In this document: one piece after another, positions 1-49,488 of the stretch
Numbering within the stretch: the first letter of the stretch is position 1
How the letters are laid out: the number at the start of each line of letters is the position of its first letter
From: a virus
Strand: one strand, 5' to 3'
Virus record (IMG/VR): IMGVR_UViG_3300020051_001011
Coordinates: 1 to 49,488 of that record
Length of the DNA: 49,488 bases
The notes under the pieces: generated by a model
The model's database searches: none
The model's input: only the letters and a program-made list of their open reading frames with translations
What the model was told of the DNA's origin: nothing
Translations under genes and position numbers: made by a program

Positions 1-2
1 AC

Positions 3-524
3 TTAGAACCACAAGACGAAGTTCAAGAAACTAACAACGGGCGTGTGTTCTACAGTTCAACAGACCAAGATGGTAACTTTAGAGTTGGTGACTTGTTTGC
101 GGTTGAACAGGCAACTGGTATTGTTACTTTGAGTGCAGATGAATTTGGTCTACAAGGTCTTGATCAACTTGAAATTGGTGGTGTTGCTCTTGGTGGATCA
201 CCGGTAGTTATTACAGCGTTCTCAACAGACGGTACGTTTGTTGCAAACTCAAATAACCTTGTACCAACACAGAAGGCAATTAAAACATACTTAACAAGTC
301 GACTATCGCAAGGTGGCTCAGATACATTTACTGGCTTGCTAACAGCAGGTACAGTTAAAGTTGGCGGACCTGATGAAATTACATCAACAGTTCCAGAAGG
401 TGCTGAAGGATGGCAAGTTGAAATAGGGACAAAGGCAAATGTTTCTGGACCAACTGCGGCATGGGCAGGCGATGGCCTTGCAATGGCGTATTTTATGAAG
501 ACATTTGTCGATCCAACACGCTGA
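3..524 (+). CDS. C-terminal end of a virion structural (tail fibre-like) protein, 5' truncated by window edge
   Basis: The reading frame is open from the first complete codon at position 3 and has no convincing start inside the window, so this is the 3' end of a longer gene; a GTG at 45 lies in the middle of a conserved stretch and is not a start. The visible 173 residues closely resemble the C-terminus of the giant downstream protein (its last ~150 residues): both have a STDQDGNF motif, then a FSTDxxFxANSxNxVPTQ-type motif and an AIKxY motif. This shows the two are paralogous at their ends. The function is probably a tail or fibre component, from similarity to the neighbour and position; the family is not otherwise recognised. 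Confidence 0.75.
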   Translation, partial: LEPQDEVQETNNGRVFYSSTDQDGNFRVGDLFAVEQATGIVTLSADEFGLQGLDQLEIGGVALGGSPVVITAFSTDGTFVANSNNLVPTQKAIKTYLTSRLSQGGSDTFTGLLTAGTVKVGGPDEITSTVPEGAEGWQVEIGTKANVSGPTAAWAGDGLAMAYFMKTFVDPTR

Positions 525-536
525 TATATGTAATTG

Positions 537-544
537 GATAAATA
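537..544 (+). promoter_or_regulatory. T4-type late promoter octamer
   Basis: GATAAATA, one base from the T4 late consensus TATAAATA, lies 28 nt before the ATG at 573 in the short gap after the preceding stop. Confidence 0.6.
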
Positions 545-572
545 ACAATAGTAAAGAATTGATGGAGCTAAA

Positions 573-3500
573 ATGGCAGAATTTAAACTAGGTAGAATTA
601 GATTTGTATGGCAAGGTGACTGGGTTGCTAGTACAACATATGTTGCAGACGATGTTATTAGTTTCGGCGGTAAATCGTATATATGTGTTAAAAACCATAC
701 TTCTTCTACGGAATTCAACACAGATTTCACTGATGTAATTCCAAAATGGGAAATTGTTTCCGACGGAACAAGCTGGCAAGGTGATTGGGAGCCAGAAGTA
801 GAATATGCTCCAGGTGACGTTGTCAAGTACGGTGCAAACGTTTATATTTGTGAAAATGGACACGTATCTGCAACTTTTGATTCTCCTACATTTTTAGGCC
901 TAGAAGAAAACTTAGCTGACTGGACAGAATTTGCTACATCATTCGACTTTAAAGGTGATTGGGCAACTTCAACAAGATATAAACTTAGCGACTTAGTTCG
1001 TTACGGCGGCTATGTTTATGTATGTAACACTGCTCACGTATCAGCTGCAACATCAATCTTAGGTTTAGAAAATGACCAAGCCAACTGGACATTATTTAGC
1101 GACGGTATTGTTTACACAGGTGAATGGGTAACTGCTACTAGATACCGCATTAACGATCTTATCAAGTACGGTGGTAACATTTGGATTGCTACTACTGCAC
1201 ATACATCATCTAACTTTGAAGCAGATGAATCAAATTGGGAAGCATTTGTTGAAGGATTCCAGTTCGAAGATTCATGGAACAATATATCTAACTATCAAAT
1301 AGGTGACACTGTTACTTATGGTGGTTATGTTTATGTTGCTAAAACAAATAACACAAACAGTCAACCTACTTCTAATCCAGATGATTGGGATGTATTTACA
1401 ACTGGATTTAGTTTCCAAGGTGATTGGACCGTCTTATCTAGTTACAAAGTAGGCGACGTAGTTCGCTTAGGCGGATCAACTTATGTTGCACTTACTGACA
1501 ATACAGGTAATGAGCCACCAGATGCTACATACTGGAGCAGATTAAACAGCGGTATTAATTGGACATATAGCACAGAAACATTCTTACAAGTACAAGGTAG
1601 TAACGTTGTAGGTTCAGGTTCTGGTGCTAGGTTTGACGTTGTTAAATCAAAATCAGTTTACACTATTACGGTGTCAACAGGATTTGCAGGAACTGGCTAT
1701 GCTACAAACGATGTTATTAAACTACTTGGCTCGTCAATTGGCGGCACAAGTCCAGCAAACGATGCAGAAGTTACTGTTACTGGTGTAAGCGGCGGTACAG
1801 TTACTAGTGTTTCTTGGACAGGTTATTCGTCTACTTGGAAAACTGGTACTGACTATCATGTAGGCGATGTTGTAATATACGGAGCAAGTAGTTTTATTGC
1901 TGTAACAAAGCATACAGCAGCAACAGGAAATCGTCCAGACAATGATTTAACAGCAGACTACTGGAACCTACTAACATTAGGTTCAGAAGCACTATCATTA
2001 ACTACAGAAGGCGACTTAGTTTACTACGGTGAGAACGGTCCTACAAGATTGCCAATTGGTGTCGATGGACAGATTCTACGTGCAACTGATGGCTTCCCAG
2101 CTTGGGCAAACTACGGTCTAATCGACAACGTTGTTTATGTTGGACCATTAGGTGCTAATGAACCTGCACCAGCTTCAGGCTTAACAGTTGACAAACCTTG
2201 GGCAAGTGTACGTTATGCACTAGAGCAAGTACGTGACGGATATTTAAATCCGCAAGCAAAGCATATTTTACAAAATAACAAAGAATTCTTAATGAAGGAA
2301 GTAACTAACTGGATTAGTTACAATTACAGAGTTAACATTACCGCAGCTACATCTGGAACACAGGTCTTTACAACAACATCAACTGCTAACTTAGATCCAG
2401 GAATGCCGATTGTATTCAATGGCACTTTGGGCGGCGTTACAGCAGGAACAATCTATTATGTTGAATCTGCTGTGTCTGACACTGAGTTTAGAATCAGTGA
2501 CGTTCAGAACAGCGGTATTCCTCGTGTGTTAACAAACGGAACTGGAACTATGCAAGGTAATCTTGCATATGACACAGTTAAATGTGAGAGAGATACAGGT
2601 TACATAGTTGACGCTTTAATTTATGATATTTCAAGAGGCGGCACATTAAAAACTGTAACAGCAGCTAAGTCGTATTTCACTCCTGCAGGTAACGAATATA
2701 TTAATGGTACTTTCGGATCTCAAGCACTGCAAACAGTACAAGCATACACATATCTAAAAAGTATAGTAGCATCAGTACTGTCAAATGAGCAACCACTTAG
2801 CTACCAATCTTTAAACGGTGTTGCACTTGAAGATAGATCTGTACAAATCATCGACTTTACATTAGAAGCTGAAGCAACTGGAATTTCTAAAGCAGCTAAT
2901 CTTATTGATATTATTACAACTGGTATTAGTGCAGGTTCTGCAACAGCTATACCTACTGTAACAAATCCAAATACAACAGTGTTTATTAAAACTGGTACTT
3001 ACAATGAAATACTTCCAATTATTGTACCAGAATACACTGCAATCGTTGGTGACGAATTACGTACTTCTGTAATACAGCCTGCTCCGGCAGTTCCGTTACT
3101 TGTTAATGATAAATCTAAAACTACAAGTGCTTTGAACAGAATTAAAGATTTAATTCCTGATCTAATGCAAAATATTGCAATTGCTCCAACATCAGGAAAC
3201 ACTGCTTCTCAAGCGTATATTAACGGTTATGGCGGTACAACAACTTCAACTAACAGACTAAACACTGGCATTGAATTAATATCAGATATTCTTGAAAATG
3301 GTATATCTGTTGCAAATGCTTACGAAGTATCTAATCCTACACCGACAAGCGGAACTGGTAATGCCAGTGACAGTGGCTACGCAAATGCAGTAACACAGTT
3401 AACAGCTAACAAGGCATTTTTACAAGCAGAAATTACAGCTTGGATTGCAGATCAAGTATTAAATGAAACTGCACCATTTACATCGGCATTTACTTACGAT

Positions 3501-6500
3501 GCAGTAGCATGTGCTAGAGATACTGGTTACATTATTGATGCAATCATTTACGATTTAACATACGGCGGAAATTTAGAAACTACTGTAGCTGCAAGAGCTT
3601 ATTTTGTAGAAGGTAGTCCTGTTTACGGCGCTGGCGAAAAAGACGAAACACTTGCTGCTTATGCACGTTTGAAAACTATTGTAGGCGAAGTTATTCTTGA
3701 AACTGATGTTGTATTAAGTCCAGATAATGGCGAATTACAAAATAAAGATAATGATGCAGGCAGCGCAGGCGCAGCATCGAAAGCAGAAGCATTAGTACAA
3801 GAAGTTTATGACACCATTGATACAGACGGTACACTTGCTTCTGAAGTTGCTGCTGACATTACATGGGTGCCTACTACATTGACTACAGTTAATACAGCAA
3901 TCGTAGCTGCAAAAGCAACAATTCAAGCAGGCGCAATTAGTTGGATTAATGAAAATTATCCAGACTTAACATACGATGAAGCTAAGTGTTCACGTGATTT
4001 AGGATATATTATTGACGCACTACGTTACGACATTATGTTCGGTAGTGACTTCCGTTCACTCAAAGCAGGTATGGCATATCGTAGAGGCATTGCTTCTACA
4101 GGAATAGTTCTTGACAGCCAGCTAGAACCTACTATCGGTTCTATTGATTATGTTAGAGAGCAAATCAAAGCTATTACTACAGGTACTACTAAAGTAGCTG
4201 AAAGTACTGCACTTATCGCTGATATCTTAGAAAATGGATCTGGTTCAATACCGACAAGTTTTGTAATTCCTGATCCAACAGGATATGATACTGGATTCTT
4301 TAATGCAAGACGTTTAATTAAATTAAACAAAGATTTCCTAGTTGCAGAAGTTGAAGCATACATGACTGACAACTACAATGCATTATGGATTAGCTTAGAT
4401 TCAGATCAGAAAGCATCATGCTTACGTGACATGGAATACATTCTAGATGCACTTGAGTATGACTTAACATATCGTGGTAACTTAGAAACTATTGTTGCTG
4501 CTAGAGCTTACTATGTTGATGGAGTATTCCAAGAACCAAGCGATCAAAAGACTGCTGCACTAGCTGTACAAGCACGTTTAGCAGACATCATTGATAACAT
4601 TGCTATCGGTAACACTGCTGGTTGGACAAAGTCATCAAGCAACGCAGCAACGCAAGACATTACTGGAACAGCAGGTAGTGCAGGCGCAGCAGCATTTGCT
4701 CAAGATCGCATTAACGAAATTTATAATACAATTGATACAGGTGATACACCTGCATTAATTAGTCCGTCGCTAACATGGGTTGATAGTGCATTGGTAGATC
4801 TAAAATCTGTAATCGATGCTAGACGTTCTGTTATACAACAGGGTGCAATTGATTACATTAACTTTATCTATCCAGACTTAACTTACGATGAAGCTAAGTG
4901 TGCAAGAGACGTTGGCTACATTGTTGACGCAATTGCATATGACGTACTATTTGGTAGTGATTTCCGTAGTGCAAAAGCAGGTATGGCATACCGTAGAGGT
5001 ATTACATCAACGGAATATGTCATTGACAATCAATTAGCAGCAACATTAAGTACTATTAGCTTTATTGATGAAGCACTTACACAGCTTACGGAAGGCTCAA
5101 CAAGTGAAGTTGGTACAACAACAGCAGCACTTGCAGTAGCATCAAAAGCAGAAACAATTAAAACAGTTGTTCAAAGTGGATTAACTGCTGTTCCGGCTTA
5201 TGTGTTGCCGACTCCGACAAATTATAACACTGCTAACCTAGTAGATACTGCATATGCAACTACTAGCAACACAACTGGTGTTACTACTACATACGGTAAT
5301 GCAGCTGATCAATTAGCAGTAAACAGTGCGTTTATTCAATTAGAAGTACGCAAGTGGTTAGAAGATAGCAATAACGGTTTTGATACATTCTGGGCTACAC
5401 TAGGCGCAGACGCACAAGATAAGTGTATCCGCGATGTTGGTTACATTATTGATGCTATCCGCTACGATCTAACATACGGTGGTAACACACAGTCGTTAAT
5501 TGCAGGTAGTGCATACTACTCAAACTTTGTATTAACAATTGGTGCCAACGAACTTCCAGCAACACTAGGTGCATACGATAGAATGCGCGATGTTATTGGT
5601 TGGGTTATTGCAGAAGACACAGGTTCATGGACTAAGTCACCTGGCAATACTTTAACACAAGATGTTAGTGGAACTGCTGGTAATGCAGCATCTATTGAAT
5701 TTGCTGAAGATCGTGTTGACGATGTATTAGATTGGATTAACAACGGTGAGCCAAATGCTACTATTGAAATTGCAACTGATTGGGCTGGCCTTGAAGTTAA
5801 AACATCTTATGATGCATTAGTTTCACGTAGATATGAAATTATTGAAGATACAGTTTACTGGGTAGAGAAGAACTGGCAGAAACTACAATACAATCAAGAA
5901 ACTTGTCGTAGAGACACCGGTCTAATGACTGATGCAGTAATACGTGACATGTTAACTGGTTCAAACTTTGCTTCAATTAAAGCAGGAATGGCATACTACA
6001 GAATACTTGCATCAACTGCAATTGTTACAAACAACCAGTTAGATGCATCAGTAGGTGCTGTTAACTTCTTGAAACAAAAAGTTAAACACATAGCAGCAAC
6101 AACAGCGTCTGCACATGCAGAACTTATTATTAATGACATTACAGCATACATTGACGGCGGTAAGAAACCTACACTTAGAATTAAAGCGTTATCAACAGTT
6201 GACGAAAATGATGCTGCGGCTGCTATAACTATTTGGGATAACAAAGAGTTTATACAAGCAGAAGTTCTTGCATTTATTGCAGCTGAATATCCATTAGTAG
6301 AATTTAGTCAAGAAAAATGTATTCGTGACGTAGGACTATTAATCGATGCATTACGTTACGACTTAGTATACGGCGGAACTTCTGCAACTCAAGAAGCAGC
6401 AATGGCATACTACGTAGGCACAACGTTACAAATTGACGAAAACGATAAAGTTGCAACAATCGCAGCCTACGAATGGGTTAAATTCTTAGCAAGTGATTTA

Positions 6501-9500
6501 GCAATAAACCAAGTAGGAAGTCCTTATGCAATTCAAACTGAAGTAACACCTGTATTTAGAGACGAAAATGTACAAATTATTGGTGATGCTAACTCAGCAT
6601 TAAGAGTCGTAGCACTAATGGATTATGCTATTGCACTTATTAATGACGGTGTTTCAGCATTTGACACAGTTACAATTGTTGACGTAACATCTAATGTATT
6701 AACGTCAGATGCAGAACATAACTTTAAAATAGGCGATGAAGTATCATCAGTGAGCGGATTTGATACAGTCACAGGCGGTCAAATTTATTATATTAAGAGT
6801 GTTCCAAATACTACTACTTTTACAATATCAGAAACATTTAATGGTACAACACATGTACTATCAGATAGTACTAGTACAGAAACACTAATAGTTAATAAAA
6901 GTAATCCAGATATTAGTAGTGTTAATGCTGTCATTAAGCAACAAAATCTCAACTTATCAGGATCTAAGGAAATTATTAAAACTGCTATTACTCAATATAT
7001 TGCAGATAATTATCCAACACTAGTGTACGACGAAGATAAGTGTGCAAGAGACGTTGGCTACATTGTTGATGCTATTGGTTACGATATGATGGTCGATAGT
7101 AACTATCGCACAATTGCAGCAGCAAGTGCATATTATCGCGGTGCGCAAGCAGATCTAGTACTAGGTGCTCAGAAAACTGCAACTGTACAATCATACAGAG
7201 AACTTAAAAATAAAATAGCATCATACATTACCGCTTCTCCAACAGCAGTAAAACGAGCAAATAGCTTAATGGATATTATCATTAATATGCTTGACAAAGG
7301 TGTTAATGAAACTCCGGAAACTACTGGCACTATTGCCTACTACAACAACGTTGAAGTTGCAAAAGGTGTTGAAATTCTTAAAGCTAACAAAAATTTCTTA
7401 GCAAATGAAGCAACTGCTTGGGTAACACAAACATTTAGTAATACAGTTACAGCAGTGTCAAATGGTAATAACGCAGTTCAAACATCAACGGCACATAATT
7501 TAGCAGTTAATGATCCTGTAGTGTTTAGTGATACAATTGATGAATTGACTCCGGGCATTACTTATTATGTAAAGGCGATATTAGCACCTGAGCAATTCAC
7601 TGTAAGCACAACTATTGGTGGCACAGAAGTAACTATTGTAACAGGCGGAGTAACAGAAGCTACAGTTACATACTCGTTTGATCCTGTTGCATGCCGTAGA
7701 GACATGATTCGTTATGTTGAAGCTGTAGCACATGATCTACAGTATCCAGGAAACCACCATGCATTAAGAGCTGCAATATTGTACTTGAATGCAGTAGAAG
7801 GTTCAGAGCGCTCAGACATGTTCTATGTACGTAACTCAACTGGTGTTCGTAATATGACACTAAGCGGTCTAAGAGGAAACTTAACTGAACTTAATGAGTT
7901 TGGTACAAGACGTCCAACAGCAGGTGCATATGTATCGCTTGATCCAGGATTTGGTCCATGGGATACAGAAGCATGGATTACTAATAAATCTCCATACATT
8001 CAGAACGTAACTAACTTTGGTGTTGGTTGTGTTGGTAACAAGATTGATGGTGCATTACACGCTGGCGGCAACAGATCAACAGTTAGCAACGACTTTACAC
8101 AAGTACTATCAGATGGTATCGGTGTATGGTGTAGCGGTAATAACTCACTAACAGAACTTGTGTCTGTGTTCGCATACTACAACTATTCAGGATACTTAGC
8201 CGACTTAGGTGGACGTATTCGTGCTACAAACGGTAACAGTTCATATGGTACATATGGTACGATTGCTGAAGGCACAGATACCGGTGAAGTTCCATTGTAC
8301 TGTGAAGTTGATAACTTGTCACAAGAAGCATACATATCAGAAGTTATTACTGATGGTGATCAACAAGTATTCCGCTTCGAATTTGATAACGCTGGTCGCG
8401 ATTACACTAACGCACAATATGCAATTAGTGGATCAGGCTTTAACGCAACAACTATTGCTGATGAAACACGTGACGGTGCAATATTTGAAACACGCTTAAT
8501 TGACTTAGATGACGGTAACGAGACAGGTGGTGCAGATTATGTAACTGCTAAAAACGTTGCACAGGGCGGTGACTTAATTAGTGCTACTATTGCTGCTACT
8601 GATACAGCATTGCTTGGGGCATACAACGGTATGCGCATTCAGATTACAGCAGGTACTGGCGTAGGACAATATGGTAACATTTTAACATATAACAACGGTC
8701 TTAAAGTTGCTAAAGTTTATAAAGACAGCTTTGAAAACTTAACAGTTACTAACACTACAGTTACTACAAATGTATTAACAGTTGCAAGCACAGCATCATT
8801 GTATGTTGATATGCCAATTTATCTAAGCGATGACATTGGTGGATTAACTGCTGCTAATGATTACTATGTAACTGCTATAACAAGTGGAACACAGTTTACA
8901 GTTAGCGACGAAGAAGGCGGAGCAGATGTAACGCTGTCAACTGCTACAGGTAGTGTAACACTATATGCTGCGGGATGGGATCATGTTATTCCAGGAACTC
9001 CAATTGCTGCTGGTCTAGATCTAACATCTGGCTACACAATTGAGCCTCGCATTAAGTTTACAGGTCCAGGCTATGTTGCTACAGCAACAACTACAAGTGG
9101 TACAGAATCAATTAGAGCTGCATCATATGCTGATGGACACTTTGTTGCTCTACAGAATGGCGGAACAGCTACTTATGCATCTGCTGATGGCAAAACTTGG
9201 ACATCAAGTGGTGCATTAAGTACAAGTGCTAACTGGGCAGATGTTGCGTTTGGTGGCGGCACAGGAGCAACAGCTCGTGTTATTATTGGTGGATTAGGCG
9301 GATCAGGCGCAGTGCTTGAGGCCGAACTAGGAGAATTAAACAGCATTGGCTTACCAGGACCGACGCAGATTAAACAGATTAATGTTATTAATGGCGGTAA
9401 AGGTTTCTCAAGTGCTCCAACGATAACTATTACTCCAACATCAGGCGGCGGTGGCGCAAGTGCAGTATGTACAGTTCTTAATGGAGTGATTCAAGAAGTA

Positions 9501-11741
9501 ATCATGACAAGTACAGGTGCTGGTTATGGCGCAGTTCCAACTATTACTGCTGAAACTGATAAAGTTACTGAAATCATTGTTGACTCGTTTGGTAATGGTT
9601 ACAAAACTACACCTACTGTTACAATTAGTGGCGGAGGCGCATCAGAATCTGCAACAGCAACAGCAGTTATGGATAACGAAGGCGTAGCAAGTATCACTAT
9701 TGATACAGTAGGCGCTGGATACACTAGTGTTCCTACTATTGAAATTATTGATGCAAGCGCCAAGTTTGTAGCTATTGCAAACGGTAGTACAAGTAACGCT
9801 AACATAACACTTGCTAATGCTAAGTCAGACAATACATGGAGTGCAGGAACTGCATTGCCAAACAGCAACTTTACTTCTGTAACTTATGGTGACGGAGTGT
9901 ATGTTGCAGTAGGCGGCGCAGGCGGATCAGGAAGTGCTGCAACATCAACAGATGGCAGTGCTTGGGTTTCAAGAACTAACATTACATTAAGTGCTGGTAC
10001 ATTTAGCGGTGTAGCATATGGCGCAGCTACTTATGTTGCAATCAACACAGGTGGCAATAAAGTAGCAAAAAGTGCTAACGGCATTACTTGGGCAGAAGGT
10101 GGTACATTACCATCCTCAAATACTTGGGCTAGTGTTGCATACGGAAATGGTAGATTTGTTGCTATTGCAACAGGTAGCAGAGAAGTTGCAGTTAGTTACG
10201 ACAAAGGTGCAACTTGGGTTGCATCACCAGCAGGATTACCAACAGCAGGCAACTGGTCTAAAGTTAAATATGGACAAGGTTTGTTCATAGCAGTAGCCGA
10301 AGGTACTGCGGTGTGTGCAACAAGTACAGACGGTATTACATGGAATGAACAAGCACTTGGTTCAAGCGCAGCGTGGAACGGGCTAGTGTTTGGTAATCCA
10401 AATAGCAAGCCAATCTGGGCAGCATTTACTAATGCAGCAAATAATGTTGTTAACTATGTTGAAACTGGTGCTAAAGCATTAGGTAGACTAGTAGAAACTG
10501 ATGGTTCTATTATTTCGACTAGAATGGTTGAACCTGGTTCAGGTTATCCAAACGGAACAGTAGTAAGTACTACTAGTGCGAACACAATCACTTTAGATTC
10601 AACAGCACGTTTAGTACAGAATCAACCAATTACATTTACTAATGTTACTGATTCAGGATTAGTAAATGAAACACCATACTATATTAACACTATACCAAGT
10701 GGAACAACTATTACTGTAAGTCTAATTGCAGGTAGTGGCACACCGGTTGCTATTGAAACTACTACATTAACTGGAGCAACATTTAAAGCAGGGCCGATTG
10801 CAACTATTACTGATCCTAACTCAACTATTGATGCTCCGGTTCATGCAAGACAAGGCAATGGCGCACTTGCTAACCCAAGCTTCACTAACAGAGGTTCAGG
10901 TTATCAAACAGCAACAGTTGAAGTAGCAGGCGATGGCTATTCAGACTTGTTCCAGGCAAGTACATTTATTGCTGTACGCGGATTGTTTGACTTACCGATA
11001 CCTGGTTCAAACATTGTGTTTGCAAGCAAAACTGGTACTTGGTACAAACTAGTAGCAGTGAGCGGCATACTTGGAAGTCAAGGCAACTATAATGCAACTT
11101 TCCAAATTAGTCCTGCATTAACTATACTTGATGCACCTCTAGACGGTACATTAGTTACTACAACTAATAAGTACTCGCAAGTACGTCTAACAGGACATGA
11201 CTTCTTGTACATTGGTACTGGTAACCAAGCTGATACTAACTATCCGTATGTTGATATTACTACAGCTAACCAAGATGTGCAACAGCTATCAAGTGGTGGC
11301 GGACGAGTGTTCTTTACAAGTACTGACCAAGACGGTAACTTTAACGTTGGTGGATTGTTCGGTGTTCAACAGAGTACTGGTACAGCGACATTGGATGCAG
11401 ATGCGTTTAACTTAGCAGGTCTACAATCGTTGCAGCTTAACGGTATTGGACTTGGTATTGGTTCAGCTGTTATTACTCAGTTCAGTACAGATCCATTCTT
11501 TACTGCAAATAGTGATAACATTGTTCCAACGCAACGTGCGATTAAATCGTACATTACTGCACAGATTGGTGGCGGTCAGTCTAGTTTGAACGTTAACACA
11601 CTAACTTCAGGTGTTGTGTTTATTGCAAACGATGAAATAACAACTACCAACGGCGGACAGCTAAATATTAAAGCGAAGATGAACTTTACAGGTGGAATTG
11701 ATGGTGCTCCAGTTGCACTAGGATTCTTCTTAGCAAGATAA
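573..11741 (+). CDS. Giant multidomain virion structural protein (3722 aa)
   Basis: This is an enormous modular protein, probably an extended tail or fibre-like virion component. Residues ~10-330 and ~430-460 hold seven repeats of the WxxxxxYxxGDxVxxxGxxY type, like carbohydrate-binding module 5/12. Residues ~665-2390 hold ten divergent copies of a module with the signature CxRDxGYxxDAxxYD. Around 2440-2600 is a Gly/Asn-rich region that looks like a beta-helix. Residues ~2840-3280 carry about six BNR/Kelch-like strands with S-x-DG-x-x-W motifs, separated by Gly-rich repeats. The last ~150 residues match the C-terminus of the gene at the window start. It follows a late-type promoter and a GGAG ribosome site (positions 562-565). 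Role in host glycan recognition is inference from the repeat types. No frameshift was noticed over 11 kb. Confidence 0.85.
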   Translation: MAEFKLGRIRFVWQGDWVASTTYVADDVISFGGKSYICVKNHTSSTEFNTDFTDVIPKWEIVSDGTSWQGDWEPEVEYAPGDVVKYGANVYICENGHVSATFDSPTFLGLEENLADWTEFATSFDFKGDWATSTRYKLSDLVRYGGYVYVCNTAHVSAATSILGLENDQANWTLFSDGIVYTGEWVTATRYRINDLIKYGGNIWIATTAHTSSNFEADESNWEAFVEGFQFEDSWNNISNYQIGDTVTYGGYVYVAKTNNTNSQPTSNPDDWDVFTTGFSFQGDWTVLSSYKVGDVVRLGGSTYVALTDNTGNEPPDATYWSRLNSGINWTYSTETFLQVQGSNVVGSGSGARFDVVKSKSVYTITVSTGFAGTGYATNDVIKLLGSSIGGTSPANDAEVTVTGVSGGTVTSVSWTGYSSTWKTGTDYHVGDVVIYGASSFIAVTKHTAATGNRPDNDLTADYWNLLTLGSEALSLTTEGDLVYYGENGPTRLPIGVDGQILRATDGFPAWANYGLIDNVVYVGPLGANEPAPASGLTVDKPWASVRYALEQVRDGYLNPQAKHILQNNKEFLMKEVTNWISYNYRVNITAATSGTQVFTTTSTANLDPGMPIVFNGTLGGVTAGTIYYVESAVSDTEFRISDVQNSGIPRVLTNGTGTMQGNLAYDTVKCERDTGYIVDALIYDISRGGTLKTVTAAKSYFTPAGNEYINGTFGSQALQTVQAYTYLKSIVASVLSNEQPLSYQSLNGVALEDRSVQIIDFTLEAEATGISKAANLIDIITTGISAGSATAIPTVTNPNTTVFIKTGTYNEILPIIVPEYTAIVGDELRTSVIQPAPAVPLLVNDKSKTTSALNRIKDLIPDLMQNIAIAPTSGNTASQAYINGYGGTTTSTNRLNTGIELISDILENGISVANAYEVSNPTPTSGTGNASDSGYANAVTQLTANKAFLQAEITAWIADQVLNETAPFTSAFTYDAVACARDTGYIIDAIIYDLTYGGNLETTVAARAYFVEGSPVYGAGEKDETLAAYARLKTIVGEVILETDVVLSPDNGELQNKDNDAGSAGAASKAEALVQEVYDTIDTDGTLASEVAADITWVPTTLTTVNTAIVAAKATIQAGAISWINENYPDLTYDEAKCSRDLGYIIDALRYDIMFGSDFRSLKAGMAYRRGIASTGIVLDSQLEPTIGSIDYVREQIKAITTGTTKVAESTALIADILENGSGSIPTSFVIPDPTGYDTGFFNARRLIKLNKDFLVAEVEAYMTDNYNALWISLDSDQKASCLRDMEYILDALEYDLTYRGNLETIVAARAYYVDGVFQEPSDQKTAALAVQARLADIIDNIAIGNTAGWTKSSSNAATQDITGTAGSAGAAAFAQDRINEIYNTIDTGDTPALISPSLTWVDSALVDLKSVIDARRSVIQQGAIDYINFIYPDLTYDEAKCARDVGYIVDAIAYDVLFGSDFRSAKAGMAYRRGITSTEYVIDNQLAATLSTISFIDEALTQLTEGSTSEVGTTTAALAVASKAETIKTVVQSGLTAVPAYVLPTPTNYNTANLVDTAYATTSNTTGVTTTYGNAADQLAVNSAFIQLEVRKWLEDSNNGFDTFWATLGADAQDKCIRDVGYIIDAIRYDLTYGGNTQSLIAGSAYYSNFVLTIGANELPATLGAYDRMRDVIGWVIAEDTGSWTKSPGNTLTQDVSGTAGNAASIEFAEDRVDDVLDWINNGEPNATIEIATDWAGLEVKTSYDALVSRRYEIIEDTVYWVEKNWQKLQYNQETCRRDTGLMTDAVIRDMLTGSNFASIKAGMAYYRILASTAIVTNNQLDASVGAVNFLKQKVKHIAATTASAHAELIINDITAYIDGGKKPTLRIKALSTVDENDAAAAITIWDNKEFIQAEVLAFIAAEYPLVEFSQEKCIRDVGLLIDALRYDLVYGGTSATQEAAMAYYVGTTLQIDENDKVATIAAYEWVKFLASDLAINQVGSPYAIQTEVTPVFRDENVQIIGDANSALRVVALMDYAIALINDGVSAFDTVTIVDVTSNVLTSDAEHNFKIGDEVSSVSGFDTVTGGQIYYIKSVPNTTTFTISETFNGTTHVLSDSTSTETLIVNKSNPDISSVNAVIKQQNLNLSGSKEIIKTAITQYIADNYPTLVYDEDKCARDVGYIVDAIGYDMMVDSNYRTIAAASAYYRGAQADLVLGAQKTATVQSYRELKNKIASYITASPTAVKRANSLMDIIINMLDKGVNETPETTGTIAYYNNVEVAKGVEILKANKNFLANEATAWVTQTFSNTVTAVSNGNNAVQTSTAHNLAVNDPVVFSDTIDELTPGITYYVKAILAPEQFTVSTTIGGTEVTIVTGGVTEATVTYSFDPVACRRDMIRYVEAVAHDLQYPGNHHALRAAILYLNAVEGSERSDMFYVRNSTGVRNMTLSGLRGNLTELNEFGTRRPTAGAYVSLDPGFGPWDTEAWITNKSPYIQNVTNFGVGCVGNKIDGALHAGGNRSTVSNDFTQVLSDGIGVWCSGNNSLTELVSVFAYYNYSGYLADLGGRIRATNGNSSYGTYGTIAEGTDTGEVPLYCEVDNLSQEAYISEVITDGDQQVFRFEFDNAGRDYTNAQYAISGSGFNATTIADETRDGAIFETRLIDLDDGNETGGADYVTAKNVAQGGDLISATIAATDTALLGAYNGMRIQITAGTGVGQYGNILTYNNGLKVAKVYKDSFENLTVTNTTVTTNVLTVASTASLYVDMPIYLSDDIGGLTAANDYYVTAITSGTQFTVSDEEGGADVTLSTATGSVTLYAAGWDHVIPGTPIAAGLDLTSGYTIEPRIKFTGPGYVATATTTSGTESIRAASYADGHFVALQNGGTATYASADGKTWTSSGALSTSANWADVAFGGGTGATARVIIGGLGGSGAVLEAELGELNSIGLPGPTQIKQINVINGGKGFSSAPTITITPTSGGGGASAVCTVLNGVIQEVIMTSTGAGYGAVPTITAETDKVTEIIVDSFGNGYKTTPTVTISGGGASESATATAVMDNEGVASITIDTVGAGYTSVPTIEIIDASAKFVAIANGSTSNANITLANAKSDNTWSAGTALPNSNFTSVTYGDGVYVAVGGAGGSGSAATSTDGSAWVSRTNITLSAGTFSGVAYGAATYVAINTGGNKVAKSANGITWAEGGTLPSSNTWASVAYGNGRFVAIATGSREVAVSYDKGATWVASPAGLPTAGNWSKVKYGQGLFIAVAEGTAVCATSTDGITWNEQALGSSAAWNGLVFGNPNSKPIWAAFTNAANNVVNYVETGAKALGRLVETDGSIISTRMVEPGSGYPNGTVVSTTSANTITLDSTARLVQNQPITFTNVTDSGLVNETPYYINTIPSGTTITVSLIAGSGTPVAIETTTLTGATFKAGPIATITDPNSTIDAPVHARQGNGALANPSFTNRGSGYQTATVEVAGDGYSDLFQASTFIAVRGLFDLPIPGSNIVFASKTGTWYKLVAVSGILGSQGNYNATFQISPALTILDAPLDGTLVTTTNKYSQVRLTGHDFLYIGTGNQADTNYPYVDITTANQDVQQLSSGGGRVFFTSTDQDGNFNVGGLFGVQQSTGTATLDADAFNLAGLQSLQLNGIGLGIGSAVITQFSTDPFFTANSDNIVPTQRAIKSYITAQIGGGQSSLNVNTLTSGVVFIANDEITTTNGGQLNIKAKMNFTGGIDGAPVALGFFLAR
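600..1935 (+). repeat. Seven CBM5/12-like repeats in the giant structural protein
   Basis: Six nearly contiguous ~55-60 residue repeats (to about 1550) and one separated copy (about 1838-1935). Each has a Trp, then Y-x-x-G/S-D-x-V, then G-G-x-x-Y. This spacing resembles chitin/cellulose-type carbohydrate-binding modules of families 5 and 12. Confidence 0.7.
2563..7775 (+). repeat. Ten-copy CxRDxGYxxDAxxYD module array
   Basis: Ten copies of a module whose core is Cys-x-Arg-Asp-x-Gly-Tyr-x-x-Asp-Ala-x-x-Tyr-Asp, followed by Gly/Ser-Gly/Asp-Asn and an A-x-x-Y motif. Cores start near 2569, 3495, 3970, 4407, 4885, 5416, 5890, 6304, 7024 and 7678. The copies are diverged in protein and DNA. Alternating subtypes are visible (YGGNLET-like versus FGSDFRS-like), suggesting duplication of a two-module unit. 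Confidence 0.75.
9115..10430 (+). repeat. BNR/Kelch-like repeats in the giant structural protein
   Basis: About six repeats of ~45 residues with F/Y-V-A-x-x, then S-x-D/N-G-x-x-W and W-x-x-V-x-[YF]-G. The pattern is typical of sialidase-type or Kelch-like beta-propeller blades. The first copy (about 9120-9260) is separated from the others (about 9765-10400) by Gly-rich A-x-A-x-V repeats. Confidence 0.6.
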
Positions 11742-11756
11742 CAACGGAGAAAACAA

Positions 11757-12077
11757 ATGGCAACAGGAAGACTAGGTAACGTAGATATACCTGCAACAAC
11801 AAATACTACAGCGTATACAGTTCCAGTAGGAACCTACGCTGTGGCAAATATCTCACTAACAAACAGGAATACAACTTCGGTAAATATACGTGTAGCAATG
11901 GCAACAACTGCTACGCCCACCGATCAAGAATGGATTGAGTACAACACTGTATTAATTCCAAATGGTGTATTTGAGCGTACAGGTTTAGTAATGCAGGGCG
12001 GATTAAACTTAGTTGTGTATTCAACACAAGCGAACGTTGGGTGTACTGTATACGGCATTGAAACATCAACTACATAA
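11757..12077 (+). CDS. Small virion structural protein, hypothetical (106 aa)
   Basis: A 106-residue protein with no clear transmembrane segment or signal peptide. It is rich in Thr, Val and Asn and reads as an all-beta sandwich-like protein (repeated short strands such as TAYTVPVGTYAVANISL). It starts 15 bp after the giant structural gene, with a GGAG ribosome site (11745-11748), and is followed 14 bp later by a fibre gene, so it belongs to the same late tail operon. It could be a fibre-attachment or whisker/collar component, but no family is recognised. Confidence 0.7.
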   Translation: MATGRLGNVDIPATTNTTAYTVPVGTYAVANISLTNRNTTSVNIRVAMATTATPTDQEWIEYNTVLIPNGVFERTGLVMQGGLNLVVYSTQANVGCTVYGIETSTT

Positions 12078-12091
12078 GGGATTAGAAGAAT

Positions 12092-14089
12092 ATGGCACGT
12101 TATAATACAGCACCTCAAACATTAGAAGTTACGGGTGCGCAGACATTTACTTACGCATTTACCGGAGGAATAATTTCCTTAACTGGTACCCCGGGCTATA
12201 CTGTAACGCTTGTTAGTCCAGTATTCTTCCCCGGTAGTAAGCAAACATTTTACAATGCAACTGCTGGTAGTATTACACTAGAAACAGCAGCAGGACAAAT
12301 TATTGGTAACGGTGTTACAATTGGCGTTAGCATTGAGATTCCAACTAACTCTACTTATACTTTAACTTCGGATGGCACTAACTATGTTTTAACAAGTGCA
12401 TTGTCGGGTCCTACTACGTTTGAATTACCAGTAACATTTAATGATTTACTAAACGCAGATGGCAAAGTAGAACTTAATCCGTTAGATAACAATGTTGAAA
12501 TCAAACCAACTGGGACAGGTTTAGTTGACATTAGTCCACAAAGTTCAGTATCGATCCAACCTGGTGCACAAGTTACTATTAGACCAACTGGCAATGCTAG
12601 CATTAGTTCAGCAAGCGGCACAGTTAGTGTAGGTGATGTAGGTAAGACTACAACTATGCTTGGTAATATTAGTGCAATATCAAATGCGCAAACAGTAACA
12701 TTAAGTCCAACAGGAGCAGGCAGTAGCGTAACTATCGATCCAGCTGGCAATACTAGTATTGATGCAGGCGGAACATTAACTATTAGTTCTACTACACTTG
12801 GCACAATTAGTAACATGAGTATCGGTAGTACTAATCCTAGTACTGGTGCATTTACGTCAGTTACTGCTCCAACTATTACTGCTACAAGTTCTGGTGCATC
12901 AACAAGTACATCATCTGGTGCATTAATTGTAACAGGTGGATTAGGTGTAGGCGGCCGCATAAATGCATCAGACTTTACAGGAACAGTTGGTCAAAATACT
13001 CGTAATGCAGGTTTCTTTACAAGCATAGAAGCAAACAGTAGTGTAGGTTTTACAGCTAACACTGCATCAACTAACACTACAAGTGGTACACTTGTTGTAA
13101 CAGGTGGATTGGGTGTAAGTGGCGCAATTTATGCAGGTAGTATTCAAAATACTCCAATTGGTAATACTTCACGTAATAGCGGTGCATTTACTACACTTGC
13201 ATCAAACTCAACTGTAGACTTTACCGCAACAACAGAAGCAAGTAGCACAACAGTTGGTGCAGTTCAAATTGACGGTGGTGTTGCTGTTGCTAAACGTATA
13301 TACGCTGGTGGCGGTTTCCAAGGTGCTGTAGGTAACGTTAGTGCAAACACTGGTGCATTTACAACACTAACTGCAAGTTCAACAGTTACACTAAGCCCGG
13401 GTGCAAACGTTACACTAAGTCCAACAGGATCAGGTACTGTAACACTATCACCAGCAGGTGGCGGCTCAATCAACAACATGAGCATTGGTGCTACAACTGC
13501 TTCTACTGGTAGATTTACATCAGGCACATTTACTAGTAACGTAAGCGTTAGCGGCACATTAAGTGCAAATGGTAACGTAACCTTAGGTAATGCTACATCT
13601 GATAGTCATACAGTTAACGGTAGTTTAACAATTTCAAGTGGATTTAATCACAACGTTACAGGGTATACTCAAATTGCCCGTGGTACTACAGCACAACGCG
13701 GAACTGGTGTAGACGGTGCTTTACGTTACAACACAGATATTGATTGTATTGAATTTAGTGACGGAACGTCATGGCGTGCAGCAGGACAAGGTTTCTACTA
13801 CAGTGATGTAACATCAAACATAACAGCAGCTATTTGGAACTGTTACTTCGTTGATACTTCAGCAGCGGCAAGAACTATTACACTACCAGGTTCTTCAGGA
13901 CTTATCAAAGGTGATACTATTAGATTCTTAGATTTAAGAAAAACATTTGATTCAAACGCACTAACTATTGCACGAAACGGTAATCCGATTCAAGGCGACG
14001 CGGCCAACTTAACAGTAAATACAGAGGGTGCTGCATTTGATCTTATATGGCACGGTACAACTTACGGATGGAGAATCTTCTCAGTCTAA
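12092..14089 (+). CDS. Repeat-rich tail fibre-like structural protein (665 aa)
   Basis: The protein is Ser/Thr/Gly-rich and repetitive. Residues ~130-260 hold short PTGxGxVxISP-type beta repeats. Residues ~260-460 hold three or four ~55-residue units, each containing a TGGLGVxG motif, an N-x-x-x-A-F-T-x-L motif and an x-Y-A-G segment. The C-terminal ~130 residues include RYNTDIDCIEFSDGTSW, a pattern often found at the ends of phage fibres, and a compact terminal domain. The repeats and position among structural genes support a long fibre. It lies between a small structural gene and the three cysteine-rich adhesin-like genes, so it may form the shaft that carries one of them; that link is inferred. 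Confidence 0.75.
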   Translation: MARYNTAPQTLEVTGAQTFTYAFTGGIISLTGTPGYTVTLVSPVFFPGSKQTFYNATAGSITLETAAGQIIGNGVTIGVSIEIPTNSTYTLTSDGTNYVLTSALSGPTTFELPVTFNDLLNADGKVELNPLDNNVEIKPTGTGLVDISPQSSVSIQPGAQVTIRPTGNASISSASGTVSVGDVGKTTTMLGNISAISNAQTVTLSPTGAGSSVTIDPAGNTSIDAGGTLTISSTTLGTISNMSIGSTNPSTGAFTSVTAPTITATSSGASTSTSSGALIVTGGLGVGGRINASDFTGTVGQNTRNAGFFTSIEANSSVGFTANTASTNTTSGTLVVTGGLGVSGAIYAGSIQNTPIGNTSRNSGAFTTLASNSTVDFTATTEASSTTVGAVQIDGGVAVAKRIYAGGGFQGAVGNVSANTGAFTTLTASSTVTLSPGANVTLSPTGSGTVTLSPAGGGSINNMSIGATTASTGRFTSGTFTSNVSVSGTLSANGNVTLGNATSDSHTVNGSLTISSGFNHNVTGYTQIARGTTAQRGTGVDGALRYNTDIDCIEFSDGTSWRAAGQGFYYSDVTSNITAAIWNCYFVDTSAAARTITLPGSSGLIKGDTIRFLDLRKTFDSNALTIARNGNPIQGDAANLTVNTEGAAFDLIWHGTTYGWRIFSV

Positions 14090-14107
14090 TGAAGGATACA
14101 ATATAAT

Positions 14108-14947
14108 ATGGCATCATATTCAAGTTATAAACGAATTATATCAGACCAAGTCGATAACGGCATAGTATCTGAAGCAAAGCTATCTCCAGGTACAGGTTTA
14201 CAATACGGAGTTACTTGGGTGTATAGCTCACGAGCATTTGCATGTCACCAGTGTGCAAACGCTGGTGGTTGTGTATGCCAAGCATGTGGAAGATGCTGTC
14301 TATGGACAGTGCCTGCAAATGTAACTCGTGCTACATTCGAAATTTGGTCAGGTGGAGGCGGCGGAGCAGGTCACACCTGTTGTAACTGCTGTTCGTTCTC
14401 AATTGGCGGAGCAGGTGGTAACTACGCAATTAAAACGATCGCTGTAACTCCAGGCTGGACATACACAGCATGTGCCGGCGGAAGCTGGCCCTGTTCAAAA
14501 TCACATACTTGTAGTGCAGCTATGGGATGTCGTTCTTACGTAACAGGCAATAATCTAAGCAATTTCTGTGTAACAGGCGGTTGTGGTGGTTGGATGTGTA
14601 ATGGTGATGCTTGGGGACCAAGACATCATACAAGCGGTTGTGCTAACTGTAATATTTGTGGAATATTTGGCGCAGATATGGGAATAATGGGTTCTGTCGG
14701 TGGCAGAATGGGACAAACCTCTTGTCGTTGTGCCGGTGTAACAAGTTTTAGCGGCACTGCACCATTCATTGGTAAGTGGGACGGTACTCAAAATACTGAA
14801 GCATGGTGTTCATGTGGTTGTTATGTGAATTGGCCAGCAGGCGGCGGTGCAAGCGGCGGCAGCAGCTATTGTGGTAATTACGCAAAATGTTGCGCAGGCG
14901 GCAGCGGCCAAGGCGGCAGCGGCTTAGTTAAAATAACGTATTATTAA
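14108..14947 (+). CDS. Cysteine/glycine-rich adhesin-like tail protein, paralogue 1
   Basis: 279 residues, about 29 of them Cys by hand count. The N-terminal ~35 residues (motif DQVDNGIVSEAKL) resemble short fibre-attachment segments. Next come a Cys cluster (ACHQC...GGCVCQACGRCC, residues ~45-64), a beta segment ending in WSGGGGGAG, a CCNCC cluster, GGAGGNYA, and further Cys pairs among Gly-rich loops, ending in a Gly-rich tail and VKITYY. The FEIWSGGGGGAG...GGAGGNYA...GWTYT layout resembles the glycine-rich distal domain of many phage tail proteins, but the Cys density is unusual. Paralogues follow at 14963 and 15817. It is probably a receptor-binding fibre tip, by inference from position and glycine-rich layout. 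Confidence 0.75.
   Translation: MASYSSYKRIISDQVDNGIVSEAKLSPGTGLQYGVTWVYSSRAFACHQCANAGGCVCQACGRCCLWTVPANVTRATFEIWSGGGGGAGHTCCNCCSFSIGGAGGNYAIKTIAVTPGWTYTACAGGSWPCSKSHTCSAAMGCRSYVTGNNLSNFCVTGGCGGWMCNGDAWGPRHHTSGCANCNICGIFGADMGIMGSVGGRMGQTSCRCAGVTSFSGTAPFIGKWDGTQNTEAWCSCGCYVNWPAGGGASGGSSYCGNYAKCCAGGSGQGGSGLVKITYY
14339..14408 (+). repeat. 70-bp near-identical block, copy 1 of 3
   Basis: This block, starting GAAATTTGGTCAGGTGG and ending CTCAATTGG plus two bases, recurs at 15194-15263 and 16048-16117. Only two differences were seen between this copy and the other two. It encodes the WSGGGGGAG-HTCCNCC segment of the adhesins. Confidence 0.8.
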
Positions 14948-14962
14948 GGGAAGAAATAGATA

Positions 14963-15802
14963 ATGGCAACGTACGGAAGTTATAGAAAAATTAGCCAGAC
15001 AATGATCCCGGATAATTCAATTGATCAGGTAAAATTACAAGCAGGCGCAGCAAATAAATCTGGTATATTATGGGTGTATAGCTCACGAGCATTTGCATGT
15101 CAAGAATGTTCTAATGCAGGCGGATGTGTATGCCAAGCATGTGGCAGGTGCTGTTTATTTACAGTTCCTACAGGTGTAACAAAACTTACGTTTGAAATTT
15201 GGTCAGGTGGGGGCGGCGGAGCAGGTCACACCTGTTGTAACTGCTGTTCGTTCTCAATTGGTGGTGCCGGAGGCAACTACGCAATTAAAACAATATCAAC
15301 GAGTCCTGGTTGGACTTACTCAGTGTGTGCAGGGGGCTCGTGGCCTTGTTCAAAATCACATACATGTGTTGCTGGACAAGGATGTCGTTCTTACGTAACA
15401 GGATGTAACCTAAGCAATTTCTGTGTTACAGGTGGTTGTGGAGGCATTATGTGTAATGGTGATGCTTGGGGTGAAAGAACGTTGAACTCATGTGCTAACT
15501 GTAATATTTGTGGAATATTTGGTGCAGATTATGGAATAATGGGCACAACAGGAAGAAAATTAGGTCACGGTGGTTGTCACTGTAGAGGAGCAGACGGTAG
15601 CTTTACAGGAACAGCACCACTTATTGGAAAAATGCAACACACCGCAGCAACAGAAGCATGGTGTTCATGTGGTTGTTACGTAAACTGGCCAGCAGGTGGC
15701 GGAATGAGTGGCGTAAGCTCGTACTGTAATAACAATGCAAAATGTTGTGCAGGTGGCATAGGTCAAGGCGGAAGCGGAATAGTAAAAATTACTTATGCAT
15801 AA
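14963..15802 (+). CDS. Cysteine/glycine-rich adhesin-like tail protein, paralogue 2
   Basis: 279 residues with about 30 Cys. It is colinear with the preceding paralogue: N-terminal attachment-like segment (IPDNSIDQVKLQAG), Cys cluster at ~45-64, WSGGGGGAG, CCNCC, NLSNFCVTGGCGG, CANCNICGIFG and a terminal CCAGG and VKITYA. It differs mostly in residues ~1-40 and ~165-235, which would be expected of variable binding loops. It starts 15 bp after the previous stop, with a GGGAAG ribosome site. Nothing shows whether Cys residues are disulphide-bonded or bind metal. Confidence 0.75.
   Translation: MATYGSYRKISQTMIPDNSIDQVKLQAGAANKSGILWVYSSRAFACQECSNAGGCVCQACGRCCLFTVPTGVTKLTFEIWSGGGGGAGHTCCNCCSFSIGGAGGNYAIKTISTSPGWTYSVCAGGSWPCSKSHTCVAGQGCRSYVTGCNLSNFCVTGGCGGIMCNGDAWGERTLNSCANCNICGIFGADYGIMGTTGRKLGHGGCHCRGADGSFTGTAPLIGKMQHTAATEAWCSCGCYVNWPAGGGMSGVSSYCNNNAKCCAGGIGQGGSGIVKITYA
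15194..15263 (+). repeat. 70-bp near-identical block, copy 2 of 3
   Basis: Identical over its whole length to the copy at 16048-16117 by direct reading, although flanking coding sequence is clearly diverged. Confidence 0.8.
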
Positions 15803-15816
15803 CAAGGAAAAAATAA

Positions 15817-16653
15817 ATGGCAACGTATGACAGCTATAAACAGCTAAAAACAGACCAAATACCAGATAATTTTGTTAATTCGAATCAATTAGCAAATGGT
15901 GCAGGTGTTAGATATAACACTGTTTGGATATATAATAGTAGAATGATGCAATGTCACCAGTGTGCAAGCGCTGGAGGATGTTGTTGTCAATATTGCGGCG
16001 CATGCTGTTTATTTACTGTGCCATCAAAAGTATGTAGAGTTACTTTTGAAATTTGGTCAGGTGGGGGCGGCGGAGCAGGTCACACCTGTTGTAACTGCTG
16101 TTCGTTCTCAATTGGTGGCGCTGGAGGCAACTACGCCATTAGAACGATATCAACAAGCCCTGGATGTACATATACCGTGTGTGCTGGAGGAACTTGGCCT
16201 TGTAATAAATCGCATACTTGTAGTGCAGGTATGGGATGTCGTTCATACGTAAATGGACACAATCTAAGTAACTTCTGTGTTACTGGTGGTTGTGGCGGAT
16301 GGATGTGTAATGGTGATGCTTGGGGACCAAGACATCATACACAGGGGTGTGCTAACTGTAATATTTGCGGAATGTTTGGCTCTGATTTTGGAATGATGGG
16401 TACTGTCGGAATGAAACCAGGTCACGGCGGGTGTCACTGTTGGAGGGTTATGCAATGGACAGGACAAGCTCCGATTATTGGATTATCAGGAGCAAGTGGC
16501 GCATCTGAATCTTGGTGTACTTGTGGTTGTTACGCAGCACCTCCAGGAACAGGTGGAACGAGTGGCCTAAGCTCATATTGTGGTAATAACGCAAAATGTT
16601 GTGCAGGCGGCCAGGGCGGCGGCTCAGGAATAGTAAGAATTACATATGCTTAA
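15817..16653 (+). CDS. Cysteine/glycine-rich adhesin-like tail protein, paralogue 3
   Basis: 278 residues with about 32 Cys, the most of the three. The architecture is as in the two preceding paralogues, with IPDNFVNSNQLANG near the start, a denser first cluster (GGCCCQYCGACC) and an additional Cys after it. The loop at residues ~165-190 (GDAWGPRHHT, CANCNICG) matches paralogue 1 better than paralogue 2, while other segments match paralogue 2 better, so segments appear shuffled. Ribosome site AAGGA lies just upstream. It is the last gene of the adhesin run before a late-type promoter and the chaperone-like gene. Confidence 0.75.
   Translation: MATYDSYKQLKTDQIPDNFVNSNQLANGAGVRYNTVWIYNSRMMQCHQCASAGGCCCQYCGACCLFTVPSKVCRVTFEIWSGGGGGAGHTCCNCCSFSIGGAGGNYAIRTISTSPGCTYTVCAGGTWPCNKSHTCSAGMGCRSYVNGHNLSNFCVTGGCGGWMCNGDAWGPRHHTQGCANCNICGMFGSDFGMMGTVGMKPGHGGCHCWRVMQWTGQAPIIGLSGASGASESWCTCGCYAAPPGTGGTSGLSSYCGNNAKCCAGGQGGGSGIVRITYA
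16048..16117 (+). repeat. 70-bp near-identical block, copy 3 of 3
   Basis: Identical to the copy at 15194-15263; encodes the same Gly-rich and CCNCC segment. Confidence 0.8.
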
Positions 16654-16660
16654 AGATAAA

Positions 16661-16668
16661 CATAAATA
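16661..16668 (+). promoter_or_regulatory. T4-type late promoter octamer
   Basis: CATAAATA lies 23 nt before the ATG at 16692, with an AAGGAG ribosome site (16679-16684) between them. Confidence 0.6.
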
Positions 16669-16691
16669 TAACTATGTTAAGGAGTTAAAAA

Positions 16692-17402
16692 ATGCCAGAA
16701 GAAAATGAAGTAGTAATCTCAGAAGTTGAAATGTGTGAAACAACTTTCACTTATAAAATCCCTGACGATTTTAGAGAAAACACATTTGAAAAAGGTTATA
16801 CTGATACATTCACTTATCGCGGCCCGCGTTACCTGACATTTGAAATTGACAAAGATACAGGTAAAGAAAGCGGATGGTGTTTGGTATATCCTGCAGAACT
16901 CGAGAGGCCTACTCCTCTTAATGTTGAAAGAGTTTGCATCGATTGTTCACTTGAAGAAAACGGTCTACTATGTGAAATAGCTAATGATCAGGGAGATTCG
17001 ACGCAAGTTGAGTTTAGAGCAAACCGTACTTGGGTTCCGTACTTCACAAGCCCGGAAGGATATCTAAATATTGAAAAACCAACAGAATATGAACCTCGTG
17101 ACGTATATGATGAATTTAACATTACATACGACTTTGATACTAAAGAGTTCCATGTTCCAGTACATGATTGGGCTACAGACATTAAAATAGATATGACATG
17201 GGACGACATTAAAAAAGTACGTAACAAAGCACTTGCAGATACTGATGGTGCGTTTTCAGACGATATGCCTGAAGAATTAAAAAATAGATGGAAAACATAC
17301 AGACAGTTGTTAAGAGACTTGCCAACTGCATTAGCAGAGTTCCCTCCGTATATTGCAGCACAAATGTTCCCTACAATGCCTGTGGATGATCCTGAAGTAT
17401 AA
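16692..17402 (+). CDS. Protein with tail-fibre assembly chaperone-like C-terminus (236 aa)
   Basis: The C-terminal third (residues ~165-225) has the layout of the phage tail assembly chaperone family (Phage_tail_APC type): a helix with K-V-R-N-K-A-L-x-x-T-D, an acidic linker, then RWKTYRQLLRDLP and a Pro-rich end. The first ~160 residues are acidic and beta-rich with no family that I recognise. Such chaperones usually sit directly after the fibre or adhesin gene they help fold, and this gene directly follows the three adhesin paralogues, which supports the assignment. It has its own late-type promoter and is closed by a terminator. Confidence 0.65.
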   Translation: MPEENEVVISEVEMCETTFTYKIPDDFRENTFEKGYTDTFTYRGPRYLTFEIDKDTGKESGWCLVYPAELERPTPLNVERVCIDCSLEENGLLCEIANDQGDSTQVEFRANRTWVPYFTSPEGYLNIEKPTEYEPRDVYDEFNITYDFDTKEFHVPVHDWATDIKIDMTWDDIKKVRNKALADTDGAFSDDMPEELKNRWKTYRQLLRDLPTALAEFPPYIAAQMFPTMPVDDPEV

Positions 17403-17413
17403 TCTTATACTGC

Positions 17414-17421
17414 TATAAATA
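17414..17421 (+). promoter_or_regulatory. Perfect late-promoter octamer abutting the terminator
   Basis: TATAAATA, an exact T4 late consensus, ends on the first base of the terminator hairpin. A transcript starting about six bases downstream would begin inside the 5' arm of the stem and so would not form the whole hairpin. May serve the gene at 17503; activity is inferred. Confidence 0.4.
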
Positions 17422-17447
17422 AAAGGAGGGCTCCGCTCTCCTTTTTT
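17421..17447 (+). terminator. Rho-independent terminator after the tail-fibre operon
   Basis: AAAAGGAG pairs with CTCCTTTT across a nine-base loop, followed by a T run. It separates the adhesin/chaperone genes from the tailoring cassette. Confidence 0.85.
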
Positions 17448-17469
17448 AACGAATGTACATCCTATATTC

Positions 17470-17477
17470 CATAAATA
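17470..17477 (+). promoter_or_regulatory. T4-type late promoter octamer
   Basis: CATAAATA lies 25 nt before the ATG at 17503, downstream of the terminator, and is the likely promoter of the first tailoring operon. Confidence 0.55.
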
Positions 17478-17502
17478 CTCAATAAGTAGAGTTGGATAGT
17501 AC

Positions 17503-18201
17503 ATGAAAAAATATTTTATAGACGAAATAGAAACGTTTGCAGTTAATGAAGATTTAAAAGTAAATGTTGAAACATTTGGTCCAAATGAAACTAAAGTTGT
17601 TACTGTAGATAACTTTTATAAAAATCCAGACCAAGTTAGAGATTTAGCATTAAGAATTCCGCCGTCTATAAATGAAAGAATTCGCACAAGGTTACCTGGT
17701 CCCAGGATAAATGCATTTTACTTAATGGATCATATGGGACCTATATTTGACAATATACTACAAACAGTATATCCAGAACAACATTTTCAATTTCCTCCTA
17801 ATCATATTAACGATGTGTTTCGTGATTCTACATTTATTGTTAATATTATGCATACCAAATTTTTAGAGCCGCGCCCGCCGCACATAGATTGCCCATATCC
17901 TACAGCATTTGCAGCAATGGTATTTTTAAATACTCCGGAAGAATGTAAAGGTGGAACAGGATTTTATTCATTTGATGGGCAAACAGGCGGAACTGAATTT
18001 GGCTTATATAAAGCTGATAACGGGAAACCTACCGACATATATGTAAATGGTGATATGGGTGATTGGAAAATGCATCACATGACAGAAATGAAATATAATC
18101 GAATGGTTATATATCAAGCAAACATTTATCATGCAGCATACATAACTGATGACATGTATAATGACGATGTTTATAGATTAAATCAAATGTTTTTTATATA
18201 G
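17503..18201 (+). CDS. DUF6445-like putative Fe(II)/2-oxoglutarate oxygenase (232 aa)
   Basis: The fold and motif layout match the DUF6445 group of 2OG-Fe(II) dioxygenase-like proteins, which often accompany flavin-dependent halogenases in bacteria. The putative iron ligands are H127 and D129 (PPHIDCP) and H210 (NIYHAAY), and R225 (YRLNQMF) could bind 2-oxoglutarate. Between them is a VFLNTPEECKGGTGFYSF segment typical of these enzymes. It starts 100 bp after the chaperone-like gene, beyond a terminator and a late-type promoter, so it begins a new operon with the SGNH-like, oxygenase and FkbM genes. The substrate is unknown. Confidence 0.75.
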   Translation: MKKYFIDEIETFAVNEDLKVNVETFGPNETKVVTVDNFYKNPDQVRDLALRIPPSINERIRTRLPGPRINAFYLMDHMGPIFDNILQTVYPEQHFQFPPNHINDVFRDSTFIVNIMHTKFLEPRPPHIDCPYPTAFAAMVFLNTPEECKGGTGFYSFDGQTGGTEFGLYKADNGKPTDIYVNGDMGDWKMHHMTEMKYNRMVIYQANIYHAAYITDDMYNDDVYRLNQMFFI

Positions 18202-18209
18202 GTCAGTGT

Positions 18210-19115
18210 ATGACTCGATTATTCACATTTGGATGTAGTTTCACTAAGTACAATTGGCCTACTTGGGCAGACTTTATTAATATAGGATGGGATCAATATT
18301 ATAATTGGGGACATCCGGGTATAGGCAATCGTGCAATTGCTGAAAGAATAGCTGAAGCACATGCATTATATAAATTTACTAAAGATGATCTTGTTATTGT
18401 ACAATGGTCGAGTTATGTGCGTCACGATTATGCACGGCCTGATATTCCGTCAGCTGATTGTACAATGTGGAAAACTCGTGGTAACATATTTTCTTCCTGG
18501 AATTCAAAAGTGTTTGATAAAAAATGGATCAATACCTTCTGGAACGAACCTGCCTACTATATACATACATTGAATAATGTTATTTTAGTACAAGAACTAT
18601 TAAAAGGTATCGGTTGCTATTGGTTTATGACAGCATCAACTGATTTACAAGATTATCGATTAAAAGTAGGGCATTTAGACGAAAATTCTGATACAGATAA
18701 TAGTATAAGTCTATGGGATATGGATCCTACATTAACTCCTTATAAAGAACGAATTTGGGAAGATAACAACGAACATTGGTTTCCTCCTATCTTAACAGAA
18801 AAATGGAACAGCCCTGATTTAAATTGGCAGTTTGACATAGACAAACAAGATTTGTCTGCATTAGATTATTTTAAAACATCTGACACTACGTATACTGAAC
18901 CGCATCTAACATCATTACAGTATCATAATTACTTAAAAAATAACGGGATATACGAATTATTTAATATAGATGAAAAGTATATAAACAATAATGAAAGTAT
19001 AGCATTATATGTAGAAGATTTAAAAGAAGAAGCAGGAACTGATATGCAATGTTTTTTTAATCTACTAACTGCAAATGATGTAATCGGTGTTAACAATTTA
19101 TTAAGAGGACGATAA
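18210..19115 (+). CDS. SGNH/GDSL hydrolase-like protein (301 aa)
   Basis: The N-terminal FTFGCSFT motif places a Ser (S10) where the block I nucleophile of SGNH hydrolases sits. A block II-like Gly/Asn segment follows (GHPGIGNRAIAERI, ~residues 33-46) and a DLVIVQWSS segment around residues 60-68 fits the third strand. The C-terminal ~100 residues do not resemble standard lipases. Members of this type recur in marine phages, with unknown substrate; esterase or acyl-transfer activity on a glycan is possible. It lies 8 bp after the DUF6445-like gene and 5 bp before the next oxygenase-like gene, so the three are co-transcribed. Confidence 0.65.
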   Translation: MTRLFTFGCSFTKYNWPTWADFINIGWDQYYNWGHPGIGNRAIAERIAEAHALYKFTKDDLVIVQWSSYVRHDYARPDIPSADCTMWKTRGNIFSSWNSKVFDKKWINTFWNEPAYYIHTLNNVILVQELLKGIGCYWFMTASTDLQDYRLKVGHLDENSDTDNSISLWDMDPTLTPYKERIWEDNNEHWFPPILTEKWNSPDLNWQFDIDKQDLSALDYFKTSDTTYTEPHLTSLQYHNYLKNNGIYELFNIDEKYINNNESIALYVEDLKEEAGTDMQCFFNLLTANDVIGVNNLLRGR

Positions 19116-19120
19116 TTTAC

Positions 19121-19720
19121 ATGGCAGAACCAGCACAAATATTTTCATCATTATTGTTTAGGTCTTTTTTTACTATCGAAAATAATACTCGAGATGCTAT
19201 AATTAACAAATTAAAAAGCAAAAAAGATATTTCATTAATGGAAAATGCACCATTAGGAAATTATACTGATTTTTATAACGATAACAATATAATAGACGAT
19301 CCTCTATTAAAAGATGTAAAAGATTTTATTTTAACTGAAGTGAATTCTGTCAATAACTTTGCTGGATTTTTAGAACCAATTAACTATCTAAATTCTTGGT
19401 TTAGTATTATAGAAAAGTACGGATATCACGAAGCACATACGCATCCTGATTGTTTGTGGAGTGCCGTATATTATCTACAAGCAGAACATACTGATGCACC
19501 TATATGTTTTTTAAATAAAAATATTATCGATACAGGTTGGGGCATGGGAGTTAAATCTATTAAAACTGAGTTTAATTCTAATCAAGTTAGTGTACAACCA
19601 GAAACAGGAATGCTATTAATATTTCCAAGTTATCTTTTGCATAAAGTTGATCAACAAAAAACTGATAATGAACGAATAATGATAGCAATGAATTTTAGCA
19701 ATAAACATCAAGGAGAATAA
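19121..19720 (+). CDS. Putative 2OG-Fe(II) oxygenase (199 aa)
   Basis: The layout matches the PF13759-type putative 2OG-Fe(II) oxygenases common in marine phages. H106 and H108 (HEAHTHPD) and H174 (YLLHKVD) are candidate iron ligands, and R185 (NERIMIAMNF) a candidate 2-oxoglutarate ligand. The core beta-strands SAVYYL and GMLLIFPSYL flank them. The family usually has HxD or HxH as the first pair; here it is HxH followed by PD. An AGGA ribosome site precedes the ATG. It is the third gene of the operon beginning at 17503. Substrate not predictable. Confidence 0.7.
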   Translation: MAEPAQIFSSLLFRSFFTIENNTRDAIINKLKSKKDISLMENAPLGNYTDFYNDNNIIDDPLLKDVKDFILTEVNSVNNFAGFLEPINYLNSWFSIIEKYGYHEAHTHPDCLWSAVYYLQAEHTDAPICFLNKNIIDTGWGMGVKSIKTEFNSNQVSVQPETGMLLIFPSYLLHKVDQQKTDNERIMIAMNFSNKHQGE

Positions 19721-19721
19721 A

Positions 19722-20369
19722 ATGGGACCAGAAGGCAGCAATTTAAAAATATCAGAAAATGGTCAAGATTTTTTTGCACTTGATCGTAGTGCATATACAG
19801 AAAATGGTTTTTTTGTAGATATCGGAGCATCAGATGGTATTACAGCAAGTAATACATTTATCTTAGAAAAATTTTACAAATGGAGAGGTATTTGTGTAGA
19901 TCCAAATCCTGCATTTCAGCAAAGCCTAATGAACTGTAGAGATAACTTTGTTAGTACATTGTGCGTATACAACGAGACTGGTAAAATATTACCTTTTAAG
20001 TTTTGTGTAGATGAAAACCAATTTTACGGATGGAATTTTAGATCAGGATTAGAAAAGCATCTTGGCACTATTGATACAGATATTGATAAAAGTTTTATGA
20101 CTATTAATGTATTGTCTATTACTTTAAATGATTTATTAGCGTTATATCAAGCCCCTACAGACATAAACTATATTAGTATTGACACCGAAGGCAGCGAATA
20201 CGAAATATTAAAAACATTTGATTTTAAAAAATATAATGTAAAATGTTTTACAATTGAACACGAATTTACCAGTAATCGTCAATTGATTCACGATTTAATG
20301 ATTAAAAACGGATACAACCTTTTTACAGATTTTAATACTGAAAACGAAGACTGGTATTTTAAAAGTTAG
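19722..20369 (+). CDS. FkbM-family SAM-dependent methyltransferase (215 aa)
   Basis: The SAM-binding motif I is visible as FFVDIGASDG at residues ~29-38, followed by the acidic ribose-binding CVDPNP. The FkbM-specific segment LNDLLALYQAP followed by ISIDTEGSEYEILK is present at residues ~135-165. FkbM enzymes methylate sugar or polyketide hydroxyls, so an O-methylation of a glycan or small product is likely, inferred from family. The start follows the preceding stop by 1 bp with a GGAG ribosome site. Its last 11 bases overlap the convergent halogenase gene, so no terminator separates them. Confidence 0.85.
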   Translation: MGPEGSNLKISENGQDFFALDRSAYTENGFFVDIGASDGITASNTFILEKFYKWRGICVDPNPAFQQSLMNCRDNFVSTLCVYNETGKILPFKFCVDENQFYGWNFRSGLEKHLGTIDTDIDKSFMTINVLSITLNDLLALYQAPTDINYISIDTEGSEYEILKTFDFKKYNVKCFTIEHEFTSNRQLIHDLMIKNGYNLFTDFNTENEDWYFKS

Positions 20370-21840
20370 GCCAAGTACGCATAGTCCGTAATACTTCTAA
20401 CATTGTTTTATGCGGTATAGTAGTATACGGTGCGTTTGCGTTTTCAGTAATAGTATGCTCTGCTTCTAACTGTTTGTCATACGGCACTCGCATTTTATAT
20501 TCATGTGCAATATTATTAATGTCGAATAACCCTAAACCGTGCATTATTAAAATATAGTGGAAATGACTAAACAATATTTTGTCAGTAACTTTAGAAAAAT
20601 CTTTTTCAGAAGGAAGTGTGTTTTTCCATTTACTAAGATTTGAAGTCAGTGAATCTGGTAATTCAGTTTCTGATACAGCTTTCCAAAAATCTGTATCAGT
20701 TCGATTTCCTAAATAATGTAAAATAACAAAATCTCTTATATTTGTTAATATGTCATTGCAATCTGCATTATAATCTTTTATGCTGGTATCGTTGTAATTT
20801 ATAAGATGTTCAGTTAACAAAAATGCTTGTTGTATTGAGGTTCCGATAGAGCTTGCTTCTAACGGTTCTACAAAACTTGCACTAAGTCCGATTGCAACAC
20901 AATTTTTAATCCATGTATCTTTCAATGCTCCTGGATCAAAATTTATGTGTTTACTAATTTCTATTTCTCGACCAAAATATTTGTTAACTTCGGCATGTGC
21001 TTCGTCTGCTGTGATAAAGTCACTATCAAATATATAACCGTTTCCGTATCGTCCCCACACTGGCAATCTAAACATCCACCCAGCATCCATTCCTTGTGCA
21101 AGTGTCCACAAAGGTATTTCTTCATCTTTTTCAAATTCAATTGGAAAAACTATTGCAGATTTCATTTTTAAGTATTTAGAATATGACTCCCATTCACACC
21201 CTAACTCGTTCATTAATACTCGGCGAAACCCAGTACAATCAATAAAAAAATCTGATTCGTATAATTGTTGTTTGCCTTCTAAACTAACAATTCCATTTTC
21301 GTTTGAATTAACATTAATAATTTCGTCGTCAATGATGTTTATATTATAATCATTACTTAAATTTTCTAAGAATGTATTAAGTTTATTTGTATTAAAATGA
21401 TATTGTTGTACTTGAGTAGATTCTTGTCCTAAGAACCATACATTTGCTCTACTGTGCCAAGCAAGCGGACTTGCTAACTCTTTTGGACTTTTATTTTGAC
21501 TAATTTGATGTCCGTACATATAAGGATAGCCATTGTGAGTAATATTAAATCCATCACCGATACTTTGTAAGTAATCTTCGCCGCCCCAATTTTTAAACAT
21601 AATTCCTGACTTAAAGGTAGCATCTGTTTCTTGTATAAGAGTACGTGCGTTAATATTCATAAATTCCATAAACTCAGACCAGTGTTCTGTTGATCCTTCA
21701 CCGACACCGATTATACCGATATCAGATGATCGTATAACTGTTACATTAATTTCTGGAAATGACTTCTTTAGTATGAGTGCAGATACTAATCCAGCTGTAC
21801 CGCCTCCGAGTACTGTTATACTGTTTATATGTTTATTCAT
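20359..21840 (-). CDS. Flavin-dependent (tryptophan-type) halogenase 1 (493 aa)
   Basis: It belongs to the FAD-dependent tryptophan halogenase family, like the viral halogenase VirX1 of a marine cyanophage. The FAD motif GGGTAG is at residues 12-17. K77 (DATFKSGI) sits where the catalytic lysine of PrnA/RebH is, and E328 (VEPLEAS) corresponds to the catalytic Glu near the halide site. The diagnostic WxWxIP motif is altered to WMFRLP (255-260). An EGSTEHW segment replaces the usual GEGT sequence. It is expected to use FADH2, oxygen and halide to form hypohalous acid; no flavin reductase is seen in the window. It is a lone gene facing the FkbM gene, with a late-type promoter 5 nt before its ATG. 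Confidence 0.88.
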   Translation of the reverse strand: MNKHINSITVLGGGTAGLVSALILKKSFPEINVTVIRSSDIGIIGVGEGSTEHWSEFMEFMNINARTLIQETDATFKSGIMFKNWGGEDYLQSIGDGFNITHNGYPYMYGHQISQNKSPKELASPLAWHSRANVWFLGQESTQVQQYHFNTNKLNTFLENLSNDYNINIIDDEIINVNSNENGIVSLEGKQQLYESDFFIDCTGFRRVLMNELGCEWESYSKYLKMKSAIVFPIEFEKDEEIPLWTLAQGMDAGWMFRLPVWGRYGNGYIFDSDFITADEAHAEVNKYFGREIEISKHINFDPGALKDTWIKNCVAIGLSASFVEPLEASSIGTSIQQAFLLTEHLINYNDTSIKDYNADCNDILTNIRDFVILHYLGNRTDTDFWKAVSETELPDSLTSNLSKWKNTLPSEKDFSKVTDKILFSHFHYILIMHGLGLFDINNIAHEYKMRVPYDKQLEAEHTITENANAPYTTIPHKTMLEVLRTMRTWPNF

Positions 21841-21845
21841 ACTGA

Positions 21846-21853
21846 TATTTATA
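21846..21853 (-). promoter_or_regulatory. Perfect late-promoter octamer directly before halogenase 1
   Basis: Reading the minus strand this is TATAAATA followed by TCAGT and the ATG at 21840. With T4 geometry transcription would start on the A of the start codon. Confidence 0.6.
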
Positions 21854-21888
21854 AGAAGCCATATCTATACAGTGTAAACCCGATACCT

Positions 21889-21896
21889 TATAAATA
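21889..21896 (+). promoter_or_regulatory. Perfect late-promoter octamer upstream of GT9-like gene
   Basis: TATAAATA lies 63 nt before the ATG at 21960, divergent to the late-type promoter of halogenase 1. Confidence 0.5.
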
Positions 21897-21909
21897 ATTT
21901 TGAAAATGC

Positions 21910-21938
21910 TTGCTCTATACATCTAATAGTGTTATAAT
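21910..21938 (+). promoter_or_regulatory. Possible sigma-70 promoter for the GT9-like operon
   Basis: A perfect -10 TATAAT (21933-21938) lies 17 bp after a weak -35 TTGCTC (21910-21915). It would start a transcript about 15 nt before the start codon, ahead of an AAGGAG ribosome site (21949-21954). Confidence 0.45.
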
Positions 21939-21959
21939 GAATAAAATTAAGGAGTTCTA

Positions 21960-22955
21960 ATGTCAAGACCAAAGGCGTATTTTATAAACGGAGGTGCAGG
22001 CCGCGTTATCAGTTCAATTCCTGCATTTGAAAAACTTGCAGAAACTGATGAAGATTTTATTATTGTATGCGAAGGCGGCATGGACTTTTACAAAGGACAT
22101 CCTACACTGCATAATCGTGCATACGATAATTGGCACAAAGGACTGTTTCAAGAACACTTAAAACATCGTGATATTGTAAGCCCAGAACCATATCGTGTTT
22201 GGGAGTATTATAATCAAAAATGTAATCTTGCTCAAGCATTTGACATTGCTATTAACAATAAAGGTGTAAGAGAATTACAAGACCCTAAAATTGTTTTAAA
22301 TCAAATAGAGATGGTATCAGGTTTTAACATTGTACAAGAAGTACGTGCAAAGACTGGTTTTGATAAAGTATTAGTAGTACAGCCGTTTGGTCGCGGAATT
22401 CAAAATATGGGAGAAATGACAATTGATCCTACTGCTCGAAGCATGCATTTAAACAGTGTTATTAATATAGTAAACGATCTTAAAAAAGAATATGCAATTA
22501 TTTTAATGAGCGAATTTCCTGTAGCATTTGAAGAAAAAGATACTGGAAAGTTTCCTGTAGCAATGCCTCAGATTCCAGATCTACGTGTATGGTCGAGTGT
22601 TATAGATTGTTCAGATCACTTTTTAGGAGTAGACAGTGTCGGTCAACATATTGCAAAGAGCTTAGGAAAAACAGCAACGGTGATTACAGGATCTACGTTC
22701 CCTGTCAATATTAGCTACCCTGGTTCGGATACATTTGATATCATTGACATTGGTGAAGGAAAACGTGTATATGATCCTATTCGTCTTACTATGGAAGATG
22801 AAGTTAATAGAGCAAATGATGCTGTAATGGATATGAATAAAGAACAAACACAAGCAGTATTGCATAGTGTAAGAAAACGCTTAGGAAGATCTACAAAATT
22901 TACTGGACAGTATGTTCCTCCTAACGAAGAAGACAATAGTTGCTGCTCAGTATAA
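21960..22955 (+). CDS. GT9 (heptosyltransferase)-like glycosyltransferase (331 aa)
   Basis: The C-terminal half has the segment DHFLGVDSVGQHIAKSLGK (~residues 219-237), which matches the conserved H/G-x-D-S-x-x-x-H-x-A-x-x-L-G motif of GT family 9, the ADP-heptose:LPS heptosyltransferases, followed by a VITGST strand that would contact the nucleotide sugar. The N-terminal Rossmann-like domain begins NGGAGRVISSIPAFEKL, which resembles the G-x-G-D-x-x-x-x-x-P segment of the family without its Asp. The end is short and Cys-containing (DNSCCSV). The link to the ADP-heptose genes on the opposite strand is inferred from context. It heads a + strand operon with its own promoters. Confidence 0.7.
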   Translation: MSRPKAYFINGGAGRVISSIPAFEKLAETDEDFIIVCEGGMDFYKGHPTLHNRAYDNWHKGLFQEHLKHRDIVSPEPYRVWEYYNQKCNLAQAFDIAINNKGVRELQDPKIVLNQIEMVSGFNIVQEVRAKTGFDKVLVVQPFGRGIQNMGEMTIDPTARSMHLNSVINIVNDLKKEYAIILMSEFPVAFEEKDTGKFPVAMPQIPDLRVWSSVIDCSDHFLGVDSVGQHIAKSLGKTATVITGSTFPVNISYPGSDTFDIIDIGEGKRVYDPIRLTMEDEVNRANDAVMDMNKEQTQAVLHSVRKRLGRSTKFTGQYVPPNEEDNSCCSV

Positions 22956-22956
22956 T

Positions 22957-23481
22957 ATGAATTATTTGTCTGAAATATACAGTTCGTTTGCATTAGATTT
23001 GCATTACAATGACTACAGACATATATTAGATTGTTTTTCATTAAATGAAAATAGTCATAGAGACAGCGGCGGATCAACAGTTTATTATAAAGACGAATTT
23101 AAATACCCTTACGAAATTGATACTAATAACAATTATATTAATTTTGTAAAACAGTCATTAACTGTATATCCTTTCCTACAAGATGTAGAGTTTTCTAAGG
23201 CGTGGTGGGTAGATTATCCACTACACTCTTATAACGGATTTCATTCGCACAATCCAGGACCTCAACTAACTTCTGTACTTTTTCTAACAACATCAGAAGT
23301 TGATGATTATAATCCGCATGAAGGATTTTTATATTCTTTAAATAATGGCGATTATAATGAGTATCGTCCAGTTGCTGGAAATCTTCATATATTTGATGGC
23401 ACTGTGTGGCACGGAACATATCCAACATTACAGCCGAGAAAAGTGTTTGTGTGTGATTTTACATATAGGTTAGCAGTATGA
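22957..23481 (+). CDS. Putative 2OG-Fe(II) oxygenase, tandem paralogue A (174 aa)
   Basis: Start chosen at the ATG at 22957, 1 bp after the preceding stop; an upstream in-frame ATG at 22912 lies inside the glycosyltransferase gene and adds residues absent from the paralogue. H96 and H98 (GFHSHNP), H152 (VWHGTYP) and R161 (PRKVFVCDF) form an H-x-H...H...R pattern of 2OG-Fe(II) oxygenases. The neighbouring gene at 23478 is a clear paralogue (shared R/S-GGST-x-x-Y, WW-V/I-DYP, AGN, HG-x-Y and RKVFV segments). The function and substrate are unknown. No strong ribosome site is visible, consistent with translational coupling. Confidence 0.65.
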   Translation: MNYLSEIYSSFALDLHYNDYRHILDCFSLNENSHRDSGGSTVYYKDEFKYPYEIDTNNNYINFVKQSLTVYPFLQDVEFSKAWWVDYPLHSYNGFHSHNPGPQLTSVLFLTTSEVDDYNPHEGFLYSLNNGDYNEYRPVAGNLHIFDGTVWHGTYPTLQPRKVFVCDFTYRLAV

Positions 23482-24008
23482 ATATAGATTTACCTTTTTT
23501 TGATCAAACTAATTTTCATTGGATAACTGAAACATATTATCCAGAATATGAAAGATTTTTAAATTTATATAATAAAGATGTGTCTTGTCAGCATCATTTA
23601 GAACGTGGTGGATCAACAATGTTTTATAAATGGGATTACGGATACCCCACTGAAGTTGATCCTGCCAAAGATTACCTTACCTTTCTAAGAAATAGTGTAA
23701 GTACTACATTACAAGATGCAACATATGCAAGTAGTTGGTGGATTGATTATCCGCCAGGATCGTATTCTGTGGCACATCAACATATACAAAGTCGTAGATT
23801 TAGTGCAATATTATTTTTATCAGATTATGAATGGATTAGAAAATGGCCACATGCTGGAAATTTATATTCTATGTCGAATGCGATTGGATATAAAGAATGG
23901 GAACCAAAAGCAGGCAATGTAATAATAATGGACGGCGGGATACATCACGGATCTTATCCTGCAATTAACGAACGTAAAGTTTTTGTAATAGATTTTGAAT
24001 ATAATTAG
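23478..24008 (+). CDS. Putative 2OG-Fe(II) oxygenase, tandem paralogue B (176 aa)
   Basis: The product is paralogous to the preceding gene and overlaps its stop by 4 bp (ATGA). H100 and H102 (VAHQHIQ), H156/H157 (GIHHGSYP) and R166 (ERKVFVIDF) give an oxygenase-type ligand set. The strand AGNVIIMDG before the last His is typical of the cupin-like double-stranded beta-helix fold. Two copies side by side suggest sequential or alternative oxidation of related positions; this is inference. A 2OG oxygenase assignment rests on motif layout only. Confidence 0.65.
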   Translation: MNIDLPFFDQTNFHWITETYYPEYERFLNLYNKDVSCQHHLERGGSTMFYKWDYGYPTEVDPAKDYLTFLRNSVSTTLQDATYASSWWIDYPPGSYSVAHQHIQSRRFSAILFLSDYEWIRKWPHAGNLYSMSNAIGYKEWEPKAGNVIIMDGGIHHGSYPAINERKVFVIDFEYN

Positions 24009-24016
24009 GAGATAAT

Positions 24017-25837
24017 ATGGCACAGTGGATAGCAGCAATAGCAAGGGGCCATAATTCAGGCGTTTGCTTATTAAAAGATGGCGAAATTGTTTTTGCAATC
24101 GAAGAAGAACGATTAAGTAGACATAAGTACGACGGCGGCCCTTACGCATCAATGCTTAAAATATTAGATTACACTGATAAATTAGATTACTTGTTTATCG
24201 CACATACACAGCCTTTAAAAGAAACAGCAGGAACTGTTGATTTTACAGGTGACGATGTTTATACAGGATTAGCTCGTAAGTTGGGATTAATTTCTCGAAC
24301 AGAAGATCCATATAATCATCCACAAGTAATTGATTTAGCACACATGCATCATAAACTTCATGCAGCATGTGCATTTTATAGATCAGGTTTTGATAATGCA
24401 GTGGCACTTATTGTAGATGGTGCAGGAACATTTATTCCTATGCAAATGGGTGAAACTACTGAAATGACCTGGGAATTAGAATCTATCTTTACTTGTAGAT
24501 ACCCTGCTAATTTTAAAACAGTGTATAAACATCAAGGAGGAAGAGGCCCTTGGCCTGCTGCACATATTGAAGATATGCCAAGTGATAATTTTGGCGAAAC
24601 TGGCGAAACTCACGAGTTAATAATAGACGACACAGCAGGCATTACAAAGGCATATGAAGCGGTTACGCAATACTGCGGTTGGTCGCCGATTGAGGCTGGT
24701 AAGACTATGGGACTGTTCCCGTACGGAGAGAAAAACGACAATGTTCCTGCTATTTACTCAGACGGCAATGGCGGCATGTGGCGTACAACTGATAGGAATT
24801 TAGTTATTCCTACATATCCAAACGGCGCTGTTATTAACGAAGGTCGTTACGAATATCTACTTACACCTACTGACATTCAAGACAAAGACGAATTAACGTA
24901 TTTGCAGAATCGTCGTGATATGGCATACGCAGTACAAACACAAAGTCAATCAGAAGTACTGCGTTTAATTCGAAAAGCAGTTGCAGATACAGGAATTAAA
25001 AACATTGTATTAAGCGGAGGTTATGGCTTAAATTGTGTTGCTAACTACTGGTACTTAAAAGAATTAGAAGGCGAAGGCATAAACTTTTATGTTGAACCAA
25101 TAAGTAGCGATGCAGGTACGTGCATTGGCGCAGCATTATTTGGCTATCATATGTTAACTAACGATGACACTCAGCGAGCATTTGCAGACAGCTTATATTT
25201 AGGCCCGCAATACAACTATACTGACGAAGAAATTAATACGTTAGCAGAAAAATATAATGCAGAATTATCTGATATTACTAACACAGAAGTCATTAATCTT
25301 ATGACTGGTAAAACAAACGGTGAAAGAAATATTGTTACTTTGTTCCAAGGTAAATCAGAAAATGGTCCTCGTGCATTAGGAAATAGAAGTATCATGTATG
25401 ACCCAACTGATCCTAATGGTAAAGACTTTGTTAATAAAGTTAAACGTAGAGAGTACTTCCGTCCGTTTGCAGGATCTATTTTGCATGAGCATGCACATGA
25501 ATGGTTTGATATGCGCGGCCTAGAAGAATCTCCGCATATGATGTATGCTATGAATTGTCAAGAAGGTATTGCAGAAAAAATTCCAAGCATTATTCACGTA
25601 GACGGTACATGTCGTATCCAAACAGTCAAGCGTGAACAAAATCCGCATTACTACGATTTGATTAAAGAACTTTATAAGCAAACAGGAGTACCGATTGTAT
25701 TTAATACAAGTTTTAACTTAGGAGGCGAGCCATTAGTTGAGACATTAGATGATGCATTTAGAACATTAGCAAGTAGCGATATTGAATATTTGTATCTACC
25801 TGAGTATAACAAACTGGTAACTATTAAAAATGATTAA
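24017..25837 (+). CDS. Carbamoyltransferase, NodU/CmcH/TobZ family (606 aa)
   Basis: It is full-length for the family (about 550-620 residues). The N-terminal Kae1-like domain begins with HNSGVCLL (12-19), has EEERLSRHKYDG (29-40), the metal-binding HHKLH (111-115) and DGAGT (134-138). The C-terminal YrdC-like domain carries GPRALGNRS (450-458), REYFRPFAGSIL and FNTSFNLGGEPLV. These enzymes move a carbamoyl group from carbamoyl phosphate through carbamoyladenylate to a hydroxyl of a sugar or antibiotic. An AGGAG ribosome site lies 8 bp upstream. The stop overlaps the start of the next oxygenase by 8 bp. Here it probably decorates a sugar product; acceptor unknown. Confidence 0.9.
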   Translation: MAQWIAAIARGHNSGVCLLKDGEIVFAIEEERLSRHKYDGGPYASMLKILDYTDKLDYLFIAHTQPLKETAGTVDFTGDDVYTGLARKLGLISRTEDPYNHPQVIDLAHMHHKLHAACAFYRSGFDNAVALIVDGAGTFIPMQMGETTEMTWELESIFTCRYPANFKTVYKHQGGRGPWPAAHIEDMPSDNFGETGETHELIIDDTAGITKAYEAVTQYCGWSPIEAGKTMGLFPYGEKNDNVPAIYSDGNGGMWRTTDRNLVIPTYPNGAVINEGRYEYLLTPTDIQDKDELTYLQNRRDMAYAVQTQSQSEVLRLIRKAVADTGIKNIVLSGGYGLNCVANYWYLKELEGEGINFYVEPISSDAGTCIGAALFGYHMLTNDDTQRAFADSLYLGPQYNYTDEEINTLAEKYNAELSDITNTEVINLMTGKTNGERNIVTLFQGKSENGPRALGNRSIMYDPTDPNGKDFVNKVKRREYFRPFAGSILHEHAHEWFDMRGLEESPHMMYAMNCQEGIAEKIPSIIHVDGTCRIQTVKREQNPHYYDLIKELYKQTGVPIVFNTSFNLGGEPLVETLDDAFRTLASSDIEYLYLPEYNKLVTIKND

Positions 25838-26405
25838 TGAGATCTTCTCAACTCCAATTTACGAATGCAAGATGCCAGACCACGAAAGGCTTAAAGAAGC
25901 CTTTCTTCCATTTTCGGTAGACGATGCTAATTTTGCAACTCCTGTAGGATGGAGTTGCAATGCAGATTCTACATTTGGCAACGAACCGATTGCAGGAATG
26001 CCGTGGGATAAGTTTTTTAATAGTGTGTTACCGTTAGTTGAAAAATATGTAAACGACATTGGCGGAATAGGACAATATTCCATTGGATGCCAGGCTTGGA
26101 TGAATAGATACAACTATGGACAACATCAAGAAGTGCATGCCCACTCTAATGGATCAAATGTTATTAGTTGTGCGTATATGTTAGAAAAACCAGAAAATAG
26201 TGGTGATTTTGTTTTCTATAAATCAAGCAATGACTTTTTTCAAAAGGTTAATTTACAAACAGAAATATATGGTAACAAGTATGTGCCAGAAATGACAGAA
26301 GGAAGTGTTGTATTGTTTCCGAGTAGCTTGGATCATTATGTAACGTATAATCAAACCCAAGCTACAAGAGTTACAATTAGTGCAAACTTTGCAATAACTT
26401 TTTAA
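25830..26405 (+). CDS. Putative 2OG-Fe(II) oxygenase (191 aa)
   Basis: PF13759-type protein beginning with the typical I-F-S-T-P-I-Y segment. H103 and H105 (EVHAHSN), H169 (SLDHYVT) and R180 (ATRVTISANF) are candidate iron and 2-oxoglutarate ligands, with strands SCAYML and GSVVLFPSS between them. It overlaps the carbamoyltransferase stop by 8 bp, so translation is coupled. Its stop overlaps by 4 bp the stop of the convergent gmhB-like gene. Similar proteins are widespread in marine T4-like phages without assigned substrate. Confidence 0.75.
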   Translation: MINEIFSTPIYECKMPDHERLKEAFLPFSVDDANFATPVGWSCNADSTFGNEPIAGMPWDKFFNSVLPLVEKYVNDIGGIGQYSIGCQAWMNRYNYGQHQEVHAHSNGSNVISCAYMLEKPENSGDFVFYKSSNDFFQKVNLQTEIYGNKYVPEMTEGSVVLFPSSLDHYVTYNQTQATRVTISANFAITF

Positions 26406-27049
26406 TTTTTCTTTTCCAACCAATCAACAAACTGAGAAAGATCGTCAAAAATGATGGTCTTTTTCTTTATCTTTTGATTACTGAATTTGTTTAGTTCTTT
26501 GATAGTTTCTTCACCGTGTCCTGTGCGTACAAGGACTGGTACTGCGCTCATTTTAAATGCAGCTTTAAGATCGGATATTTTATCGCCTACAAAGTATCCG
26601 TGTTTGAATTTAATGTATTTGAACTCGTCCTGGCATCGTTTGAACATTCCAGTATTGGGTTTTGCAAAATTGTCTTCTCGCAAACTTGTAGTGCTATAGT
26701 ATAATGCATCAATACTTGGACAACCTGCTTCGCCTAACAATTGAAACATATACTCATGAACTTTGTCAACATCTGACTCTGTGTATAGCCCTTTACCAAT
26801 TCCGCCTTGATTTGTAATAATGGCAATTTTGTGACCCATTCGTCTTAGTTTAGCAATTGCTTCTAAGCTACCGTCTATAGGTTTGAAATCTTCAGGACGA
26901 TACGTGTAAGTACCTCTGTCGACATTAATTACACCGTCTCGATCTAACCCTACAACACACTTAGGAGCAATGTTATGTATATTGTCATATACAGGAACAT
27001 ACTCTTGTTTCTTAACTTCGTTGCTCCATACTATGTTATAATTACTCAT
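26402..27049 (-). CDS. gmhB: D-glycero-D-manno-heptose-1,7-bisphosphate phosphatase-like HAD protein (215 aa)
   Basis: HAD phosphatase of the histidinol-phosphate/GmhB type. The nucleophile motif is LDRDGVIN (35-42, D36 and D38), motif II is TNQGGIG (79-85), then K130-P, and motif IV is GDKISDL (155-161). In E. coli GmhB a loop with Cys and His binds structural zinc; here the corresponding stretch (about 115-130) reads ALYYSTTSLREDNFAK and has no such ligands. A ~25-residue N-terminal extension is present. It removes the C7 phosphate in the ADP-heptose route by family knowledge. The start overlaps the cupin stop (ATGA). It is the last gene of the hldE operon, supporting the role. Confidence 0.8.
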   Translation of the reverse strand: MSNYNIVWSNEVKKQEYVPVYDNIHNIAPKCVVGLDRDGVINVDRGTYTYRPEDFKPIDGSLEAIAKLRRMGHKIAIITNQGGIGKGLYTESDVDKVHEYMFQLLGEAGCPSIDALYYSTTSLREDNFAKPNTGMFKRCQDEFKYIKFKHGYFVGDKISDLKAAFKMSAVPVLVRTGHGEETIKELNKFSNQKIKKKTIIFDDLSQFVDWLEKKN

Positions 27050-27438
27050 TTGCTACTCGCAGTCTGGCTGTCTCCTGGGCCGATACGAAAATTATCTTCT
27101 ACGCTATCTGGAGTACTCACTTCGGTTAGACTCGATTCATCTTGCATTGCTACTAATTGGTGCGGCATTAATGGCGGGTTATGCCAAACATCGCCTTCAT
27201 TTAATTCTTTTTCATATAGCATCGAATCAGCAGTATCAATATAACGTACTTTAAATTTTCCGCTATTTATAAACCATGTTTCGTCTTTTTCTTTGTGAAA
27301 ATGCATGCTGGTCTTCATGCCTTCTTTATTAAAAAACATAATCTTTCCACAGTACTTGTCGTTAGTAGCCCAAATTAATTCGTAGCCCCAGCCTTTTTGT
27401 ACTGCGCCGCTTAACCGTGTTGGCTGTTTATTTTCCAT
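27046..27438 (-). CDS. Cupin-domain sugar-pathway protein (130 aa)
   Basis: Small single cupin. Motif 1 is HFHKEKDETWFINSG (H46, H48, E53) and motif 2 has PPLMPHQLVA (H93), so a metal site is complete. The opening GWGYELIWAT resembles the cupin of mannose-6-phosphate isomerase-like proteins. The C-terminal TPDSVEDNFRIG segment is also typical of this group. It lies between hldD-like (11 bp overlap) and gmhB-like (4 bp overlap) genes, so a sugar phosphate or nucleotide-sugar isomerase or binding role is likely, but its exact reaction is not known. Confidence 0.8.
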   Translation of the reverse strand: MENKQPTRLSGAVQKGWGYELIWATNDKYCGKIMFFNKEGMKTSMHFHKEKDETWFINSGKFKVRYIDTADSMLYEKELNEGDVWHNPPLMPHQLVAMQDESSLTEVSTPDSVEDNFRIGPGDSQTASSK

Positions 27439-28237
27439 TTATAAAATCCTTTGGTGTTGTGAAGTTAATGTTTACTATATTACTTAAACGTTCTATGTTT
27501 GCACATGTGTATTCTTGATATTGTCCTTTAAGATTATCAGGCATTGGAATATATTCAATCTTAGCTTTAAATCGTTTTGCAACTAATTCTGCAATAGTTT
27601 GAAAACTTGTTGCAACTCCGGTACCGATATTAAATATACCTTTCTCAGATGTTGTGAGCATGTAACGATGTATGTTACAACAATCACCTACATATATAAA
27701 GTCTCTTAGATACTTGTCACTATTTTCAAACAGTGTAATAACGCCTTCTTCTTTTGCTTGTTTAAAGAACTTGGTTATAGGGCTTGCTTGATTTCCTTTG
27801 TGATCTTCATACGGTCCGTATACATTAAAGTAACGAAATCCTTGTACTATAATGTCGTGCTTTTGTTGCATAACCCAACGGTCAAACAAGTACTTGCTTG
27901 TTGCATAATAGCTCTGGGGCTGCTTTGGTGCGTCTTCTCTAAAATCAGTGTTAGAGCCGTATACACTTGCGCTCGAAGCGTATTGTAGATTTACTCCGTT
28001 GGTGTTACACTCATTAAACAACCACTTTGAAAATTCATAATTTTGCAACATTACTTTATCTATGTCGCGTTCAGTAGTTGCACTAATTGCTCCTAAATGT
28101 ATAACCCAATCATATTGAGATACATCAGGCAACGCGGCTGGATTCCATTCATATCCGAATAACTCATTATCTTTGTCAAGAAATGGCGCTAAATTTTTAC
28201 CAATAAATCCTTCGTGACCTGTTATTAATATTTTCAT
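27428..28237 (-). CDS. hldD: ADP-L-glycero-D-manno-heptose 6-epimerase-like SDR (269 aa)
   Basis: Extended short-chain dehydrogenase with GHEGFIG (7-13) for NAD(P) binding and the catalytic YATSK (111-115), preceded by SSASVYG. HldD-type features are FRYFNVYGPYEDHKG, the IFNIGTG strand, and IEYIPMPDNLKGQYQEYTCA, which closely follows the HldD signature YIPFPxxLKGxYQ. It is shorter than E. coli HldD (310 residues), mostly by a compact N-terminal half. The likely reaction is C6 epimerization of ADP-heptose. It overlaps the halogenase 2 stop by 4 bp. Confidence 0.85.
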   Translation of the reverse strand: MKILITGHEGFIGKNLAPFLDKDNELFGYEWNPAALPDVSQYDWVIHLGAISATTERDIDKVMLQNYEFSKWLFNECNTNGVNLQYASSASVYGSNTDFREDAPKQPQSYYATSKYLFDRWVMQQKHDIIVQGFRYFNVYGPYEDHKGNQASPITKFFKQAKEEGVITLFENSDKYLRDFIYVGDCCNIHRYMLTTSEKGIFNIGTGVATSFQTIAELVAKRFKAKIEYIPMPDNLKGQYQEYTCANIERLSNIVNINFTTPKDFINGK

Positions 28238-29670
28238 TTAATTGCCTGTAAGTGAGAAATAATATATTGACTATTATCAACGTCGGAAATAGTCTCGCTC
28301 CAATTTGATAATATTTCATTTGCAATATCATCATCGATGTTTTTATTTTTTCCTATATTCTTTTCAAATTGCAGCAGCCAACAAATCCAATTTGCGCCGC
28401 CAAACAAATAACCCTTTCCGTTATAGTTAATAGGTGTTCCGGCTTCTATTATATTTTTGTAATACAAATATGTTTCTGACGGAATGATATTTTCTTTAAC
28501 ATGATTCCAAAAAGGTGTATTTTTATCTGTATAAATGTAATGCATATTAACAAAATCAATAGTGTCTTCATATAGCGCATTCATTGTACTATTAAATATT
28601 TCGATATCATATTCATTATAATATCCTGTATTAATACTATGCGTCAAATATACAATAGCATTAGTAATAGATCCTATACCAGTAGATTCTAACGGTTCAA
28701 TAAATCCGCCACTTAGGCCTATAGCAACAACATTACCGTCCCACATATTTTTGTTATAATACGGGGTCCAGTCTATTACTTTTAAATCATCTGGAGTGAT
28801 TCTATCATTCCAATGCTTGCATAGATATTGTTTCGCCTCGTCAATGCTTGTTATACTTCTATTGAACACTAAACCAGTTCCTGTTCGCGATCGGACAGGA
28901 ATTTTCCAAATCCATCCATGGTCGACTGCTGGACATTCTACATAAGGCATACATTCGACTTCTGCATCTATGTAAGGAACATGACCGGCTACAGCAGTGT
29001 CACAAAACAGTCTATTAGTAAGATCGGTTCGTTGTGGACTATGTTGTAGTACTTGATTAAATCCTGTACAATCTACAAACAAGTCAGAATTAATTGTATC
29101 ACCGTTTTTAAGAGTAAGATGATTAATGATATTGTCTGTACGATTAATAGCAACTACTTCAGATTTAATTAAAGTAATACGTGATAATATTTTTTCTTGT
29201 AACCAAATAACTAACTTACTGCAATCGATGTGCATTGCATATGCAGAATTCAAATTATTAATGTCTACTTTGTTTTCTAAACTTATATTAAAAAACATCA
29301 TTAATTCGTTAATTTTTTCTTGTTCAATATATGTTAACGCTTCGTAGACATTGGCATCGTATTTGCTATAATCCATATTTAATGTAAACGGATGCCATAC
29401 TAAGTTTTTATCGCCATTAAATTGAGGGAACAAAATGCCTGCTTTGTATGTTGCATCGATAGCATCAAACCATTCTTCTTGTTTAAATCCGCATTCTGCT
29501 AAGAAATGTTTAAAACCTAATAACGTGCCTTCTCCAACTCCAACAGGCGTTCCAACTTCTTTGTCAACAACAGTTATATTACAGGCTGTATTCTTTAAAA
29601 GATAAGCAGCAGTTAGCCATCCACTTGTTCCGCCACCTACTATTGTTATATTGTTTACTGTGTTATGCAT
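28234..29670 (-). CDS. Flavin-dependent (tryptophan-type) halogenase 2 (478 aa)
   Basis: Second member of the FAD-dependent halogenase family in this window. GGGTSG (12-17) binds FAD, GVGEGT (44-49) follows, K76 (DATYKAGI) and E328 (IEPLESTG) are the catalytic pair, and the WxWxIP signature is intact as WIWKIP (253-258). It is clearly divergent from halogenase 1, so the two are unlikely to be a recent duplicate and may differ in substrate. It is embedded between hldE and hldD with 8-bp and 4-bp overlaps, tying its expression to heptose synthesis. Substrate could be an indole, phenol or other electron-rich group; not predictable from sequence. Confidence 0.88.
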   Translation of the reverse strand: MHNTVNNITIVGGGTSGWLTAAYLLKNTACNITVVDKEVGTPVGVGEGTLLGFKHFLAECGFKQEEWFDAIDATYKAGILFPQFNGDKNLVWHPFTLNMDYSKYDANVYEALTYIEQEKINELMMFFNISLENKVDINNLNSAYAMHIDCSKLVIWLQEKILSRITLIKSEVVAINRTDNIINHLTLKNGDTINSDLFVDCTGFNQVLQHSPQRTDLTNRLFCDTAVAGHVPYIDAEVECMPYVECPAVDHGWIWKIPVRSRTGTGLVFNRSITSIDEAKQYLCKHWNDRITPDDLKVIDWTPYYNKNMWDGNVVAIGLSGGFIEPLESTGIGSITNAIVYLTHSINTGYYNEYDIEIFNSTMNALYEDTIDFVNMHYIYTDKNTPFWNHVKENIIPSETYLYYKNIIEAGTPINYNGKGYLFGGANWICWLLQFEKNIGKNKNIDDDIANEILSNWSETISDVDNSQYIISHLQAIK

Positions 29671-30805
29671 TGCTTGCCTCTATAATTCTTGTTGTACTGT
29701 AACCTTCTACTGTAGGCACAATATGCACAGGTGCTAAGTCATGCCCTACTACAGTTTCTACAGTATAATCTCCGCCCTTAACAATAAGAGCAGGGTTTAA
29801 TCTTTTAATTAAGTTATACGGAGTGTCGTCGTTAAACACAAACACTTCATCTACCCAAGGCAATGCTTCAAGTTGCTCTATTCTAGTTTGTTCATCATTA
29901 ATCGGTCGACTGTCGCCTTTAAGCCTTTTAACACTTGCGTCACTGTTAATACCTACTACAAGTTTAGTACCTAAACTGCGAGCTTGTTTTAATAGTTCAA
30001 AATGTCCTTTGTGTAGTATATCAAATACGCCATTAGTAAACACTATAGATTGTTCAAAATCTTTTTTACTTAAGACATATGTACCTGCATGTTTTACACT
30101 TTCAGTTGCTGCGTCAACAGCCATTTGCAAACAAGTTGCGTAATTTTTTCCAATGTCAATACCGTATACAAATGCTGCTAAGAAACAATCACCTGCTCCA
30201 GTAACATCTGATACTTCGACTTGATCTACAATTGCGGTATAATCAGCATTGTCAATCTTAGCATGTACTGCGTCATGTGCGTGAGTTGTAATAATGTTAC
30301 CTAGCCAAGTATCAAATCCTAACTCACGATATTCTTTGTTATTAGGTTTAACTAACCATGCGCCTTTATAATAACTAGAATGACGTTTAGGATCTACAAT
30401 AACTTTACAGCCAAAACTATTAAGATGTTCTATAATTTCTAAAGAACGATCTAACACACCTTTGTTATAGTCACTGAGAATAACATAGTTGTACTGCGAG
30501 AAATCAGTTGCTCGTATAGTGTCTAGCACTACATTGCCGTTGGCGTGTTTGTCATCATCAATGCGTGTGATATAATGACCGTCGCAAATTACTCTAGTTT
30601 TGATACTGCTAGCATTATCTGTTTTAAACAGTTCAACATCAACACCTAAACTTTTAAGATTTTCATATACTAGACCTGCGCCGCCTATTGTTTCAACTTC
30701 ACGCAGATACTTAACTACAGGGACAGGAGCCTCTGGACTTAATCTTGTGCTGGTTCCGTAGATGTATTTGTCGATGATTATATCACCAAGAACTAAAACT
30801 TTCAT
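29663..30805 (-). CDS. hldE: Bifunctional heptose-7-phosphate kinase/heptose-1-phosphate adenylyltransferase, compact HldE-like (380 aa)
   Basis: Residues 1-~248 form a PfkB-type sugar kinase: GDIIIDKYIYG at the start, the substrate segment LSPEAPVP, GGAGLVYENLKSLG, VDPKR, KPNNKE and the anion-hole/catalytic DVTGAGD (200-206). Residues ~252-380 form a RfaE-type nucleotidyltransferase: FTNGVFDILHKGH (256-268) with the HxGH-like site, RLKGDSRP, KGGDY and GYSTTRII (368-375). E. coli HldE has 477 residues; here the kinase half is about 70-90 residues shorter. It should phosphorylate heptose-7-phosphate at C1 and then add AMP. It is the first gene of the - strand operon, with a consensus promoter 7-35 bp upstream. 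Confidence 0.88.
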   Translation of the reverse strand: MKVLVLGDIIIDKYIYGTSTRLSPEAPVPVVKYLREVETIGGAGLVYENLKSLGVDVELFKTDNASSIKTRVICDGHYITRIDDDKHANGNVVLDTIRATDFSQYNYVILSDYNKGVLDRSLEIIEHLNSFGCKVIVDPKRHSSYYKGAWLVKPNNKEYRELGFDTWLGNIITTHAHDAVHAKIDNADYTAIVDQVEVSDVTGAGDCFLAAFVYGIDIGKNYATCLQMAVDAATESVKHAGTYVLSKKDFEQSIVFTNGVFDILHKGHFELLKQARSLGTKLVVGINSDASVKRLKGDSRPINDEQTRIEQLEALPWVDEVFVFNDDTPYNLIKRLNPALIVKGGDYTVETVVGHDLAPVHIVPTVEGYSTTRIIEASNA

Positions 30806-30811
30806 GTTTAA

Positions 30812-30840
30812 ATTATACTATCTCTTAAGTTATTTGTCAA
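30812..30840 (-). promoter_or_regulatory. Perfect-consensus sigma-70 promoter for the hldE operon
   Basis: On the minus strand TTGACA (30840-30835) and TATAAT (30817-30812) are separated by exactly 17 bp. It sits between hldE and the upstream Nudix gene, with the -35 box overlapping the last codons of the latter. Confidence 0.85.
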
Positions 30841-31270
30841 GTAAATCAATTACTTTAAACACTGTTTCTAATTTGCTTAAATTAACTTTATTTTGAAGTG
30901 TGTTTTTTAGTCCGTGGTGTAAAGGTTTTGGCCATTTACCGAATTCAACCCATGCATACCCGTCATGCTCTTCGTTGAGCAAAGGCATAAACTCTTGATC
31001 GACTACACTTAGGTATGTATGAAAATGGAATCGGCTATCATTACTAATAAACGTTTCTAACGGCATTGTTTTTATAATAGAGATTTCACCAATCTCTTCA
31101 AAGATCTCACGTTTAAGACCTTCCCATGGTGATTCGCATCCTTCATTAGTGCCACCGACAAGCCCCCACAAATTACCAGAGCGTCCTTTTACCCTATGTA
31201 AGAATAAAAAACGTTTAGTATTAAGGGCATATACGATTGCACCACTGCAAATAATCTTATCAGTCTTCAT
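30830..31270 (-). CDS. Nudix hydrolase (146 aa)
   Basis: The start is placed at the ATG at 31270, 13 bp after the gp15 stop; a GTG at 31321 in the same frame would overlap gp15 by 38 bp. The Nudix box GX5EX7REUXEEXG is visible at residues 40-61 (G40, E46, R54-E55, E58-E59, G61). The segment VKGRSGNLWGLVGG before it is typical of nucleoside-diphosphate-X hydrolases. The substrate could be a nucleotide sugar, capped nucleotide or oxidised nucleotide. Placed at the junction of virion genes and cassette; on the same strand as gp15 and possibly read from its transcript. Confidence 0.85.
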   Translation of the reverse strand: MKTDKIICSGAIVYALNTKRFLFLHRVKGRSGNLWGLVGGTNEGCESPWEGLKREIFEEIGEISIIKTMPLETFISNDSRFHFHTYLSVVDQEFMPLLNEEHDGYAWVEFGKWPKPLHHGLKNTLQNKVNLSKLETVFKVIDLLDK

Positions 31271-31283
31271 ACTAATAATTATC

Positions 31284-32759
31284 TTAGTATGCGAGTCTCC
31301 AAGTGCCGTTTGGATATTCACCGTCGTATGCTAATATCCATTCGCCGTTTTCAAATTTATATTGTTTGCCAGTATTAAGATTAGAAGTATATATAACTGT
31401 GTCGTCTTGAGCGCTAGCATCAAATACTACAATCCAGTTAGTGCCATCCCATTCAATAATGTCGTTAGCGCCTGCTACAAAATCAGAACCGTCTGCATTT
31501 TTCCAAGCATCTGGTCCGTCGTATGCAAAATTATCAGGGGTTTCGTACCCTGCATCTTGCCCGACGTTTTCACTATTATTAATATCAAGAAGTATTAATA
31601 TACGAGGATTACTTGATTTTAAATCTGTAGGATTAGTTTTATACGGATTAATAATATAATCAATTTTGTTACGATCACCATTCGGGCCACTAATAACTGT
31701 ATCTGCAGGTAGCGTGTCAGCGTCCCATACAATTGATAATTCGTATGGATCTAATGGATTAACTACAACAGTGCCCACAACTTCGTTATCTAAATCTCTG
31801 CGATTAAGTCTTAATTCAGTAACGCCTGCATCAAATACAAATGGCATAGATGTTAAATACCCTGGCCAAGTTTCTGCGCCTACTATGCCTTTTCTGACTA
31901 ATTTAGCAGTTGTTCCCATTACTAGCAATCCGTAGTTGTCATGACCGGACGAAATTGCAATGTCAACTCCATTAATAAATGTACCTTCATTGTCGATTTT
32001 TTCTTGTATTTCGCCTGTATTTGCAACTACTACTTGAGTTCTAATATCAGCTGCTGCTACTCGTGATAAATCAAGATCAATCTCACCTCTGGTATCGTTA
32101 AAGATGCTATTAATGACTTGCGTAACAACTCCGAGACGTTTAACTTTAACAGGTGGACTAATATAGATTGGAGTTGTAAAAGTTAATGTAGCAATATCAA
32201 TGTCGCTCTCAGTTCCTGTAGGTATCGATCTACTACTAAAAACTGTCCCAGTTAAATTTACTACACTTAAACTTGTCCAGTCGACATAGTTATCAGTTGT
32301 TTGAATTTCTAAACTTGGATTAAACAACATTAATATTTGTTCTAATATTTGTAGCTTTTGATCTGTATTTGAACTCCATATATCTACATTTACTGTTAGT
32401 GTATACGGAGTAGGCATTAGACGTTCTACTGTATAATTCTTACCTTCGGTATTTAAATACTCTTGACCATTAGCATCGTATGCACGTTCTCTAATGTTCA
32501 TTTTATTAACATAACTACTATCGCTTAGGCGATTAGTATCAAGTTCCAGACCAGTGATATACACCGCCATGCGAGGCGCACTTGGAATTTTGTTTTCGCT
32601 GTTTTCTCTAATAATGTTAGCAACTTGACGGGTCAAATCTCCATACATTACTGGAATCTGTGTCAAGTTGCCTTTGCCATCTTTGTAACTAAAGTTACTC
32701 ATCAAGCGAACTATTTGTGTAATATATCTGCGGATTTGACCGTCGTAAAAATGTTGCAT
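31284..32759 (-). CDS. gp15: Tail sheath stabiliser/completion protein, gp15 homologue (491 aa)
   Basis: The N-terminus FYDGQIRRY matches the start of T4 gp15 (FYNSSFRRY), followed by IPVMYGD-x-x-R, LMPTPYTLTVNVDIW, EQILMLFNPSLEIQTTDNY and the TFTTPIYISPPVKVK strand, all in the order of T4-like gp15. T4 gp15 has 272 residues; the extra ~220 are a C-terminal extension whose last ~70 residues contain two W/Y-x-x-DG-x-x-W-like motifs (EWDGTNWIVVFD and FENGEWILAYDG). The start overlaps the upstream stop by one base (TAATG). gp15 caps the contracted sheath and connects to the neck. Confidence 0.85.
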   Translation of the reverse strand: MQHFYDGQIRRYITQIVRLMSNFSYKDGKGNLTQIPVMYGDLTRQVANIIRENSENKIPSAPRMAVYITGLELDTNRLSDSSYVNKMNIRERAYDANGQEYLNTEGKNYTVERLMPTPYTLTVNVDIWSSNTDQKLQILEQILMLFNPSLEIQTTDNYVDWTSLSVVNLTGTVFSSRSIPTGTESDIDIATLTFTTPIYISPPVKVKRLGVVTQVINSIFNDTRGEIDLDLSRVAAADIRTQVVVANTGEIQEKIDNEGTFINGVDIAISSGHDNYGLLVMGTTAKLVRKGIVGAETWPGYLTSMPFVFDAGVTELRLNRRDLDNEVVGTVVVNPLDPYELSIVWDADTLPADTVISGPNGDRNKIDYIINPYKTNPTDLKSSNPRILILLDINNSENVGQDAGYETPDNFAYDGPDAWKNADGSDFVAGANDIIEWDGTNWIVVFDASAQDDTVIYTSNLNTGKQYKFENGEWILAYDGEYPNGTWRLAY

Positions 32760-33667
32760 TATGAATTACCTGTTACTTTTTCCCATCTAAGGGTTGAGTA
32801 TCTATTACCTACTATTCTCCAACCTAACGGAACCATTACATTATTAACTTCTTCAACAACTGATGGTGTATTATTTCCGAGATCGTAAAAAAACTCATTT
32901 ATTATATCGTCAGGTAAACTACTGTTATGTGCTTCTTTATAAGATCTAACCACTTGAGTTAACTGTGCGGGAGACTTAATTCTTTTTAGAGCATCGATTA
33001 ATTTAGTTTCATTAGTACCGGGTCCAGTTATAGCATCGTATAAATCGCCTATTATGCTTCCTGGTCCACCTTCTTGGCCTTCTTCGCCTCCTTCGCCTTC
33101 TGCACCTGCGCTGCCGCCGCCTAGTTTTGGAACTGAAATAGTAGGTCCTGCTGGATTTCCTTGGGCGTCTACCCAGTTACCTTGGTTATCTTGTCTTAGA
33201 ACTTCTTCACCAGTTTCATCATCTTTGTTATCTCTATCAGCGTCAAGTCTATCTGCTCGCGCATTGTACATCGCAGCAACCTCAGCCTGAGATAATATAG
33301 TAACTCCAGACCAGGTTGTTCTATCAGAATCATCTACAGGCGCTTGTACCTCATCAGGACGTTGTTGAATTTCAATATCCTTATCTTGCTTAGTAGTTAA
33401 CGTTGTAGGAATTTCAGTATCAGGTGTATTACCATCTGGATTGCCTTGTGTATTAGTATCACCTACTTTTGCATACCTTACAACAATTTTATTGTATTTT
33501 CTTAATAGTCTTTCTCTAAGTTGAGACATAAAATCAGGACTATTGAAAACTGATAAAGGAATATCATCAATGACTTGTGTTGTGTTATCTTCAAAATACA
33601 CCATGACACTTACTGTACCTGGAGCTGTTTGTTCCGATAACGATACTCTAAATTCTTTATATCTCAT
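32759..33667 (-). CDS. Virion-associated hypothetical with capsid-targeting-like N-terminus and annexin-like segment (302 aa)
   Basis: The first twelve residues, MRYKEFRVSLSE, resemble the T4 capsid targeting sequence and end in a gp21-type (L/I)xE site. Residues ~18-60 (VSVMVYFEDNTTQVIDDIPLSVFN) are paralogous to the N-terminus of the next upstream gene. A low-complexity middle with Gly/Glu repeats (~180-205) follows. Residues 216-259 (GPGTNETKLIDALKRI, QLTQVVRSYKEAH, LPDDIINEF) match the spacing of an annexin-type repeat, G-T-[ND]-E-x-x-L-I-x-x-L. GGAGG ribosome site upstream; ATG overlaps the previous stop by 4 bp. Function unknown. Confidence 0.7.
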   Translation of the reverse strand: MRYKEFRVSLSEQTAPGTVSVMVYFEDNTTQVIDDIPLSVFNSPDFMSQLRERLLRKYNKIVVRYAKVGDTNTQGNPDGNTPDTEIPTTLTTKQDKDIEIQQRPDEVQAPVDDSDRTTWSGVTILSQAEVAAMYNARADRLDADRDNKDDETGEEVLRQDNQGNWVDAQGNPAGPTISVPKLGGGSAGAEGEGGEEGQEGGPGSIIGDLYDAITGPGTNETKLIDALKRIKSPAQLTQVVRSYKEAHNSSLPDDIINEFFYDLGNNTPSVVEEVNNVMVPLGWRIVGNRYSTLRWEKVTGNS

Positions 33668-34317
33668 TTACTGCCTCCGTTATACATATCTAATTCTCGT
33701 TTATATTGGAATGAATTAGGAGCAATAGTAATCCTGTATGACCCATCCTGTTGTGCTTCGTTTGGAGCCGAACCTAATGCAATCACATCTCCTGCTTCAA
33801 GTTTATCAATTATCTTTTGTTTTAGATCATCAAAATCGCCGACTGATACTGGCCAACCTTCTTCGTGAATTGCTCCATATTTGTCAGACTTAGGATCTCT
33901 AGTATTATTGTATGTTGTAATATCAAATGCTTCTTTAACGTCGGGTATTGAATTATTAGAATCGCCTACCCTGTAAGAAAAAGAAATATTATCCGGAAAA
34001 GGTGTATTTGCACCATCAGCAGTAAATAGTTTTGCAATCTCTCTTCTTATGAGATCATATAAATTATTAACATTTTCCATTTGCTGTTTTTCATCAGCAG
34101 TTGGTTCGAAATCTACTTTGACAGTAAATCTACTATATTCTGAATTAGGAAAATTCCTATTCATCTTATCTCTAAGAGACTGTTCAAAATTTGAAGAATT
34201 AAATACTGTTATTGGAATATCAGTGATGGCTTTAGTTGTGCCATCTGCAAAATGTACAGTTATAGACTGTGTATCAGCAGCTTCTTTAATTATTGATTTA
34301 AATTCGTTAAATCTCAT
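33664..34317 (-). CDS. Virion-associated hypothetical with capsid-targeting-like N-terminus (217 aa)
   Basis: The start at 34317 is preferred over an in-frame ATG at 34332: it forms an ATGA overlap with the upstream stop, has GGGGAG eight bases upstream, and gives the N-terminus MRFNEFKSIIKE, matching capsid targeting sequences of sister genes. Residues ~17-55 (ITVHFADGTTKAITDIPITVFN) are paralogous to the next gene. A C-terminal segment with PVSVGDFDDLKQKIIDKL is not recognised. Probably a packaged or scaffold-associated protein; inference from N-terminus and neighbours. Confidence 0.65.
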   Translation of the reverse strand: MRFNEFKSIIKEAADTQSITVHFADGTTKAITDIPITVFNSSNFEQSLRDKMNRNFPNSEYSRFTVKVDFEPTADEKQQMENVNNLYDLIRREIAKLFTADGANTPFPDNISFSYRVGDSNNSIPDVKEAFDITTYNNTRDPKSDKYGAIHEEGWPVSVGDFDDLKQKIIDKLEAGDVIALGSAPNEAQQDGSYRITIAPNSFQYKRELDMYNGGSK

Positions 34318-35279
34318 TCTAAGTCTCCCCACTTGATACTGCCACCTGGAGTAGCAGATCCATCAGGCGTTGCTGGAGTTTCACTAGCTCTTGCCGCTTC
34401 TTGCGCAGCTTTGTCTGCTTCTGCTTTAGCTTCAGCAGCAGCTTCTTCTGCTGCTACTCGTTCTGCTTCTCTTGCAGCAGCTTCTTTTTCAGCTTCGATT
34501 CTTTTACGTTCTTCAGCAGCAATCTCAGCAGCTCTTGCTTCCGCTGCACGTTCAGCAGCTTCTTTTTCAGCTGCTGCTGCTCTTGCAGATTCTTGTGCAG
34601 CACGTTCAGCAGCAGCAGCTCGTTCAGCTTCTTGTGCAGCACGTTCAGCTTCTTCTCTTGCAGCTCGATCAGCTGCACGTTTTGCCTCAGCAGCAGCTTC
34701 TTCAGCTCTAGCATCAGCTGCACGTTTTTCTTCAGCAGCAGCTTCTTCAGCCCTTCGGGCAGCAGCCTCTCTTTCGGCAGCTTCAGCGGCAGCTTGATTA
34801 GCAGCATCTTGTGCAGCTTTATCTGAAGTACTTGGTTGATCCGTTCCTGTTCCTGCTTCATCACCATCAGGAACGCCGCTATTAGATTTAGAACCACTTC
34901 CTGCGCCCGGACTTTCACCAGCATCGCCTTTACGACCTGTACCAGCAGTATCTCCTCCTGGTCCGTCGCCTGTTGTTCCTGATGCAACACCATCTCCGTT
35001 GCCGCCGGCTGCTTGACCAGATCCTGTTGTTCCAGAACCTGGTCCGTCACCTGATAATCCTGTTCCGTCACTGCCTCCAACACTACCGAGACAATTTTCT
35101 AAATAGTCGCGCCATTCAGGATAACGTGCCAAATATCTGTCCATTTGAGTACGTGCAAGTCTTAAAGCAACAGGTCTTTGTTCACGGGCAGCACGTTGTA
35201 ATGCCCTGCACAATTCTGTTGGTTTATCTGCCACTTCGTTAATGTTAACTTCGGATAACTTTATATCTCTATATTTCAT
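34314..35279 (-). CDS. Ala/Glu-rich coiled-coil protein with capsid-targeting-like N-terminus (321 aa)
   Basis: Residues 1-10 (MKYRDIKLSE) resemble the capsid targeting pattern. Residues ~25-60 form a short helical domain (ELCRALQRAAREQRPVALRL). Residues ~68-150 are low complexity, Gly/Ser/Asp-rich. Residues ~150-300 are a long charged Ala/Glu/Arg helix (repeats of AAxEAERAA), predicted coiled coil. The C-terminus ends SIKWGDLE and its stop overlaps the next start. A long Ala/Glu coiled coil plus targeting peptide would fit a core-scaffold or internal head protein, but a neck fibre is equally possible given gp14 and gp15 on either side. Confidence 0.65.
   Translation of the reverse strand: MKYRDIKLSEVNINEVADKPTELCRALQRAAREQRPVALRLARTQMDRYLARYPEWRDYLENCLGSVGGSDGTGLSGDGPGSGTTGSGQAAGGNGDGVASGTTGDGPGGDTAGTGRKGDAGESPGAGSGSKSNSGVPDGDEAGTGTDQPSTSDKAAQDAANQAAAEAAEREAAARRAEEAAAEEKRAADARAEEAAAEAKRAADRAAREEAERAAQEAERAAAAERAAQESARAAAAEKEAAERAAEARAAEIAAEERKRIEAEKEAAAREAERVAAEEAAAEAKAEADKAAQEAARASETPATPDGSATPGGSIKWGDLE
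34340..34830 (-). repeat. Ala/Glu-rich coiled-coil coding repeat
   Basis: Irregular tandem copies of GCAGC/TTCTGC/AGCTTCTTC-type codons encode the AAxEAERAA helix. It also yields long open frames on the other strand, which are artefacts of composition. Confidence 0.7.
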
Positions 35280-35281
35280 AA

Positions 35282-36415
35282 TTAATCTGCCTTAGGTCTC
35301 AATGCGTTTGACAAGCTCTGGCGCTCAATAATAGTATCACCGGCAATTGTACTAGTATTAGTATTATTAACAAACGTACCTTTCTGAGTGCTACGAGTGT
35401 CAGTATTACTCAATGTCATACGTACATTATCTTCTTGTTTAACCCAGCGTGTGCCGTCGTATCTAAATAATCTGTTTGGTGAAAAATCTGTACGTAGAAA
35501 GAAATCTCCAGTTTGTGGATCTGCTGCAAATGTAATACCAAACCCAAATGCTTCACCGTTTGTAGGGATACCGTCGCCTAACAGATAACCGTTATATCCT
35601 GGACGGTCAACTGTTTGCATAGTGTCAGGAACACCATCAGCATCAGTATCAACTAATTCAGTATTGCCGTTTGCATCTAATTGCAAACTAAAGTAATGAT
35701 TTGTGTCATATCCTGATTTCGCTGCATCAGCTTCTGCTTGATTAATAATTGCCTGATTAATTTGCATTTCTTTATCATATGTTGAAAGCAAATCACGCAA
35801 TGTATTTCCACCTGGATTTTCTTCTTCTGCAGGTAAGTCAAGAATTTCTTTAAACTCTTGGCTGTCTACTATTTGTTTTAATTTTAAACGATACAAATGC
35901 GGATACCAAGTCTGGCTAAATCCTTCACTTGCACGATTTACATCTTCTACAACATAAAATCTTTTAAGTGCTACGCTATAGTCATTTAATGCGTATTCGT
36001 CTTTTAAGTGCGGCAATTCAATTACATCGCCTGCAATAATCTTTCTGCCTATAGTTTTTACACTACTGTTTATATGCACAGTAAGCATCAATGTATCGTT
36101 GCTTAAGAATAAACCAAATTGACTCATATTAAAGTCAATGTCTTGTACATTATAAATTCCACGCAACGTGTATACGTCAGGATCATATTTTCTATCTCTA
36201 TTTTCAAGGAATAGTAGATCTTGTATGTTAGTAGGTTTTACACTATCATATTGGGGTTTATCTGCTGTTGCATCTGCATCAGTAGGATTCTCTGTACCCA
36301 AGTATTTGTGTACATGAAGGTCAGTACCGCCAACAGTAAACATCTCAAGCACTTGCTTGTCTATAAAGTGGTAGTCGTTACCTTTTTGCGGTTTATATAA
36401 ACTTAATCGTGGCAT
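35282..36415 (-). CDS. gp14: Neck protein, gp14 homologue (377 aa)
   Basis: The protein matches marine T4-like gp14 neck proteins: MPRLSLYKPQKGNDYHF at the start, VGGTDLHVHKYLG, DLLFLENRDRKYDPDVY, RGIYNVQDIDFNMSQFG, GDVIELPHLKDEYAL, FYVVEDVNRASEGFSQTWYP and VDSQEFKEILD. The start is at the ATG at 36415 because earlier in-frame starts run into the divergent gp13 gene; an ATG at 36421 is an alternative adding two residues. The C-terminal third carries a GDFFLRT...LFRYDGTRW module also seen in the sheath and gp15. gp14 with gp13 forms the neck that joins head and tail. A late-type octamer lies 5 nt before the ATG. Confidence 0.85.
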   Translation of the reverse strand: MPRLSLYKPQKGNDYHFIDKQVLEMFTVGGTDLHVHKYLGTENPTDADATADKPQYDSVKPTNIQDLLFLENRDRKYDPDVYTLRGIYNVQDIDFNMSQFGLFLSNDTLMLTVHINSSVKTIGRKIIAGDVIELPHLKDEYALNDYSVALKRFYVVEDVNRASEGFSQTWYPHLYRLKLKQIVDSQEFKEILDLPAEEENPGGNTLRDLLSTYDKEMQINQAIINQAEADAAKSGYDTNHYFSLQLDANGNTELVDTDADGVPDTMQTVDRPGYNGYLLGDGIPTNGEAFGFGITFAADPQTGDFFLRTDFSPNRLFRYDGTRWVKQEDNVRMTLSNTDTRSTQKGTFVNNTNTSTIAGDTIIERQSLSNALRPKAD

Positions 36416-36420
36416 ATACA

Positions 36421-36428
36421 TATTTAGC
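36421..36428 (-). promoter_or_regulatory. Late-type promoter octamer for gp14
   Basis: On the minus strand GCTAAATA followed by TGTAT and the ATG at 36415; the 5-nt spacing is the same as for three other genes. Confidence 0.5.
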
Positions 36429-36444
36429 GTCTTGCAGCAGTTAC

Positions 36445-36452
36445 GATAAATA
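36445..36452 (+). promoter_or_regulatory. Late-type promoter octamer for gp13
   Basis: GATAAATA lies 19 nt before the ATG at 36472, with TGGAG ribosome site between. Divergent to the gp14 promoter. Confidence 0.6.
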
Positions 36453-36471
36453 CTAATGGAGACATTAAAAC

Positions 36472-37221
36472 ATGGCAACTACAAAACAAGAAGTATATGA
36501 TTACGTACACACGCTACTAGGCGGTGGAATGGTCGATGTTGAACTCGATCCGATCCACTACGAAACTGCATTAAAGAAAGCACTGACACGCTATAGACAA
36601 CGTACTGAAAATTCAGTAGAAGAGAGCTATTTGTTTATGCCTACAGTAGTAGATCAAAACGAATATACATTACCCCGAGAAGTTGTTGAAGTTCGTCAAA
36701 TTTTCCGTAGAAGCATTGGATCGCGAACTGGCGGCGGAGACGGCGGTACAGTATTCGAGCCGTTTAACATGGCGTACACAAATACATACTTGTTGAGTTC
36801 TAGTAACATGGGCGGCCTTGCTACATACGATATGTTTTCACAATATCAAGAACTTGTAGGACGTATGTTCGGTAGTTTTATTGAATTTAGTTGGAATAGC
36901 ACTACTAAAAAGTTAACAATTCTTCAGCGTCCTAGAACAGAAGAAACACTAATGTTATATGTGTACAATTATCGTCCAGATGAGCAACTGTTATCAGACT
37001 ACATGGCAGTACAATGGATTAAAGATTATACTCTTGCAACTTGCAAATATATGCTAGGCGAAGCAAGAGAAAAGTTTGCTACTATTGCAGGACCACAAGG
37101 CGGAACAAGTTTAAACGGGTCAAGTTTAAAATCAGAAGCACAGGCTGAAATGGAAAAGCTCGAAACTGAAATTTCAATGGCAATGGCCGGCGGCAATGGA
37201 TACGGATTCTTAATCGGATAA
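36472..37221 (+). CDS. gp13: Neck protein, gp13 homologue (249 aa)
   Basis: T4-like gp13 features: N-terminal helical segment with EVYDYVHTLLGGGMVDVEL, then ALKKALTRYRQRTENSVEESY, YTLPREVVEVRQIFRRS and MFGSFIEFSWNSTTKKLTI. The C-terminal helix-rich part contains WIKDYTLATCKYMLGEAREKF and GPQGGTSLNGSSLKSEA, both typical of gp13 of marine T4-like phages. It is divergently transcribed from gp14, unlike the T4 order. It completes the head before tail joining. GGAG ribosome site ahead of ATG. Confidence 0.88.
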   Translation: MATTKQEVYDYVHTLLGGGMVDVELDPIHYETALKKALTRYRQRTENSVEESYLFMPTVVDQNEYTLPREVVEVRQIFRRSIGSRTGGGDGGTVFEPFNMAYTNTYLLSSSNMGGLATYDMFSQYQELVGRMFGSFIEFSWNSTTKKLTILQRPRTEETLMLYVYNYRPDEQLLSDYMAVQWIKDYTLATCKYMLGEAREKFATIAGPQGGTSLNGSSLKSEAQAEMEKLETEISMAMAGGNGYGFLIG

Positions 37222-37228
37222 AAAATAG

Positions 37229-37257
37229 TTGACATTTATAATAATTTAGTATATACT
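37229..37257 (+). promoter_or_regulatory. Sigma-70-type promoter for the kinase-like gene
   Basis: TTGACA (37229-37234) and TATACT (37252-37257) are separated by 17 bp; one mismatch in the -10. Its start would be about 20 nt before the ATG at 37286, where a GGAG ribosome site lies. Confidence 0.75.
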
Positions 37258-37285
37258 GTTTAGAACAATGGAGTTCTAAATAATA

Positions 37286-37864
37286 ATGCGTTTACCTAAA
37301 TTATTAATAGTTGGTCATGGCAGACATGGCAAAGATACCGTTTGTGAAATTTTACAAGATTACGGTTATAAGTTTGAATCAAGTTCAAAGTTCTGTTCAG
37401 AGCTGTTTATCTTTAACGAACTAAAAGACAAATACGGATATGCTAACGAAGAAGAGTGTTATGCAGACCGACATAATCATCGTACTGAATGGTACAATAT
37501 GATTCATGATTACTGCAAGGACGATTTAGCAAGACTGGGGCGTAACCTGTTTAAAGATCATCAAATTTATTGTGGCTTACGTAATCGTAGAGAATTCTTC
37601 GCAATGCAAAATGAAGAAATTTTTGATTATGCTATTTGGGTCGATCGGTGTGATCATTTGCCAAAAGAAGATCCTAGTTCAATGAGTATTGAGCAATGGA
37701 TGTGTGATTACACTATTGACAACAATGGCGATCTAGCAAGACTTAAAAACAACGTAGAAGTATTAATACGCACTATCTTTAAAAATCAGGGACTAAGTCT
37801 CCCTGTTTCCAACGGATACCTTCCTTCTGCAACAGACGTTGACAGTTCGCACATATTGTCTTAA
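37286..37864 (+). CDS. P-loop deoxynucleoside monophosphate kinase-like protein (192 aa)
   Basis: The N-terminus LLIVGHGRHGKDTVCEIL holds a Walker A-like GxxxxGKDT loop (residues ~10-18), as in phage dNMP kinases related to T4 gp1. A GLRNRREF segment (~105-112) and AIWVDRCDH (~123-131) fit the adenylate-kinase-like lid and nucleotide-binding strand. It is a nucleotide metabolism gene and has a host-type promoter, in contrast to late genes around it. The last ~28 residues overlap the antisense HNH gene, which may have altered this C-terminus. Exact substrate is unproven. Confidence 0.65.
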   Translation: MRLPKLLIVGHGRHGKDTVCEILQDYGYKFESSSKFCSELFIFNELKDKYGYANEEECYADRHNHRTEWYNMIHDYCKDDLARLGRNLFKDHQIYCGLRNRREFFAMQNEEIFDYAIWVDRCDHLPKEDPSSMSIEQWMCDYTIDNNGDLARLKNNVEVLIRTIFKNQGLSLPVSNGYLPSATDVDSSHILS

Positions 37865-38114
37865 GATTAGTAGGACTGCAATTATTTAGATCGCCGTCTA
37901 TGTGAAACACGTTGAATTGTTCGGCGTGTTTACTTTTGAATCCACATTTTTCACAAAAGTCTTTCTTTTTATAGCCACGCTGCTTCCATTTAGGTACGCC
38001 GTGGCTAACTCCATTGCGCAAGCAACGTTCGCATAATTTACGATAATATATTTTACCGTCTTTCTTGTAATTTATAGCCGCAGGACGCTGGCCGCACTTG
38101 CATAATGGTCTCAT
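37779..38114 (-). CDS. HNH homing-type endonuclease (111 aa)
   Basis: Compact HNH nuclease with the ββα-metal core FNVFHIDGDLNNCSPTNLKT (H71, D73, N78, N83). Zinc ligands are two C-x-x-C pairs around the core (C54-x-x-C57 and C88-x-x-C91), and a second pair (C5-x-C7, C28-x-x-C31) is likely zinc-binding at the N-terminus. Such small HNH genes are frequent in T4-like genomes and can be mobile. It points against the surrounding late genes and overlaps the kinase-like gene by 86 bp tail to tail. GAGG ribosome site and a TAAATA octamer (38119-38126) are just upstream. Confidence 0.82.
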   Translation of the reverse strand: MRPLCKCGQRPAAINYKKDGKIYYRKLCERCLRNGVSHGVPKWKQRGYKKKDFCEKCGFKSKHAEQFNVFHIDGDLNNCSPTNLKTICANCQRLLQKEGIRWKQGDLVPDF

Positions 38115-38118
38115 ATTG

Positions 38119-38126
38119 TATTTACC
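38119..38126 (-). promoter_or_regulatory. Possible late-type octamer before the HNH gene
   Basis: On the minus strand GGTAAATA, followed by CAAT and the ATG at 38114. The overlapping GAGG may simply be the ribosome site, so promoter function is uncertain. Confidence 0.3.
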
Positions 38127-38181
38127 TCACCTTTTCGGCCCCTTTTATACCGCTATAACTCGTATAAATTTATTGTAGTAT

Positions 38182-38189
38182 GCTAAATA
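38182..38189 (+). promoter_or_regulatory. Late-type promoter octamer for gp18
   Basis: GCTAAATA lies 32 nt before the chosen ATG at 38222, with AATAGGAG as ribosome site at 38206-38213. An upstream in-frame ATG (38180) overlaps the octamer and is rejected as start. Confidence 0.6.
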
Positions 38190-38221
38190 CTAACAATAAC
38201 AATCCAATAGGAGAAAACGAT

Positions 38222-41200
38222 ATGGCATTGACATCACCAGGCGTACAGGTTAGCGTAATTGACGAGAGTTTCTACACTCCGGCTGAACCAGGTACAGTAC
38301 CAATGGTATTTGTTGCAACTGCAAGTAATAAAACTAATGCAGCTGGAACAGGAACCGCACAAGGTACACTAGCAGCTAACGCAGGTAAACCTTACTTGCT
38401 CACATCACAACGAGATTTAGCGGACACATTTGGTGATCCACTGTTCCAAATTGATGCAAACAACAATCCAATTCACGGTGGCGAACTTAATGAATACGGC
38501 TTGCAGGCAGCATACAGTTTGTTAGGTGTTAGCAACAGAGCGTGGGTAGTACGTGCAGACATTGACTTAGGCGAATTGGAACCAACTGCTACTGCTCCTA
38601 GTGCAGACCCATTAGCAGGAACTTATTGGTTTGATACCACAAGTTCACGTTACGGTATTCAACAATGGAACGGAGCACCAGTTACTACAACTGGCGGCCA
38701 AACATTTACAACTAAGACTCCTATTGTAATTACTACTACTGACGGTGTTGTAGATTTTGACGGCGGCGATTATACTCCACTTGCAAGTACAGGTGCTATT
38801 GGTGATTATGCAATTGTTGCAGTAACTACATTAAATCATACTTGGTATAAGAATTCATTAGGTGACTGGGTTGAAGTAGGAAGTGACGAATGGACACGCA
38901 GCTGGCCAACAGTTAAAAGTACAGTAGCAAATCCTACACTAACTAGCCCAGCTGCTGATATTACAATCAACGGTACTGCTATTTCAGTTGGTGCAAATAC
39001 AGTTACTGATGTTGCAAGTTCTATTACTAGTTTCTTAGCAACTGTAGGAATTTCAGCAGCAAACGTTGATGGATTTTTAGAAATTTACAGTGATGGTACT
39101 AGCTCAGGTGCAGAAGACAGTACAAGCGGCGGCCCAATTGCAATTGGCGGAGATACTGATAAATTAGCAGAATTAGGTCTTACTGCTGGGACATATTATC
39201 CTCCAGCAGTACAAGTATCAGCACACACTAGTGTTCCTGAATTTAAAATTGCAGATACTATTAGTCGTCCAACTGGCAGTGTCTGGATTAAAACTACTGC
39301 TCCAAACGGCGGCGGAAATCTTAGTGTTAAGCAATGGAATGCAGAAACACTATTATGGGATACAAAACCGGCTCTTATGTACAGCAATAATGCAGCAGCA
39401 TTATACGGCTTAGATAGCACAGGCGGCGGCGCAAACTTAGCAATTGGTGAATTATTTGTCAAAACAAATGTTGCAAATGACATACAGCCATTAGGCACAT
39501 TTACTATCTATCGTAGACAAGCAAGCGGTGCTACTGTTGTTCGAAGCGCAGTAATTACAGATGCAGTTGGCTCAGCATCATGGACATTTACTATGTCAGC
39601 AAGTGTTGCCGGCAGTGCAGCAATGAGTACTCCAGCAACAGTAAGTGTTACTACAAGCGGAAGTGCAAGCGGTGATGCAATTGCAATTGCAAGTGCTATA
39701 ACAGCAGCTGGTGTTGCTAACGTAAGCGCAACAGTTGATGCACAAAATAAAGTTGTAATTTCACATGCAACGGGCGGCGAAATTAATTTTGTTGACACTG
39801 ATAACTTATTAAACAACATTGGATTTACTCCTTTTGTTGCAAGTGTATCAAGCAGTACTCCTAACTTAGCATATGCTGACGGTACTACTAGTGCAACATC
39901 TCCAAAGCAATTTGTTGCTACTAACTGGCGTGTTCTAACATATACTGCTAGTGGTACAACACCTAGCTCATTAGCTGATGCTGGACAACTATGGTACAAT
40001 TCAATTGTAGACGAAGTTGACATGATGTACCATAATGGTACAACTTGGGTAGGTTATAATGATGCAACAGCGTTCCCGGATGCTGACGCAGAAGGTCCAA
40101 TTGTTTCAGCAAGTATGCCAGTTGCACAATCTAATGGTAGTTCACTAGTAACTGGTGATTTGTGGATTAGCACAGCAGACTTAGAAAACTATCCAACAAT
40201 TTATCGTTACAACAACAACATTGCAGGCACTACTGCACAGAAATGGGGCTCACCGTTAGACACAGCAGACCAAACAACTGAAGAAGGCGTTCTATTTGCA
40301 GATGCACGTTGGAGCGTAAGTGGCGGAACAACAGATGTTATGACTGATGCTACAATTGCAGAATTGCGTGTCAGTAACTATCTGGATCCAGATGCTCCAG
40401 ATCCAGCACTATATCCAAAAGGTATGTTACTATGGAACCTACGTAGAAGCGGCTTTAACGTTAAGCGTTTTGAGCGTAACTACATTGATACAAGCGCAGA
40501 TAACCTACGCATGGGTGATGCAGGCGATGCACCAATGTCTGGTTATTATCCACATCGTTGGGTTACTGAATCAGGAAACCAAGAAAATGGTGCAGGTAGC
40601 TTCGGACGTAAAGCACAGCGTAAGGTTGTTGTCCAGGCGCTACAAGCAGTTGTTAACAACAACGATGCAATCCGTGATGACGAATCACGCTTGTTTAACT
40701 TAATGGCGTGCCCAGGATATCCAGAACTAATCGGCGAAATGATTAGCTTAAACTATGATAGAGGTTTAACAGCATTTATCTTAGGCGATAGTCCGTTCCG
40801 CTTAACACCAGATGCAACTTCATTAAATGAATGGGCAACTAACGTTAATCAAGCAGTTGAGGATAACGACGACGGTCTTGTTAGCCGCGATGAATACTTG
40901 GGTATATTCTACCCATGTGGTTACACTAGTGACAACTTTGGTAACAACGTAGTAGTTCCGGCGTCACACATGATGCTACGTACTATTGCACTAAGCGATC
41001 AAGTTAGCTACCCATGGTTTGCACCAGCAGGTACAAGACGTGGCGGCATTACTAACGCAAGTTCAACTGGTTACATTAGCAGCGAAGGCGAATTTGTAAG
41101 TGTATCACTTAACGAAGGTCAACGTGACACATTGTACAGCAACAACATAAACCCAATTACGTTTATTAGTGGTGCTGGTCTTGTTAACTTTGGTCAGAAA

Positions 41201-41545
41201 ACTCGTGCAAGAGGTGCAAGTGCATTAGATCGTATTAACGTAGCACGTTTGGTTATCTACTTACGTAGTCAGCTAAACACACTTGCTAAGCCTTACATCT
41301 TTGAACCGAATGATACAATCACTCGTAACGAGATTAAACAAGCAGCAGAAAGTTTGTTACTTGAATTAGTTGGACAACGCGGTCTTTATGACTATCTAGT
41401 TGTATGTGACGAATCAAATAACACACCAAGCAGAATTGATAGAAATGAACTATATTTAGATATTGCTATTGAACCTGTTAAAGCAGTTGAATTTATCTAC
41501 ATCCCACTACGCTTGAAAAACACCGGTGAGATTGCAGGTCTTTAA
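38222..41545 (+). CDS. gp18: Tail sheath protein, gp18 homologue with large insertion (1107 aa)
   Basis: The N-terminus MALTSPGVQVSVIDES and the C-terminal ~350 residues (DDESRLFNLMACPGYPELI, GLTAFILGDSPF, FYPCGYTSDNFGNNVVVPAS, YPWFAPAGTRRGGI, INVARLVIYLRSQLNTLAKPYIFEPND) are classical contractile sheath. T4 gp18 has 659 residues; here ~450-500 residues are inserted after about residue 130. The insert is Thr/Ser/Gly-rich beta sequence with modules of the GxxWxxT...YxxNGxxW type (for example GTYWFDTTSSRYGIQQWNG, LWYNSIVDEVDMMYHNG). The insert would decorate the outer sheath surface; this is inference. The start is defined by a GGAG site 8-12 nt upstream. Confidence 0.92.
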   Translation: MALTSPGVQVSVIDESFYTPAEPGTVPMVFVATASNKTNAAGTGTAQGTLAANAGKPYLLTSQRDLADTFGDPLFQIDANNNPIHGGELNEYGLQAAYSLLGVSNRAWVVRADIDLGELEPTATAPSADPLAGTYWFDTTSSRYGIQQWNGAPVTTTGGQTFTTKTPIVITTTDGVVDFDGGDYTPLASTGAIGDYAIVAVTTLNHTWYKNSLGDWVEVGSDEWTRSWPTVKSTVANPTLTSPAADITINGTAISVGANTVTDVASSITSFLATVGISAANVDGFLEIYSDGTSSGAEDSTSGGPIAIGGDTDKLAELGLTAGTYYPPAVQVSAHTSVPEFKIADTISRPTGSVWIKTTAPNGGGNLSVKQWNAETLLWDTKPALMYSNNAAALYGLDSTGGGANLAIGELFVKTNVANDIQPLGTFTIYRRQASGATVVRSAVITDAVGSASWTFTMSASVAGSAAMSTPATVSVTTSGSASGDAIAIASAITAAGVANVSATVDAQNKVVISHATGGEINFVDTDNLLNNIGFTPFVASVSSSTPNLAYADGTTSATSPKQFVATNWRVLTYTASGTTPSSLADAGQLWYNSIVDEVDMMYHNGTTWVGYNDATAFPDADAEGPIVSASMPVAQSNGSSLVTGDLWISTADLENYPTIYRYNNNIAGTTAQKWGSPLDTADQTTEEGVLFADARWSVSGGTTDVMTDATIAELRVSNYLDPDAPDPALYPKGMLLWNLRRSGFNVKRFERNYIDTSADNLRMGDAGDAPMSGYYPHRWVTESGNQENGAGSFGRKAQRKVVVQALQAVVNNNDAIRDDESRLFNLMACPGYPELIGEMISLNYDRGLTAFILGDSPFRLTPDATSLNEWATNVNQAVEDNDDGLVSRDEYLGIFYPCGYTSDNFGNNVVVPASHMMLRTIALSDQVSYPWFAPAGTRRGGITNASSTGYISSEGEFVSVSLNEGQRDTLYSNNINPITFISGAGLVNFGQKTRARGASALDRINVARLVIYLRSQLNTLAKPYIFEPNDTITRNEIKQAAESLLLELVGQRGLYDYLVVCDESNNTPSRIDRNELYLDIAIEPVKAVEFIYIPLRLKNTGEIAGL

Positions 41546-41547
41546 AC

Positions 41548-41555
41548 GCTAAATA
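41548..41555 (+). promoter_or_regulatory. Late-type promoter octamer for gp19
   Basis: GCTAAATA directly after the gp18 stop; 24 nt before the ATG at 41580 with CAGGAG as ribosome site. Confidence 0.6.
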
Positions 41556-41579
41556 CATATAGAAACAGGAGCAGACTAA

Positions 41580-42209
41580 ATGGCTATTTCAACATTATCA
41601 AAGATTACAGTTCCACTTGCTAGCGGAGATTCCGCTAGCAGCCAAGGACTTTTAATGCCAAAACTCCAGTATCGCTTTAGAGTGTCGCTGGAAAACTTTG
41701 GTGTTAGTACACCAACTACAGAACTTACAAAACAAGTTATTGACGTAACTCGTCCTAATGTAAGTTTTGAACAAATGACTATTGACGTATATAACTCAAG
41801 AGTATATCTAGCAGGCAAACACAGCTGGGAACCAATTACGCTTAACTTGCGTGAAGACGTTAACAACAATGTGCAGAAACTTGTTGGCGAACAGCTACAG
41901 AAGCAGTTCGACTTTTATGAACAGTCAAGTGCAGCAAGTGGACAAGATTATAAATTCGTTACACGTATTGAAATCTTAGACGGCGGCAACGGTGCTAACA
42001 CACCTAATGTACTAGAAACATTTGAACTATATGGTTGCTATGTAGAAAGTGCAAACTACAACAGTTTAGCATATTCTAACTCAACTGATCCAGTTAGTGT
42101 TACACTAAACATCCGTTATGACAATGCTATCCAGAGCCCACAAGGCACAGGTATTGGTACAGCAATTGGACGTACAGTTAATACTTCAGTTACTGGCGGC
42201 GGCGTTTAA
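41580..42209 (+). CDS. gp19: Tail tube protein, gp19 homologue (209 aa)
   Basis: The sequence matches T4-like tail tube protein: SASSQGLLMPKLQYRFRVSLENFGV near the N-terminus, LTKQVIDVTRPNVSFEQMTIDVYNSRVYLAGKHSWEPI, then FYEQSSAASGQDYKFVTRIEILDG and ETFELYGCYVESANYNSLAY, with a tube-fold final strand VSVTLNIRYDNA. It is somewhat longer than T4 gp19 (163 residues). It is expressed from its own late-type promoter between gp18 and a terminator. A perfect inverted repeat lies within its first codons (see separate entry). Confidence 0.92.
   Translation: MAISTLSKITVPLASGDSASSQGLLMPKLQYRFRVSLENFGVSTPTTELTKQVIDVTRPNVSFEQMTIDVYNSRVYLAGKHSWEPITLNLREDVNNNVQKLVGEQLQKQFDFYEQSSAASGQDYKFVTRIEILDGGNGANTPNVLETFELYGCYVESANYNSLAYSNSTDPVSVTLNIRYDNAIQSPQGTGIGTAIGRTVNTSVTGGGV
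41618..41640 (+). repeat. Perfect inverted repeat within the start of gp19
   Basis: TGCTAGCGGA and TCCGCTAGCA form 10-bp arms around a GAT loop, 38 nt into the coding sequence, encoding LASGDSASS. Confidence 0.75.
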
Positions 42210-42235
42210 TACTATCTACATTTAGTCTAACTACA

Positions 42236-42257
42236 AAAGGGAGCTTCGGCTCCCTTT
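42236..42257 (+). terminator. Terminator after gp19 with UUCG loop
   Basis: AAAGGGAGC and GCTCCCTTT form a 9-bp stem around a TTCG tetraloop, followed by ACCTTTA. The T tract is short, so it could also be a stabilising 3' hairpin. Confidence 0.75.
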
Positions 42258-42285
42258 ACCTTTATGTTAGCACTTAATTGTAAAG

Positions 42286-42293
42286 GATAAATA
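42286..42293 (+). promoter_or_regulatory. Late-type octamer directly before the tube-like gene
   Basis: GATAAATA, then TTTGT and the ATG at 42299. An AAGGA 11-13 nt upstream of the ATG would be upstream of such a transcript start. Confidence 0.55.
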
Positions 42294-42298
42294 TTTGT

Positions 42299-43582
42299 AT
42301 GGCAAATAAGTTTAACGGTTTATTAGATTCAGTAGCAAATGGCATATTAAGTCCAAAAGGCAATCTTGCTGATTGGCAGCATGCCGCACGACTTTACACT
42401 GATAGAGATATGGCCCTTGCGCCTAAGACTAAGTTTTTATATCATGTACAGTTTGAAGTTTCAGATGTAGCAAAAGGTATTGCTCCAAAACTATTTTCTG
42501 GATCAACACTAAATGAAATAGGCATGTTAGTAAAACGTGCAGACTTGCCTAAGTTTAGTGCTCAAATAGAAACAAAGAAAAAATATAACAGAGTAAAAAA
42601 TATTCAAACGGCAATTACTTACGAGCCTGTTAATATAGAATTGCATGATGATAATGAAGGTATAACTACTGCACTATTACAAGCATATTATAGATATTAT
42701 TTTGCTGATGGTAATCAGCAAAAGGATTCAGGTAGAGCATATGCTGTTAATCCTCATAGTACATATGAAGGAGAATCACGAAACAATTACAAGTTTGGTA
42801 TGGATGTAAATAACCCAGGTGTGCCATTCTTTAAAAGTATTAAAATAAGCACTCTAACAAGAGGCGAATATACAACTTATACACTTGTTAATCCTATATT
42901 AATGAGTTGGAGCCACGACAACGTTGATAATAGTGATGGCCAAGGCACTATGAGTAATAGTATACAAGTAGCATACGAAGCTGTGTTCTATAATCAAAAT
43001 AGTATTACTACTGGCCCGCAAGGCGAACCTATTGGCTTTGGACAAGACCATTATGACACTACTCCGAGTCCTATATCACTTGAAGGTGGCGGCAGACTAG
43101 GACTCGGCGGTACTATTTCGAGTGCTGTAGATTTGTATGAGTTTATTGCAAGCGGCGAAGCATATAATAACCCATTACTTACTATTTTACAGGGTGCGCA
43201 ACTAATCGGTAATGTTAGAAACCTATCTAAAGAAGGCATACGTCAAGAAGGTATTAATATCCTTACAGGAGCTATTGGAAAAGCAACCGGCATCAATGTT
43301 AGTGGCGTAGCACAAACATTTTTTCCTAAAAGTGGCGGAAGCGGAGGCGCAAAAGATTTATTAATAGCAGCAGCTGGCGTGGGAATTGTTTCAGCTGTAG
43401 CTAACTCTCCTAGCTTCCTTAAAAATAATCCAGCAGCACTAGATAGCGCAAGACAACGCCAATCAATTAAAAATTTCCAAGCAGCAGGCGGCGGATCCGC
43501 AGCAGAAGGAAGAGCAGCGTATGAAGCAACTAGATCTAATCCAAGTGCTATGGCTGCATTAGACAAACAATTAGGATTATAA
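42299..43582 (+). CDS. Tube-fold virion protein, gp19/gp54-like (427 aa)
   Basis: Residues ~40-240 have the layout of contractile-tail tube proteins: KTKFLYHVQFEV strand, VKRADLPKFSAQIETKKKYNRVK, ITYEPVNIELHDD, a loop, then TLVNPILMSWSHDNVDNSD and SIQVAYEAVFY as last strands. This is the fold of tail tube (gp19) and baseplate tube-initiator (gp54/gp48) proteins. The C-terminal ~170 residues are Gly/Ala-rich with a helical hydrophobic stretch (DLLIAAAGVGIVSAVAN, ~350-366), which could line or plug the tube. Located directly after gp19, it might be a tube-initiation or termination protein; which one is not decided by sequence. Confidence 0.7.
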   Translation: MANKFNGLLDSVANGILSPKGNLADWQHAARLYTDRDMALAPKTKFLYHVQFEVSDVAKGIAPKLFSGSTLNEIGMLVKRADLPKFSAQIETKKKYNRVKNIQTAITYEPVNIELHDDNEGITTALLQAYYRYYFADGNQQKDSGRAYAVNPHSTYEGESRNNYKFGMDVNNPGVPFFKSIKISTLTRGEYTTYTLVNPILMSWSHDNVDNSDGQGTMSNSIQVAYEAVFYNQNSITTGPQGEPIGFGQDHYDTTPSPISLEGGGRLGLGGTISSAVDLYEFIASGEAYNNPLLTILQGAQLIGNVRNLSKEGIRQEGINILTGAIGKATGINVSGVAQTFFPKSGGSGGAKDLLIAAAGVGIVSAVANSPSFLKNNPAALDSARQRQSIKNFQAAGGGSAAEGRAAYEATRSNPSAMAALDKQLGL

Positions 43583-43951
43583 ATGATTAACAGTAGTTTA
43601 CCAACTCCTGCACAAACAAATGATAAGCGTGTAACTGCATTCTTTGACAAGTATTTTACAGCAAAATTAGAATTTGCGTCTAACGAAGTTGATGCAGTAA
43701 TTGCATTCTTTGAAAAAAGAGGGTTTGAAAGAACAGCAGCTATTAGTACTGGATCTATTTTATTGCAACAAGCTAAACTAGATGGTATTAAAGTATTTGT
43801 GTTATTAGATACTCTTAAAGGATTCGATGAAGCTAAATTAAGTACTGTAGTAGCTGAAGTACTAAACTACAATAGATTGAATACTAGTGTTCTCGGATTT
43901 AAAAATACTACAAGTACAGTTACCTTGGAAAAACGAAACATAGCGGTGTAA
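43583..43951 (+). CDS. Conserved small hypothetical structural-region protein (122 aa)
   Basis: Mixed alpha/beta protein with two amphipathic helices (residues ~35-50 VDAVIAFFEKRGFER, ~82-95 FDEAKLSTVVAEVLN) and strands around them. The ATG directly abuts the previous stop (TAAATG) and its stop lies 1 bp before the gp4 gene, so it is translationally coupled to virion genes. I do not recognise a family. Position between tube and head-completion genes suggests a virion or assembly role. Confidence 0.65.
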   Translation: MINSSLPTPAQTNDKRVTAFFDKYFTAKLEFASNEVDAVIAFFEKRGFERTAAISTGSILLQQAKLDGIKVFVLLDTLKGFDEAKLSTVVAEVLNYNRLNTSVLGFKNTTSTVTLEKRNIAV

Positions 43952-43952
43952 T

Positions 43953-44387
43953 ATGGCTAGGTTTGCTCAAGGTAAGTTTAATCCTAAAAACCCAGCAAAA
44001 TATATAGGTGGTAAAGTTCCAACATATCGTTCGGGGTGGGAATTTGCATTTATGAAGTTTTGCGATGAGCATCCAAGTGTTACACAATGGGCTAGTGAAG
44101 CAATACGCATTCCTTATCGTAATCCATTAACCGGCAAAATGACAATTTATGTGCCAGACTTTTTTATGGCATATGTTGATGCAACTGGAAAACAGCACGT
44201 AGAATTAATTGAAGTTAAGCCTGCAAATCAAACTAGTTTGAAAGAAGCAGGACGTAGTAGACACAATCAATTACACAGTGTAGTTAATGCTGCTAAATGG
44301 GAAGCAGCAAATGCATATTGCAAGCAAAACAAAATCAAATTCCGCATCGTAACTGAACACGACATTTTTCACAACGGTAGACGTTAA
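43953..44387 (+). CDS. gp4: Head completion protein, gp4 homologue (144 aa)
   Basis: Matches T4 gp4 (head completion): GKFNPKNPAKYIGG near the start, then YRSGWEFAFMKFCDEHP, WASEAIRIPYRNPLTGKM, YVPDFFMAYVD and ELIEVKPANQT. The WE, PDF and EVKP residues form the PD-(D/E)xK-type nuclease core of TnsA-like endonucleases, consistent with trimming DNA ends at head filling; E46-like, D and E-x-K positions are all intact here. Size is as in T4 (150 residues). No strong ribosome site precedes the ATG; likely coupled to the gene before. Confidence 0.9.
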   Translation: MARFAQGKFNPKNPAKYIGGKVPTYRSGWEFAFMKFCDEHPSVTQWASEAIRIPYRNPLTGKMTIYVPDFFMAYVDATGKQHVELIEVKPANQTSLKEAGRSRHNQLHSVVNAAKWEAANAYCKQNKIKFRIVTEHDIFHNGRR

Positions 44388-44390
44388 CAC

Positions 44391-44398
44391 GCTAAATA
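44391..44398 (+). promoter_or_regulatory. Late-type promoter octamer for gp16
   Basis: GCTAAATA lies 28 nt before the ATG at 44427, with AAAGGA ribosome site between. Confidence 0.6.
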
Positions 44399-44426
44399 AG
44401 TGTGTATATAAAGGAACAATACCTGC

Positions 44427-44930
44427 ATGACGAAAAAACTTGAAGAACTTTTAAATTTGCCTGAATCTAAGACAATTGTAGATGATGCAAAGGTAGAAGA
44501 AAAAAAGAGCAGAGCAAAAGTTGCTGTAGTAGAACAACATGATACTTTTCGCGACATTGCAGAGTTTGACAAAATTACAGCAGCATTACCTAAAGTAAAA
44601 GGCTTAGGTGACATGGCTGACGATGAACTCAACGACATTGCCGAGAAAGCATTAGCTTCATACGAAGACTTAATGGACTTAGGTATGAATGTAGAAAGTC
44701 GTTATGCTAGTAGAGTGTTTGAAGTTGCAGGCGGCATGCTTAAAACCAGTTTAGATGCCAAGGTTGCTAAACTAGATAAAAAATTAAAAATGGTTGAATT
44801 GCAACTTAAAAAGCAAGCAATCGATCAGAAAGCCAATTCAAATCCAGATGGCGACATAGTAAACGGCGACGGATATGTAGTATCAGACCGTAACAGTTTA
44901 CTTGAAAAACTTAAAAACATGGATAAATAA
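44427..44930 (+). CDS. gp16: Terminase small subunit, gp16 homologue (167 aa)
   Basis: T4-like gp16: central coiled-coil part LPKVKGLGDMADDELNDIAEKALASYEDLMDLGMNVESRYAS-type sequence (residues ~52-95) and KLDKKLKMVELQLKKQAIDQK (~115-135), both characteristic of this subunit. It forms a ring that regulates the large terminase. Length agrees with T4 gp16 (164 residues). A late-type octamer overlaps its stop codon and would serve the next gene. It lies two genes before gp17 instead of directly next to it as in T4. Confidence 0.88.
   Translation: MTKKLEELLNLPESKTIVDDAKVEEKKSRAKVAVVEQHDTFRDIAEFDKITAALPKVKGLGDMADDELNDIAEKALASYEDLMDLGMNVESRYASRVFEVAGGMLKTSLDAKVAKLDKKLKMVELQLKKQAIDQKANSNPDGDIVNGDGYVVSDRNSLLEKLKNMDK
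44922..44929 (+). promoter_or_regulatory. Late-type octamer overlapping the gp16 stop
   Basis: GATAAATA, 22 nt before the ATG at 44952, with a CAGGGA ribosome site. Confidence 0.55.
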
Positions 44931-44951
44931 TAACAACAGGGAACCCATGTC

Positions 44952-45473
44952 ATGAAATCATTTAAAGAATTTTTAACAGAATCTGCAAAGACTTACAAAT
45001 TTAAAGTCCGCGTAGCAGGCGAATTACCGGAAGGTTTTGCAGAACGTATGAAGTCTAACTTATCTAAGTACGAAGTAGTAAAACTTAGCGCAGGTAAAAC
45101 TACACCTATCAGCGAAAGACCATTAGACTTTCCAAAATTACAAAATATGGAAGTTACGCACTACGATGTAGAATTAAAGTATCCTGCAACCAGTCAAGTA
45201 CTTGCACAATACCTAGTTGACAATTGCAGTATTACACATGATCAACTTATTGTACGTGCAGAAGGCGAACCAATTGAAGTTCAGCAAGACGAAGCAAATA
45301 AAGATGAAAAGCCATATGAAGCACTTTTAGCAACCGAAGACATGGGCGGCGAAAGCGCACAGGAAGCAGTTGGTTCAGATCGTATTATGAGTTTGTTAAA
45401 GGAACTTGAAGTAGCCCGTAAAGAGCGCGAAATTGATCCTATGGCAGGAGCACCTAAAGGAGAAGTAGCGTGA
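44952..45473 (+). CDS. Protein with T4-type capsid targeting sequence (173 aa)
   Basis: The N-terminus MKSFKEFLTE followed by Ser is a very close match to the ten-residue capsid targeting sequence of T4 internal proteins (MKTYQEFIAE then Ala), which is removed by the gp21 prohead protease after the (L/I)xE site. The rest (residues ~15-115) is a compact alpha/beta domain with alternating KFKVRVAGELPEGF and MEVTHYDVELKYP strands, followed by an acidic tail. It is likely a prohead core or packaged protein; the inference rests on the N-terminus. It overlaps the next gene by 4 bp. Confidence 0.7.
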   Translation: MKSFKEFLTESAKTYKFKVRVAGELPEGFAERMKSNLSKYEVVKLSAGKTTPISERPLDFPKLQNMEVTHYDVELKYPATSQVLAQYLVDNCSITHDQLIVRAEGEPIEVQQDEANKDEKPYEALLATEDMGGESAQEAVGSDRIMSLLKELEVARKEREIDPMAGAPKGEVA

Positions 45474-47599
45474 ATGATTTTAGAAAATTAATTAATCTAG
45501 TCGAAGATGCAGAAGCTGATGCGAAAAAGTTAAGAGACACGTTTGGATGGAACGACGACCAAGCTAAGGCAGCAGTAGATGCAGCAGCAGAAGTAGCACC
45601 AGAAGTAGATTCTAATGCACCAGCAAAACCAGTAGCACCGACTACTGATACTGCACCTGCACAACCAGCAGGAAATAATCCAGACGAAGCACCTGCAACT
45701 ACAGCCACACCTGCAAAGCCAGTAGCACCAGCAGCTGATACTGCGCCAGAACAACCAGCAGGAAATAATCCAGATGAAGCAGATGCAACAACAGCAGCAC
45801 CTACACAACCAGCAGGAAATAATCCAGATGAAGCACCTGCAACTACAGCAGAACCAGACACAAATACATCAGGTAGTCCAACTCCTATGTCAGCACAAGG
45901 TGGACGTCCAGCAGCACCTGCGCAGCCAGGTCAGCAAACTAGCGGATTGCCTGCTAAATTAGGACAAATTAAATCAGCTAACTTGATGAAAGATTATAAT
46001 ACCGGTGGCAAGAAGCCTATGGCACAAGTTAAAGATGTTCAAACTGCACTATCACGTTTAGGTCATGATCCAAACGGATTAGATGGAAAATATGGTCCTG
46101 GAACATTTAAAGCAGTACAAGAATTTCAAAAGGCAAACGGCCTAACCGTTGACGGACAAGTTGGTCCAAATACTATCAAGAAGATGATAGAAAAATTAGG
46201 CGGCGCAGCAGCACCGGCAGCAGATCCTGGAGTAGGAGCCGAAGTTCCAGCAGCACAGCAGCCAGCAGCACAATCTGGTGCAGGCGATGAAGCAGCAGCG
46301 CAAGCAGCAGTACAACAAGCAACTGCAACTGACGAAGCACGAATTACTCAGTTACTTGATAAATTAGCTGCACCTGAACAACAAAATGCAAGTATTGATT
46401 TTAGACATTTAATTGCTATTACTGAAGGTAAATTATTAGAAGCAAAGTTAGAACCAGCAGAAGTAGAAGAATTAAAATCATTAATTACTAAACACAAAGG
46501 CAATCCTAATTTTAATAAAGAATTATTGTCAAGAGCAGAAGCAGCAGTTGCAGCCTCAGGACCACAAACTGGTTCAGGAGCTCCGACACCGTCAACTTCG
46601 CCGAAGCCGTTAGATCAAGCTAAGACACCTAATAATAAAGTTGAACCAGTATCAGCAGCGCCGACTACAGGATCTGGAAATCCAACTCCTGCAAATGCAG
46701 ATGCAGGCAAGCCGGCACAGCCAGACTTTGCAAAGCAAGCAAGAGATCAAGAAGCACTAAACAAAAAAGTACAAGCCGATGCAGATGCAAAAGCACTTGG
46801 TGCTTTTGGTGGAAGTCAAGACCCTACAGCAATGAGAGACATCAAAGTACCAGCACAGCCAAAGCCTGAACCAGAGCAAAAGGTATGGCGAGACGGCAGT
46901 GGTAATGTTATAAAATCAGGTGACGGTACTCCAGTAAGAGCACGTTCCGATAACCAAATATGGTGGGATCAGAACATGCAAGGAAAACCGTTTCCAGGTG
47001 ACGCTCAAGCACAAAAGGCTATTGATGCACGTAAGGCACAAGGTGATAAAAACTGGAATTCAATTAGGAATTTATTCGGTGGCAATAAGACGAAACAAAA
47101 CGCAAGCAAGGACTTTAGTATGAAAAACAATTTAACAGAGAATACAAACTTAGATGAGTGTGGTCCTATGCCTTCTATGCCTCAACAACAAGGTACTCCG
47201 GTATCAATGAATGTAACACTTAATGCAAGTGGCGAGCAACATGTACAAGAATTGCTTCGCATGATGCAATTGGCAGGTGCAAAGCAAGCTGCTCCAGTTG
47301 CAGATATGCACGTAGGTCCATCAAACGATCACGACGATATGATTCACATGATGCAATTAGCAAGCGAAGAAGCAGTTGAAGACACTTCAGAGTATGACGA
47401 AGTTGTTGCTGAATGGGATAATACTCCAGAAGAAGAATATAAAGATCACAACTATATGACACAAGACTTGTCAGGTGGTATTAATCGTTCTAAGAAAGCA
47501 TATGCTAAAGCACAAGACGGTGACAATGCAATGGCAGTTGAAGCTATTAAATCAGACTTACGCAAAGCACTTGAAGAAGCGCTTGCTAAGAAAAACTAA
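45470..47599 (+). CDS. Large low-complexity virion protein with peptidoglycan-binding domain (709 aa)
   Basis: A GTG start is used (AAAGGAG 7 bp upstream; it overlaps the previous stop as GTGA). The N-terminus MNDFRKLINLVE resembles a capsid targeting sequence. Residues ~40-150 are Ala/Pro/Thr-rich with three AGNNPDEA repeats. A PG_binding_1-type domain is at residues ~183-245 (VQTALSRLGHDPNGLDGKYG, FQKANGLTVDGQVGP). Residues ~308-325 (IDFRHLIAITEGKLLEA) look like a second internal targeting/cleavage segment. The C-terminal ~160 residues include two LxRMMQLA repeats and EWDNTPEEEYKDHNYMT. It could be packaged and ejected, acting at the cell wall; this is inference. A terminator follows. Confidence 0.7.
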   Translation: MNDFRKLINLVEDAEADAKKLRDTFGWNDDQAKAAVDAAAEVAPEVDSNAPAKPVAPTTDTAPAQPAGNNPDEAPATTATPAKPVAPAADTAPEQPAGNNPDEADATTAAPTQPAGNNPDEAPATTAEPDTNTSGSPTPMSAQGGRPAAPAQPGQQTSGLPAKLGQIKSANLMKDYNTGGKKPMAQVKDVQTALSRLGHDPNGLDGKYGPGTFKAVQEFQKANGLTVDGQVGPNTIKKMIEKLGGAAAPAADPGVGAEVPAAQQPAAQSGAGDEAAAQAAVQQATATDEARITQLLDKLAAPEQQNASIDFRHLIAITEGKLLEAKLEPAEVEELKSLITKHKGNPNFNKELLSRAEAAVAASGPQTGSGAPTPSTSPKPLDQAKTPNNKVEPVSAAPTTGSGNPTPANADAGKPAQPDFAKQARDQEALNKKVQADADAKALGAFGGSQDPTAMRDIKVPAQPKPEPEQKVWRDGSGNVIKSGDGTPVRARSDNQIWWDQNMQGKPFPGDAQAQKAIDARKAQGDKNWNSIRNLFGGNKTKQNASKDFSMKNNLTENTNLDECGPMPSMPQQQGTPVSMNVTLNASGEQHVQELLRMMQLAGAKQAAPVADMHVGPSNDHDDMIHMMQLASEEAVEDTSEYDEVVAEWDNTPEEEYKDHNYMTQDLSGGINRSKKAYAKAQDGDNAMAVEAIKSDLRKALEEALAKKN
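45662..45847 (+). repeat. Three copies of a QPAGNNPDEA-coding repeat
   Basis: Copies begin at 45662, 45752 and 45806 (spacing 90 and 54 bp), nearly identical in DNA over about 30 bp. Confidence 0.8.
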
Positions 47600-47620
47600 A
47601 GCCCGTAAAGAGGCTAACTC

Positions 47621-47647
47621 AATAGCGTCTTCGGACGCTATTTTTTT
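47621..47647 (+). terminator. Strong Rho-independent terminator with UUCG loop
   Basis: AATAGCGTC and GACGCTATT form a 9-bp stem around TTCG, with a run of seven T. It separates the 709-residue gene from gp17. Confidence 0.92.
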
Positions 47648-47648
47648 G

Positions 47649-47656
47649 AGTAAATA
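47649..47656 (+). promoter_or_regulatory. Late-type octamer directly before gp17
   Basis: AGTAAATA starts two bases after the terminator T run; then GTAGT and the ATG at 47662. There is no room for a ribosome site in this gap. Confidence 0.55.
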
Positions 47657-47661
47657 GTAGT

Positions 47662-49242
47662 ATGGCAAAAGCATTAGACGGCGTATTAATTAAGAAAGCA
47701 AATAAGAAGGAAACATTTACCGAGGCGCAGATTGCTGACCTCATGAAGTGTATGGATCCTCTTGATGGGTATATGTACTTTGCACGAAAGTTTGCTTACA
47801 TACAACATCCAGTAAAAGGTAAGTTGTTATTTGATCCATTTGAATATCAAGAACGCTTGCTAAAAAGTTATCACAATTTCCGCTTTAACATCAACATGTT
47901 GCCTAGACAAACAGGCAAGACTACTTGTGCTGCTGTTTATCTAGCATGGTACGCAATGTTTAATCCGGATCAAACTATTCTTATTGCTGCACACAAGTAT
48001 ACAGGTGCGCAAGAGATTATGCAACGTATTCGTTATATTTACGAATTGTGTCCAGATCATATTAGAGCAGGTGTTACAAACTACAACAAAGGCTCAATTG
48101 AATTTGAAAATGGAAGTCGTATTGTTAGTGCTACTACAACTGGTAATACAGGACGTGGTATGTCTATATCACTACTATACTGTGACGAGTTTGCGTTTGT
48201 ACAGCCTAACGTAGCTACAGACTTTTGGACTTCAATATCTCCTACACTAGCAACTGGTGGTCGTGCAATTCTTACAAGCACACCAAACAGTGACGAAGAC
48301 ACATTTGCTACTATTTGGAAACAAGCAGAAGATAAGTTTGATGAACACGGTAACGAACAAGAAGTAGGAATTAATGGTTTCCATAGTTTCCGTAGTTATT
48401 GGACAGAACATCCAGATCGCGACGAACAATGGAAACAAGAAGAACTTGGCCGCATTGGTGAAGAACGTTTCCGTCGTGAATATGATTGTGAATTCCTAGT
48501 ATTTGACGAAACGCTAATTAGCAGTATTAAACTTGCTGTTATGGCAGGTGACACACCATTAGTTAATATGGGCCAAACACGTTGGTATAAAAAGCCAACT
48601 TCGGAATACACATATGCAGTAGCACTTGATCCTAGTATGGGAACAGGCGGCGATAATGCTGCTATACAAGTATTTGAATTACCAAGTTACGAACAAGTTG
48701 CAGAGTGGCAACATAATCAGACTGCTATTCCCGGGCAGATAAGAGTGCTTGCAGATATCTGTAAGTATCTTGCGCAGGAAACAGGAAACCAGAACGGAAT
48801 TTACTGGAGTGTTGAAAACAACGGTATCGGCGAAGCAGCACTTCTCGTTATAAACGATTTCGGTGAAGAGAATATTCCAGGTCTATTTGTGAGCGAACCA
48901 ATTAGAAAAGGACACGTCAGGAAATTCCGTAAAGGTTTCAATACTACGCACGGCAGCAAAATTACTGCCTGTAGTAGACTTAAAACTATGCTTGAAAATG
49001 ATAAAATGATTATACACAGTAAGCCATTTATATCAGAGCTTAAAAACTATGTAGCAACAGGATCTAGTTACCAAGCAAAACTAGGCCAGTCAGATGATTT
49101 AATAAGTGCTACATTACTTGCATTAAGAATGATGGCAGTATTAAAAGATTGGGATCCAAGAATCTACAATACATTTACGCAAGCCGAAAATATAGAAGAT
49201 TACGAAGCACCAATGCCGATCTTCATTAGCACAAACTATTGA
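47662..49242 (+). CDS. gp17: Terminase large subunit, gp17 homologue (526 aa)
   Basis: Packaging ATPase and nuclease. Walker A is PRQTGKTT (81-88) after NINML, Walker B is LLYCDEF (171-177), coupling motif TSTPNS (205-210). The nuclease domain starts near residue 320 with ALDPSMGTGGDNAAIQVFE (first catalytic Asp) and contains GIYWSVENNGIGEAAL and later a conserved SDDLISATLLAL. T4 gp17 has 610 residues; this is shorter mainly at the N-terminus. Expected to translocate and cut concatemeric DNA with gp16. No Shine-Dalgarno sequence between terminator and ATG; see findings. Confidence 0.95.
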   Translation: MAKALDGVLIKKANKKETFTEAQIADLMKCMDPLDGYMYFARKFAYIQHPVKGKLLFDPFEYQERLLKSYHNFRFNINMLPRQTGKTTCAAVYLAWYAMFNPDQTILIAAHKYTGAQEIMQRIRYIYELCPDHIRAGVTNYNKGSIEFENGSRIVSATTTGNTGRGMSISLLYCDEFAFVQPNVATDFWTSISPTLATGGRAILTSTPNSDEDTFATIWKQAEDKFDEHGNEQEVGINGFHSFRSYWTEHPDRDEQWKQEELGRIGEERFRREYDCEFLVFDETLISSIKLAVMAGDTPLVNMGQTRWYKKPTSEYTYAVALDPSMGTGGDNAAIQVFELPSYEQVAEWQHNQTAIPGQIRVLADICKYLAQETGNQNGIYWSVENNGIGEAALLVINDFGEENIPGLFVSEPIRKGHVRKFRKGFNTTHGSKITACSRLKTMLENDKMIIHSKPFISELKNYVATGSSYQAKLGQSDDLISATLLALRMMAVLKDWDPRIYNTFTQAENIEDYEAPMPIFISTNY

Positions 49243-49248
49243 TAAATA
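49241..49248 (+). promoter_or_regulatory. Late-type octamer before the last gene
   Basis: GATAAATA overlaps the gp17 stop; the next ATG at 49256 is 7 nt downstream. Confidence 0.5.
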
Positions 49249-49255
49249 TATTATA

Positions 49256-49488
49256 ATGAAAAATTTAGATCTAATAGCAGAAGAACTTTTTAATAAGATA
49301 CGTGGACGTTTTCCAAGTGTTACCTTAGGTGATGCTGAAGGCAAAGTTACCAACGTTCCTACAGATGCACGATTCTTTGATTTTGATTACAAAGAAGGTG
49401 ATATAAACTTAGGAAAAGTAAGTGTAAGTTTAGGCGAAAACAGCGTCGAAATTATGTACAGTGATAGTTTTGTATCAGAACAAGATGA
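49256..49488 (+). CDS. Start of a conserved hypothetical gene, 3' truncated by window edge
   Basis: An ATG at 49256, 13 bp after the gp17 stop, opens a frame with no stop to the window end, 77 complete codons. The N-terminus MKNLDLIAEELFNKIRGRF followed by VTLGDAEG, FFDFDY, LGKVSVSLGENSVEIMYSD looks like a folded alpha/beta protein, not random sequence. No family name can be given. A late-type octamer is immediately upstream. Its position after gp17 suggests a late virion or assembly gene. Confidence 0.65.
   Translation, partial: MKNLDLIAEELFNKIRGRFPSVTLGDAEGKVTNVPTDARFFDFDYKEGDINLGKVSVSLGENSVEIMYSDSFVSEQD

Follow-up and report, generated by a model that had tools for sequence, protein, structure and literature searches.

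The window, i.e., the whole 49,488-nt stretch of viral DNA analysed here, contains three consecutive ORFs on the plus strand, copy 1 (14108..14947), copy 2 (14963..15802), and copy 3 (15817..16653), which encode putative Cys/Gly-rich tip proteins of 279, 279, and 278 aa with 29, 30, and 32 Cys, respectively. Cys makes up 10.4-11.5% of the three translations and Gly 52-53 residues (~19%) per copy, and the pairwise identity among the copies is 67-73%. An earlier note on this DNA had described three tandem paralogues with about 10% Cys arranged in CxxC, CC, and CxC clusters; its coordinates, lengths, and counts were all verified, and the three motifs occur seven, four to six, and five times per copy, respectively. 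The other larger ORFs of the window do not exceed 3.6% Cys. The loci retrieved for this comparison yielded 713 distinct ORFs of 200 aa or longer. Of these, 258 contain at least 8% Cys and every one of them is a family member, with 3.7% as the highest value of a non-family ORF; hence the Cys density is not due to chance.

A tail-fibre gene (12092..14089, plus strand) encoding 665 aa with 0.3% Cys is located upstream of copy 1. It matches phrog_31104 (E 1.6e-19) at residues 562-661, and the tip probably docks to these C-terminal ~100 residues, which are of PHROG 31104 type. The fibre gene of cyanophage S-SSM7 ends in the same type of domain. Downstream of copy 3, a tail-fibre assembly chaperone of 236 aa is encoded (16692..17402, plus strand), with matches to PF16778 Phage_tail_APC (E 3.8e-7), phrog_4912 tail fiber assembly (E 7.7e-9), and phrog_9740 (E 6e-24), which probably folds or assembles the tip. 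Its structure model (pLDDT 93) gave no whole-fold match to a solved chaperone, including that of Pam3, among the Foldseek candidates, an absence that does not exclude likeness. The next gene (17503..18201, plus strand) is DUF6445/2OG-oxygenase-like (PF20043, E 3.7e-18; phrog_1644, E 6e-37), and 53 of 85 testable loci have a gene of this kind within 3.5 kb downstream of the triplet. Two 2OG-Fe(II) oxygenase genes are additionally present at 19121-19720 and 25830-26405; oxygenases near fibre genes possibly hydroxylate proteins.

Further genes of the window are of interest in their own right. A 3722-aa protein (573-11741) contains repeated segments, and its N-terminal part matches tail-fibre families. 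The region 19722-30805 comprises a sugar/surface-type cluster (FkbM methyltransferase, carbamoyltransferase, HAD phosphatase, epimerase, and a PfkB-cytidylyltransferase fusion), similar in kind to the genes beside the module in S-SSM7 and P-SSM2. The minus strand carries two genes for tryptophan halogenases (phrog_2928; 20359-21840 and 28234-29670), which may modify the virion or small molecules.

All three copies are matched near full length by the PHROG 4205 profile with E 3e-31 to 1e-33 (copy 1, 1.3e-33; copy 3, 5.5e-33). In case of PF21722 (Gly_rich_2), residues 65-279 of copy 1 are matched with E 7.3e-6 and 26.6 bits, above the gathering cut-off of 24.3, while copies 2 and 3 of the window stay below reporting; of the three S-SSM7 copies, two pass the cut-off. 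By sequence the triplet is assigned to a marine phage family without a name, PHROG 4205, at the edge of Pfam Gly_rich_2. Named relatives, annotated as hypothetical, occur in the cyanophages S-SSM7, S-SSM6a, Sf-FS3, S-CAM1, S-CAM3, and P-SSM2; scans of IMG/VR yielded 30, 79, and 7 loci, and the uncultured contigs with relatives number ~110, in agreement with the marine phage affiliation considered earlier. One of these loci, with copy 2 at 100% identity and an identical terminase, probably derives from the same virus as the window. PADLOC returned no match for the tip proteins. The three matches in genome collections are metagenome-assembled genomes (MAGs) labelled Actinomycetota, Flavobacteriales, and Rhodobacteraceae (L117-L119), each holding the same triplet. 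A cellular origin was considered and rejected, as these look like phage contigs that were probably mixed into the bins.

The AlphaFold2 single-chain model of copy 2, built from a 114-row alignment, reached pLDDT 78 and pTM 0.78. Its best solved match is the Pam3 fibre 7ypx with a Foldseek E of 3.7e-8 and a VIA Z of 18.4 over 192 residues at rmsd 2.9 (model residues 32-279), followed by the Bxb1 tail-tip protein (Z 12.1) and the ALK/LTK glycine-rich domains (Z ~8-10). Among viral models, proteins of S-CAM3 and P-SSM2 come first, then many phage glycine-rich/tail-fibre proteins, Syn9 Gp38 included. As in Pam3, a TNF-like beta-sandwich and Gly-rich loops are predicted within one chain, which bears out the glycine-rich loops noted before; the N-terminal helical shaft is absent, and the model has ~33 mostly unstructured N-terminal residues, a docking segment common to all three copies. 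Due to the fact that PDB sequence searches with the single protein and with the 114-row profile gave nothing useful, the relationship to Pam3 is one of fold only. In Pam3, three chains contribute their TNF-like and Gly-rich domains to the tip, which is folded by a trimeric chaperone in 3:3 arrangement (PMC9608196). The match to this receptor-binding-domain fold, together with the fixed site between fibre gene and chaperone, upholds the adhesin or tail-tip role suggested earlier, and we consider a tail-fibre tip very likely from fold, context, and chaperone. Three different monomeric adhesins of gp38 type capping the fibre in one genome are a most improbable alternative: S16 gp38 is a glycine-rich sandwich on top of the gp37 trimer (PMC6851490), the Pam3 authors remarked on the likeness (PMC9608196), and Syn9 Gp38 is among the viral matches, but among solved structures the trimeric Pam3 fibre matches best, with a clear Z, and the three-helix docking domain of gp38 is missing from the copy 2 model.

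The gene order is fixed. In 97 of 97 testable loci each, the triplet is flanked by the same fibre C-terminal domain upstream and by the same chaperone family downstream. Exactly three copies, and never more, were observed in 70 of 71 loci complete on both sides, many of which are near-duplicates (thinning leaves 45 distinct triplets); S-CAM3 and three MAG contigs have three copies as well. The exception is P-SSM2 with two Cys-rich copies, separated by an unrelated-looking 225-aa gene (7725-10591 of locus L003), and its relative AG-345-F15 also has two. Conservation of exactly three copies points to a three-chain tip.

Two groups, referred to as cyanophage-type and window-type, differ in the history of the copies. 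In the tree of the cyanophage-type group, the sequences of copy 2 group together in a clade of their own (29 of 30 rows), and those of copies 1 and 3 are placed in separate clades; the triplication is therefore old, with the order of the genes maintained since. Within the window-type group, copies from one locus often cluster together and are therefore regarded as partly homogenised. Copies 2 and 3 of the window share an identical 74-nt tract over the first Gly-rich loop on the plus strand (15191..15264 and 16045-16118; GGGGGAGHTCCNCCSFSIG), of which a 50-nt portion is identical in copy 1 too (14357-14406). Since only 65-69% of the codons for identical residues match overall, local gene conversion is likely to have produced this tract. 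Inter-copy distance matrices across loci correlate with r 0.80-0.96, indicating that the triplet is inherited as a set. Photosystem reaction-centre (Photo_RC) genes were found in all five cyanophage-type records searched and in none of seven window-type records, and the isolated phages nearest to the window terminase (47662-49242) are PA5oct-like Pseudomonas jumbo phages (54%); thus, the module is common to two phage lineages.

Copy number and co-divergence also bear on a second reading, in which each paralogue forms its own homotrimeric tip on the same type of fibre, resulting in mixed adhesins and broader specificity. Many phages carry several receptor-binding proteins, and the N-terminal docking segment common to all copies would suit alternative tips; moreover, gp24 of Pam3 is a homotrimer (PMC9608196). 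Alternative adhesins, however, should vary in number and not be kept at three, the copies co-diverge, and three tips would be served by one chaperone and one fibre gene. We regard this reading as unlikely, and an A:B:C heterotrimer as reasonably probable.

With regard to composition, ordinary Gly_rich_2 domains (22 domains taken from two MAGs and from a sample of 299 genomes) contain on average 0.45% Cys (maximum 1.6%) and 35% Gly. Compared to these controls, the family with ~10% Cys and ~19% Gly has about half the Gly and some twenty times the Cys, and cysteines thus appear to have replaced a part of the glycine lattice. In the copy 2 model, 20 of the 30 Cys are placed in loops, seven in strands, and three in helices. 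The pN/pS of conserved Cys codons is 0.01 versus 0.18-0.29 at other non-Gly sites, and purifying selection on conserved Cys is consequently ~20-fold stronger than on neighbouring sites. Positive selection in loops was not found, their pN/pS of 0.22 being near the 0.18 of strands. Cys parity was tried as a sign of complete pairing and gave no signal: odd and even counts are similarly frequent, both for single chains and for whole triplets. Not all Cys can therefore be paired within the chain, and some must be unpaired, bonded inter-chain between particles, or otherwise used.

Plain correlation of Cys columns mostly mirrors the split between the two groups, and tree-aware counts were used instead. 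Residues 117 and 148 (numbered as in copy 2; all copies) show a recurrent exchange of Cys and an aromatic residue, which took place at least 14 independent times; in copy 2 the two residues are Trp (15311..15313, plus strand) and Cys (15404..15406, plus strand), respectively. Cys117 occurs with Tyr, His, or Phe148 in 93 of 94 rows and Trp117 with Cys148 in 33 of 33, and both positions are Cys in none of 135 rows. The exchange accounts for 21-22 changes on the tree, and all independent pairs agree (14/14, p 1.2e-4). On one reading, one Cys is needed at this position to bond a shared third Cys, and the aromatic side chain would stack against the disulphide; alternatively, the aromatic residue and the thiol may be in contact without being bonded. 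The Cys state at residues 114, 117, and 148 by copy position revealed no fixed pattern around the three-fold axis. In three of four cases C205 and C255 were lost jointly, and Cys 90 and 232 in one group correspond to 91 and 234 in the other. Judged from the alignments, the 117/148 exchange and the paired losses favour disulphides over metal, and disulphide cross-links between at least some loops appear likely. A comparable use of disulphides is known from virions of phage Milano, which contain a wide disulphide network with 2.1% Cys in the structural proteins (PMC10811340). Of the "disulphide-stitched stalk" put forward in the earlier note, the disulphide part accordingly persists, while the stalk has to be given up, as it is encoded by the Cys-poor gene upstream.

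The same changes bear on a metal-loaded tip, in which the Cys clusters would bind zinc, iron, or Fe-S and aid binding, possibly at metal-uptake receptors. CxxC, CxC, and CHC motifs would fit such sites, and iron in T4 gp37 as well as the Trojan-horse hypothesis are precedents from the literature (PMC11705849). Published iron sites of phages are of HxH type and not Cys (PMC11705849), however, and no HxH motif occurs in the three translations; the CHC motif does not keep its His across the window-type group. If a metal were bound, its three or four ligands would be expected to change together, but no Cys/His quartet behaved in this way: gains and losses recur at single Cys sites or pairs, and one Cys repeatedly swaps with an aromatic residue. 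Metal binding as proposed in the earlier note is disfavoured for this reason and seems quite improbable, and exploitation of host metal-uptake receptors was not supported.

Taken together, we propose that the three proteins together make up a tail-fibre tip that binds the receptor. Each chain would combine an N-terminal docking segment of ~33 residues with a TNF-like beta-sandwich and with Gly-rich loops, the latter bearing most of the Cys. The paralogues would assemble as a single A:B:C heterotrimer on the homotrimeric fibre end encoded just upstream, aided by the chaperone encoded just downstream. Fixed Cys would cross-link the loops by disulphides, replacing part of the glycine lattice of ordinary tips, and the disulphides would presumably form after release from the reducing host cytoplasm. 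With loops cross-linked in this manner, the residues in between would be free to vary while the fold is retained, and such a fixed Cys frame with varying residues resembles knottin-type scaffolds. We infer the location in the virion, the heterotrimer, the disulphides, and the contact to a receptor; family, gene order, copy number, fold class, and Cys constraint were computed. The scheme as a whole is slightly favoured. Against it, P-SSM2 and AG-345-F15 carry two copies instead of three, the P-SSM2 locus representing a natural exception for the three-chain idea, and fixed A, B, and C roles are weaker in the window-type group because the copies are partly homogenised there. The frequent odd Cys counts, the link to Pam3 by fold only, and the lack of a whole-fold match for the chaperone model also weigh on the scheme. 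Only tentatively we extend it to an obligate A:B:C tip with a Cys lattice in place of about half of the Gly lattice and a knottin-like surface, in marine cyanophages as well as in the unrelated lineage with PA5oct-like terminase.

If true, a heteromeric, disulphide-locked receptor-binding tip would be a fibre-tip design of which we know no solved example. Its carriers would be T4-like Synechococcus and Prochlorococcus phages, whose host-recognition proteins are mostly unnamed; "hypothetical" genes (PHROG 4205 and 9740) would be linked to host range in a testable manner, and a model would be available for disulphide formation in particles built in a reducing cytoplasm. In the open literature searched, no description of the Cys density, the fixed triplet, or the recurrent Cys/aromatic exchange, no papers on Cys-rich cyanophage tips, and no virion proteome that covers the family were found.

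The domain class itself, a TNF-like and Gly-rich fibre tip with chaperone, is known. PHROG 4205 is the full-length family of all copies, but no function is described for it and the records searched attach no name, structure, or copy-number rule to it, and PF21722 covers the same domain span with the far lower Cys and higher Gly content of its sampled ordinary members. Pam3 gp24 (PDB 7ypx, 7yfw) with its chaperone gp25 shares the TNF-like and Gly-rich receptor-binding domains and the order of tip gene and chaperone gene. It differs in being one gene and a homotrimer versus three tandem paralogues, in a Gly-rich domain of 39% Gly for which the Pam3 paper mentions no cysteine or disulphide, and in a helical shaft within the chain versus a separate fibre gene; the trimeric tip is known from structure in Pam3, and the triplet was compared by a single-chain model. 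gp38 of S16/T2 is likewise a Gly-rich host-recognition sandwich at the fibre end with a conserved frame and variable distal segments, but it caps the fibre as a monomer, docks by a helical domain of its own, and, to our knowledge, has no Cys lattice. In Milano, disulphides also lock the phage tail, although thinly spread over sheath and baseplate and not in a Cys-dense tip. Complement C1q is composed of A, B, and C chains encoded by three tandem paralogous genes, which form a heterotrimeric TNF-like head; as an animal protein it serves as an analogy only, and homology is not claimed.

Follow-up and report, generated by a model that had tools for sequence, protein, structure and literature searches.

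Results

Gene content and setting of the cassette

The window, that is, the whole 49,488-nucleotide stretch analysed here, derives from an uncultured marine T4-like phage with TerL closest to that of the Pseudomonas jumbo phage PA5oct (54%). This TerL affinity and the lack of psbA, which was absent from 24 contigs of the virus and its relatives, led us to reject a cyanophage identity. A cassette of 16 consecutive ORFs (17503-31321) was confirmed between tail-fibre genes and neck genes, its proteins being annotated by Pfam, PHROG and NCBIfam profile searches. The fibre side comprises a putative tail fibre of 3722 aa with CBM 5/12 repeats (573..11741, plus strand; Pfam CBM_5_12, 1.9e-27), rich in Thr (11.6%) and Ser (7.5%); three tandem glycine-rich fibre-like proteins of 279, 279 and 278 aa (14108..16653, plus; phrog_4205, with Gly_rich_2 for the first), a triplet also found upstream of the GT9-like gene in relatives; and a tail fibre assembly chaperone-like protein (16692..17402, plus; Phage_tail_APC; phrog_9740/4912). 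The neck-side boundary is a gp15-like tail sheath stabiliser (31284..32759, minus; PF16724, 8.6e-27), next to a Nudix hydrolase gene (30830..31321, minus; PF00293, 2.9e-13) with an ATG start at 31270 and a GTG start at 31321. Profile libraries and, for the GT9-like protein, fold comparison bore out the gene list of the original prediction across the 16 ORFs, apart from its SGNH label, which was left unsupported.

Predicted enzymes of ADP-heptose synthesis

The compact HldE-like protein (29663..30805, minus), a putative heptose-7-phosphate kinase and heptose-1-phosphate adenylyltransferase, matched NCBIfam rfaE_dom_I and rfaE_dom_II, Pfam CTP_transf_like (1e-21) and PfkB (1e-13), and PDB entries 4e84 and 5x9q. 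The window protein and 80/80 relatives carry the PfkB kinase GAGD motif and the adenylyltransferase HxGH motif on one chain. For the HldD-like ADP-heptose 6-epimerase (27428..28237, minus; TIGR02197, 3.4e-73), the best matches were HldD structures; alignment to PDB 1eq2 (6e-49) located the SDR YxxxK and FNVYG-HKG motifs, with YxxxK kept in 70/70 relatives. The third enzyme, a GmhB-like HAD phosphatase (26402..27049, minus; NCBIfam PRK08942, 8e-43; PDB GmhB, 8e-24), carries the HAD catalytic motifs according to alignment and motif counts and lacks the CxH...CxC loop that binds zinc in E. coli GmhB, a motif found in 0/60 relatives. All three proteins score below the curated NCBIfam cut-offs (HldE 268 bits against 521, with domain I at 161 of 345 and domain II at 162 of 181.5; GmhB-like 146 against 178; HldD-like 246.6 against 274.6 for TIGR02197) and are thus diverged forms. 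The phage shares HldE, GmhB-like and HldD enzymes and their catalytic motifs with the bacterial ADP-L-glycero-D-manno-heptose pathway (GmhA, HldE, GmhB, HldD), but differs from it in these lower scores, the compact kinase, the missing zinc motif and the absence of GmhA.

That only GmhA is missing, as originally noted, is true of the window, and the gap extends to complete genomes of cultured relatives. GmhA (SIS_2) was found neither in the window nor in an 87.6-kb contig of the same virus, and PF13580 (SIS) was absent from 20 records, including complete P-SSM2, S-SSM7, P-TIM68 and S-CAM1. Two annotated candidates were rejected: the "phosphoheptose isomerase" T4-GC306 is a protein of about 110 aa that carries a HAD-type DxD motif and matches no Pfam family, and the P-TIM68 "transketolase", considered as a source of sedoheptulose 7-phosphate, has a similar gene in a cellular cluster that is E1 dehydrogenase-like. 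The cassette also encodes a single-domain metal cupin (27046..27438, minus; HxH in 66/68 relatives). Cupin relatives gave weak matches to Lyx_isomer (23/26) and MannoseP_isomer (21/26), with oxalate decarboxylase scoring higher when sequence and fold searches are taken together; generic cupins ranked top in a sequence comparison with the PDB, so an isomerase role is hypothetical. We infer that this co-conserved cupin may replace GmhA as a candidate sugar-phosphate isomerase.

A GT9-like protein with an altered motif

The GT9-like glycosyltransferase (21960..22955, plus) had no Pfam match and was assigned a heptosyltransferase fold from its AlphaFold model (pLDDT 85.8), for which the best 28 PDB matches by Foldseek were all GT9 (3tov, WaaC, WaaF, TibC; E 1.5e-9 to 2e-6). 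Autotransporter-type protein heptosyltransferases (BAHT) transfer heptose to protein Ser and have an iron finger of four Cys; our comparison with them is one of GT9 fold only. The phage protein shares its fold with WaaC, WaaF and TibC, but differs from them in having no Pfam-level sequence match and in an Arg in place of the motif Asp (Arg15, invariant in 21 sequences, its position set by the motif and not by superposition). In TibC, the catalytic Asp is D110 of the N-terminal motif (PMC4358343). With Arg replacing the catalytic Asp of WaaC and TibC, heptose transfer by the GT9-like protein is unproven. No phage-encoded protein heptosyltransferase was found in the literature searched.

Putative tailoring enzymes and halogenases

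A carbamoyltransferase of the NodU/TobZ family (24017..25837, plus) exceeds the cut-off for both of its Pfam domains (PF16861, 3e-58; PF02543, 8e-26) and matches TobZ and GdmN in the PDB; heptose carbamoylation has a precedent in WapO (PMC8005017). An FkbM methyltransferase (19722..20369, plus; PF05050, 1.8e-16) is also present. The SGNH-like protein (18210..19115, plus; conserved GCS motif) was so labelled from its N-terminal GCSF motif only, and gave no Pfam, PHROG, NCBIfam or PDB-profile match. The DUF6445 protein (17503..18201, plus; PF20043, 3.7e-18) is a probable 2OG-Fe(II) oxygenase, with an HxD..H..R triad in the family alignment (H127, (D129), H210 and R225 conserved) and no match of its profile to the PDB. 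Four further 2OG-Fe(II) oxygenases were observed, two of them clear (19121..19720, plus; PF13759, 3.5e-22; and 25830..26405, plus; PF13759, 3.5e-15) and two weak (22912..23481, plus; phrog_81, 5.6e-8; Pfam, 0.0087; and 23478..24008, plus; Pfam only, 0.0027, below cut-off).

Two flavin-dependent halogenases were identified, halogenase 1 (20359..21840, minus; PF04820, 1.9e-89) matching Trp halogenases in the PDB, and halogenase 2 (28234..29670, minus; PF04820, 1.2e-79) lying between hldD and hldE and matching PDB entries that include VirX1. They score 301 and 269 bits against PF04820 (cut-off 21), and the FAD-binding GGG motif and the catalytic Lys are present in 51/51 relatives, as is EPLE for halogenase 1; the WxWxIP motif is intact in halogenase 2 and reads WxFxLP in halogenase 1. 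Searched by itself against viral contigs, halogenase 1 matched only itself, reflecting a limit of the scan rather than true absence, and relatives at 50-55% surfaced around the GT9-like gene. VirX1, the flavin halogenase of cyanophage Syn10 (PDB 6qgm), belongs to the same family, but halogenase 2 is about 30% identical to the Syn10 gene, and the Syn10 locus has no annotated heptose genes. Flavin halogenases act on aromatic rings, a chemistry that makes heptose a poor fit as their substrate; the phage enzymes may modify Trp or Tyr of the fibres, or something else.

Such enzymes raise the possibility that the cassette makes a small molecule from ADP-heptose, such as a halogenated, carbamoylated heptoside, released at lysis or active within the cell. 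Tryptophan-type halogenases are secondary-metabolite enzymes, and TobZ, GdmN and the novobiocin enzyme, to which the carbamoyltransferase is related, work in antibiotic pathways; however, a Pfam search of the cassette found no scaffold builder (NRPS, PKS or similar) and no transporter, and the genes are tightly linked to fibre genes. We consider a small-molecule product unlikely.

Linkage and selection

In counts drawn from related phages, which are not independent, the GT9-like gene has fibre genes upstream in 58/62 loci, the carbamoyltransferase downstream in 71/71 and a halogenase in 46/49. Scattered, unlinked genes, which the original prediction had named as the contrary outcome, were not what we found: HldE adjoins HldD in 68/69 relatives and the cupin in 55/58, beside neck genes, and all eight GT9 contigs that reach the neck side (8/8) also carry HldE and HldD. 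HldE occurs in just 45 of 50,697 records, and is present in 23/23 phage records, cultured or single-cell, with a strong GT9-like match. Median dN/dS in the cassette is 0.045-0.12, compared with 0.087 for the virion gene gp13. The cassette is a conserved, widespread and tightly linked unit under strong purifying selection.

These values bear on the proposal that such genes merely lengthen the genome for headful packaging, as filler or decaying cargo, which was considered and left open for cyanophage LPS genes by Sullivan et al. 2010 (PMC3037559). Between its two ends the cassette does carry cargo that varies from phage to phage, as filler might, but gp13-like dN/dS and the conservation of catalytic motifs and gene order already disfavour this explanation, which we regard as highly improbable.

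Counterparts in cultured cyanophages

The same gene set occupies the same place in the cultured cyanophages S-SSM7, P-SSM2 and S-CAM1. S-SSM7 has there the GT9-like gene, carbamoyltransferase, halogenase, split HldE, HAD, cupin and HldD, most of which were listed as "LPS genes", plus prnA, by Sullivan et al. 2010 (PMC3037559). The combination, for which the original prediction named no precedent, is thus not new, and the heptose-glycan reading of that prediction otherwise gains from the linked, conserved heptose enzymes and the heptosyltransferase fold of the GT9-like protein. The cyanophage cluster (T4-GC 302-308, prnA) shares with ours the GT9-like, carbamoyltransferase, adenylyltransferase, kinase, HAD-type, cupin and HldD genes beside fibre and neck genes, and in S-SSM7 the halogenase likewise adjoins the adenylyltransferase. 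Our cassette departs from that cluster in its single fused HldE gene, in a GmhB-like HAD phosphatase where the cluster has a protein of about 110 aa, and in its two halogenases, FkbM gene and SGNH-like gene; it also belongs to another phage lineage, as its TerL indicates. Each of the two phage groups fills the phosphatase slot with a HAD-type protein of its own, which is what retention of the pathway would predict.

Cyanophage Sf-FS3 carries GT9-like and HldE genes, and its host, Synechococcus WH8102, has heptose-free LPS (PMC4515613), which disfavours a role in topping up the host LPS core. This bears on the main rival reading, in which the cassette remodels the surface glycan (LPS or capsule) of the infected host, for example to block superinfection, by placing heptose and carbamoyl, methyl and acyl-type groups on host polysaccharide. 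The naming of the related cyanophage genes as LPS genes (PMC3037559), the building of LPS cores by the GT9 members WaaC and WaaF, the carbamoyl-heptose of the Pseudomonas LPS core (PMC8005017) and the common use of FkbM and carbamoyltransferases as glycan tailors all agree with host remodelling. Besides the heptose-free LPS of one carrier's host, the position of the genes within the fibre-neck block speaks against it, as does the cassette's lack of a flippase, polymerase or ligase by Pfam search, and we hold it to be possible but less than probable.

Discussion

We propose, with a probability of about one half, that the cassette makes and transfers a carbamoylated, tailored heptose, with fibres as the leading acceptor. 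The proposal builds on the gene set, its linkage, the catalytic motifs in most of the enzymes, purifying selection and the GT9 fold; from these we infer what every enzyme acts on, in which sequence the steps run and what receives the heptose. In the proposed pathway, heptose 7-phosphate would be supplied by host GmhA, or by the phage cupin, if this works as a ketose-aldose sugar-phosphate isomerase, and would be converted to ADP-heptose by HldE, the GmhB-like phosphatase and HldD. The GT9-like enzyme would then transfer heptose to an acceptor, and the product would be tailored by the carbamoyltransferase and, where present, by FkbM, SGNH-like, 2OG and halogenase enzymes. The leading acceptor candidates are the phage's own Ser/Thr-rich fibre proteins, as suggested by gene position and by analogy to TibC, a heptosyltransferase of autotransporters, and the 3722-aa fibre is a putative acceptor among them. 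A more far-reaching version, which we consider rather doubtful, is a virion protein heptosylation system, in which a self-sufficient ADP-heptose pathway, with the cupin standing in for GmhA, would feed an altered-site GT9-like enzyme that heptosylates the phage's own fibres, the product being carbamoylated and tailored and the halogenases acting on aromatic groups.

If the cupin is a sedoheptulose-7-phosphate isomerase, the pathway would be closed, and a new type of enzyme would be at hand for the GmhA step. On the question raised by Sullivan et al. 2010 (PMC3037559), whether the "LPS" genes of cyanophages have a function or are filler, the hundreds of related loci and the virion-gene-like dN/dS speak for function, here in a second, separate group of phages. 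Gene lists of this kind were known from a few cyanophages, and what is new here is that the block is widespread, tightly linked and strongly selected.

Gene content and viral lineage

The window, an IMG/VR virus record of 49,488 bases, matches part of a longer contig (87.6 kb) from the same virus, with 99.99% identity across the window's full length. T4-like genes in the window include those for sheath, tube, gp13, gp15 and terminase, and the nearest TerL among cultured phages is that of Pseudomonas jumbo phage PA5oct and related phages (54%). None of the 24 contigs searched, from the window virus and related ones, yielded psbA. Close to the gp15-like gene, positions 34314-35279 encode a 321-aa Ala/Glu-rich low-complexity protein without a family match.

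The original prediction was borne out: the ORFs at 17503-31321 encode HldE-, HldD- and GmhB-like enzymes, a cupin, a GT9-like protein, a carbamoyltransferase, an FkbM methyltransferase, a Nudix hydrolase, two flavin halogenases and oxygenase-like proteins; the SGNH label found no support in any library searched. The HldE-, HldD- and GmhB-like proteins all score below the NCBIfam curated cut-offs, and their closest structures are HldE domains, HldD (1eq2, 6e-49, with YxxxK and HKG motifs present) and GmhB (8e-24), respectively. The DUF6445 protein shows the HxD..H..R pattern typical of 2OG-Fe(II) oxygenases.

Architecture of the cassette in related phages

Among HldE-centred loci with sufficient flank (L004-L082, best 80 matches), which are related phages and hence not independent, the genes near HldE are HldD at up to 0.9 kb (68/69), the cupin at up to 1.5 kb (55/58) and a GmhB-like gene at up to 4 kb (37/48), with Nudix present in 74/79 and gp15 in 68/73. 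In GT9-centred loci (L133-L211), selected and counted in the same way and likewise related, a carbamoyltransferase always accompanies the GT9-like gene (71/71) and a fibre gene lies within 1.2 kb upstream in 58/62, while halogenase (46/49), DUF6445 (47/49), SGNH-like (45/49) and GmhB-like (45/49) genes occur within 8.5 kb. HldE and HldD follow further along, about 20 kb off in the best example, past a giant 2000-aa-class gene. They were matched in 9 of 11 GT9-centred contigs tested, eight of them strong with both genes; by contig coordinates, the three contigs other than these eight stop short of the expected place. Combined, these patterns define a cassette with two fixed ends, fibres-GT9-carbamoyltransferase and HldE-HldD-cupin-neck, between which the cargo varies.

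The giant T/S/G-rich protein (L127:10541-16585 in one relative) has no Pfam match; many relatives carry one within the cassette, the window does not, and the S-CAM1 homologue is annotated as a virion structural protein. Phage halogenases are already known (VirX1). Three related loci (L133, L134, L136) combine both halogenase types of the window (20359..21840 and 28234..29670, minus strand) in one cassette; a halogenase between hldE and hldD occurs only in the window virus (0/54 other HldE loci). Phage DNA bearing this cassette has been assigned to Neomarinimicrobiota and Rhodobacteraceae MAGs in three cases (contigs L226, L227, L250), and bin-derived host labels are therefore unreliable here.

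The same unit occurs in cyanophages. S-SSM7 has, in order, fibres, GT9-like, carbamoyltransferase, 2OG, a second carbamoyltransferase-like gene, halogenase, adenylyltransferase, kinase, HAD-type, cupin, HldD and gp13, whereas P-SSM2 and S-CAM1 lack a local halogenase. Four uncultured relatives (L089, L091, L093, L094) show the GT9-carbamoyltransferase-halogenase-HldE arrangement.

The GT9-like protein and its link to HldE

The AlphaFold model of the GT9-like protein (21960..22955, plus strand; mean pLDDT 85.8) retrieved only GT9 enzymes as its 28 best PDB matches, namely 3tov, WaaC, WaaF and TibC, the last of which heptosylates autotransporter adhesins (PMC4358343). An invariant Arg directly follows the GAG motif in 21 GT9-like relatives. 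Assigned by motif rather than superposition, its position is that of the catalytic Asp of WaaC. In TibC the catalytic Asp110 (PMC4358343) stands at this place by the same assignment. Distant relatives (28%) occur in Vibrio and Aeromonas phages of ~78 kb (hits H129-H160).

HldE was matched in 45 of 50,697 phage records. The 23 records that match the GT9-like protein strongly, which represent only ~8 distinct phages, all fall within these 45 when compared by accession; this co-occurrence is the strongest indication that the product of HldE would be used by the GT9-like protein.

A candidate replacement for GmhA

A search of 20 records, four complete cyanophage genomes among them, found no SIS_2 domain (GmhA) in any. 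What is annotated in cyanophages as 'phosphoheptose isomerase' (phrog_1238, T4-GC306) has an N-terminal HAD-type DxD motif and is probably misannotated; two examples (L085:13113-13457, L083:17536-17871) encode ~110 aa with this motif and without a SIS domain.

The cupin accompanies HldE in both phage groups, and its metal ligands are conserved among relatives. Weak matches were obtained to lyxose isomerase (23/26 members) and mannose-6-phosphate isomerase (21/26); structural matches comprise small archaeal phosphomannose isomerases, and also oxalate decarboxylases and quercetinases. Since GmhA, like phosphomannose isomerase, converts a 2-ketose phosphate to a manno-configured aldose phosphate, the cupin is a reasonable, if rather speculative, candidate to replace it. 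A locus from a cellular genome (L245) groups genes for adenylyltransferase, cupin, alcohol dehydrogenase, TPP enzyme, kinase, HldD-like and small HAD-type proteins. This cluster resembles one in phage P-TIM68; the contig is labelled as from a Bifidobacterium breve MAG, a species label that looks wrong.

Selection, novelty and proposed function

Sullivan et al. 2010 (PMC3037559) left open the idea that such genes are filler. Median dN/dS (Nei-Gojobori; pairs 80-98% identical in protein) is 0.045-0.119 over eleven cassette genes, against 0.087 for gp13, which argues against filler, at least in this lineage. For cyanophages, the genes taken singly and some of their joint occurrence have been published (PMC3037559; PMC7378029). 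Relative to open-licence PMC papers, this analysis adds a second phage lineage, the two fixed ends of the cassette, the GT9 fold together with the association with HldE, the signs of selection and the hypothesis on the cupin.

We propose, with a probability of roughly 80%, that the cassette carries out ADP-heptose synthesis. The GT9-like protein probably performs heptosyl transfer, and there is an even chance that the sugar is carbamoylated by the cassette carbamoyltransferase (24017..25837, plus strand), for which WapO offers a precedent (PMC8005017). The leading candidate acceptor is the virion fibres, at slightly less than even odds, and the host surface is the main, less likely alternative. 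Phage Sf-FS3, whose recorded host is marine Synechococcus WH8102, has GT9-like and HldE genes although WH8102 LPS lacks heptose (PMC4515613); repair of the host LPS core is therefore disfavoured, but a new decoration added to host LPS is not.

Follow-up and report, generated by a model that had tools for sequence, protein, structure and literature searches.

Flavin-dependent halogenases (FDHs) make HOX beside a catalytic lysine, their substrates are activated aromatics and heteroaromatics, and the phage enzyme VirX1 has a broad range (PMC8407142). Halogenases of this kind (VirX1 and its kin) are common in marine phages, with potent biochemical activity in at least one case; no established natural substrate was found for them in the literature consulted. 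In cyanophages prnA occurs, and there are large LPS clusters in which T4-GC 304, 305, 307 and 308 are found together as LPS genes (Sullivan 2010, PMC3037559). The tail-fibre hypervariable region of pelagimyophages includes rfaE and glycosyltransferase genes (PMC7029224). Heptose is absent from cyanobacterial LPS (PMC4390846), and therefore the product of the cyanophage genes is unlikely to be an ordinary host LPS core. TibC, in which the catalytic Asp of the GxGD motif is Asp110, heptosylates proteins, which sets a precedent for proteins as acceptors (PMC4358343). The adjacency of halogenase and heptose genes is visible in the record of the cultured cyanophage S-SSM7, and a limited literature search found no paper discussing it. 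An earlier note on this DNA held that halogenases have no part in any known heptose pathway; this stands insofar as no paper joining heptose, phage and halogenase was found in that limited literature, but the S-SSM7 adjacency was already public.

The stretch of DNA analysed here (the window) is the 49,488 nucleotides of IMG/VR virus record IMGVR_UViG_3300020051_001011, from a marine virus that infects bacteria. It contains an operon with the order NUDIX, HldE-like, halogenase, HldD-like, cupin, GmhB-like (Table 1). The halogenase of the operon, Hal2, is a real gene and not a chance open frame, because two further IMG/VR records of this population (L004/L022/L102; L005/L023) have it too, with the same junctions. 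The reading favoured here, with reasonable rather than great confidence, is that Hal2 performs an optional oxidative tailoring step, exchangeable for others, in a phage ADP-heptose/GT9-fold/carbamoyltransferase pathway, and that it would halogenate an aromatic acceptor group and not the heptose.

Table 1. Features of the window discussed in the text, in order of position
Feature	Position	Strand	Remarks
First halogenase (Hal1)	20359..21840	-	different clade from Hal2; adjoins GT9-fold gene
GT9/heptosyltransferase-fold 'hypothetical protein'	21960..22955	+	phrog_8954 / T4-GC 302; motif ADHFLGxDSxGQH
2OG-Fe(II)-oxygenase-like gene	22912..23481	+	weak matches only
2OG-Fe(II)-oxygenase-like gene	23478..24008	+	weak matches only
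NodU-type carbamoyltransferase	24017..25837	+	constant partner of GT9-fold gene
2OG-Fe(II) oxygenase, TIGR02466-like	25830..26405	+	
GmhB-like HAD phosphatase	26402..27049	-	DRDGV motif
Cupin	27046..27438	-	shared by almost all heptose operons in these phages
HldD-like ADP-heptose 6-epimerase	27428..28237	-	269 aa; GxxGFIG, YATSK (YxxxK)
Hal2/hldD junction	28234..28237	-	right cassette boundary; L103 identity resumes here
Hal2, flavin-dependent halogenase	28234..29670	-	478 aa, ATG; PF04820 / phrog_2928; between hldE and hldD
hldE/Hal2 junction	29663..29670	-	left cassette boundary; L103 identity stops here
HldE-like bifunctional kinase/adenylyltransferase	29663..30805	-	380 aa; kinase half shortened
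NUDIX hydrolase	30830..31321	-	upstream of hldE, conserved operon flank

The contents of the slot between hldE and hldD were compared among relatives found by two IMG/VR scans, with the window HldE and HldD proteins as queries and the best-scoring 80 loci taken from each. These loci supplied 119 distinct hldE..hldD stretches from viral contigs, a set biased to close relatives by its selection from the best scores. In 103 of the 119 stretches hldE abuts hldD and the slot is empty (the two genes overlap by 4 bp in 73, by 26 bp in 28 and by 1 bp in one, and an 8-bp gap separates them in one). Another 13 have 517-650 bp between the two genes, encoding oxygenase-like proteins of 172-209 aa; a single one, that of the window population, holds a halogenase, and two more are broken or fragmentary. 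The 13 slot proteins represent five types, with matches to the 2OG-Fe(II)-oxygenase, phrog_274, phrog_81 or phrog_1644/DUF6445 families, in some cases only weak in Pfam. The flanks of the operon (gp15, NUDIX, cupin, GmhB) are conserved in the IMG/VR loci. Among 18 long records sampled through hldE/hldD, the GT9-fold gene is present on 17, and 16 have no halogenase anywhere, although the records are fragments and the gene may lie elsewhere in those viruses. An obligate heptose-operon gene would be present whenever hldE-hldD is, and Hal2 is not. It is best read as an optional decorating step and not as a fixed part of heptose synthesis, because near relatives carry either nothing or a different oxidising enzyme in the slot. 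The phrog_274 slot genes labelled 'DNA endonuclease V' (denV; L003:11441-11995 and those of L031, L081 and L120) also match 2OG-Fe(II) oxygenase families, and the label on these slot proteins is likely a propagated misannotation.

The closest relative at the junction, L103, is identical to the window at 123 of 123 bp from the 3' end of hldE up to the Hal2 start codon. A 172-aa 2OG oxygenase then takes the place of Hal2, and the match to the window resumes at the hldD start codon with 84.8% DNA identity; this 5.9-kb contig has a further NUDIX and cupin, encoded on the opposite strand at its distal end, and may be a chimera. The same oxygenase type fills the slot in L172 and L174. The window HldE nests with halogenase-free L024 (81%) and HldD with a different halogenase-free group, L062/L104/L107 (86-88%). 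By these groupings, the parts of the operon on either side of the slot have different closest relatives, and the breakpoint falls at or near the slot. The comparison with L103 fits gene-precise cassette replacement by recombination, the timing and direction of which we infer.

In a tree of 94 phage halogenases the Hal2 clade comprises 37 rows, within which Hal2 has no clear single sister. Hal2-type halogenases, defined by 35% identity or more to either Hal2 or the S-SSM7 enzyme, number 41 distinct proteins. The fetched locus contains hldE for 35 of them (directly adjoining in 23), the carbamoyltransferase for 31 and the GT9-fold gene for 26, all of which are lower bounds since loci were short or cut. 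Several arrangements recur: NUDIX-Hal-Hal-hldE-hldD-cupin in G022, G023, G025 and G028 (with the same spacing in G026 and G027), Hal-hldE(nt) in S-SSM7 and related loci, Hal-Hal(-Hal)-hldE(nt) with two or three halogenases in L006 and L329-L331, and hldE-Hal-hldD in the window. The linkage is inflated by the clustering of T4-like accessory genes near tail fibres and by the use of a halogenase as query for several loci, and is nevertheless probably not due to chance, judging from these gene neighbourhoods. The earlier proposal of a shared pathway for halogenation and heptose activation is supported by this recurrence beside hldE in several arrangements and lineages; its other half, that the two are needed at the same stoichiometry, is not.

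The foremost alternative is that Hal2 is a passenger cassette in a permissive junction, with an unrelated target such as free Trp or signalling or defence metabolites. It would explain why slot contents differ between close relatives. Other phage halogenases sit away from heptose genes (P-SSM2, Syn1, S-RIM44, Syn10 VirX1), often beside tail-fibre genes and 2OG oxygenases, and the 80 bacterial-genome loci with the best relatives (phage proteins as queries) had no hldE, hldD, GT9 or carbamoyltransferase gene detected near the halogenase, both of which would also suit a passenger. Yet the Hal2 clade is concentrated in heptose/GT9/carbamoyltransferase loci, beside hldE in more than one arrangement, and the alternative slot genes are also of oxidative tailoring types and not random, so that a passenger with an unrelated target is considered rather unlikely. 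On the same 80 loci a bacterial origin of the arrangement was rejected. Two of these bacterial-genome halogenases exceed 40% identity (L351, L352); both are on MAG contigs and may be viral.

Hal1 has GWMFRLP in place of WxWxIP (GWMFRIP in its kin), and EASS in place of ESTG after the conserved EPL. Its activity is possibly different, to judge by these motifs. A 301-aa protein encoded at 18210-19115 matches nothing in Pfam or PHROG, and its relatives neighbour Hal1-type halogenases in dozens of marine contigs; it is a possible partner protein of these enzymes, as its neighbourhoods suggest. The PHROG 'minor coat protein' at 17503-18201 is a DUF6445 protein whose relatives adjoin halogenases in marine bacteria (L368, L376, L395, L411) and, in L058, occupy the place between hldE and hldD.

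Hal2 itself matches the Pfam profile PF04820 with an E-value of 1.2e-79 and 268.8 bits (cut-off 21). The FDH signatures GxGxxG, WxWxIP, catalytic Lys and catalytic Glu are all intact: GGGTSG is found at 12, GVGE at 44-47 and W253-I-W-K-I-P258 at the WxWxIP position, while Lys76 aligns with PrnA Lys79 and Glu328 with PrnA Glu346. Compared with solved structures, the predicted model (pTM 0.90) gives Z 42.0 for PyrH (467 residues, rmsd 2.3), 38.4 for the peptide-Trp halogenase MibH and 37.7 for VirX1. By profile, motifs and model, Hal2 is an intact flavin-dependent halogenase of the PF04820 family, for which halogenating activity is predicted. That it is instead a flavin monooxygenase of the PF04820 fold, hydroxylating and not halogenating, has in its favour the hydroxylase-type 2OG oxygenases that fill the slot elsewhere and a weak NCBIfam similarity to the monooxygenase QhpG, but the intact signatures and the tryptophan halogenases as closest solved folds make this improbable.

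Hal2 overlaps hldE by 8 bp and hldD by 4 bp, and both figures of the earlier note are exact in the coordinates and in the junction sequences. From these overlaps it had been concluded that the halogenase is translationally locked into the operon. Other overlaps in the window include HldD/cupin (11 bp), cupin/GmhB (4 bp) and NUDIX/gp15 (38 bp). Each of the four junctions in the hldE-gmhB interval has an overlap, and so have 12 of the 35 junctions in the window where neighbouring genes share a strand. Because overlaps are common across its junctions, those of Hal2 are uninformative: they are ordinary packing of this genome and say nothing special about the gene. The empty operon overlaps too, mostly by the same 4-bp ATGA-type hldE/hldD junction, and a translational lock by overlap was ruled out. 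Related genomes with an otherwise identical operon lacking the halogenase, without a change in function, had been named in advance as the refuting observation. As far as sequence can show, gp15-NUDIX-hldE-hldD-cupin-gmhB is found in this state in more than 100 distinct contig stretches, and a need at the same stoichiometry is not supported. Sugar nucleotides are poor substrates for electrophilic halogenation. That Hal2 is integral to heptose activation, and held to equal stoichiometry by coupled translation, is thus very improbable: real overlaps and a clade that repeatedly adjoins hldE are set against this chemistry, the lack of a halogenase on most long hldE/hldD records, overlaps that are generic, unrelated oxygenases in the slot of relatives, and the halogenase-free operons, which contradict obligate coupling.

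The heptose enzymes are named with '-like' because they score under the NCBIfam equivalog cut-offs despite matching these families best. The HldE-like protein has both domains in one chain, kinase (TIGR02198) and adenylyltransferase (TIGR02199), with GAGD and GVFDILHKGH motifs, and scores 160.8 against a cut-off of 345 for TIGR02198, 162.2 against 181.5 for TIGR02199 and 268.2 against 521 for PRK11316. The HldD-like protein reaches 246.6 bits with TIGR02197 (cut-off 274.6), still its best family, and the GmhB-like protein 146 bits with PRK08942 (cut-off 178). The cyanophage counterpart of the window cupin is labelled cysteine dioxygenase (T4-GC 307). A profile search of an 87-kb sister record found no GmhA (PF13580), and flavin reductase (PF01613) had no match on that record and five others, all of them fragments; the host would therefore supply both, and a host reductase could serve Hal2. 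A cyanophage protein annotated 'phosphoheptose isomerase' (L003:15536-15871) has only 111 aa, and PF13580 has no match on G030, which carries a close homologue; the annotation is doubtful.

The protein encoded at 21960-22955 has no Pfam or PDB sequence match and its homologues are labelled 'hypothetical' in every annotated phage examined; its GT9 identity is visible from the fold only. The model (pTM 0.88) matches 3tov (Z 21.6), WaaF 1psw (18.8), TibC (18.5) and WaaC (18.2), with the next unrelated fold at Z 11.7, and the predicted structure is a GT-B fold of the GT9 type. By motif alignment, Arg15 stands where GT9 enzymes have the catalytic GxGD Asp, and it is (nearly) invariant in 32 homologues. 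Heptosyltransferase activity is not assured because of this replacement, and the protein may not be an ordinary heptosyltransferase. The GT9-fold protein is found on 33 of 34 records and an HldE match likewise on 33 of 34, and the carbamoyltransferase follows the GT9-fold gene in nearly all loci. In L297, L298, L300 and L302 two GT9-fold copies flank the carbamoyltransferase, with no heptose gene detected.

With Hal2 read as an optional tailoring enzyme, the gene would have entered a tightly packed ADP-heptose-type operon at the hldE-hldD cassette slot. The HldE-like, GmhB-like and HldD-like proteins would make ADP-heptose, the first isomerase probably being the host's, and the GT9-fold protein would transfer the sugar. 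The NodU-type carbamoyltransferase and several 2OG-Fe(II) oxygenases may then decorate the product. Hal2 would take host-supplied reduced flavin and halogenate an activated ring on the glycosylation acceptor, because heptose is not an activated aromatic FDH substrate; candidate acceptors are an aromatic aglycone and the Trp or Tyr residues of a tail-fibre protein. In this role it would stand in for the oxygenases that fill the slot of relatives. The position near tail fibres points to proteins of the virion or an altered host surface as the target; in the window the tail-fibre-proximal genes lie at 14108-17402. We infer that these enzymes act on one product, that it is located on the virion or host surface, and what Hal2 acts on. 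A more general picture, in which marine phages place a heptose-bearing glycoconjugate on their own tail fibres or on the host surface and vary it through exchange of oxidative cassettes, one option being halogenation of an aromatic acceptor residue, is tentative and rather doubtful; if true, it would give the widespread marine viral halogenases their first natural role. Near-identical operons with a halogenase, an oxygenase or nothing in one slot allow a concrete search for the substrate.

The S-SSM7/S-SSM6a cluster (Kyanoviridae; T4-GC 302-308) has in common with the window the GT9-fold gene, carbamoyltransferase, halogenase, cupin, hldD and 2OG oxygenases, and is tail-fibre-proximal. The S-SSM7 halogenase is 37.5% identical to Hal2 and overlaps the hldE nucleotidyltransferase by 4 bp. 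In S-SSM7, however, HldE is split in two genes in reverse order, the halogenase lies upstream of hldE, and hldD is on the opposite strand. Another cultured cyanophage, S-CAM1, has heptose genes and no halogenase in the cluster. By its terminase (47662-49242) the window phage, unlike S-SSM7, falls outside the cyanomyoviruses: this protein is closest (54%) to that of the Pseudomonas jumbo phage PA5oct and not to those of cyanophages, and the cluster therefore crosses deep phage lineages.

VirX1 (cyanophage Syn10, iodinating, PDB 6QGM) is, like Hal2, an FDH of the PF04820 family encoded by a phage, and the two agree in fold and catalytic residues, but it is only 29% identical and belongs to another clade, and the 4 kb examined to each side of its gene contain no heptose genes. 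The tryptophan halogenases PrnA, PyrH and RebH share with Hal2 the fold, the Lys79/Glu346 equivalents and WxWxIP; they are secondary-metabolite enzymes with a defined pocket for free Trp, whereas Hal2 is shorter and lies in a sugar-nucleotide operon. The protein heptosyltransferases TibC/BAHT and the GT9 enzymes WaaC/WaaF resemble the protein at 21960-22955 in fold (Z 18-19), in a D-S-x-x-x-H motif and in the heptose-nucleotide genes alongside, but identity is about 10-14% and the GxGD Asp is an invariant Arg in the phage protein. The locus gives one halogenase clade recurrent partners (heptose nucleotide genes, a GT9-fold protein, a carbamoyltransferase and 2OG oxygenases) and proposes an identity for the conserved phage 'hypothetical protein' T4-GC 302 / phrog_8954. 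What is new in comparison with the known systems is that the slot is exchangeable, together with what it holds and where it ends, that one halogenase clade is recurrently linked to heptose genes, and that the T4-GC 302 protein has a predicted GT9 fold.
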